This document shows positions 1 through 25,069 of a stretch of 25,069 nucleotides of DNA, in pieces. The position numbers and the translations under genes were made by a program. Location of the stretch: the IMG/VR virus record IMGVR_UViG_3300037606_000183, positions 1 to 25,069 of that record; one strand, written 5' to 3'. Numbering within the stretch: position 1 is the stretch's first letter; each line of letters starts with the position of its first letter. The notes beneath the pieces are model-generated. The model searched no databases. It saw only the letters and a program-made list of their open reading frames with translations, and was not told the DNA's origin. The DNA is from a virus.

Positions 1-331
1 CTTTTTCATCTTCGTTTTGAATCGAATTAATATAGTCTTGATGAACGTTTTTTTCGAATGCCATAAGTTTTTGTATCTTTCCGCAAATTTCATAATATTC
101 ATCTTCTATTCCTTTTTGGATTAAATAATAAAAAAAGTTGGTGTGAAAATCATATAGTTCTAATAAATCTAATTTATTTAATTCATTTTTGTTAAAATTA
201 AATAATTCAATTATCTTTTTTAATTCATAAAAATAAGTTAATTCTAGTTTTTCTTTTTGAATAATTATATCTAATTGATTTACAATTACTTCCCATTTAA
301 GGTTGGTAACAATTGGTTTTATTCTACTCAT
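1..331 (-). CDS. Hypothetical protein, C-terminus cut by window edge
   Basis: The reading frame starts at ATG (331) and stays open to base 1, so at least 110 residues are visible and the end is missing. The start MSRIKPIV is followed by a highly charged, mostly helical sequence rich in Lys, Glu, Asn, Leu and aromatic residues, with no recognisable catalytic motif or membrane segment. Its ATG lies inside the end of the upstream 50-aa ORF (ATGAGTAG arrangement), which suggests translational coupling in one minus-strand operon with the nuclease-like gene at 479-976. Function is unknown; a DNA-metabolism role is only a guess from its neighbour. Confidence 0.7.
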   Translation of the reverse strand, partial: MSRIKPIVTNLKWEVIVNQLDIIIQKEKLELTYFYELKKIIELFNFNKNELNKLDLLELYDFHTNFFYYLIQKGIEDEYYEICGKIQKLMAFEKNVHQDYINSIQNEDEK

Positions 332-476
332 CTTTTTTATTTAAATATTTATTGAAATTATCTTGTTTGTTTTTTAATTCTTTTATTTTGTTTAATATAG
401 CAATTAACGCTTTATCTTCTCCGTTTAATAAGGGCATAGACTGCTCTTCGTTTTGTTCTGTTGTTAAATTTTCCAT
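324..476 (-). CDS. Small hypothetical protein (50 aa)
   Basis: A 50-codon ORF (MENLTTEQNEEQS... ending ...NKYLNKKDE) lies 2 nt after the stop of the nuclease-like gene, and its TAG stop overlaps the start of the next gene by 8 nt. The tight packing on both sides and an AAAA-ATG start context support it as real. It has an acidic N-terminus and a Lys/Asn/Leu-rich helix that could form a short coiled coil. No family is recognised. Confidence 0.6.
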   Translation of the reverse strand: MENLTTEQNEEQSMPLLNGEDKALIAILNKIKELKNKQDNFNKYLNKKDE

Positions 477-478
477 TT

Positions 479-976
479 TTATTGTTTATTGTTTTTTATT
501 TTTTCAATTAATTCTTTATTTAATCTTAATCCCTTTGTCACAAAGCTTTCGTTTTTTTCGTTACATTTAAACACTTCGGTCCTAACTTTTGTTGTTTTAC
601 CTTTTGTTGTTTGCGGCAGAAGGATTGATATTGTTTCTTGGACCTCATTTATTTTTGTTATATCGTAAATTCTTGTTTCGTTATTATTAAAAAAACAAAT
701 ATAAGTTAAGTTTGTTTTCTCGCTTATTTTCTCTCTTATTTTTGTCATTCCATAAAATTTACTTTTTTCTAAAAACCAGTCATCGAATGCATTAGCGTCA
801 TAACCTCTCTTTTTTATCTCGCCTATATATTTAAATTCATCTATTTGATAGGCAACATCCCAGGCTGAATGTTTATCTTTTGCAAATTTAATTATTTTGC
901 AACCTATTATTTTTTCTTCACAAAATTTAGTAAATAAATCTCTTCCTTCTTGCTCACTTTGTTCAAATCCGTCCAT
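479..976 (-). CDS. Putative PD-(D/E)XK-type nuclease-like protein
   Basis: This 165-aa protein has a weak but suggestive restriction-endonuclease-like core: an acidic residue in SAWDVAY (D40), then a strand ending in GEIKKR (E53-x-K55), then a helix with DWFLEKSKF (E70, K71). That spacing matches the D...ExK catalytic arrangement of PD-(D/E)XK enzymes such as Holliday-junction resolvases and phage exonucleases. This is motif reading only; no specific family is identified. The start follows AAAAATAAA. It heads a minus-strand operon of at least three genes and is divergent from 1159, with an 11-bp inverted repeat in the shared upstream region. It may act in phage DNA recombination or host DNA degradation. 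Confidence 0.6.
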   Translation of the reverse strand: MDGFEQSEQEGRDLFTKFCEEKIIGCKIIKFAKDKHSAWDVAYQIDEFKYIGEIKKRGYDANAFDDWFLEKSKFYGMTKIREKISEKTNLTYICFFNNNETRIYDITKINEVQETISILLPQTTKGKTTKVRTEVFKCNEKNESFVTKGLRLNKELIEKIKNNKQ

Positions 977-1007
977 TTTATTTTTAATTAGTAATTGTTA
1001 TCTAATT

Positions 1008-1052
1008 ATAAATAGTCTGTTTTTTTAGAAAAGACACAGTTAGACTATTTAT
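1008..1052. repeat. 11-bp inverted repeat in the divergent intergenic region
   Basis: ATAAATAGTCT (1008-1018) and AGACTATTTAT (1042-1052) are exact reverse complements, with arm centres about 34 bp apart (roughly three helical turns). They lie between the divergent genes at 976 (minus) and 1159 (plus), as expected for a dimeric regulator or a looped operator. The arm TATTTATAATTAG on the minus strand also resembles the repeated TATTTATAA promoter-like element seen near 3304 and 4272, so it may be part of the promoter of the 479-976 gene. Confidence 0.5.
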
Positions 1053-1117
1053 TTTTAATTTATTTTTAATAATTGCCATTTAAAGCAATTTAAACCTACT
1101 TTTTATTTTAAAATAAT

Positions 1118-1148
1118 TTGGTTTTTCGTTAATTTTTTATTATATTTA
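1118..1148 (+). promoter_or_regulatory. Probable promoter of the 1159 gene
   Basis: TTG at 1118-1120 and TATATTTA at 1141-1148, separated by 20 nt, match the Bacteroidota -33 TTG / -7 TAnnTTTG arrangement with one mismatch (last G to A). The ATG at 1159 is only 10 nt beyond the -7 box, so the predicted leader is very short. Confidence 0.45.
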
Positions 1149-1158
1149 TAATAAAAAG

Positions 1159-1566
1159 ATGGAAGATAAAAAAATAGGTAGTTTAAAAAAGATAAAAATA
1201 AGTGATAATAGACGAATAGTTTTTGGAACCAATGATAGAAAAAATTGTTCTAGCTTTTTTTTAAGAATTGAAATGAAAATGAAACCAATGGTTTGTTTTG
1301 AGACTTCAATAAATCACTGTAGAAGAAGATTAAAGTTAAAAACATATACTGCATCAAAAAGTTATTTTGAAGGTCTTAAAACGCATATTTTTGATGTTGA
1401 CTACCCTTATGTAAATTCAAAAACAAATAAAAAAGAAAGTTTTGTTGCAATTGAATTTACTTTGTTTGGTGATTTTAATTGGAAAGATGTTTTATTTAAT
1501 ATAGAAAAAATGTCAAATGATTTTTATCAACTAATTGAAAGTGTTGAAAGTTTAAAAATTAAATAA
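1159..1566 (+). CDS. Hypothetical protein (135 aa)
   Basis: A stand-alone plus-strand gene with its own promoter-like sequence, convergent with the sigma factor gene and ending in a shared hairpin. The protein is basic in its N-terminal half (KKIKISDNRR, CRRRLKLK) with alternating hydrophobic residues suggesting beta strands, then a segment FVAIEFTLFGDFNW and a C-terminal amphipathic helix. No signal peptide, membrane segment or catalytic motif is visible, and no family is recognised. Its isolated position beside the regulator may mean an early or accessory function, but that is inference. Confidence 0.7.
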   Translation: MEDKKIGSLKKIKISDNRRIVFGTNDRKNCSSFFLRIEMKMKPMVCFETSINHCRRRLKLKTYTASKSYFEGLKTHIFDVDYPYVNSKTNKKESFVAIEFTLFGDFNWKDVLFNIEKMSNDFYQLIESVESLKIK

Positions 1567-1570
1567 AAAA

Positions 1571-1593
1571 AAAGGGACTTAATTTGTCCCTTT
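1571..1593. terminator. Hairpin terminator between convergent genes
   Basis: AAAGGGAC (1571-1578) pairs with GTCCCTTT (1586-1593) over a 7-nt loop. On the minus strand the hairpin overlaps the stop codon of the sigma gene and is followed by a run of T (the A-run at 1565-1573), a classic intrinsic terminator. On the plus strand the T-tract is poorer (TTTGTTATTTTT), so it serves both genes but mainly the sigma gene. Confidence 0.75.
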
Positions 1594-2184
1594 GTTATTT
1601 TTAAAATACATTTTTTTTAATTTTTCAATTGCTCTATTTTTTTTTAATCTTATGTTTTCAGAACTTTGGTTTAATTCTTTTGCTATTTCAATTAATTTCA
1701 TTTCATCGAAATAAACCATTTTAATTATAGTTTGATAGTCTTTACTTAATTTTGAAATATATACGCTTAAAAGGTCTATAATTAGCTTATTTTTATCATC
1801 TAATTCATTATCTTCTATGTCATCTTTAATTAATTCTGAAATTGAATAGTTACCATCCTCAGTTGTATGTGTTTTATCAATTGAAATTGTTTTAATTATT
1901 TCTATTTTTTGTTTTATTGCATAACCAGTTATTTTAATTGTTCTTCCATTAGTTGTTAAATAATTCATCATACCCCCTCTTATATATTGGATAGCAAAAG
2001 TTTTGAATGTTCCTTTATTTTCATCATAATTATTGAAAGCATTAAATAAAGAAATAGAACCTATTTGAGTTAATTCTTGTTTATCATAATTATTGAAAGA
2101 GAATGAATCTGCTATTTTAATTATATATTTATTCCAATTTTTTAATGTCATTTCAAATGTTTCTTCTCTATTTAATGTTTTCAT
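1579..2184 (-). CDS. Phage-encoded sigma-70 family RNA polymerase sigma factor
   Basis: The 201-aa protein has the layout of a small sigma-70 family factor. Region 2 is at about residues 12-75, with DKQELTQIGSISLFNAFNNY followed by DENKGTFKTFAIQYIRG, matching the core-binding and -10-recognition pattern (D/E-L-x-Q-x-G...F...FxxYA...IR). Region 4 is at about 145-192, with YQTIIKMVYFDEMKLIEIAK, then a helix-turn-helix ending in NIRLKKNRAIEKLKK, equivalent to the -35 recognition helix. It would redirect host polymerase to phage promoters. The gene is isolated, has its own terminator, and lies on the late-gene strand. The only repeated non-host-like promoter motif in the window, GTTACA-N15-AGTATTAA before three late modules, is its obvious candidate target (inference). 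Upstream lie two dyads that may control it. Confidence 0.85.
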   Translation of the reverse strand: MKTLNREETFEMTLKNWNKYIIKIADSFSFNNYDKQELTQIGSISLFNAFNNYDENKGTFKTFAIQYIRGGMMNYLTTNGRTIKITGYAIKQKIEIIKTISIDKTHTTEDGNYSISELIKDDIEDNELDDKNKLIIDLLSVYISKLSKDYQTIIKMVYFDEMKLIEIAKELNQSSENIRLKKNRAIEKLKKMYFKNNKGTN

Positions 2185-2232
2185 ATTGTTAATTTTAATA
2201 TAAATATAAAGAAAAAATAAAAAAAATAAATA

Positions 2233-2306
2233 ATTGAATAATAATTTAGAAATATTTCAATAATAAAAATAATAATTGAATATGTAAAATAATAGGATAT
2301 TTCAAT
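2233..2306. repeat. Two tandem ATTGAATA...ATATTTCAAT dyads upstream of the sigma gene
   Basis: ATTGAATA at 2233 and 2275 and ATATTTCAAT at 2252 and 2297 form two similar imperfect inverted repeats spaced about 42-45 bp apart. They lie 50-120 bp before the sigma start codon on its strand, in very AT-rich DNA. They could be operator sites for the sigma gene or part of an AT-rich unwinding region next to the repeats at 2462-2622. AT-richness makes chance similarity possible. Confidence 0.4.
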
Positions 2307-2329
2307 AAAATAATTTTTTTGTATATATT

Positions 2330-2402
2330 CCCCCTTGTGGGGCACATAAACTGTTTTGCTATATATATATATATAATGCCCGCAAGGGGGTTTGTTTTTT
2401 TT
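2330..2402 (+). terminator. Large GC-stemmed hairpin followed by a T-tract
   Basis: CCCCCTTG (2330-2337) pairs with CAAGGGGG (2383-2390), and inside it GGGCA (2340-2344) pairs with TGCCC (2377-2381), leaving a loop with an alternating TA run. On the plus strand it is followed by TTTGTTTTTTTT, so by form it is a strong intrinsic terminator. No plus-strand gene lies upstream; the nearest is the divergent sigma gene. It may end a short untranslated RNA, insulate the array at 2462-2622, or be a structural element of an origin. Confidence 0.55.
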
Positions 2403-2461
2403 ACTTTTGCTTTTTTAATATATAAGGGGGGTTATTTGCTATTTAGTTAATTATAATGACC

Positions 2462-2622
2462 ACACATATATCAGTAATAGCATCGACAAAGTCAATAGAA
2501 TAAGGAACACACATATATGTGTAGTACCTATCACACATATATGTGTAGTAGCATCGACAAAGTCAATAGAATAACTAACACACATATATGTGTAGTACCT
2601 AACACACATATATGTGTAGTAG
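2462..2622. repeat. 71-bp tandem repeat with ACACATATATGTGT palindromes
   Basis: Perfect 14-bp palindromes ACACATATATGTGT occur at 2509-2522, 2533-2546, 2580-2593 and 2604-2617, each followed by AGTA. A degenerate copy starts at 2462. Positions 2462/2533/2604 and 2509/2580 are each exactly 71 bp apart, so the array is a 71-bp unit present about 2.3 times; each unit also carries AGCATCGACAAAGTCAATAG. Closely spaced palindromes beside an AT-rich tract and upstream of DNA-binding proteins suit replication iterons or multi-site operators. The rest of the non-coding stretch 2185-2704 holds the dyads, the hairpin, the box and the promoter listed separately. Confidence 0.75.
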
Positions 2623-2647
2623 ACTATTATTTAGAATAAATATAAAT
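2623..2647 (+). promoter_or_regulatory. Upstream box, copy 1 (variant)
   Basis: ACTATTATTTAGAATAAATA followed by TAAAT is a variant, with three extra bases, of the box whose core is TATTTAGAATCAATATAAAT, found again at 3249, 4216 and 4303. It ends 23 nt before the TTG of the promoter at 2671. Probably a regulator-binding or promoter-enhancing site. Confidence 0.5.
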
Positions 2648-2670
2648 AACGAAATAATGTATATAAATGG

Positions 2671-2700
2671 TTGACAATTGTGGAAATAGTAGTACCTTTG
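2671..2700 (+). promoter_or_regulatory. Bacteroidota-type promoter, left plus-strand operon
   Basis: TTGACAATTG at 2671 and TACCTTTG at 2693-2700, 19 nt apart, exactly match TTG / TAnnTTTG. Nearly the same sequence recurs at 4338-4367 (TTGACAATTGT, then TAGTACCTTTGTA), which supports function. The expected start of transcription falls at or next to the ATG at 2705, implying a leaderless message for the 60-aa ORF or a start further downstream. Confidence 0.8.
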
Positions 2701-2704
2701 TAAT

Positions 2705-2887
2705 ATGATAAAAAGATATATAATTTTAAAAAACAACATTCAATTAGCAGAAGCTGATAGTATGACCGAAATGTACAAACTAATTAAAATGAGTAGACAA
2801 CAGTACGCTAAATCAATTAAAGGTAAAAATGAATTTAAATTCAAAAGTGATAATTATAAAATCGAAGATAAATTAAAAACAAAATAA
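2705..2887 (+). CDS. Small hypothetical protein (60 aa)
   Basis: A 60-residue basic protein beginning MIKRYIILKNN, with a segment SMTEMYKLIKMSRQQYAKSI that resembles a small helix-turn-helix-like unit, and a Lys-rich tail. The ATG is only 4 nt beyond the promoter's -7 box, so translation would be leaderless; a possible later start is the Met at about residue 20. It is followed after 15 nt by the first winged-helix paralogue, so the two form an operon. Function unknown; the promoter-proximal position suggests a regulator or replication accessory protein. Confidence 0.6.
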   Translation: MIKRYIILKNNIQLAEADSMTEMYKLIKMSRQQYAKSIKGKNEFKFKSDNYKIEDKLKTK

Positions 2888-2902
2888 TAATATAAAAAAC
2901 AA

Positions 2903-3268
2903 ATGGAAAATACAATAACGGCAATCGAAAGATTAAACAAAATTCAATTTATTAAAAGTTACCCAATTTTTCGCCAACTACCATTACAATTAAACCAAAT
3001 TCAATTAATTGAATTGGTCCTATCATATCAATTAGAAAACAAACAATGCTATTTAAATAGAAAAGAAATAGCTACTTTTTTAAAATTAAATGGTAGAACA
3101 ACAGATAATTTAGTTTTACAATTAAAAAAAGCTGGATACATTACCACCAAACAAACATATAACACAACAAAAACTGGTGGTTCATCTTCAAGTATTTGGG
3201 TAAATTTAGAGTTTATTTTCGATATTTTGGATAGTAATGAATTAGTACACTATTTAGAATCATTATAA
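2903..3268 (+). CDS. Winged-helix DNA-binding protein (short paralogue)
   Basis: This 121-aa protein is a clear paralogue of the N-terminal part of the 3431-4204 product. They share the KSYPIF motif, an IELVLSYQ helix, and CYLNRKEIATFLKL-x-TTDNLVLQLKKAGYI, which reads as a helix-turn-helix with recognition helix and wing (about residues 34-85). A GGSSSSIWVNLEFIFDIL strand-helix segment follows. The fold is like the N-terminal winged-helix domains of replication initiators and of phage helix-turn-helix replication proteins. Position just after the palindrome array suggests it binds these repeats, either as an initiator or as an autoregulator (inference). The last codons overlap box copy 2. Confidence 0.7.
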   Translation: MENTITAIERLNKIQFIKSYPIFRQLPLQLNQIQLIELVLSYQLENKQCYLNRKEIATFLKLNGRTTDNLVLQLKKAGYITTKQTYNTTKTGGSSSSIWVNLEFIFDILDSNELVHYLESL

Positions 3269-3312
3269 ATTACAAAATAAATTGTCTTTTTAAAAACTTT
3301 GAGATATTTATA
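3249..3312 (+). promoter_or_regulatory. Box copy 2 plus promoter-like element
   Basis: ACTATTTAGAATCATTATAA at 3249-3268, then AT, is box copy 2, overlapping the end of the preceding gene. About 37 nt on, CTTTTTAAAAACTTTGAGA at 3286 runs into TATTTATAA (3305-3312 region). The same pair (box, then CTTTTAAAAACTTTCAGA and TATTTATAA) occurs at 4216-4280, so the block is duplicated and probably drives the leader hairpin and the 3431 gene. It fits the TAnnTTTG consensus poorly. Confidence 0.45.
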
Positions 3313-3340
3313 AATGTATGACAGCACAGTCTTAAAAAGC

Positions 3341-3381
3341 AGTCGGTCCTCGGAAGTAATTAGCCGAGGTTCCTTCCGACT
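3341..3381 (+). ncRNA. GC-rich structured leader or small RNA with two alternative folds
   Basis: In an AT-rich setting, AGTCGG (3341-3346) pairs with CCGACT (3376-3381), and CCTCGG (3348-3353) with CCGAGG (3364-3369). These form a 12-bp stem interrupted by a 6-nt bulge TTCCTT. The same strand can instead form TCGGAAG (3350-3356) with CTTCCGA (3373-3379). The two folds exclude each other, as in attenuators or RNA switches. It lies in the 162-bp gap before the 3431 gene, about 50 nt upstream of its ATG and after a promoter-like element. Only three T follow the stem, so it is a poor terminator. It may be a 5' leader control element or a small RNA. Confidence 0.5.
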
Positions 3382-3430
3382 TTAAAAAAATAAGGAATAA
3401 TAAATAATAATAAGGAATAAAAAAAACAAA

Positions 3431-4204
3431 ATGGAAACTACAACAACAACAACAGCAACAGAAAAATTAAACAAAACTAACTATATTAAAAGTTACCCAA
3501 TTTTTAAAAAATTACCACTAAGTAATACACAACTTAACTTAATTGAATTGGTGCTATCATATCAAATAGCCAATAAACAATGCTATTTAAACCGAAAAGA
3601 TATAGCTGATTATTTAAATTTAAAAAATGCCAAAACAGCAGATAATTTAATTTTAATTTTAAAAAAAGCTGGCTACATTTCAACAAATCAAAAACACAAC
3701 CTTAAAATAAATAGCGGTATAATGAGTGGTGGTTCATCTTCAACCATTACAGTAAATTTACAATTCATTTTTGATATTTTAGAAAATAAAACAACCAATG
3801 AAATAGCCTCTGTAATCGCTCCAATTGAAACAGTAATAGAAGTTATACAAGAAGAAGAAACAATCGCTGTAATCGCTCCAATTGAAACTGTAATAGAAGA
3901 TGTACAACAAGAAGAGATAGTTGCTGTAATCGCCCCAATTGAAGTGTACAAAGAAGAAGAACACCCAGTTGTTGATTGGATGGCTTTTTTACCATCAAAA
4001 AATGAAGAAATTAAAGTAGCTAAAAAATTAACAATGGATTATGCATTACCAATTTTATCTTCTGTTATTTTTAAAAACAATATAGCAGCTTACAATAAAG
4101 AGTTAGTTGTGTCAAAAATTAAAAAAGAAATTATCAATAACTCAATAACAGTTGATGAGTTTAATGATGACTTTGTTTTAAAATTGATTAATCAATCAGC
4201 TTAA
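3431..4204 (+). CDS. Winged-helix DNA-binding protein with tandem repeat linker (long paralogue)
   Basis: The 257-aa protein starts METTTTTTATEKLN and then follows the short paralogue closely through residue 118: SYPIF, LIELVLSYQ, CYLNRKDIADYLNL, DNLILILKKAGYI and GGSSSTITVNLQFIFDIL. This is a winged-helix DNA-binding domain. Residues 128-175 are an acidic linker of 19-residue repeats (VIAPIETVIE...), two full and one partial. A C-terminal domain (about 180-257) with VVDWMAFLPS and helices follows. The layout of DNA-binding head, flexible linker and effector tail suits a phage replication initiator or helicase loader; this is inference from architecture. The short paralogue lacks the linker and tail and could compete for the same sites. 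Confidence 0.7.
   Translation: METTTTTTATEKLNKTNYIKSYPIFKKLPLSNTQLNLIELVLSYQIANKQCYLNRKDIADYLNLKNAKTADNLILILKKAGYISTNQKHNLKINSGIMSGGSSSTITVNLQFIFDILENKTTNEIASVIAPIETVIEVIQEEETIAVIAPIETVIEDVQQEEIVAVIAPIEVYKEEEHPVVDWMAFLPSKNEEIKVAKKLTMDYALPILSSVIFKNNIAAYNKELVVSKIKKEIINNSITVDEFNDDFVLKLINQSA
3812..3958 (+). repeat. 57-bp in-frame tandem repeat inside the winged-helix gene
   Basis: Copies start at 3812, 3869 and 3926 with GTAATCGCTCCAATTGAA (GCC in the third), two complete and one partial. Each full unit encodes 19 residues, so copy number can change without frameshift. The near-identity of the copies suggests recent slippage or recombination. Antisense open frames over this stretch are artefacts of the repeat. 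Confidence 0.85.
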
Positions 4205-4215
4205 TTAACTACCTT

Positions 4216-4280
4216 ACTATTTAGAATCAATATAAATTATAATAATATCTGAACTTTTAAAAACTTTCAGATATTTATAA
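4216..4280 (+). promoter_or_regulatory. Box copy 3 plus promoter-like element
   Basis: ACTATTTAGAATCAATATAA at 4216, then AT, is box copy 3. It is followed 38 nt on by CTTTTAAAAACTTTCAGA (4254) and ATATTTATAATAAAGG (4271). This parallels the block at 3249-3312. It has no gene directly after it, only box copy 4 and the strong promoter at 4338, so this may be a tandem promoter arrangement. Confidence 0.45.
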
Positions 4281-4302
4281 TAAAGGAACAATAACAACAT
4301 AC

Positions 4303-4324
4303 ACTATTTAGAATCAATATAAAT
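4303..4324 (+). promoter_or_regulatory. Upstream box, copy 4
   Basis: ACTATTTAGAATCAATATAA followed by AT is identical to copy 3 and ends 13 nt before the TTG of the promoter at 4338. Probably the binding site of a shared regulator of the plus-strand genes. Confidence 0.5.
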
Positions 4325-4337
4325 AAGATATTAATAG

Positions 4338-4367
4338 TTGACAATTGTAAAAACATTAGTACCTTTG
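4338..4367 (+). promoter_or_regulatory. Bacteroidota-type promoter of the metalloprotease-like gene
   Basis: TTGACAATTGT at 4338 and TACCTTTG at 4360-4367, 19 nt apart, match the TTG / TAnnTTTG consensus and the promoter at 2671. The element decides the start of the next gene: a frame beginning with TTG at 4338 would start inside the promoter, so ATG at 4395 is chosen. Confidence 0.8.
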
Positions 4368-4394
4368 TATAAGAATAAATTAAAACACAACACA

Positions 4395-4871
4395 ATGGAA
4401 ATGATTACAAAAACACAGATTGAAAAGATATCTAAAGAGACTTTCAAAAAACTTACAAACAATAATATAACAATAGATGAACGCAAAAATATTCTAATCA
4501 ACTTTATTACAAACGAAAACAAAATGTGTAGTAAAATGTACAATATGATGGTGATTAGATTAGAAAATGAAGTAAACGAAAAACCATCCATATTATTTAA
4601 AAAAACAAATAGTATGGCTGAGGCTAATTTTAAATTAAATAGAATTTGGATAAATACTAATTTAATTTACAACTATTTAAATAGTTGTGATGAATTTAAA
4701 ACATTGTATTTAAAAGAATTAAAATATATAAAAAGAAATGTAGTAACAAAAGAAGACGCAGTTAAATGGATAGTTGCACACGAGGTTGCTCACACAATTA
4801 GATTGGACAAGGTTAATCACACATTGAGTTTCTTTCAAACAGTTGAGGACCTATTCAAATCATTAAAATAA
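4395..4871 (+). CDS. Putative SprT/YgjP-like zinc metalloprotease (HExxH)
   Basis: Starting at ATG 4395 the protein has 158 residues. An N-terminal helical region of about 60 residues is followed by NRIWINTNLI (about 82-91), similar to the strand before the active site in SprT-like proteins. Then comes IVAHEVAHTIRLDKVNH with H129-E130-xx-H133 and a candidate third zinc ligand H142 followed by FFQTVEDL. HExxH, H, then F-x-x-x-(V/L) is the pattern of SprT/YgjP minimal metalloproteases. In hosts this class includes proteases acting on DNA-protein crosslinks, but the phage role is unknown. A degenerate HExxH protein without activity is possible. It shares an operon with the 110-aa gene after it. 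Confidence 0.6.
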   Translation: MEMITKTQIEKISKETFKKLTNNNITIDERKNILINFITNENKMCSKMYNMMVIRLENEVNEKPSILFKKTNSMAEANFKLNRIWINTNLIYNYLNSCDEFKTLYLKELKYIKRNVVTKEDAVKWIVAHEVAHTIRLDKVNHTLSFFQTVEDLFKSLK

Positions 4872-4900
4872 TAAATAACAATAAATTAAAAATTAAAATT

Positions 4901-5233
4901 ATGCAAAATTACACGCAAAATGAAATAGCTAAAATTAAAGAAGCTAAAAGAATCTTAAAAAATACAAAAGCAGAATGGATAAAAGAATGTTCCGTTGATA
5001 ATGCAATACACTTCACTGGTGGAGATATATGGGAAGAATTAACAGTAACGCCATCTAATGGTAGTTCTTTGATTATAGAGCCTGTGGATGGTTATAACAG
5101 ATGGACCAAAGTAAATATAGTAGCTGAATTAAATAAAAAAATGGAAATGATAGAAAGCAACTATCATTATGAAAAAATACAAGAACAAGAAAAAGGGAAC
5201 AGAATGATTGAAATGTTAAGAGAATTATTATAA
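4901..5233 (+). CDS. Hypothetical protein (110 aa)
   Basis: Second gene of the 4338 transcription unit, 29 nt after the metalloprotease-like gene and just before a strong terminator. An N-terminal charged helix (EIAKIKEAKRILKN) leads to a central compact part with GGDIWEELTVTPSNGSSL and a C-terminal helix rich in Glu, Lys and Met, probably coiled coil. No membrane segment, no known motif, no family recognised. Confidence 0.7.
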   Translation: MQNYTQNEIAKIKEAKRILKNTKAEWIKECSVDNAIHFTGGDIWEELTVTPSNGSSLIIEPVDGYNRWTKVNIVAELNKKMEMIESNYHYEKIQEQEKGNRMIEMLRELL

Positions 5234-5244
5234 ATTAAATAAAA

Positions 5245-5275
5245 AAAACCCCCGTAAATTTTACGGGGGTTTTTT
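5245..5275. terminator. Strong bidirectional terminator between the two arms
   Basis: CCCCCGTAAA (5249-5258) and TTTACGGGGG (5260-5269) form a 10-bp perfect stem flanked by an A-run on the left and a T-run on the right. It ends the plus-strand operon and, on the minus strand, the late and lysis operon whose last gene stops at 5284. Confidence 0.92.
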
Positions 5276-5283
5276 GTTTATAG

Positions 5284-5748
5284 TTATATTTTTGCTAATT
5301 GAAAATGCATTCCATCTTTTCTTTTCCAAATGCCTCCCCAATCAAAACCACAATCTGTAAAACACTTTACAAATTCAGGTGAAAGTTTTGGAACCATATT
5401 TAATTGATTTTCTGCCTGATTTACATCAACAGCAATTGCCCAAGAATGTAAGCTCAATGATGCTAGTGCTCGTTTACTTCTGATTACAAATACTCCATCC
5501 CAAGTTTTTAGTTCACTTGCTACACCTCTGCAAATGAGCGTTCGAAGTGCATTCCTTAAAGGGTTAAGCATATCTTTATTAACAAATATTTTTTTAGGGA
5601 AACCTATTGTGCCAAGTGCCGAAAAGCGGGTATGTTTAAATGCTTCTAAAATATCCGATTCGACAATCCATAACTCAAAATGTTTAGACTGTGTTTCAAG
5701 TAAATTTGGGTCTCCGTATTTTTTTAATGCTTGTGCTGATGTTACCAT
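5284..5748 (-). CDS. Endolysin, M15-family peptidase (D-Ala-D-Ala carboxypeptidase / L-Ala-D-Glu endopeptidase type)
   Basis: The 154-aa protein has the M15 zinc peptidase signature: SLHSWAIAVDVN (H101, D108 as zinc ligands) and, near the end, WGGIWKRKDGMHFQ (D145 region, H148 as third ligand). Upstream are KKIFVNKDM and TWDGVFVIRSKR, characteristic of phage M15 endolysins that cut peptidoglycan stem peptides. There is no signal peptide, so release needs a holin or another membrane lesion. It is the last gene of the minus-strand late transcription, directly after two membrane-associated small proteins, and ends at a strong terminator. Confidence 0.88.
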   Translation of the reverse strand: MVTSAQALKKYGDPNLLETQSKHFELWIVESDILEAFKHTRFSALGTIGFPKKIFVNKDMLNPLRNALRTLICRGVASELKTWDGVFVIRSKRALASLSLHSWAIAVDVNQAENQLNMVPKLSPEFVKCFTDCGFDWGGIWKRKDGMHFQLAKI

Positions 5749-5772
5749 ATATTTTTTTAATTTAAATCTTTT

Positions 5773-5979
5773 TTACTTTTTTAATTTATCACCAAATATT
5801 GAATCTAATTTTTTTAAATTTAGGTCTGCATTTGCATTTAAATTAGATATCTTAATTAAACCAATATCAAGTTTTTTAATCTCGTTTTCCATAGCTATTT
5901 TTGTGGGTGAACTAAAATCAATTCTTGAATTTAATCCAAAACAAAAATAGACTAACAGCATTAATGTTAATTGTTTCAT
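5773..5979 (-). CDS. Small secreted or membrane-anchored protein, possible lysis accessory
   Basis: A 68-aa protein with an N-terminal hydrophobic segment (about residues 3-17, LTLMLLVYFCFGL) that may be a signal peptide, then a Lys/Asp/Leu/Asn-rich tail. Its ATG overlaps the TGA of the previous gene by 4 nt (ATGA). A membrane protein with a coiled coil followed by an overlapping small secreted protein next to an endolysin resembles an Rz/Rz1 spanin pair. However, C13 is not in a good lipobox, so this is only a suggestion. Confidence 0.55.
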   Translation of the reverse strand: MKQLTLMLLVYFCFGLNSRIDFSSPTKIAMENEIKKLDIGLIKISNLNANADLNLKKLDSIFGDKLKK

Positions 5980-6374
5980 TTTATTTTATTTTTTAATATT
6001 ATCTCATTCACAATTTCATCAGTTTTTAACTGTTTGTCTTGAGCTTTTTCCAATCGTTCTTCCATTATCTCATATTTTTGCTTCCATCTTTCAATTGTTG
6101 CTAAATTAGTTGTCTCTACTCTATCTCTGTAAGCATCGTAACGCTCTTGGTGTGCCTCTGATTGAACGTTCATCTTGTCAATCATAATTGTGTTAGCATT
6201 GGCTATTTTAGTCGCACAATCAATGTTTTTATCAATTAATATTTTATTAGAATTTGAAGTAGAATAAGAGTTCCAACCAAAAAAAATAATCAAAGATGTA
6301 AGTAAAGCAATGATGGCTTTTTCTGGCGTAAGCGAAACAAACCATTTTAACATTTCGCCTGTTTTTTCAATCAT
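5976..6374 (-). CDS. Membrane protein with periplasmic coiled coil, putative holin or i-spanin
   Basis: From ATG 6374 the protein has 132 residues: MIEKTGEMLKWF, one transmembrane helix (about 18-36, AIIALLTSLIIFFGW), and a long charged helix with heptad-like spacing (YRDRVETTNLATIERWKQKY...EERLEKAQDKQLK). An upstream ATG at 6413 would add 13 residues but lies inside the terminator hairpin at 6399-6430, so the later start is preferred. Neighbours are a small secreted protein and the endolysin, which points to a role in lysis. One membrane helix with a coiled coil fits an inner-membrane spanin better than a classical holin. Confidence 0.6.
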   Translation of the reverse strand: MIEKTGEMLKWFVSLTPEKAIIALLTSLIIFFGWNSYSTSNSNKILIDKNIDCATKIANANTIMIDKMNVQSEAHQERYDAYRDRVETTNLATIERWKQKYEIMEERLEKAQDKQLKTDEIVNEIILKNKIK

Positions 6375-6398
6375 TTTAAATTGTTTTTGTTTGGTTAT

Positions 6399-6430
6399 AA
6401 AAAATCTAACCACCAGTTAAGGTAGTTAGA
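6399..6430 (-). terminator. Terminator after the fibre-associated gene
   Basis: On the minus strand TCTAAC-T-ACC pairs with GGT-G-GTTAGA (arms 6421-6430 and 6405-6414, one mismatch) over a 6-nt loop, followed by six T (A-run 6399-6404). It separates the structural genes from the lysis cassette. Confidence 0.72.
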
Positions 6431-6441
6431 TTATTAGTTTG

Positions 6442-6714
6442 TTATTTTGAAGCTTTTAAAGTTGCAATTTCTGCTTTTAAAGTTTCTACTTCTGCAATTA
6501 AATCAATCGTTAATTGAGATAAAATATCAGCTAATGGATAGCCCTCTTGCAACCCAATAGCAACACTCTCAACATTTGTGGGTGTTTGATTTATAACCTG
6601 ACCGTCTTTTAAAACGGTATCTAACCAACCAAGGTGTGCTCCTTGTAAATCTCCTTCTTGATTCCATCTTACTAAAAATTCGTAAGGTTTTCTAATTTCT
6701 GTGAATTGTGCCAT
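6442..6714 (-). CDS. Small protein after the tail fibre, possible fibre assembly or virion protein
   Basis: A 90-aa protein lying 7 nt after the fibre gene. The first part (RKPYEFLVRWNQEGDLQGAH) reads like a substrate- or tail-associated domain. The C-terminal 25 residues form a leucine-rich coiled coil (LIAEVETLKAEIATLKASK) suited to oligomerisation. It may be a fibre chaperone or a small structural subunit; no specific family is recognised. It is the last gene before a terminator. Confidence 0.65.
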   Translation of the reverse strand: MAQFTEIRKPYEFLVRWNQEGDLQGAHLGWLDTVLKDGQVINQTPTNVESVAIGLQEGYPLADILSQLTIDLIAEVETLKAEIATLKASK

Positions 6715-6721
6715 TTTTATA

Positions 6722-8740
6722 TTAATTTGATGTTACTGTTTCATAAGCGGTCGCCCCGCCTATTCTAATTTTATTTAAAGTTGTATTAAAAAATTGAGCA
6801 CCTTTAAAATATGCTGGTTCTGTTGCTGTTGTGAATTGTCCACAGGATAATGTACCGCTAAACTTACCGTTACCTACTACGTCTAGTTTTTCTGTTGGGG
6901 TTGTTGTACCTATACCAACTCTACCTTCAATCGCTTGAAGTAGCAAATCAGTTCCAGAAGCAGTTATGTAAGAAAATGCAAACCCATTACCTATTCTAAA
7001 ACCGCCATTTGCGTTTAATCCATAACCATTACCAAAACTATCTCGGTGACTTTGTGTGAATTGAACTCTTGTGCTGTTATTGTACTTAGAAGAAATATCA
7101 CCAACATTAGTAAAAAGAAAATGACCTAGAAGAGGATTTCCTATAATTAAGTTTGTGCCATTCTCGCTAATTAAACTATCACCAACCGCTCCACTAGCAG
7201 TAAATTTTGCTAGTCTGTTTGTTGTACCTGAACCCGAAATTTTATTATTTAACTCCGCTTTAACTGCATCTACGGTTGGATATTTTGTACCTGTACCATC
7301 AACCGCTAAATTATTTTGTTTGTTGGCTACGTCTTCTGCGGTGTATCCTAAAGCTGGTGATGCAACTGAACCGTTAGCTGTAAACCATTCTTTTGTTATA
7401 ATAGCTTTACCAGTCGTATCAGCATCAATAAGAGTATTATTTGTAGAAGGTGCTAACAATGTATTATCTGATAATTTTCTAATTGCTTCGTTATTTGAAC
7501 CGTCAGCTAAAACAACCAAGTCGCTAATACTACTACTATTTGATAAATCTACCCGCCCAATTATTGTATTATTATTTCCTGTTTGTAATTTAGTTAAATT
7601 AGCGGGATTTATTATTATATTATTTGAACCTGTTGTTAATGTTTTATCATTTCCAAATAATGATTTTTCAAAAACTAAATTATTAGACCCAGTTGTAATA
7701 AGTCTTCCTGCACCTTGACCAAAAGCCATATTATAACTACCACTACCACCAATACCCGAACCCAGTACATTAATCCCTAAACCAATATTGTAAGTACCAC
7801 TTGAAAAACCTCTACCCGAATTGCTTCCAATAAATGTGTTATTACTACCAGTAGTAATATTATTACCAGCATTAGTTCCAATAAATGTGTTAGTAGAACC
7901 ACTTGTCAGTCTTAACCCACTACTAACACCTATAGCAACGTTTGACAAACCGCCATCTAAAGCATCCATAGCTAATTGACCTACCGCAACGTTAAAAGAA
8001 CCAGTAATAGCATTAGACATTGAAAAACCACCTATTGCTAAATTACTAGCTCCAGATGTTAAGTTCCTGAGTGCTAGAGGCCCCAAAGCAGTATTATTAC
8101 TTCCCGTTAAGTTTTTATTTAAAGTTAAATCACCAATACCAAAATTTGTACCACCAGTTGTTACAGATGAATTTGAATTAAAACCAATACCTAAAATCGA
8201 ACCACCTGAAGGACTTCGTTTATACAAAATAGGTACATCATTATAAATTTTTTGTGAGAAACCCTCATCGCTTAAATCATCGTTATTTTTCCAAAAATAT
8301 TCTACTATATTATTTAATTCTTGTTCGTTTATTATAGCAAAAGTTTTACCCGCTTTTCTTTTTTCTGGTGTTATATCCAATAATGCTTCTTCAAATGAAT
8401 TATAAATAGGAGTTTCAAACTCAATTAAAGGCTTCATTGCTTGTGTTCCATCAGCATTTTTAATATAAACCTTGTCTACATCAACTGTTGAAACTTTATC
8501 TAAAGTACTAGATAATTTAGGAACCAAACCATCATCAGTTAAATCATTAGAATTAACCCACCAGTATTCAACCACTAAACCGTCTAGTTGTTTTATACCA
8601 ACAGTCCTACCTTCTTTTCTTAATTCTAATATAACATTAGTTTTTGCTTCCTCCAAGGTATCATAAACCCCGTACATTGCATCTACATTAGATGATGCAT
8701 TTAATATTTTTAATTCTTTACTAAAGTCTTGTGTAGCCAT
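6722..8740 (-). CDS. Tail fibre / receptor-binding protein with YadA-head-like repeats
   Basis: The 672-aa protein has three parts. Residues about 23-76 and 112-165 are a duplicated domain (FEEA/LEEA...R-K-x-G-x-T...VEYFW/VEYWW...N-x-D-L-x-D-x-G) likely to anchor or spread the fibre. Residues about 187-405 are tandem repeats around N-x-A-[IVL]-G-x-x-[AS]...[TS]-G-[SA]-x-N (NTFIGTNAGNNITTGSNN is a good copy), as in trimeric adhesin heads and beta-solenoids. Residues about 590-672 contain VGIGTTTPTEKLDVVGNGKF, a motif frequent at the ends of Bacteroidota surface and fibre proteins, and a small C-terminal strand domain. The start follows AAAATAAA. It probably binds host surface glycans or proteins. 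Confidence 0.85.
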   Translation of the reverse strand: MATQDFSKELKILNASSNVDAMYGVYDTLEEAKTNVILELRKEGRTVGIKQLDGLVVEYWWVNSNDLTDDGLVPKLSSTLDKVSTVDVDKVYIKNADGTQAMKPLIEFETPIYNSFEEALLDITPEKRKAGKTFAIINEQELNNIVEYFWKNNDDLSDEGFSQKIYNDVPILYKRSPSGGSILGIGFNSNSSVTTGGTNFGIGDLTLNKNLTGSNNTALGPLALRNLTSGASNLAIGGFSMSNAITGSFNVAVGQLAMDALDGGLSNVAIGVSSGLRLTSGSTNTFIGTNAGNNITTGSNNTFIGSNSGRGFSSGTYNIGLGINVLGSGIGGSGSYNMAFGQGAGRLITTGSNNLVFEKSLFGNDKTLTTGSNNIIINPANLTKLQTGNNNTIIGRVDLSNSSSISDLVVLADGSNNEAIRKLSDNTLLAPSTNNTLIDADTTGKAIITKEWFTANGSVASPALGYTAEDVANKQNNLAVDGTGTKYPTVDAVKAELNNKISGSGTTNRLAKFTASGAVGDSLISENGTNLIIGNPLLGHFLFTNVGDISSKYNNSTRVQFTQSHRDSFGNGYGLNANGGFRIGNGFAFSYITASGTDLLLQAIEGRVGIGTTTPTEKLDVVGNGKFSGTLSCGQFTTATEPAYFKGAQFFNTTLNKIRIGGATAYETVTSN

Positions 8741-8760
8741 TTTATTTTTTATTATTTTAT

Positions 8761-9714
8761 TTATGATAGTGTTACAATCACATTATTATTTGAAGAGTAT
8801 GATGACGCAAAGCTTGCAACATATACTTTATAATCTACTATATTTCCAGAAACATCAGGTATACTTGAAATAGATTCACTTAATAAAAATAAAAGTGTTA
8901 AATCATCATTCGTATCTGTATTTAATACTTTAACTAAATTTTTAACAATTGGGATTGCAACAACAAAATTTTTATTAACGCTACCTGTTTGAAATGTAAA
9001 CGAATTAGTTGTATTGATAACTGATGTATTAATTAAACTATTTCTAATATCAATACCTTCTGTTGGTATTTCATTTATTGAACCAGCAAATCTTCTATAT
9101 CCCCAGTTAACCGAATAAGACTTCTCTAAAGGTATATTTAAAGTATTATCTGCAACTATTTTCCAAGTGTGGGATAATGGTGTCAATTTAACCGTTGAAG
9201 GTAATAAAGCACCTACAGGGGAATTAGTTGGTTCACCTGAAACTAAAACTGTATTTTCGTTCGTAACATCTACAATTGATATTGAATCAGCTTTAATATT
9301 TAAAGGATTTGAAGCAGTAAATGTAAAGTTCTTTATTCCAGATATAACTGTCCCTACCTCTATAACTAAGTTTTGATTCTCAATAGCAAAAGCTGTAATT
9401 GAAGGTGTAAGGTATTCTATAGCAATATTTTTAATAAATTGGTCTATCGTCCATCCTGTAGAAGGAATTGTTTGACCGCTTGAATATCTACCAAGTGTTT
9501 TACCGTTAGTTAGACTGACAACTACATCATCTTTAATAGTTAAGTCTTCAGTTATATCATCAATTATTGTCGTAAGTTCTTCTATGCTCTCTTCAATTGT
9601 AAGATTTTTATCAACTAATTCAGCAAAGTTTTGATTCGTCTTTACAAAAGCATCTCTTAACTTATCACCTTGGTTATCACCTGGTTGTGAAACATTAATA
9701 ATTTGTATTGCCAT
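8761..9714 (-). CDS. Virion structural protein, fibre-associated
   Basis: A 317-aa protein starting MAIQIINVSQPGDNQGDKLR, followed by DAFVKTNQNFAEL, the N-terminal motif (G-D-x-L-R-x-A-F-x-K-x-N-x-N-F) common in phage tail and fibre-attachment proteins. A short coiled coil (IEESIEELTTIIDDITEDL) follows, then beta-rich Ser/Thr/Asn/Val sequence with several strand repeats and no enzyme motif. It sits directly before the fibre gene. It is likely a tail or baseplate appendage or a second fibre. Confidence 0.75.
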   Translation of the reverse strand: MAIQIINVSQPGDNQGDKLRDAFVKTNQNFAELVDKNLTIEESIEELTTIIDDITEDLTIKDDVVVSLTNGKTLGRYSSGQTIPSTGWTIDQFIKNIAIEYLTPSITAFAIENQNLVIEVGTVISGIKNFTFTASNPLNIKADSISIVDVTNENTVLVSGEPTNSPVGALLPSTVKLTPLSHTWKIVADNTLNIPLEKSYSVNWGYRRFAGSINEIPTEGIDIRNSLINTSVINTTNSFTFQTGSVNKNFVVAIPIVKNLVKVLNTDTNDDLTLLFLLSESISSIPDVSGNIVDYKVYVASFASSYSSNNNVIVTLS

Positions 9715-9726
9715 TTTATTGTTTTT

Positions 9727-9828
9727 TTATTGTTTTTTTATTGTTTTTATTTTATTCAAAAAAATCTCTAACTTTTTAAGATTCTCTTCCTTTACCTTAT
9801 ACTCTTTTTTATTTAATTTATCATCCAT
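9727..9828 (-). CDS. Very small basic ORF (33 aa)
   Basis: ATG 9828 begins MDDKLNKKEYKVKEE and ends ...IKTIKKQ. It starts 3 nt after the stop of the connector gene and ends 12 nt before the next ATG, so it fits exactly between genes. It is Lys-rich and helical. The last codons overlap three 11-bp repeats of ATTGTTTTTTT on the plus strand (9719-9750). It may encode a peptide or simply be coupling sequence. Confidence 0.45.
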   Translation of the reverse strand: MDDKLNKKEYKVKEENLKKLEIFLNKIKTIKKQ

Positions 9829-9831
9829 AAA

Positions 9832-10344
9832 TTAGTAGCCTTTTCTTTTTTTAGTTCTTGGCAAATATAAACCGTAAAATGTTTTGTTTTCTGGTTTAAT
9901 TTCTAGTGCTTTATATTCTGGAATTTCATCTAAATTTAATTTTAAAAATTTAATCATCTGTCTCAAATAGTGATTAGCTAAATTTCTTTGATGAACGACC
10001 AAATAATCTAATTCTTCTTTATTAACTGTAGTTGTGTTATCAGTTGATGTTTTTGTTATTCCCGCATTTGACACTTGATATGCTCCAATAGCTAAATAAA
10101 GTGATGCTGCTTGATGAATTATAAAATCTTTTACATAATCATCGTACAATTCTTTATACATTCCTTCTAGTTCACTTTCTTTAAAATCAAGCATTAACTT
10201 ATTATAAAGAGCTGTACCTATCATTGGTTTTAGTTCTGTCTTCTGAGCGTCTTTAATGCAGTGCAAATAGCGTTGAGGGTCAATAGAACCGCCCAATGAG
10301 GTATTAATTGTAAGGTCGTTATTTTTTAATAATATTACTGTCAT
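9832..10344 (-). CDS. Head-tail connector / head completion protein (DUF6712-like)
   Basis: A 170-aa, mainly helical protein. It contains RYLHCIKDAQKTELKPMIG-x-x-LYNKL, the pattern (I-x-x-A-Q-x-x-x-L-x-P-x-x-G-x-x-L-Y) typical of DUF6712 and gp6-like connector proteins of Bacteroidota phages. Further helices (YDDYVKDFIIHQAASLYLAIGAYQ) and a basic tail (LPRTKKRKGY) follow. It lies immediately after the portal gene in transcription (1 nt between), which is the expected place for a protein that closes the portal ring. Confidence 0.7.
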   Translation of the reverse strand: MTVILLKNNDLTINTSLGGSIDPQRYLHCIKDAQKTELKPMIGTALYNKLMLDFKESELEGMYKELYDDYVKDFIIHQAASLYLAIGAYQVSNAGITKTSTDNTTTVNKEELDYLVVHQRNLANHYLRQMIKFLKLNLDEIPEYKALEIKPENKTFYGLYLPRTKKRKGY

Positions 10345-10345
10345 T

Positions 10346-11557
10346 TTATTCTTGTATTTTTGTTTCTGTAACGATTTCTGTTTCTGTTATAATTAAATCT
10401 TTGAAATCTTTAAAGTCTAATTTAACGTTTACGTCATTTATAATTATAATACTTTCAAATGCATCAATTATAACCTCTCGCATTGGATTAATTACTTTTC
10501 TGTAAAAGACTCTCAGTGCCGTATTCATTTCATCGGCATTATTTCCAAAACCAGAAGAACCATCTGACCCCATTAATATTGGAAAATATCTATGTGCAGC
10601 AATAATTTTATCTTTTGCTTCTTTTGCTGTTTCAAGAAATTTTGAATGCTCGTCACTTGATGCTATTGGAGTTATTTCAGTTTTCATTTCAGCATTGTCA
10701 TTGAAAGATAAGAAAAACTTACCACCATTAGATGAACCAGTTAGGTCTTGTCTAATAGCTTTTTCTGCCGTCTCTTGCCCCTCATCTGTATCTTCTAACC
10801 CTTTAACTATATTAACGACATAACCAGCTGAGAAACCGTTTTCTATCCAACTGATTGTAAAGTTTGAAATCTCTTCTTCTGATTGGCAATACTGCAAAGC
10901 GGCTTGATAATCAGGTAGTTTAAAATAAGGAAATCTTTTTGATAATCCAATAACCATTATTTCAGAAGCTGGTGCAACTAATTCTTCGCCTGTAGCTAAT
11001 TCAATTTCATTTATTTCTTCTGGTGTTAAGGCATCGTAAACACCAAATGCATCAAACTCTTGTGAAGGAAATTTAGTTATTTCATTCCAATCAAATGAGT
11101 AGAAAAATTTCTTTGGAGAATCGTTGTAATCCTTTTCTTCTTGAATTGCAATTGATTTAATGGCAACGTGCTCAATGCTTGTGACTTTACGGTTGTGGTT
11201 GTATATAACCTCTAACGCAGCGTGAGCATATATTTTATAATCTTTAATAACTAATCTTAAATCAGCATTTGATATAAGGTCTTTAATAGTTTGACCGTTG
11301 TTTAATAGACCCAAACCATAAATGTAATCAGCAATATCATCAATGATAGATGCGTTCGTTACAGAGCCTATATAGCGGTCTTTTAAGAAGTCAAAATACT
11401 TATTAAATTCACCATTATATACTTTTTTATTTTGGATTCTATAATCAATTTGGGTTGAAGGTTTAACATAATTGTTTAATTTAATGCTAACCACTCTACT
11501 TGTTTTTGCTGAGGTAAAGTCTCTTTTATTTAATTCTTTTTTGTATCTTGGCTTCAT
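10346..11557 (-). CDS. Portal protein
   Basis: The 403-aa protein resembles Bacteroidota siphophage portals. It has an N-terminal arm with YGLGLL, a middle region with an EHVAIKSIAIQEEKDY-like clip and wing part, and then HRYFPILMGSDGSSGFGNNADEMNTALRVFYRKVINPMRE near the end. That last stretch is the P-x-x-L-x-G...G-x-x...N...Y-x-x-x-I-x-P pattern of the portal stem and crown helices. Twelve copies would form the ring that packages DNA. It is followed directly by a connector gene. It lies far from the terminase genes, which is unusual for this class of phage. Confidence 0.75.
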   Translation of the reverse strand: MKPRYKKELNKRDFTSAKTSRVVSIKLNNYVKPSTQIDYRIQNKKVYNGEFNKYFDFLKDRYIGSVTNASIIDDIADYIYGLGLLNNGQTIKDLISNADLRLVIKDYKIYAHAALEVIYNHNRKVTSIEHVAIKSIAIQEEKDYNDSPKKFFYSFDWNEITKFPSQEFDAFGVYDALTPEEINEIELATGEELVAPASEIMVIGLSKRFPYFKLPDYQAALQYCQSEEEISNFTISWIENGFSAGYVVNIVKGLEDTDEGQETAEKAIRQDLTGSSNGGKFFLSFNDNAEMKTEITPIASSDEHSKFLETAKEAKDKIIAAHRYFPILMGSDGSSGFGNNADEMNTALRVFYRKVINPMREVIIDAFESIIIINDVNVKLDFKDFKDLIITETEIVTETKIQE

Positions 11558-11559
11558 AA

Positions 11560-12006
11560 TTAATCCATTATTATTATTTCGTCATTTGATTGACTGTTTT
11601 CAATTATTTTGTAGTTTTCAGTACTTGCTTGAGAACTAGCGTAAGCTTTTTCTCGTCTAATTATTTTGTTATCATTATCAAATATTCTTACTTCAAATGA
11701 ATCACCCTCTTGAAATGTATAATTAAAATAAATCTTTAGTCTTTCTTCTTCATATACAAAAAATAATACATCTAAAAAGAAAGTTTCTAATGTTAATTCA
11801 TTCTTAAATTGAATTGTAAAATCATTTACATCTTCTCTGACAATTGTATCAATTAAATAATCATAAGTACCAACAAAATAAAACTCTAAATCTGCCGTTA
11901 AATCAATTGAATCTGATGAAACAAGTATATTGTCTGCTGTTAATGGAACTAGTGTACCACCACCCGCAGGAGTATATGGAGTGCCATCAATTTGTAAATA
12001 TATCAT
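11560..12006 (-). CDS. Hypothetical structural protein (148 aa)
   Basis: First gene after the late-type promoter at 12026-12054 and 2 nt before the portal gene. It starts MIYLQIDGTPYTPAGGGTL, rich in Gly/Thr, then beta-strand-rich sequence (FTIQFKNELTLETFFLDVLFF, LKIYFNYTFQEGDSFEVRIFD) and a charged tail ending in IIIMD. It looks like a small beta-sandwich, possibly a decoration or neck protein. No family is recognised. Confidence 0.6.
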   Translation of the reverse strand: MIYLQIDGTPYTPAGGGTLVPLTADNILVSSDSIDLTADLEFYFVGTYDYLIDTIVREDVNDFTIQFKNELTLETFFLDVLFFVYEEERLKIYFNYTFQEGDSFEVRIFDNDNKIIRREKAYASSQASTENYKIIENSQSNDEIIIMD

Positions 12007-12025
12007 ATTATTTTATTTTATAGTT

Positions 12026-12054
12026 TTAATACTTTTTTCAATAGTTAGTGTAAC
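12026..12054 (-). promoter_or_regulatory. Late-type motif copy C (GTTACA-N15-AGTATTAA)
   Basis: On the minus strand GTTACA (12049-12054) and AGTATTAA (12026-12033) are separated by exactly 15 nt, as in copies A and B. It lies 19 nt before the ATG at 12006 and just after the terminator at 12063-12091, so it probably starts the unit that holds portal, connector and fibre. Confidence 0.65.
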
Positions 12055-12062
12055 GTATAACC

Positions 12063-12091
12063 AAAAAAAGCCCCCTTTGATTGGGAGCTTT
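12063..12091 (-). terminator. Terminator after the probable tail tube gene
   Basis: On the minus strand AAAGCTCCC (12083-12091) pairs with GGGGGCTTT (about 12067-12075) with one G-T pair, and seven T follow. It ends the capsid / tail tube unit and sits directly before motif copy C. Confidence 0.8.
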
Positions 12092-12109
12092 GATTTTTAA
12101 TATTTAAAA

Positions 12110-12640
12110 TTAAACGTTTACTGCAACAGCTGACAATAAAGTTGTAATAGCTGCTGTAGCTAAGTGACCAGATGGATTCTTTTCTTCGGCTGTGAAGGTA
12201 ATATTATAACCGTTGAAATCTCCCATAGCACCACCAGTTGCAAGGTTTCCAGCTGTTAAGTCAGCTCCACCTAATTCTCCAACTAATAGGAAGTTACCCA
12301 TATTATCTTCAACGATAATGTGAGGTCTACCAGCTGACATAAACTTTAATTGATTAGTCATATCAACTGTTAATTTTTGAATTGCAAGGGTAACTACCTG
12401 TGAAAAGAAAGTAGTACCAGCGTCTCTTGATGTAACTACATCTTGTTGGAAAGTATTTCCTGATGCTTTTAAAACGTATTTAAAAGCTTCGCCTGGAAGT
12501 AAGTCAGTAATAGCCGTTACTGAGCTATCTAATGTTGTAAACGTTGCTGCATTGTAATTAATAAAATATGCCGCTTTGAATCCACCTTGTGTATTTTTAC
12601 ACACTAGGTTTCTGCCTTGGGTAATTAAGCAATCTGCCAT
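12110..12640 (-). CDS. Probable major tail tube protein
   Basis: The 176-aa protein begins MADCLITQGRNLVCKNTQGG and contains SRDAGTTFFSQVVTLAIQKL, PHIIVEDNMGNFLLVGELGGADLTAG and NGYNITFTAEEKNP. An R-D-x-G-T-x-x-x motif, a strand pair around a G-x-x-x-x-G-E-x-G-G loop and a C-terminal F-x-A-E-E-x-x-P strand are features of tail tube proteins in Bacteroidota siphophages. A capsid decoration protein is the main alternative, because it lies next to the major capsid gene and not near the tape measure. The position after a hairpin within the capsid unit suggests adjusted expression. Confidence 0.55.
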   Translation of the reverse strand: MADCLITQGRNLVCKNTQGGFKAAYFINYNAATFTTLDSSVTAITDLLPGEAFKYVLKASGNTFQQDVVTSRDAGTTFFSQVVTLAIQKLTVDMTNQLKFMSAGRPHIIVEDNMGNFLLVGELGGADLTAGNLATGGAMGDFNGYNITFTAEEKNPSGHLATAAITTLLSAVAVNV

Positions 12641-12663
12641 TTTTTTGTCTGTATTTTTTAGTT

Positions 12664-12698
12664 AAAAAGAAATGGGGCGGGACAATCCCTCCCCATTT
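12664..12698 (-). terminator. Intercistronic hairpin between capsid and tail tube genes
   Basis: AAATGGGG-A-GGGA and TCCC-G-CCCCATTT (arms 12686-12698 and 12670-12682 on the minus strand) form an 8+4-bp stem with a 3-nt loop, followed by CTTTTTAAC. The short T-tract suggests partial termination or mRNA protection rather than a full stop, and could set the ratio of capsid to tube protein. Confidence 0.6.
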
Positions 12699-12723
12699 GC
12701 TAATATTTATTATTTTTATTTGA

Positions 12724-13638
12724 TTATGCTGGGCTGTATAAAACAACTTCTCCACCAAATCCGTAATTTGTATCAGCTGCAAAAACAACTTTTACTCTTA
12801 CGTTGTCAGACAAATCTGTTTCAGACATATCCAAGATTCTAACCTCGTTGAAGTCAGCTACTAAAGCAGTTCCCATATAAAAGTTTGACTTTCTGTATGC
12901 TACAGCAGTTCTTGCTGGCAAGTTAGGAACAACATCCAAAGCAACACCGTTAAAGAAAAGAGCAGCGTTATCTTGGTTGTTAAATTGGTTTTGGAAACCT
13001 AAAGCTGCTTGACTAGCGATGTAAGCTCTGTACATATCACTTGAAACAACCAATACTAAATCATCCTTTGTAAAAATTTCATCAGGAATAACTGTGAAAA
13101 CTTTTGTCATTTCAGCAACAATGTTAGCTGCTGTAATTGTAGAACTTGCTACCACATCAATAACTGTTACGTCTGCCTTTAAAGTTGGAATCAAACCTCT
13201 GAATTGACCGTCAGTAGCTGCTACACCATTCCAGATTGAAGCATCAATAGAAGATGACAATTGGTCCAAGATACGAGCTATGATAGCTTCTCTTTCGTCA
13301 GCTGGCAATGAATCATTGTGAGCAGAAAAACCCATTGTTTCTGAATCCCAAAGGTTTCTAAAATCTTCCTTGCAAAATTCTTGGTTGATTTTTAATTTCT
13401 TTGGCTCTAATACTTTTTCGTCTAAAACGATAGAACCTGTTGGGTTGAATGAACAAGAATAGTTTTGTAAACCATTTTCTCCGTCAATTCGTCTTATGTA
13501 ACCTTTACCGTGAGCGATGTTAGGAATTACGGTAATTAATCCTTTTTCAATTGTGTTTGCATCTTTGAAAGACTCCATAATGTAAGGAGTTGCTGCTTTA
13601 CCTGTGAAATTTGAGGTAATACTTTTAGTTGTAGGCAT
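12724..13638 (-). CDS. Major capsid protein (HK97-fold)
   Basis: A 304-aa protein with an N-terminal arm (MPTTKSITSNFTGKAATPY) and an E-loop-like stretch. The P-domain long helix DEREAIIARILDQLSSSIDASIWNG follows, then GLIPTL, a long A-domain part with VLVVSSDMYRAYIASQA and a C-terminal FAADTNYGFGGEVVLYSPA strand. The helix plus VLVVSSDMYRAY and the final GFG..VVLY strand fit HK97-type capsid proteins of Bacteroidota phages. It lies directly after the protease-scaffold gene, as is usual. Confidence 0.85.
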   Translation of the reverse strand: MPTTKSITSNFTGKAATPYIMESFKDANTIEKGLITVIPNIAHGKGYIRRIDGENGLQNYSCSFNPTGSIVLDEKVLEPKKLKINQEFCKEDFRNLWDSETMGFSAHNDSLPADEREAIIARILDQLSSSIDASIWNGVAATDGQFRGLIPTLKADVTVIDVVASSTITAANIVAEMTKVFTVIPDEIFTKDDLVLVVSSDMYRAYIASQAALGFQNQFNNQDNAALFFNGVALDVVPNLPARTAVAYRKSNFYMGTALVADFNEVRILDMSETDLSDNVRVKVVFAADTNYGFGGEVVLYSPA

Positions 13639-13686
13639 CTTGTTTTTTGTTTTATTTTTATTATTATTATTTTATTCTATATTTAA

Positions 13687-14289
13687 TTATCGTCCGAACA
13701 ATTTAGCTCGTCTTTCTGCTTTAGTCATTTTAACATTTGAATCTTTTGCTAATGCGATTGCACTTATTTTTTTGATTCTTGGTTGTGATTTCAATTCAAC
13801 TACTTGTGCTTGAACTTCTTCTGTATCTGCTTGTAATCCTTCAATGATAGCTTGTAATTCAGCAATCTTATCTTTCAATGCTTGTACGTCTTCTTCTTCT
13901 TCAACACCTTCAACTACAGCACCTGCCTCTTCAGCAGCAACTTCAACCACATCAACAATAGCGTCAACGTCTTCATTTAATTTTAATTCTTTTCTGATTT
14001 TTGCAAATTCAATTTTAACTAATTTAGCTAATTCAACCGCTACTGTTTCAGTTTCTGTCGGTACCTCTGTAACTTCACCAAGCAATCCAGCTTCGTCAGT
14101 TGTGTACACCATTCCTTCGTATTCCCAACTCGCACTCATCAACGGCATTTGAACACCATCAACCTCACTCAAAACTAAGAATCCAGCTTCAAAAGCTTCT
14201 GCATAAAGTGAACCCATTCCTTCCACTTCAATTTCCAAATACTCTACAGCCAATTCGACTTTTTTTGCCTTAAACATATCTTTAAACAT
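13687..14289 (-). CDS. Possible nested scaffold protein from an internal start (200 aa)
   Basis: In frame with the protease gene, ATG at 14289 (codon 197) follows AAAAAAAGGAAAT, one of the few purine-rich, Shine-Dalgarno-like leaders in the window. The DNA just before it (about 14290-14335) looks like an intergenic leader that happens to have no stop. The product begins MFKDMFKAKKVELA and covers the whole scaffold part. Internal starts that give a separate scaffold are known in other phages (lambda C/Nu3). This is a prediction. Confidence 0.5.
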   Translation of the reverse strand: MFKDMFKAKKVELAVEYLEIEVEGMGSLYAEAFEAGFLVLSEVDGVQMPLMSASWEYEGMVYTTDEAGLLGEVTEVPTETETVAVELAKLVKIEFAKIRKELKLNEDVDAIVDVVEVAAEEAGAVVEGVEEEEDVQALKDKIAELQAIIEGLQADTEEVQAQVVELKSQPRIKKISAIALAKDSNVKMTKAERRAKLFGR

Positions 14290-14877
14290 ATTTCCTTTTT
14301 TTAATTTATTTTTATTATTTATTTTCAATTCTACACTTCTCATTACCTTAGACATTCCAAATAAACCATCAATTGAAAAACCTGTAACTTTACCTGTCTT
14401 TATGTATTTATTCCAGAGCTCATCTGAATCTACTTTCATCGTTACCATTAAAGTTCCAACTGGTACATCAAATCCATAAAGCTTGCTCTTATCCATTTCA
14501 ACAGATTCTACTATCCAAGTTTCAACTACTGAAACACCTTCAACAAACTGACCTTTATGTTCTATTTTTGAATTGGTGTGGAAACCGTTTTTCATAAATT
14601 CTTGACTAGCCAATCTAATGACTTCTTCGCTGAATTGAATGGTTGCTCCATCTTTACCCCAATCTCTATAAATCTTTTGGTTTGGAATTAATACAGGAGA
14701 AATTAATAATCTCTTTTCTTCTGATTGTAGCTTTAATTCTACTTTTTTATCCTCCGATAATGCAATAAATTTAAAACCGTTTGCTGAACTTTCAACTAAA
14801 CTAATTCCAAACATACCTTCAAATGATTCTTCATCTACTATGTTTGAGGGGTCAAATGTTATTTTATAATCTTCCAT
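13687..14877 (-). CDS. Prohead protease (XkdF-like) fused in frame to scaffold protein
   Basis: The 396-aa product is in two parts. Residues about 55-185 look like the XkdF-like putative protease domain: SKIEHKG with H107, then VVETWIVESVEMDKSKLYGF, GTLMVTMKVDSDELWNKYIKTGKVTGFSIDGLF. S125 and H107 are candidate catalytic residues. Residues 197-396 are a scaffold-like region with acidic and coiled-coil sequence (LKDKIAELQAIIEGLQADTEEVQAQ) and a basic tail (KAERRAKLFGR). Between them lies a Lys/Asn linker (KINNKNKLKKGN). A nested start is annotated separately. It is the first gene after late-type motif copy B. Confidence 0.75.
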   Translation of the reverse strand: MEDYKITFDPSNIVDEESFEGMFGISLVESSANGFKFIALSEDKKVELKLQSEEKRLLISPVLIPNQKIYRDWGKDGATIQFSEEVIRLASQEFMKNGFHTNSKIEHKGQFVEGVSVVETWIVESVEMDKSKLYGFDVPVGTLMVTMKVDSDELWNKYIKTGKVTGFSIDGLFGMSKVMRSVELKINNKNKLKKGNMFKDMFKAKKVELAVEYLEIEVEGMGSLYAEAFEAGFLVLSEVDGVQMPLMSASWEYEGMVYTTDEAGLLGEVTEVPTETETVAVELAKLVKIEFAKIRKELKLNEDVDAIVDVVEVAAEEAGAVVEGVEEEEDVQALKDKIAELQAIIEGLQADTEEVQAQVVELKSQPRIKKISAIALAKDSNVKMTKAERRAKLFGR

Positions 14878-14892
14878 ATTTTTATTATGTGT

Positions 14893-14921
14893 TTAATACT
14901 TTTAATTTTTTAAAATGTAAC
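14893..14921 (-). promoter_or_regulatory. Late-type motif copy B (GTTACA-N15-AGTATTAA)
   Basis: On the minus strand GTTACA (14916-14921) and AGTATTAA (14893-14900) have exactly 15 nt between them. It lies 15 nt before the ATG of the protease-scaffold gene and next to a 12-bp hairpin at 14925-14959. It probably drives the capsid unit. Confidence 0.65.
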
Positions 14922-14924
14922 GTT

Positions 14925-14959
14925 TTACAAGGGCTTTGACTTGTTTTAAGCCCTTGTAA
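14925..14959. terminator. 12-bp perfect hairpin after the tape measure gene
   Basis: TTACAAGGGCTT (14925-14936) pairs perfectly with AAGCCCTTGTAA (14948-14959) over an 11-nt loop. On the minus strand no T-run follows, so it is either a weak terminator or an RNA-processing stem; on the plus strand it is followed by a T-rich stretch. It ends 3 nt from motif copy B. Confidence 0.6.
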
Positions 14960-14997
14960 GACATTATCTTTTTCTTTTGATAACCTATACTATTTTA

Positions 14998-16854
14998 TTA
15001 AATAAATGTGGCATTTTTAGCCTTATCTCTATCAAGACCTTGTTGTGTTGACATTTGAGTTGAAACAACTTGAGCTACAATTGGTTTAGCATTTTGACCT
15101 GCAACTGTTTCAGCTAACTGATTTGTGCCTGATGTGCCTACTACATTGAATGAGGGTGCAGAAGAACCACCACCACCACTTGCTCCACCACCGCCACCAG
15201 AAGCACCAGACGCTCCACCTTTAAACTTTGTTTTGGCAATTGCAGCAACTTTAATAGCTGAGAATACACCAGCACTTGCGGCTTGAACAATTGGATAAGC
15301 AGGAAACAAAGCAGTTATTGGGGACTTCTGTGCTGTTGTATAAGCGTTTTGAGTACCCTCTATTCCAGCCATTGTTGCTTGAGCAAGCTTTAGACCTTTA
15401 TCAATATCAAATGCTTTCTTAGCGTCTTTTTCAGAACTACCTAAAAATAAAGAAGCTATGTCACCTATTGCTTGAGCTGCATTAGAAGCTAATTGAATTT
15501 TAGCAGTATTTACGTCTTGGTCTAATTGTTTTTCCTCTTCTGCTGTTTTTTGATTTAGTTGACTTTGTCTTATTCTAAATTCTTCGTCTTTACTGTTCTT
15601 TAAAATAATTTTAGTTGATTCTTGGATATCGAGTGCTTCAATTTCAGCTAGGTCTCTTTCTTTTTGACGGTCTAGTTTAGCTTGCTCACTAACATCTTCT
15701 AAATCTTGGATTGTTTCAATGGCAGACTTTCTTAACTCAACTCTTTTGTTTTCATTTTCAACCTCTTTATCAGCTACTGTTTGATTTAATGCGTCTTGTT
15801 TTATTTTAAATTGGGAATCTAATAATTCTAAGGCTGCATTTCTTCTAGTACCAGCTTCTATTGTTAAATTGATAGATTCTATTTGTCTTTCTTTTTCTAA
15901 ATCTAATTTCTTTTGCTCAGTATTTGCTTGAAGGTTTTCTAATTCATCAGCTAACTTAGTTTCAAGGGCTACTCTTTCAGCTTCTAATTTAGCTCTTTCA
16001 GCAGCTATCTTTTCATTATTACTTTTTCTTTTATCAGCGGCTATTTTATTTGCTGCATCTACTTTATCCTGTTCTTTTTTTCTACCCTCATCTCTTTGAT
16101 TTTGTTCATCAGCATTAATTTTAAGAATTTCTCTTGATAGTCTTTTAGCTAAAGCTTCTTGATTAGAGCCCTCTTCTTTTAATGCCTCGCTGTAAGCATT
16201 TTCAGCATCTATACGAGCCTTTTGGAATTCATTTAACGTATCACCTTGCTCGGCTAAAAACTTCTTGTTTCTGGCTAATGATTCATCTGCTGTTTTGTTT
16301 AACTTTTCAACTGCTCTTTCAGCTGCTGAGGTTGCCCCAACAAAGTCAGTAACAGAATCTACTATTCCACCAATCAATGAACTAATACCTTTTAAACCAG
16401 GAAAAAGATTTAAAACAACTTCTTTTACTTTATCAAAATTTGCAATAAGCAAACCAAGTCCTATAACCAATAAACCAATACCTGTTGATGCAAGTGCTAT
16501 TCTAAACAGTTTCATTGCACCTGTTGAAGTTCCAACTACAAAAGTATAACCAGCTTGAGCTATACTAGCAATCTTATTTCCCGCAGCGGCTAAGGATGTA
16601 TTTTTAGTAAGTAATTGAGTTGCTTCAATGGTATCTTTAACTGTTGATGCTAAACCCCCTGTAACAGCGTTTAAAAGGGCTACAGCTCCACCGTTATCAG
16701 TTATGGCTTGACTGTTTTGATTAGTTGAAGCCGTTGCTGTATTGGTAGCAGTTGAAACATTATTTAAAGCTTGCTCAGTACCTCTTAATTCGTTGCTAAC
16801 TTCATTTGAGTTAGTCTGTAAATTAATTATTCCCGTTATTTTAGTATCTGCCAT
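14998..16854 (-). CDS. Tape measure protein
   Basis: The 618-aa protein has a Ser/Thr/Asn-rich N-terminus and a hydrophobic section (about residues 90-170) with FRIALASTGIGLLVIGLGLLIANF. A very long charged, Lys/Glu/Ala/Gln-rich coiled coil from about 185 to 470 follows (KIAAERAKLEAERVALETKL and similar). A second hydrophobic patch and a Gly-rich segment (GGASGASGGGGGASGGGG) lie near the end. This is the standard plan of tape measure proteins, which set tail length. At about 0.15 nm per residue the tail would be about 90 nm. Its start overlaps the stop of a 50-aa ORF (TAATG). Confidence 0.85.
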   Translation of the reverse strand: MADTKITGIINLQTNSNEVSNELRGTEQALNNVSTATNTATASTNQNSQAITDNGGAVALLNAVTGGLASTVKDTIEATQLLTKNTSLAAAGNKIASIAQAGYTFVVGTSTGAMKLFRIALASTGIGLLVIGLGLLIANFDKVKEVVLNLFPGLKGISSLIGGIVDSVTDFVGATSAAERAVEKLNKTADESLARNKKFLAEQGDTLNEFQKARIDAENAYSEALKEEGSNQEALAKRLSREILKINADEQNQRDEGRKKEQDKVDAANKIAADKRKSNNEKIAAERAKLEAERVALETKLADELENLQANTEQKKLDLEKERQIESINLTIEAGTRRNAALELLDSQFKIKQDALNQTVADKEVENENKRVELRKSAIETIQDLEDVSEQAKLDRQKERDLAEIEALDIQESTKIILKNSKDEEFRIRQSQLNQKTAEEEKQLDQDVNTAKIQLASNAAQAIGDIASLFLGSSEKDAKKAFDIDKGLKLAQATMAGIEGTQNAYTTAQKSPITALFPAYPIVQAASAGVFSAIKVAAIAKTKFKGGASGASGGGGGASGGGGSSAPSFNVVGTSGTNQLAETVAGQNAKPIVAQVVSTQMSTQQGLDRDKAKNATFI

Positions 16855-17006
16855 TATTTTTGTTTGTATTTAAATTCTCTTTTTATTTGCTCTAAACTTT
16901 CTTTTACCGTTTTTGGTATTTTAAATTTACCCTTTGCTATTTCAATTTCAATTGATTTATTGTATAATTTATTTTCTTTTAATAATTTTATTATATTTAA
17001 TATCAT
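16854..17006 (-). CDS. Small hypothetical protein upstream of tape measure (50 aa)
   Basis: ATG at 17006 begins MILNIIKLLKENKLYNKS and ends FKYKQK. The TAA stop overlaps the tape measure ATG by one base (TAATG), indicating translational coupling. It is basic and helical with an Ile/Leu-rich start. It fills an otherwise unexplained gap of about 260 bp together with a non-coding part (17007-17116) in which nothing clear is seen apart from AT-rich sequence. Function unknown. Confidence 0.6.
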   Translation of the reverse strand: MILNIIKLLKENKLYNKSIEIEIAKGKFKIPKTVKESLEQIKREFKYKQK

Positions 17007-17116
17007 ATTTATTATATTTATTAATGTTATCTATTCTTTATGTTATAATGAAAAACCTTTGTCAATCCTTACTATCATTGAAGAGTTCAGAATTGACATT
17101 AATTTTTTGCGAGAAT

Positions 17117-19954
17117 TTATTGTAAACTATTTTGAGTAATATTAACAACTCTTTGTTGATTACCAACAGTAAATAGTAAATCCATAGTTCTAAATTGACC
17201 ACTTGTGTTTGGGTTTAAAACAAATGTGCATTCCTCTTCGCCCTCACCACTTTCATTCACAATATTAAGCCAAAATAAACCGTAACCTCCACTTTGAACT
17301 TTTTCAACAGTCCAAGGTAATTTATATAATAAATCAACTCCATACCAATGTGCTCCAGCATTTATATTTAATTCATTTGTTGAAATTAGTAATGTATTGT
17401 TATTTATTGGTTGATTAAAACTACTGTTTGTCCAAGCGTATAAATCGTTAAAAAAAGTAAAATCGGTTTCACCAGAGGTAAGGTCAACAGTAAAATCATT
17501 AATTCTATATCTGTTACTTCCAATTATAAGACTGTCATTCAATTCTAATGTATCAACTAATCTTGCAGGTAATGCTGCTTTATATCCTATCTTTCTTTGT
17601 TTCTTTGAATAGATAGAACTAATCCAATCGCTCCAGAAGTTTTTAAATAAAGACTTGTCTGAGACTTGTAAATGCCAAGGGTCGATTTCAGTTCCCCAAT
17701 TTAATGTTTGCGTTACTTGGGTTAATAATTCATCATTTGTGTTGCCAATTAAGGGGTGATGGTTTACTTGTACTGTTTGATTACCAAATTTAAAAAAGAA
17801 AAAATCTAATGAAGAACCTATTACACCGTTAGAATAAAATAAAATTGGTTTTGAATCGTTTTCGCTAAAAGAAATTAAATCATCACTTGAAACGGATTGA
17901 CCAATTGAAATAGATTTTACATCGCCATTATCTAAATCAACCATTCTTTCAAATAGCATATTTTCAAATGGTAATTTAACAGATAAAACATCCTTGTTTT
18001 TAATCTGAGGAAAGCTAGAAGATAAATCACCGTACCCAATTAAATCATTAAATGGGTCGTTTAGTTTTCTAAATGTTTTACCGAGTAAATTATCTGTTTT
18101 TTCATATAAGTATTCAATTTTAGAATAGATTTTTGGTCTATCAATAGTTACCTCATCTTGTTTAATATAATCAGTAATATCAATTACATTACCTTTAGAA
18201 TAATAGTTGTTAAGTGAATCTAAATAAAAAAAATTGTCACCTAGTCTTTCTTGTGGTCGAATTACTAATTTAAACATTTTCATTATTCCACTAACAAAAT
18301 CAATAACTTTCATTTGAGGCAGATTTTTTTCTACTTTTAAAAAAACTGTGTTAGTGTTTGGATTGTTAATATATGTTAAATTTGTTAAAGTTTGACTTTT
18401 AATATATCTGCAATTAACATTAACACCATAGCTCATAGTTCTGTTCGATTGAATAAACATTTGTACAGTGTTGGTTGTTTGTATATTATTATTTAAAGTA
18501 ACTTGATTTGGAGCAACAGCTGCTTCAAAATTAATTTTAAAGGTTTTATTACCCAAGTTATTTTCAAACTTTTTAAGCACTAAACCATTTGCGTCTTTTA
18601 ATATTACGGTATAATTTATAGTTGCATCAGATACAGTTACGGCATATTCTAATTTTACAATATTAGAAACAAAAGCATTTGCTCTAAATTTATCTCTGAC
18701 AATATTAATTAAACTATTTAGCATACTTATGGTGTTTCCATCAACAGCAGCATTTACGTTGCCAGATAAAATAGTTAAAGATTCATCACCTATGACATTA
18801 TCTGTTCTTGCATTCATCCACATAAAAATAGATTGAAAATTAGATTTAAGAATAAAATCATTAGAGAAATTAATTCCATATTTTATTTCAATAGCTTCCA
18901 TTATTCTCGCTATTTTAATTGCCTGACGTAATTCGGTATCTAAAATTGCTCCTGTGCTTGATGATATATCTTTTGATGCTTCAGTTCCATTGTATTGCCA
19001 ATCTCTATCTGTATAAGCTATAAGCGGTGTAATTATATTATTACTTTTAAAAACTGGATTATTAAAAGTAGATAGTAAATTTGGTAAAGTGTATTCAAAA
19101 TCCATAAAAGATAAAGAGCTAAAAACTTTTTGACCAGCTTTATTATAATCTAACCTATTAATAGTATCATCACCGAATAAGTCCAACAATTGAATAACGT
19201 TAGAATAAAATGTAATCTTATAACTGTTAGGCATTTGCATAACTGTTTTAACCCCTTCAAGTTGCATTGTACCTCGTCTAATTGGAAATGATGAAACTTC
19301 TAGCATAGCTTCAACAACAGTGCTTGCATCAAATCCATTATCAATGTCAATGTCGTAGTAGTGTTTAAATATCTTATTATTGTTTTCGTTTGCTGGCACT
19401 GTAAATGAGTTAGTATAATCAGAAAACACATTTGATAGTTTTTCAATATCACCCAAGTTATTTTTTAATTCTATTTTTTCCTCATCAAATAAATCCAACA
19501 GAGCAAAATCATTAACTATTTTAACTATACCTTGTGTTTTAAAAATATTATTTAAAATTGTTATAAATCTTGGTGTTTTACCACTAACATTTCCTTTTGA
19601 TTGAGGTTGTGAACTTTCATTTGAATCAGTAAAATCTAAAATAGGTGAACCGTTTTTTGCAAAAATAGTAAATGATAAATCAGATAAATCATACTCAACA
19701 TCTAATTCTAAATTCTCTGAAAGTTTTTCGCCAATAAATTCAGTTGCCTCAGTTCTATCTGTTGGTAGCTTAGTTATTTGTGCAAAATCTATCCCATATT
19801 TATTTTTTGATTCTGTATTTGGAAAATTAGGGTAAATCGAAAATGAGAATTCAGCTAAGTCATTTAGATTAGCTGAAAGTATTAATCTTTTACCCTCAAT
19901 TAAAGTATCTTCAAGTACTTCTGTTTTTGTGCCGATGTATATTTTTACTTTCAT
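17117..19954 (-). CDS. Large tail protein with C-terminal BACON-like domain
   Basis: A 945-aa protein starting MKVKIYIGTKTEVLEDTLIE. The region after about residue 170 has YTNSFTVPANENNNKIFKHYYD, a motif shared by tail-tip proteins of Bacteroidota phages. Long beta-rich segments follow. The last 85 or so residues form a domain with LPWTVEKVQSGGYGLFWLNI, then NESGEGEEECTFVLNPNTSG and FRTMDLLFTVGNQQRVVNITQNS. The pattern W-x-V...W-L-x-I...S-G-x-G...N...R-x-x-x-L...V-x-I-T-Q is that of BACON domains, thought to bind carbohydrate or mucin. It follows the 487-aa gene with no gap (TAAATG). Probable baseplate or tail-tip component. Confidence 0.75.
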   Translation of the reverse strand: MKVKIYIGTKTEVLEDTLIEGKRLILSANLNDLAEFSFSIYPNFPNTESKNKYGIDFAQITKLPTDRTEATEFIGEKLSENLELDVEYDLSDLSFTIFAKNGSPILDFTDSNESSQPQSKGNVSGKTPRFITILNNIFKTQGIVKIVNDFALLDLFDEEKIELKNNLGDIEKLSNVFSDYTNSFTVPANENNNKIFKHYYDIDIDNGFDASTVVEAMLEVSSFPIRRGTMQLEGVKTVMQMPNSYKITFYSNVIQLLDLFGDDTINRLDYNKAGQKVFSSLSFMDFEYTLPNLLSTFNNPVFKSNNIITPLIAYTDRDWQYNGTEASKDISSSTGAILDTELRQAIKIARIMEAIEIKYGINFSNDFILKSNFQSIFMWMNARTDNVIGDESLTILSGNVNAAVDGNTISMLNSLINIVRDKFRANAFVSNIVKLEYAVTVSDATINYTVILKDANGLVLKKFENNLGNKTFKINFEAAVAPNQVTLNNNIQTTNTVQMFIQSNRTMSYGVNVNCRYIKSQTLTNLTYINNPNTNTVFLKVEKNLPQMKVIDFVSGIMKMFKLVIRPQERLGDNFFYLDSLNNYYSKGNVIDITDYIKQDEVTIDRPKIYSKIEYLYEKTDNLLGKTFRKLNDPFNDLIGYGDLSSSFPQIKNKDVLSVKLPFENMLFERMVDLDNGDVKSISIGQSVSSDDLISFSENDSKPILFYSNGVIGSSLDFFFFKFGNQTVQVNHHPLIGNTNDELLTQVTQTLNWGTEIDPWHLQVSDKSLFKNFWSDWISSIYSKKQRKIGYKAALPARLVDTLELNDSLIIGSNRYRINDFTVDLTSGETDFTFFNDLYAWTNSSFNQPINNNTLLISTNELNINAGAHWYGVDLLYKLPWTVEKVQSGGYGLFWLNIVNESGEGEEECTFVLNPNTSGQFRTMDLLFTVGNQQRVVNITQNSLQ

Positions 19955-21418
19955 TTATTGTATATTATTAATCTTATTGTGGCTCATTTTAATTACTAAA
20001 CTGTATTGAATAAGTTTATCGTTTAACTGTGTTTTATATTGCAAAGAATCGGTTACTTTTACTATTGGTATGATATTATCAAATTTGTCTATCAGCCAAA
20101 CAGATTCTGACAACATTGCCTCAGTCATTACCTCATTCATATACTCTGGTCTAAAATCTGTATTCAATGTCCACTCTTCTTCTCCACTTACATTATATTC
20201 TAAATTTGTGTGTTTAGAAATATCGAAAACACCGTTAGCATTAACAATACTTCGTAAAAAACTTTGACCTTTTGTTTTAAGTGTTTTAGTTAGTTTTTTA
20301 CTCATTGAGAGCGTTTCTAGTACGCCATATCTATTTTTAAATACTAAGTCATACACTTCATATTTGCATTCCTCTGTCACACTATATTCGTAATTAACTG
20401 TAATCGCTCTTGACCCACCATAAGAAAATCTGTAAACTATTATTGAATTTTCGTTAGTCGCTAAAGAAGTATCAATTAATAAAGATTGTACATATTTATC
20501 GTTTTCTAAATTATCATTATCAAATGCAGTAAAAACAACATTGACAGCAGCGGATGGATTACTTTTTAAAAACACTTGAACTGAAATTAAATTTTTAGTT
20601 TTAAAATATATACGGTCAACGCTACTTTTATCTATTTCTTTTTTTAAATTAGTTCTTAAAACAGCTCGTATATTTTGAGTTCCTAATACTTGATTGTAGC
20701 CATCCAAAACAAAAAAGAATCTGTTTTTTGTGGATTGAATATTAGAAGAAAAAACCAAAACATTTTCCTCATTTACATATAACCACTTACTTTCCTTTGG
20801 TGATAAAGGTTTAGCTATGTATTGTGTTCCATCTCTATATCCATTTATATCACTTCTAAGACCTTCTTTTGCTATGTCAGCTACATTCACCCAAACATTA
20901 GATTGTGAATCTGTTAGCTTCTTTTTAGATTTTAAATAAGATGGTAAAGTATTTTGGTATTCATTTGCGTCTCCTTCATACATTCTTAAATCAAAATTAG
21001 TACTTGAAAAAGTTGTACCAAATAAAGCCTCAGAAATAACTAATTTAGGACTTCTAACCAATGCCTCTTCTATATTATCTTTAGTTGCAATTTCATCAAA
21101 TATAAATTGAATATTGCCAGATGTTGTTCCATACACTAAATCAATATTTCCTTCTCTAGGAGTTATGTAAACAATAGAACCAGTTCGATTTACTATTATT
21201 AATTGGCTAAAATCTAGCTTTAAGGCTGTTTCAAAGTTTTGTGCTGATATTAGAGCAGTTGAACCAAGGGTTGTTTGACCCGTTTGATTTCTTGTTGTTT
21301 TAAAAACTTGCTGAATAGTTGTATATGTTGTACTATTTGGAGACCAAGCCACAGTTATTGTTTGGTCCAATGCTACGTTTGCAAAAAATTGAACTCCTAA
21401 TTTTGGAATGTATGCCAT
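19955..21418 (-). CDS. Tail / baseplate protein (487 aa)
   Basis: The protein begins MAYIPKLGVQFFANVALDQT and is beta-rich throughout. In the C-terminal third it has CKYEVYDLVFKNRYGVLETLS, then a stretch ending in MTEAMLSESVWLIDKFDNIIPIVKV and a last strand. This C-terminal arrangement (C-x-Y-x-x-x-x-L-V-F-x-N-R-x-G...L-x-S-E-x-V-W) occurs in Bacteroidota phage tail proteins next to the large tail-tip protein. It is probably a distal-tail or baseplate-hub component. It starts after ACAATAAA, 1 nt after the HK97-gp10-like gene. Confidence 0.6.
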   Translation of the reverse strand: MAYIPKLGVQFFANVALDQTITVAWSPNSTTYTTIQQVFKTTRNQTGQTTLGSTALISAQNFETALKLDFSQLIIVNRTGSIVYITPREGNIDLVYGTTSGNIQFIFDEIATKDNIEEALVRSPKLVISEALFGTTFSSTNFDLRMYEGDANEYQNTLPSYLKSKKKLTDSQSNVWVNVADIAKEGLRSDINGYRDGTQYIAKPLSPKESKWLYVNEENVLVFSSNIQSTKNRFFFVLDGYNQVLGTQNIRAVLRTNLKKEIDKSSVDRIYFKTKNLISVQVFLKSNPSAAVNVVFTAFDNDNLENDKYVQSLLIDTSLATNENSIIVYRFSYGGSRAITVNYEYSVTEECKYEVYDLVFKNRYGVLETLSMSKKLTKTLKTKGQSFLRSIVNANGVFDISKHTNLEYNVSGEEEWTLNTDFRPEYMNEVMTEAMLSESVWLIDKFDNIIPIVKVTDSLQYKTQLNDKLIQYSLVIKMSHNKINNIQ

Positions 21419-21419
21419 T

Positions 21420-21917
21420 TTATTGTTTTTTAAATATTGTGTTATTACCTTTTGTTACATTTTCGACAAAATCAGCTAATATTGCTTCAGGTAAATCTTG
21501 ACTTAATGCTTTTACCTCATCATTGAAAGGTGCTTGTATAAAGGGTTGAGGTCTTATTCCTTTTTTAAATATGCTTGATTGCAATGCGTATTCATTTATT
21601 CCTTTTGCTTTTGCAAATCCTATTAAAGATGATATTGGTGGCTTCTTATTTGTAAATCCAAACTTAGAACCTCTACTGTTTTCTTTACCGTTTACACCCT
21701 TATCTATAAAGAATGCATAGTCTGCACCATTAATTACTATATTGTCCCCTACAACTTCTCCTGTGAATGAATTAGCTAACTTACCAGAGTTATTTGGTGC
21801 TCTGTTTTGTAAATTATTTGCTAATTCATTTGCTGCTTGTTCTAATGTCTTCCTAGCTTTTAATCCTAGCATCCTGATATTGTGTTTGGTATTGATACTG
21901 TAATTGTTAAACCCCAT
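21420..21917 (-). CDS. HK97-gp10-like neck / tail completion protein
   Basis: The 165-aa product contains AANELANNLQNRAPNNSGKLANSFTG (the A...A-P-x-x-[ST]-G-x-L...S pattern) and YAFFIDKGVNGKENSRG (Y-A-x-x-[IV]-[DE]-x-G), the two hallmarks of the HK97 gp10 family, plus a C-terminal RPQPFIQAPFNDE helix. An alternative start is Met16 (21872), whose ATG overlaps the stop of the upstream gene (ATGCTAG) and would give 150 aa. The first 15 codons overlap the previous gene by 52 nt, so the shorter form is a serious alternative. Role: joining head and tail or completing the tail. Confidence 0.75.
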   Translation of the reverse strand: MGFNNYSINTKHNIRMLGLKARKTLEQAANELANNLQNRAPNNSGKLANSFTGEVVGDNIVINGADYAFFIDKGVNGKENSRGSKFGFTNKKPPISSLIGFAKAKGINEYALQSSIFKKGIRPQPFIQAPFNDEVKALSQDLPEAILADFVENVTKGNNTIFKKQ

Positions 21918-22321
21918 CCGTCAAGTATATTTAGATTAGTAAATATTAATGGGGTAACGCTACTTGCTGCAATTAATTCAATATCATCGTCATTATAACT
22001 GTTTCTTATATAATTAATTAATCCATTTAAAACGGCGTGACACATATTTAAATTATCAATTTCATTGTCATTACCTAAAAATTTATCTTTTATTTCATCC
22101 GTTGAAAGGTCTCTTTGGTCCAGAACAGCAATTTCAAATGTAAATTCGTTTACGTTAGCATTTCCAAATGATGCTGAAACTGGATTAATAATTGCTAAAG
22201 GATATATATTCTTTTTGTTTTTATCAGCCTGTGAAAAGTCACCGTGTATAACTGTGTTAACATCAGGGTTTTGTTGTAATCTATTTCTTAAAAGTTCGAC
22301 TATCTTGTAATATGATTTCAT
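21866..22321 (-). CDS. Putative tail terminator / completion protein
   Basis: A 151-aa protein with DFSQADKNKKNIYPLAIINPVSASF, then FTFEIAVLDQRDLS, KFLGNDNEIDNLNMCHAVLNGLINYI and an end DGWGLTITVSIPNTISGC. The beta-alpha-beta alternation with a final strand and the place between the chaperone and the gp10-like gene match tail terminator or neck proteins of siphophages. The assignment rests on context and secondary-structure pattern. It starts immediately after the frameshift frame ends. Confidence 0.55.
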   Translation of the reverse strand: MKSYYKIVELLRNRLQQNPDVNTVIHGDFSQADKNKKNIYPLAIINPVSASFGNANVNEFTFEIAVLDQRDLSTDEIKDKFLGNDNEIDNLNMCHAVLNGLINYIRNSYNDDDIELIAASSVTPLIFTNLNILDGWGLTITVSIPNTISGC

Positions 22322-22603
22322 TTATGTTTGTATTTTAGCTTTTTGAATTCTTAGTATTTCTAAATTTATTTTTTCTTTTTCAAATTGGAGCCAAGTTAAA
22401 AATTCCATTATGTTTGTTTTGGTGACTTCATTTAATTTTAAATATTGACCACCAGCTGCTGCATATAATGATGGATACCAACCGTAATTAGTTGAAAACT
22501 GTTTTTCTTCTTCATTACTTTCATCACTACCCTCATCTAACTCAAAGAGGTATCTGAAATTTTCTGTAGTTGATTGTTTAAAGTCCAAAAAAAAACCAAG
22601 CAA
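22322..22603 (-). CDS. Tail chaperone GT extension, -1 frameshift product
   Basis: This frame has no ATG: going upstream it is open to a TGA at 22640-22642 with only TTG at 22601-22603 as a start, and it overlaps the chaperone gene. Its conserved-looking part has ENFRYLFELDEGSDESNEEE, then YGWYPSLYAAAGGQYLKLNEV and FLTWLQFEKEKINLEI. It resembles the T part of G/GT pairs. Reading through T9 (plus-strand A at 22587-22595) with a -1 slip joins 174 residues of the upstream frame to 88 of this one, giving a 262-aa protein over 22322-23109. The Glu-rich bridge is the expected flexible part. Confidence 0.7.
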   Translation of the reverse strand: MLGFFLDFKQSTTENFRYLFELDEGSDESNEEEKQFSTNYGWYPSLYAAAGGQYLKLNEVTKTNIMEFLTWLQFEKEKINLEILRIQKAKIQT

Positions 22604-23109
22604 CCAACTAAATAGCTTGATGGAATGTCTTTCATAATTTCAGAATATTTTGCTGTTCCATTATATTCTTCTATCTCATATTTTGTTACTGTCTTTTTTC
22701 TTAAAAAACTTTGCTTTTGAATTGTGATTAGTGGTCTATATAAAACAGCCATTAACTTGTGATAATCTTCTGGTGTTGCTAAGTACTTTTCACTGTCTAG
22801 GAACTCCCCTACGGTCATATCTTCTAGTTTAGGTATAAAGCCATAGGTTATACCTTTATGTTCAAATACTGCTTCAAATTTAGGTTGCTCCTTTAATAGA
22901 TTAGCAATAGAATTTGAAATGCCATCATAAACAGAAACTGATAATTTATTGATTTCTTTTGTTGATAGCCCAGTAAAATATTGAACTACTTTATTATCTG
23001 CTTTTATTTCATCGTTTTTATTTTCATCCAGAATCTGTAAAATCTTTTGGTATTCTTTTAAAGGAAGATTAACTAAATCTTTTGGAAATTTTAAATCATT
23101 TTTTATCAT
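22537..23109 (-). CDS. Tail assembly chaperone, G-type (zero-frame product)
   Basis: A 190-aa protein with ITYGFIPKLEDMTVGEFLDSEKYL and HKLMAVLYRPLITIQ, then a Lys-rich turn and YEIEEYNGTAKYSEIMKDIPSSYLVGCLVFFWTL. The G-E-x-x-D-x-E-x-Y and M-A-V-L-Y-R-P motifs and the C-terminal F-F helix are typical of tail chaperones of Bacteroidota siphophages, which coat the tape measure before tube assembly. The gene is first in the unit after motif copy A. Frameshifting at its end gives the longer GT form. Confidence 0.75.
   Translation of the reverse strand: MIKNDLKFPKDLVNLPLKEYQKILQILDENKNDEIKADNKVVQYFTGLSTKEINKLSVSVYDGISNSIANLLKEQPKFEAVFEHKGITYGFIPKLEDMTVGEFLDSEKYLATPEDYHKLMAVLYRPLITIQKQSFLRKKTVTKYEIEEYNGTAKYSEIMKDIPSSYLVGCLVFFWTLNNQLQKISDTSLS
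22587..22595 (-). other. T9 slippery site for -1 frameshift
   Basis: On the coding strand the zero frame reads TTG GTT TTT TTT TGG and the -1 frame reads TTT TTT TTG GAC. A run of nine T allows tandem tRNA re-pairing by one base back. The slip occurs about 50 nt before the zero-frame stop (22537-22539). A strong downstream stimulator is not obvious. Confidence 0.7.
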
Positions 23110-23113
23110 AATC

Positions 23114-23142
23114 TTAATACTTTTATTTTTATTTAATGTAAC
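23114..23142 (-). promoter_or_regulatory. Late-type motif copy A (GTTACA-N15-AGTATTAA)
   Basis: On the minus strand GTTACA (23137-23142) and AGTATTAA (23114-23121) have exactly 15 nt between them, identical in form to copies B and C. The AGTATTAA part ends only 4 nt before the chaperone ATG at 23109, so if it is a -10-type box the message would be leaderless or nearly so. It lies between the TerL stop and the tail unit. Confidence 0.65.
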
Positions 23143-23148
23143 TTTGGT

Positions 23149-24372
23149 TTATCGTCTAACGAATCTTCTGGTTAATGTTGATTGTTTTTTACCTATCATT
23201 GTCATTACCACATATCTTACCGCATCAATTAAATGGTTATATTTATCAATTGGTGTATTTGATTTCTTTTCGAGCCAAGTGTAATGGTTTAATTCGGTTA
23301 TTAAATTCTTTGATGTAGGGGTTACAATTATCTGATAATCCTTCATTAACATTATACCTGTAACTATTGAACCAGGAGCTTTAGAAACAGCTTTAATATT
23401 TAATCCTTTGCTTTTAACCTCTTCAATTAATCTTGGTTCTGCACTATCAGCTATTATTAATGCTGTACCAGCGTGTGTTTTATTTAATTCACATATTTGA
23501 GAAGTTGTTAAACCTTTTAAATAAAATTGTTCATCAAGATATATTTTCTTTTGTTTACTATCAATTCCAACTCTAACCAAAGTTGTTTCGTCCCAACTAA
23601 ACCCAAAATCTTGTCCAAAAACAGTTGTTAATGTTTCATCATATTCTCCAACTGTGTAATCAAAAATAACCCCTTCCGCTGCATCTTGCCACTTTCCATT
23701 AATAACAAGCTCATATTTACTAGGGTTAGTTGATTTAAGTTTTTCGACTTCCTTTATAAATGAAATATCTAAATGTTTATAATTATCTTTATAGGTAGTA
23801 TGTATATATGTTGTATCGCCTTTAGTTAAATTAGAACCTTCTGCTACACCAGCATCTTGAAAAAATCTTTTGTAAATCCAATGTTCTTTTGTTGCGGGGT
23901 TTAGTAAAAATATAATTCTATTTTGTTTACCTTTAGTTCGTACACTTAAATTAATTTTATCAAACACAACTTCGTCTAAAAGCTCTTCTGCCTCTTCCAT
24001 TACCCAAGTTGTTACGCCAGCTAAAGATTTTAGATTTGCTGATTGGTCCCCTGATGAAGATTTGATACCCCGAAAAATTATTTTACTACCTGTTAATTTA
24101 TGTATTATTTCTGTTTTTGTAACTTCAAAATATTCTAATAATTCCATCTGTTCTATCTTATCCACAAATTCTGGAATAATAGATAAGTGAGCTGAGGTCA
24201 TTGTTAATCTAGTAAATAAAATAGTATGACCTTTTTCAAACATTAATAAAGCAAGAAAAGTGGAAGCTGAAAATGACTTTGAAGACCCACGACCCCCTGT
24301 ACAAAGGATATATCTGCTAGCCGATGTAAAGAGGGTTTTATATTTTGAATTTAATTTTATTTTATTAAGCAT
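23149..24372 (-). CDS. terL: Terminase large subunit
   Basis: The 407-aa protein is the packaging motor and nuclease. ATPase: Walker A GGRGSSKS (residues 26-33), Walker B VMEEAEE (124-130) and coupling motif NPA (158-160). Nuclease: GQDFG (D255), IIADSAEPRLIEEVKSKG (D309) and NHLIDAVRY (D383), the three acidic residues expected for the RNase H-like domain. This matches the Terminase_3 / PBSX type. It starts 3 nt after TerS ends and after AATAAAAT. Confidence 0.93.
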   Translation of the reverse strand: MLNKIKLNSKYKTLFTSASRYILCTGGRGSSKSFSASTFLALLMFEKGHTILFTRLTMTSAHLSIIPEFVDKIEQMELLEYFEVTKTEIIHKLTGSKIIFRGIKSSSGDQSANLKSLAGVTTWVMEEAEELLDEVVFDKINLSVRTKGKQNRIIFLLNPATKEHWIYKRFFQDAGVAEGSNLTKGDTTYIHTTYKDNYKHLDISFIKEVEKLKSTNPSKYELVINGKWQDAAEGVIFDYTVGEYDETLTTVFGQDFGFSWDETTLVRVGIDSKQKKIYLDEQFYLKGLTTSQICELNKTHAGTALIIADSAEPRLIEEVKSKGLNIKAVSKAPGSIVTGIMLMKDYQIIVTPTSKNLITELNHYTWLEKKSNTPIDKYNHLIDAVRYVVMTMIGKKQSTLTRRFVRR

Positions 24373-24375
24373 ATT

Positions 24376-24828
24376 TTATTCTGTTTTTTCAAATGATAGT
24401 ATATCACCTATATTGAAATCTTTTACTGTAATTGTTTGGTCTATTTTTTTAGGTGCATCAAATCCAGCTATTTTAGTTAATTGGGCTAATGCCTGTAATA
24501 ATGAACGGCTATCTGCTGCAACTCTATCTTCTCCTTCACCTCTAGCTTTTGAATCATTTATAACACCGTACAGCTCTTCAATTATATAAGATAACTTAAT
24601 CTCTTCTGACTGTCTCATAGCCTCTCGTTTAAGCTCTATATAATCCTTAGCCTTAACTGAACTTAACAACCTAGATGCACTTGCCTCGGCTACTTCGTTA
24701 CTAGATTTTGGTTTTAGAATTTTATATGTTAATCTACCATTGAACGAATTTGTAAACCATAAGTCAATAAATTGTTTATCAAATACACTTAATTCTTTTT
24801 CTTCTATCTTTTTCTTTTTTTCCATCAT
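24376..24828 (-). CDS. terS: Terminase small subunit
   Basis: A 150-aa DNA-recognition subunit starting MMEKKKKIEEKELSVFDKQF. It contains FTNSFNGRLTYKILKPKSSNEVAEASASRLLSSVKAKDYIEL, the fold of Terminase_2-type subunits (F-N-x-x-x-x-Y-K-x-x-x-P...A...A-S-R-L-L...K-x-x-x-Y-I), then helices for oligomerisation and a C-terminal acidic tail that would contact TerL. The start is ATG 24828 (or the next ATG, 24825), because the upstream ORF stop overlaps here (ATGATG with TGA); an earlier GTG at 24855 would overlap that ORF and is rejected. Confidence 0.82.
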   Translation of the reverse strand: MMEKKKKIEEKELSVFDKQFIDLWFTNSFNGRLTYKILKPKSSNEVAEASASRLLSSVKAKDYIELKREAMRQSEEIKLSYIIEELYGVINDSKARGEGEDRVAADSRSLLQALAQLTKIAGFDAPKKIDQTITVKDFNIGDILSFEKTE

Positions 24829-24971
24829 ACTATTAATTTTTTTGCTTCTAAACACATTTTTTCAATCAGTCTCATTAACTGGTCATTTGTTTTGTCGTAT
24901 TTTACAACTGCCGAAATATCTTTGTCGTCTATATTTATTTCAACATCTTTTACTTTAACTGTAACTTTCAT
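24825..24971 (-). CDS. Small hypothetical protein before TerS (48 aa)
   Basis: ATG 24971 begins MKVTVKVKDVEINIDDKDIS and ends CLEAKKLIV; the TGA overlaps the TerS start (ATGA). It is made of alternating hydrophobic/charged strands (VTVKVKDVEINI) and then a helix (DQLMRLIEKMCLEA), so it is folded rather than random. The tight overlap suggests one operon with TerS. Function unknown; a DNA-binding or regulatory role would be speculative. Confidence 0.6.
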   Translation of the reverse strand: MKVTVKVKDVEINIDDKDISAVVKYDKTNDQLMRLIEKMCLEAKKLIV

Positions 24972-24999
24972 AATTATTTATTTAAATTTTTTATTTGTT

Positions 25000-25018
25000 A
25001 AAACGCAAGTTTATGCGT
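25000..25018 (-). terminator. Weak terminator-like hairpin
   Basis: On the minus strand ACGCA (25014-25018) pairs with TGCGT (25003-25007) over TAAACT, followed by TTTT. The stem is only 5 bp. It lies between the right-edge frame and the 48-aa ORF. Confidence 0.35.
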
Positions 25019-25022
25019 ATAT

Positions 25023-25069
25023 CTAGTAGTTATCTACTTTTTCTCGTACAGCTCCAATGTAGGCTTTGC
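25023..25069 (-). CDS. Possible C-terminus of a gene cut by the right edge
   Basis: One minus-strand frame from the edge reads KAYIGAVREKVDNY and stops at 25023-25025 (TAG), which looks protein-like. Another frame (AKPTLELYEKK, stop at about 25034) is also possible. With fewer than 16 codons neither can be assigned; listed so that the edge is not read as empty. Confidence 0.25.
   Translation of the reverse strand, partial: KAYIGAVREKVDNY

Follow-up and report, generated by a model that had tools for sequence, protein, structure and literature searches.

The window, a 25,069-base stretch that makes up an entire IMG/VR record classed as linear and is therefore probably a fragment of a flavobacterial phage genome, carries the same two-box sequence before three of its structural modules and encodes a sigma-70-family protein (Table 1). 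This raises the question whether the three sites are promoters for late genes and, if so, which factor reads them. A first-pass annotation made from the letters alone had proposed that the phage sigma redirects host RNA polymerase to these sites.

Three two-box sites before structural modules

The sequence GTTACA-N15-AGTATTAA occurs as exactly three exact copies in the whole window, all of them on the minus strand, against a chance expectation of 0.0011 exact copies per window (second-order Markov estimate). No place with one mismatch exists in the whole window and only two places, 14703-14731 and 10446-10474, differ at two positions. Both the positions and spacing first reported for the three copies and the impression, gained by eye, that there were no other spaced copies were thus borne out by the scan. 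Each copy does head a structural module, the downstream genes starting at 23109, 14877 and 12006. At all three sites AGTATTAA is preceded by AAA. Measured between 9-nt boxes, the gap is 12 at each of them.

In a search of the window for dyads of 6 + 8 nt (gap 10-20, at least three G/C, with the tandem repeat at 2440-2640 excluded), only GTTACA/AGTATTAA and the three shifted forms of this dyad occurred three times, while shuffled controls (n = 30) contained a mean of 0.17 such three-copy dyads. That the sites merely reflect chance similarity of AT-rich spacers is suggested by the AT-rich genome and by the looser matches (up to three mismatches), which are at chance level in the window, but it is contradicted by these shuffle tests as well as by the conservation at orthologous genes described below, and we regard it as extremely improbable.

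Site 1 directly follows the terminase stop codon and has no hairpin. The hairpins noted earlier beside the other two sites are both real; the one upstream of site 3 includes a T-run, and the one adjoining site 2 lacks it and was therefore ruled out as a standard intrinsic terminator. The host-type promoters before the plus-strand genes were likewise recovered in the sequence, and the three sites are unlike them: TAnnTTTG, as in the TTTG / TAnnTTTG promoters of the Bacteroidota primary sigma, is missing on the minus strand at all three, where AGTATTAA forms the second box.

Table 1. Positions of the sites, genes and other features of the window.
Feature	Position	Strand	Remarks
Site 1, GTTACA-N15-AGTATTAA	23114..23142	-	4 nt from second box to ATG at 23109
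Site 2, GTTACA-N15-AGTATTAA	14893..14921	-	15 nt from second box to ATG of the protease gene
Site 3, GTTACA-N15-AGTATTAA	12026..12054	-	19 nt from second box to ATG of the 148-aa gene
Module-head gene A, 190 aa, phrog_32199, unknown function	22537..23109	-	Next gene downstream of the terminase
Module-head gene B, XkdF-like head maturation protease (Peptidase_S78_2), 396 aa	13687..14877	-	
Module-head gene C, 148 aa, before portal	11560..12006	-	Gene-C profile E 2.4e-31; the profile includes this sequence itself
phrog_11320 protein, probable major capsid protein	12724..13638	-	Capsid identity inferred from position
Portal protein	10346..11557	-	
Terminase large subunit	23149..24372	-	
Terminase small subunit	24376..24855	-	Window ends 214 nt upstream
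Sigma-70-family protein, 201 aa, regions 2 and 4	1579..2184	-	Candidate reader
Hairpin, 12-bp, adjoining site 2 upstream	14925..14959 (about)	-	No T-run; -16.9 kcal/mol, z -5.0
Intrinsic terminator close upstream of site 3	12067..12091	-	Hairpin + T-run
Host-type promoter TTG-N19-TACCTTTG	2671..2700	+	Before plus-strand (probably early) genes
Second host-type promoter	4338..4367	+	Nearly identical to that at 2671..2700

The element in related phages

Searches with the terminase and the capsid protein led to over 150 related loci, in which orthologues of genes A, B and C were found with profiles built from the relatives and the window. A two-box element, T[AG]TAACAAA-N11/12-TCGTTATAA, lies upstream of these orthologues in 128 of 152 distinct regions. 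It was fitted by expectation-maximisation to the 152 distinct upstream regions, window excluded, from starting motifs picked by eye from the same data, and the fit is therefore descriptive. Nearly all of the relatives' sites have 11 or 12 nt between the two 9-nt boxes, and in 104 of the 128 exactly 4 nt separate the end of the second box from the ATG. CGTTAT alone is found exactly 6 nt before an ATG in 39 of its 674 occurrences, with 0-3 occurrences at each other distance below 40. The scan of relatives that had been proposed along with the original claim thus revealed the same kind of element at the same three genes in dozens of phages. In some relatives the site stands before a different module-boundary gene, e.g., before the portal gene itself or before a small gene that precedes the protease gene, and two genomes (G043 and G049) have an additional site just downstream of their sigma gene.

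The window shares with these relatives the three genes, the gap and, at site 1, the distance to the ATG, whereas at sites 2 and 3 that distance differs from the fixed one of the relatives. With a profile trained on the relatives, the window sites score only 2.2-3.6 bits (ranks 85-147 in the window), mainly because their second box has an A in place of the relatives' almost invariant T; with the same profile, unrelated places score equal to the true sites in several relatives. Each of the two boxes of the window has a counterpart among the relatives: L123 carries GTTACA-N15-CGTTTTAA at all three genes and has the -35 box in common with the window, and G037 carries GTAACA-N15-AGTATTA at two genes and has the -10 box in common with it. 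Judged by these comparisons, the window sites are a divergent version of the relatives' element.

The fixed distance between second box and ATG in the relatives could also be that of a translation signal, the more so as Flavobacteria lack Shine-Dalgarno sequences (PMC6847099), or the element might be an operator for a repressor or activator and not a promoter at all. Several features speak against both. The two boxes keep a fixed gap of about the length of a promoter spacer, and they are found at module heads and not at every gene; the distances from AGTATTAA to the ATG in the window, which the first-pass annotation had not given, vary (4, 15 and 19 nt); and a terminator lies directly upstream of site 3, just as T-rich terminator-like ends precede many of the relatives' gene-C sites. 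We therefore consider a translation signal or operator quite improbable and continue to treat the sites as promoters.

The extended exact motif was found as 11 single copies when all viral contigs were searched; the contigs concerned have no gene A, B or C match and these copies were taken as chance. Two records in the collection deserve a comment. The terminase match in OQ791282.1 (Shigella phage Henu10) has the same record coordinates and identity as that in the Riemerella phage ON933637.1, and the host label of the former may therefore be wrong. A relative of the phage group is also carried by PBGL02000003.1 (L167), which is labelled Euryarchaeota archaeon and is probably a mis-binned phage contig.

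Concerted variation and candidate readers of the sites

The boxes upstream of different genes resemble each other within a genome. In the 31 distinct genomes that have two or more sites their agreement amounted to 86%, compared with 64% after shuffling genomes (z 15.6; 0/2000), and it changed little when the window was omitted (z 14.9). Controls that share ancestry and base composition gave far lower values (spacer z 3.1, upstream flank z 2.6). The relatives' boxes were located by one common profile, which alone is unable to create agreement within genomes; those of the window were set by hand. Examples of such genome-specific pairs are TGAAACAA/TTGTTAT in G043, TACAACAAA/ACGGTAAT in L057 and TATATCAAA/GTATTATAT in L115, and the window is a further case. 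Since this likeness is far above chance, one trans-acting reader specific to each phage seems to serve all sites of a genome.

Most relatives indeed encode a possible reader, an ECF-like sigma factor of about 140-200 aa, which is present once per genome in 31 of 42 records (the profile was built with 25 of these). A further set of 21 viral contigs yielded it in 15. Distances between these sigma factors correlate with distances between the -10 boxes once the divergence of genes A and B is taken into account (partial r 0.24, 0/2000 permutations), but not with those between the -35 boxes (partial r 0.00), and the gap is likewise uncorrelated. The mere co-occurrence of sigma and element is a weak test, since genes A-C are mostly absent too where a contig has no sigma, and a comparison of sigma presence with motif presence was dropped for this reason. 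A host sigma factor, e.g., a host ECF sigma, might instead read the sites, with the phage sigma unrelated to them, but this fits poorly with boxes that are specific to each genome and change in concert, with a -10 box that follows the phage sigma, and with the lack of a match to the primary-sigma motif TAnnTTTG. This assignment has little probability in our view, and the reader is more plausibly phage-encoded.

In several relatives (L231, L233, L234, L237 and L242) the sigma gene is closely followed by a short reading frame that contains the motif G-L-G-D-V/T-I, a pattern that has no match in the window.

The sigma-70-family gene reported earlier for the window was confirmed. Regions 2 and 4 of its 201-aa product score above the curated cut-offs (PF04542 35.4 bits, PF04545 33.6 bits; TIGR02937 80 bits), and the protein matches the broad sigma70-ECF superfamily model, with the SigB and FliA models below cut-off. 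It does not match the profile of the relatives' ECF-like sigma and is not its orthologue, and none of the relatives examined contains a full match to its type. No relatives turned up when viral contigs were scanned with the sigma, the protease and the small terminase of the window, and L004, the closest relative by terminase (78%), is a contig of 4.1 kb. Of the original claim that the phage sigma reads the sites, what stands is a phage-specific factor, given the conserved sites, their concerted variation, the sigma gene in most of those phages and the -10 box that tracks the sigma; the product of 1579-2184 is a candidate for that factor, as it is not an orthologue of the relatives' sigma and the usual place of theirs is partly outside the window. 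We give the visible 201-aa sigma slightly less than an even chance of being the reader.

Alternatively, and as a sub-case of the same explanation, the promoters could be read by an ECF-like phage sigma whose gene is situated immediately to the right of the window, the 201-aa sigma having another role. In relatives this gene usually precedes the terminase by 0.5-1.5 kb; the record extends only 697 nt past the terminase on that side, so that the gene may lie just outside. Moreover, G037 and L123, which have the same -10 and -35 versions, respectively, as the window, both pair with ECF-like sigmas. On the other hand, in some relatives the end of the gene is less than 697 nt away from the terminase, and a gene so placed would be partly visible here, and the boxes of the window are unusually divergent, as expected after takeover by a different sigma. 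The odds that such a sigma is the reader likewise fall a little below even, and a reader other than these two sigmas has a small probability.

A putative set of sigma-dependent late promoters

The three sites are very probably late promoters, read by a phage-encoded sigma on host core RNA polymerase. From the observed sites, their conservation at the same genes, their concerted variation within genomes and the sigma genes, we infer binding, start points, timing and the acting sigma as follows. Early genes would be transcribed from the host-type promoters by the primary sigma of the host. The phage-encoded sigma would then bind host core RNA polymerase, its region 4 reading GTTACA (at about -35) and its region 2 AGTATTAA (at about -10), and three transcripts would start, one at the head of each of the tail, protease-capsid and portal modules. 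At site 1, and at all sites in most relatives, transcription would begin on the AUG or right beside it, which would make the late mRNAs leaderless or nearly so, a reading based on the spacing alone. Such mRNAs become testable in hosts in which they are rare; only 5.5% of the host mRNAs of Flavobacterium psychrophilum are leaderless (PMC9723704).

The closest tested precedent is gp47 of Salmonella phage 7-11 (SaPh711_gp47), a sigma that drives late promoters of the form GTAAtg-(16)-aCTA in vitro (PMC8948821). There too, the early promoters are served by the host sigma, and a phage sigma with region 4 brings host core RNA polymerase to a small number of bipartite late promoters (PMC8948821). Few two-box sites of fixed spacing before late or structural modules, which characterize this class, are found here as well, together with a sigma encoded in the same genome (1579-2184 in the window; also in the relatives). 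Phage 7-11 differs in being a podovirus of Enterobacteria with eight promoters, while our system, described from sequence only, has three sites before structural modules and, in the relatives, a CGTTAT-type second box at a fixed distance from the ATG. In phiEco32, the phage sigma gp36 also acts on host core polymerase to drive late genes, but its middle/late promoter is a single element, tAATGTAtA, without a -35 box, and the sigma has no region 4 homology (PMC8948821). A CGT -10 box is known from the ECF promoter motif SM6 of F. psychrophilum, which belongs to a host regulon of type IX secretion genes (PMC9723704). Overall, the sites and their counterparts in the relatives lend good support to the sigma-dependent late-regulon reading and point to a real late-promoter set, a variant of phage sigma-dependent late control.

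Among isolated phages, Nonlabens phage P12024L is a relative. Its gp35 is annotated as containing Sigma-70 region 2, and gp01 (the protease orthologue) and gp05 have the element with the ATG at the fixed distance; it differs in having no site before gp40 (gene A), the start of which overlaps the terminase stop. Its annotation describes no promoters, and the literature searched yielded no account of such a promoter class.

The element predicts late transcription starts for a widespread, mostly uncultured group of Bacteroidota phages. Dozens of related phages have their own version of the switch and a sigma gene, so that each seems to use a private late promoter code, and some 30 distinct sigma-promoter pairs might allow the recognition code to be read. 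It is tempting to speculate that each phage of a large flavobacterial group has its own sigma-promoter code with three or four late promoters and leaderless structural mRNAs, and that the lineage of the window swapped the ECF-like sigma of the group for a different type while the layout of three promoters was kept, a scenario that we put forward tentatively and consider somewhat doubtful as a whole.

Other features of the window were noted in passing. The overlap of gene A (22537-23109) with the next frame (22322-22603) would suit a tail-chaperone frameshift. A 24-nt unit is present five times (2454-2619) in the stretch that separates the sigma gene from the plus-strand genes; four of the copies contain the palindrome ACACATATATGTGT, and the array is partly organized as a 71-nt repeat. 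The genes at 2903-3268 and 3431-4204 are paralogous, with stretches of 70-84% identical DNA, and the second contains three 57-nt repeats. A 35-nt element around ATTTAGAATnAnTATAAAT occurs in four copies (2623-2657, 3246-3280, 4213-4247 and 4300-4334), two of them just upstream of the two host-type promoters, where it might serve as an operator.

Follow-up and report, generated by a model that had tools for sequence, protein, structure and literature searches.

In phage lambda, one gene encodes both the protease and the scaffold, with the scaffold nested in frame at its 3' end and with a protease of another family than the one described below (ClpP/SppA-like); the overlap of the lambda genes C and Nu3 was reportedly described by Shaw and Murialdo in 1980. 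The herpesvirus pair UL26/UL26.5 gives a protease-scaffold protein and a free scaffold with a common C-terminus, the free form being made from a transcript of its own. In phage Mu, translation of the scaffold begins in frame inside the protease gene, and for the Mu-like phage PaMx73 an in-frame scaffold start with a Shine-Dalgarno sequence was inferred (PMC4378225, in excerpt).

Here, we analysed a stretch of viral DNA of 25,069 nucleotides (IMG/VR record IMGVR_UViG_3300037606_000183, positions 1 to 25,069; hereafter the window), in which an XkdF-like protease and a scaffold-like half share one open reading frame (Table 1). Judged from sequence, one mRNA very probably gives two proteins with a common C-terminus, a protease-scaffold fusion and a free scaffold from an internal ATG. 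This dual expression, which the first-pass annotation had already suggested, is well supported because the internal ATG is conserved in relatives, is preceded by a synonymous excess of A, stands in a start-like context and marks the point at which the genes of separate scaffolds begin, the products of which align end to end with the scaffold half. Ribosomes starting at ATG 14877 would make the fusion, while those starting at the in-frame ATG 14289 would make the scaffold alone; an A-rich, unstructured leader, a non-Shine-Dalgarno signal of Bacteroidota, would mark the internal start, with the same codons encoding a disordered linker. The major capsid protein would then assemble under the action of the scaffold part, the fusion may bring a minority of the protease copies into the procapsid through co-assembly, and the protease may later destroy or release the scaffold, the last two steps being modelled on lambda and Mu.

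Table 1 Features of the protease-scaffold locus and of the adjoining gene in the window.
Feature	Coordinates	Strand	Basis
Full ORF, XkdF-like protease and in-frame scaffold-like half	13687..14877	-	396 aa, open throughout
Protease domain, residues 1-173, GFSIDG at end	14359..14877	-	Invariant columns and AlphaFold2 pLDDT
Linker, residues 174-196, largely predicted disordered	14290..14358	-	pLDDT; stops in both other frames
A-rich leader, 10 codons, predicted translation-initiation region within coding sequence	14290..14319	-	Synonymous A excess in relatives; context score 12.5
Internal start codon, ATG = Met197	14287..14289	-	Conserved in-frame ATG in fused relatives; context score
Predicted free scaffold, 200 aa	13687..14289	-	Family-level end-to-end alignment to separate scaffold proteins
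Small beta domain of scaffold half, residues 214-271	14065..14238	-	AlphaFold2 block pLDDT 72-88; family alignment
Helical region of scaffold half, residues 275-363	13789..14055	-	AlphaFold2 block pLDDT about 58-81
Presumed major capsid protein gene, next downstream	12724..13638	-	phrog_11320, E 1.1e-65; place

Protease and scaffold-like half in one reading frame

The ORF was read directly, and its coordinates, the peptide MFKDMFK and the stop-free linker with its A-rich leader and ATG 14289 were all as the first-pass annotation had given them. On the minus strand, the sequence around the internal start is ...AAATAAATAATAAAAATAAATTAAAAAAAGGAAAT-ATGTTTAAAGATATGTTTAAG, in which the ATG at 14289-14287 encodes Met197; each of the two other frames of the linker contains several stops. 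The annotation had also placed a protease in frame with a scaffold. For the protease, this agrees with a match of residues 49-171 to Pfam PF14550 (Peptidase_S78_2/XkdF; E 9.2e-14, 52 bits versus a curated cut-off of 24), while for the C-terminal half we infer the name scaffold from its place and shape. The family phrog_24921, which is without a named function, spans residues 15-297 of the full ORF (E 1.3e-47). The scaffold half of the window alone matched 0 PHROG families, and no named scaffold family was matched by it in Pfam or PHROGs. Among the relatives, the scaffold halves of 20 match phrog_24921 and two further unnamed families are matched by one relative each; the separate scaffolds gave nine Pfam matches, none of which recurred in a second of the 19 members.

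The residues H107 and S168, invariant in 37 aligned fused sequences (37 of the 45 fused), are likely the catalytic pair of a protease whose proteolytic activity is predicted. An AlphaFold2 model built on the alignment of 37 relatives was mostly confident for the protease domain (residues 1-178; pLDDT 84-96 in most blocks of ten residues, with lower values at 31-50 and 101-110) and had a pLDDT below 50 at residues 183-212, placing Met197 inside the predicted disordered linker. In the scaffold half, the modelled residues 275-363 probably form a coiled coil. A Foldseek search of the PDB gave no match at E ≤ 0.001 for the protease or the beta domain, the VIA structure matches mostly cover helices 271-366 and are generic helical bundles, and viral structure models gave matches to XkdF-named proteins. 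A hint of a lipoyl enzyme for the beta domain (PDB profile, E 0.0095 and 0.049) was absent with a scaffold-only profile and was dropped.

The family matched by the next gene downstream, phrog_11320, has no named function, and the gene product matches named major head protein families weakly (E 0.027 and 0.059); it is 41% identical to that of the gene in the corresponding place of Nonlabens phage P12024L. We presume that the capsid protein from this gene is the partner of the scaffold. Because the presumed capsid gene comes next and a portal gene lies two genes beyond it, the locus lies where a head protease and scaffold would be expected. Across 9832-24855 of the window (minus strand), the order is TerL, several ORFs and a tape measure gene, protease-scaffold, presumed capsid gene, two genes and portal, with tail-type genes seemingly between the terminase and capsid genes. 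In P12024L, the protease-scaffold gene, the capsid homologue, two genes on the plus strand and the portal gene follow one another in the same order, and a further small ORF is present on the minus strand. The host group is probably Bacteroidota, as suggested by relatives in assemblies of Flavobacteriaceae and other Bacteroidota and by the start signals. Elsewhere in the window, the ORFs at 2903-3268 and 3431-4204 have common N-terminal halves (IKSYPIF..LPL...LIELVLSYQ), apparently a tandem duplication, and the second has added AVIAPIE repeat units. The minus-strand ORF at 1579-2184 presumably resembles a sigma-70-type factor (by eye), and a long minus-strand ORF at 6722-8740 with GSNNTALG-type repeats looks, by eye, like a tail fibre with adhesin-like head repeats.

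Position, codon choice and context of the internal ATG

When the protease-scaffold protein alone was used to scan viral and genome contigs, no relatives were found; these were obtained by a scan with the downstream gene and with alignment queries. The first set (at least 192 loci, some contigs being fetched twice, plus the window) contained 180 protease ORFs, 157 of them distinct, which were reduced to 77 representatives under 80% identity. These were sorted, partly by eye, into 45 fused and 32 other representatives, the latter comprising 20 with a strongly matching separate scaffold ORF and 12 left unassigned. The window, L028 and L030 were not placed by profile and were added to the fused side. 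Eleven sequences with a loose scaffold match were shifted from the fused to the other side because a different domain follows their protease; seven of these also have a separate scaffold ORF, and the other four (L149, L128, L162 and L123) showed no separate scaffold within the sequence retrieved and, if classed as fused, would fall below the context cut-off described below. Outside the fused group, L136, L164, L175, L035 and others carry a different C-terminal domain on the protease ORF (motif DYP...NNAK), and protease ORFs of this type in some cases precede a separate scaffold gene. A held-out set was collected by two further scans (at least 160 loci, 152 distinct protease ORFs) and gave 48 representatives under 80% identity to one another and to the first set, which a beta-domain profile divided into 24 fused, 20 with a separate scaffold and 4 unassigned.

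An in-frame ATG was found at the junction in 45/45 fused representatives of the first set, and in 42 of them one lies at codons 9-17 after the GFSxxx motif, versus 8.0 expected from Met frequency. The three outside this range are L073, L105 and the window, whose Met was placed by hand because its linker is longer (codon 26). The held-out fused sequences all have an ATG in codons 9-17 (24/24). Met conservation by itself is unremarkable, as three Met columns at or outside the junction are similarly kept (31-33 of 37) and a stretch of nine codons within the protease has a Met in 41 sequences. The internal Met is followed by S, N, A, E or D in 44/45 sequences; S, A, E or D follow 93 of 330 control Mets. 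An inserted stretch separates the protease from the junction ATG in L073, L105 and L080, with the A-rich leader still adjoining the ATG; the junction ATG of L080 was hand-placed at codon 75, and this sequence has another Met within codons 9-17. In L196, with its ATG at codon 9, the extra stretch between protease and scaffold comes after the ATG.

The A content before the ATG was compared with that expected from the encoded protein and the codon usage of the gene in question. In the 45 fused sequences, the ten codons before the ATG had a z of 9.3 for A and 9.5 for A+T, the top of 56 intervals along the gene. The excess of A was retained in 26 sequences under 60% identity (z 7.0, positive in 24/26), in 14 sequences under 50% identity (z 4.5, positive in 13/14) and in the held-out fused set (z 4.9 for A, 7.0 for A+T). 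It was absent at other in-frame Mets (322 Mets, A z -2.3) and at the same site in the other 32 first-set representatives (z 0.4), and weak at the same site in the 20 held-out separate-scaffold relatives (z 2.2). The statistical weight comes from the relatives since the signal of the window alone is modest (z 1.8 for A, rank 22 of 386 positions; 2.0 for A+T, rank 3 of 386). Less fitting are further A excesses at codons -67 to -61 (first set z 5.5; z 2.2 under 60% identity), in an interval at +95 (z 3.4) and at codons -30 to -20 of the held-out set (z 3.5 for A, 0.8 for A+T).

These codon choices bear on an alternative in which the fusion alone is made and the protease releases the free scaffold by cutting its own linker, the Met and the Lys/Asn-rich linker being features of the protein. 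The modelled disorder of the linker suits such a cut, as does the degradation of scaffold or capsid parts by the capsid proteases of several phages (PMC8508860, in excerpt), but selection on the protein leaves the A-biased synonymous codons unexplained (within 7 codons before the ATG, Ile is encoded by ATA in 22/30 cases versus 25% elsewhere in the genes), and the start-like context is found almost only where the scaffold is in the same ORF. We therefore consider autoproteolysis unlikely as the source of the free scaffold, although the linker could be cleaved besides being the site of an internal start.

The reach of the A excess is equally relevant to a free scaffold with its own transcript, made from an internal promoter as for herpesvirus UL26.5, for which the ATG would simply be the start. 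A conserved internal ATG is compatible with this, and of the ten sigma-70-like sites in 12500-15100, one (14343-14314) is situated shortly upstream of the ATG. However, the constraint reaches about 30 nt upstream of the ATG and then drops (z 2.9 at codons -14 to -8 and 1.9 at -21 to -15), ten such sites are what shuffled sequence gives (mean 9.1, sd 3.5), and TAnnTTTG, which we take to be the -7 box of Bacteroidota, occurs 10-150 nt upstream in 1/45 sequences versus 13/254 controls, making a promoter of this kind very unlikely. Slippage on the A7 run of the linker, yielding a protease-only product, is suggested by the AAAAAAA of the window and the stops in the other frames, but a run of at least 7 A in the 30 nt before the ATG is present in only 3/45 fused representatives and we regard this explanation as extremely improbable. 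Both were rejected as main explanations.

For the internal start itself, a position model was built from 71 downstream-gene starts (102 before similar leaders were dropped) versus half of 254 other in-frame ATGs. Its AUC was 0.983 in telling 24 junction ATGs, chosen for dissimilar leaders, from 127 control ATGs of the held-out half, and 23 of the 24 scored above the 95th percentile of the controls. Among all fused sequences of the first set, the context passed at 40/41 ATGs placed by rule and at the 4 placed by hand. Met197 scored 12.5 (percentile 1.00, as printed, of 254 control Mets), compared to -2.5 or less for the other internal Mets of the same ORF and 0.8-17.7 for 25 hand-picked ATG gene starts in the window. 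With a cut-off of -1.98 noted beforehand, 21/24 held-out fused sequences passed, the three misses scoring -3.6, -4.6 and -5.0, versus 2/24 of the others, for which every ATG in codons 4-20 was considered; when only ATGs preceding the beta-domain match were counted, 20/24 fused sequences passed. In the first set, a Met is found within 20 codons of the motif in 22/32 of the other representatives and passes the cut-off in 2/32. The start-like context thus accompanies a scaffold in the same frame.

At junction ATGs, the frequency of A is 0.71 at -3, 0.67 at -6, 0.83 at -12 and 0.67 at -13 (controls 0.26-0.39). In Flavobacterium johnsoniae, translation is reported to increase with A at these positions, and the leader agrees with the A-rich non-Shine-Dalgarno signal described for that species (PMC6847099, in excerpt). 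The predicted folding energy at -25 to +20 is -0.7 kcal/mol, compared to -6.0 kcal/mol at 200 control ATGs (out of 254), which were unmatched for G+C. Two of 26 starts in the window are Shine-Dalgarno-like, the internal start being one of these, and the first-pass annotation had remarked on its purine-rich leader in such terms. We abandoned the Shine-Dalgarno reading of the window's GGA since the words AGGA, GGAG and GAGG are not enriched, preceding 12% of junction ATGs versus 10% of control ATGs. The internal start had a mean context score of 4.6 versus 0.3 for the protease's own start, but it was the higher of the two in 25/41 pairs; as these pairs alone favour the internal start, no scaffold-to-protease ratio is claimed.

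Separate scaffolds and the history of the fusion

When 21 fused halves are counted from the internal ATG, they align over their full length with 19 proteins from separate scaffold genes, and an hhalign comparison of separate with fused halves gave a probability of 99.9 (E 3.4e-31, columns 5-187 versus 6-197). By alignment, separate scaffold genes begin at the point homologous to the internal ATG. In a protease tree of 75 rows, 43/43 fused rows fell on one side of a branch with support 80/37, one change between fused and separate forms was sufficient in 77% of the bootstrap trees, and midpoint rooting placed fused forms on deep branches. The window is on a long branch with unsure placement, its nearest protease in the tree being 50% identical.

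The first-pass annotation had offered a recent fusion of two genes as the other possible origin of the arrangement, in which case a stop would have been lost in the window, or an assembly error made, and the joined frame would have no function. The linker does resemble an intergenic leader with stops in both other frames, and the two genes are separate in another group of relatives. However, the frame is open in dozens of divergent relatives, two of them sequenced phage isolates (P12024L and P12024S), and the deep branches held by fused forms under midpoint rooting argue against a recent event in the window, so that we give this origin hardly any credence. The possibility, also raised there, that relatives might have a stop in the linker was borne out in part: by definition there is none in the fused relatives, whereas in 14 of the 77 representatives the ORF stops 26-47 codons beyond the protease motif, and in most of these a separate scaffold ORF follows.

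Comparison with described systems

The closest annotated relative of the window's gene is the first gene of Nonlabens phages P12024L/S (AFM54721.1, annotated as hypothetical), which is fused, encodes 349 aa and has a protease part 42% identical to that of the window. Its in-frame ATG lies 9 codons after the motif, and the gene that follows is a homologue of the presumed capsid gene of the window; compared to the window, the linker and scaffold half are shorter, and there is no dual annotation. Among the papers listed from open-licence literature, no title or abstract opening described an XkdF-type nested scaffold, and a search of such literature for XkdF with scaffold, protease and phage found nothing. 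Our searches turned up no account of an XkdF-type protease combined with an unnamed beta-plus-helix scaffold and non-Shine-Dalgarno initiation, in a family that has fused, inserted and separate relatives.

With rather more reserve than for dual expression itself, and with slightly more doubt than confidence, we propose that in these phages, probably of Bacteroidota, a synonymous A-rich, Kozak-like leader within coding DNA also encodes a disordered linker, and that they provide a natural experiment on the protease-to-scaffold ratio without Shine-Dalgarno pairing, because the lineage has nested and separate genes and accepts inserts between the protease and the start. If true, the A-rich synonymous signature could expose hidden internal starts across Bacteroidota phages. 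A non-Shine-Dalgarno internal start is recognisable here from synonymous constraint. A scaffold is thereby proposed for a large environmental phage group whose capsid-assembly genes are mostly without a named function, and with fused and separate relatives side by side, the control of maturation protease dose by phages becomes testable, the Nonlabens isolates offering a laboratory system.

The protein pair predicted here is like that of herpesvirus UL26/UL26.5, as generally described, where the free form differs in having its own transcript. Lambda C/Nu3, like the window, has protease and scaffold in one gene, a likeness in arrangement, with a ClpP/SppA-like protease in lambda versus an XkdF-like one in the window. 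The kind of arrangement is already known since in-frame scaffold starts exist in Mu and, by inference, in PaMx73, with lambda C/Nu3 as the classical case; in the window, we found its elements as a protease and a scaffold-like half in one frame, upstream of a presumed capsid gene, with a conserved internal start signal. As in Mu and PaMx73, the scaffold start predicted here is in frame within the protease gene, which is why the two proteins would have a common C-terminus, and the protease-scaffold gene lies near the capsid gene (PMC4378225, in excerpt). The protease of the window belongs to the XkdF/S78_2 family and is likened to that of Mu by arrangement, protease homology aside. The excerpt further indicates that the start in Mu and PaMx73 is marked by a Shine-Dalgarno sequence (at a Val codon in PaMx73), whereas that in the window is marked by an A-rich non-Shine-Dalgarno leader and an ATG.
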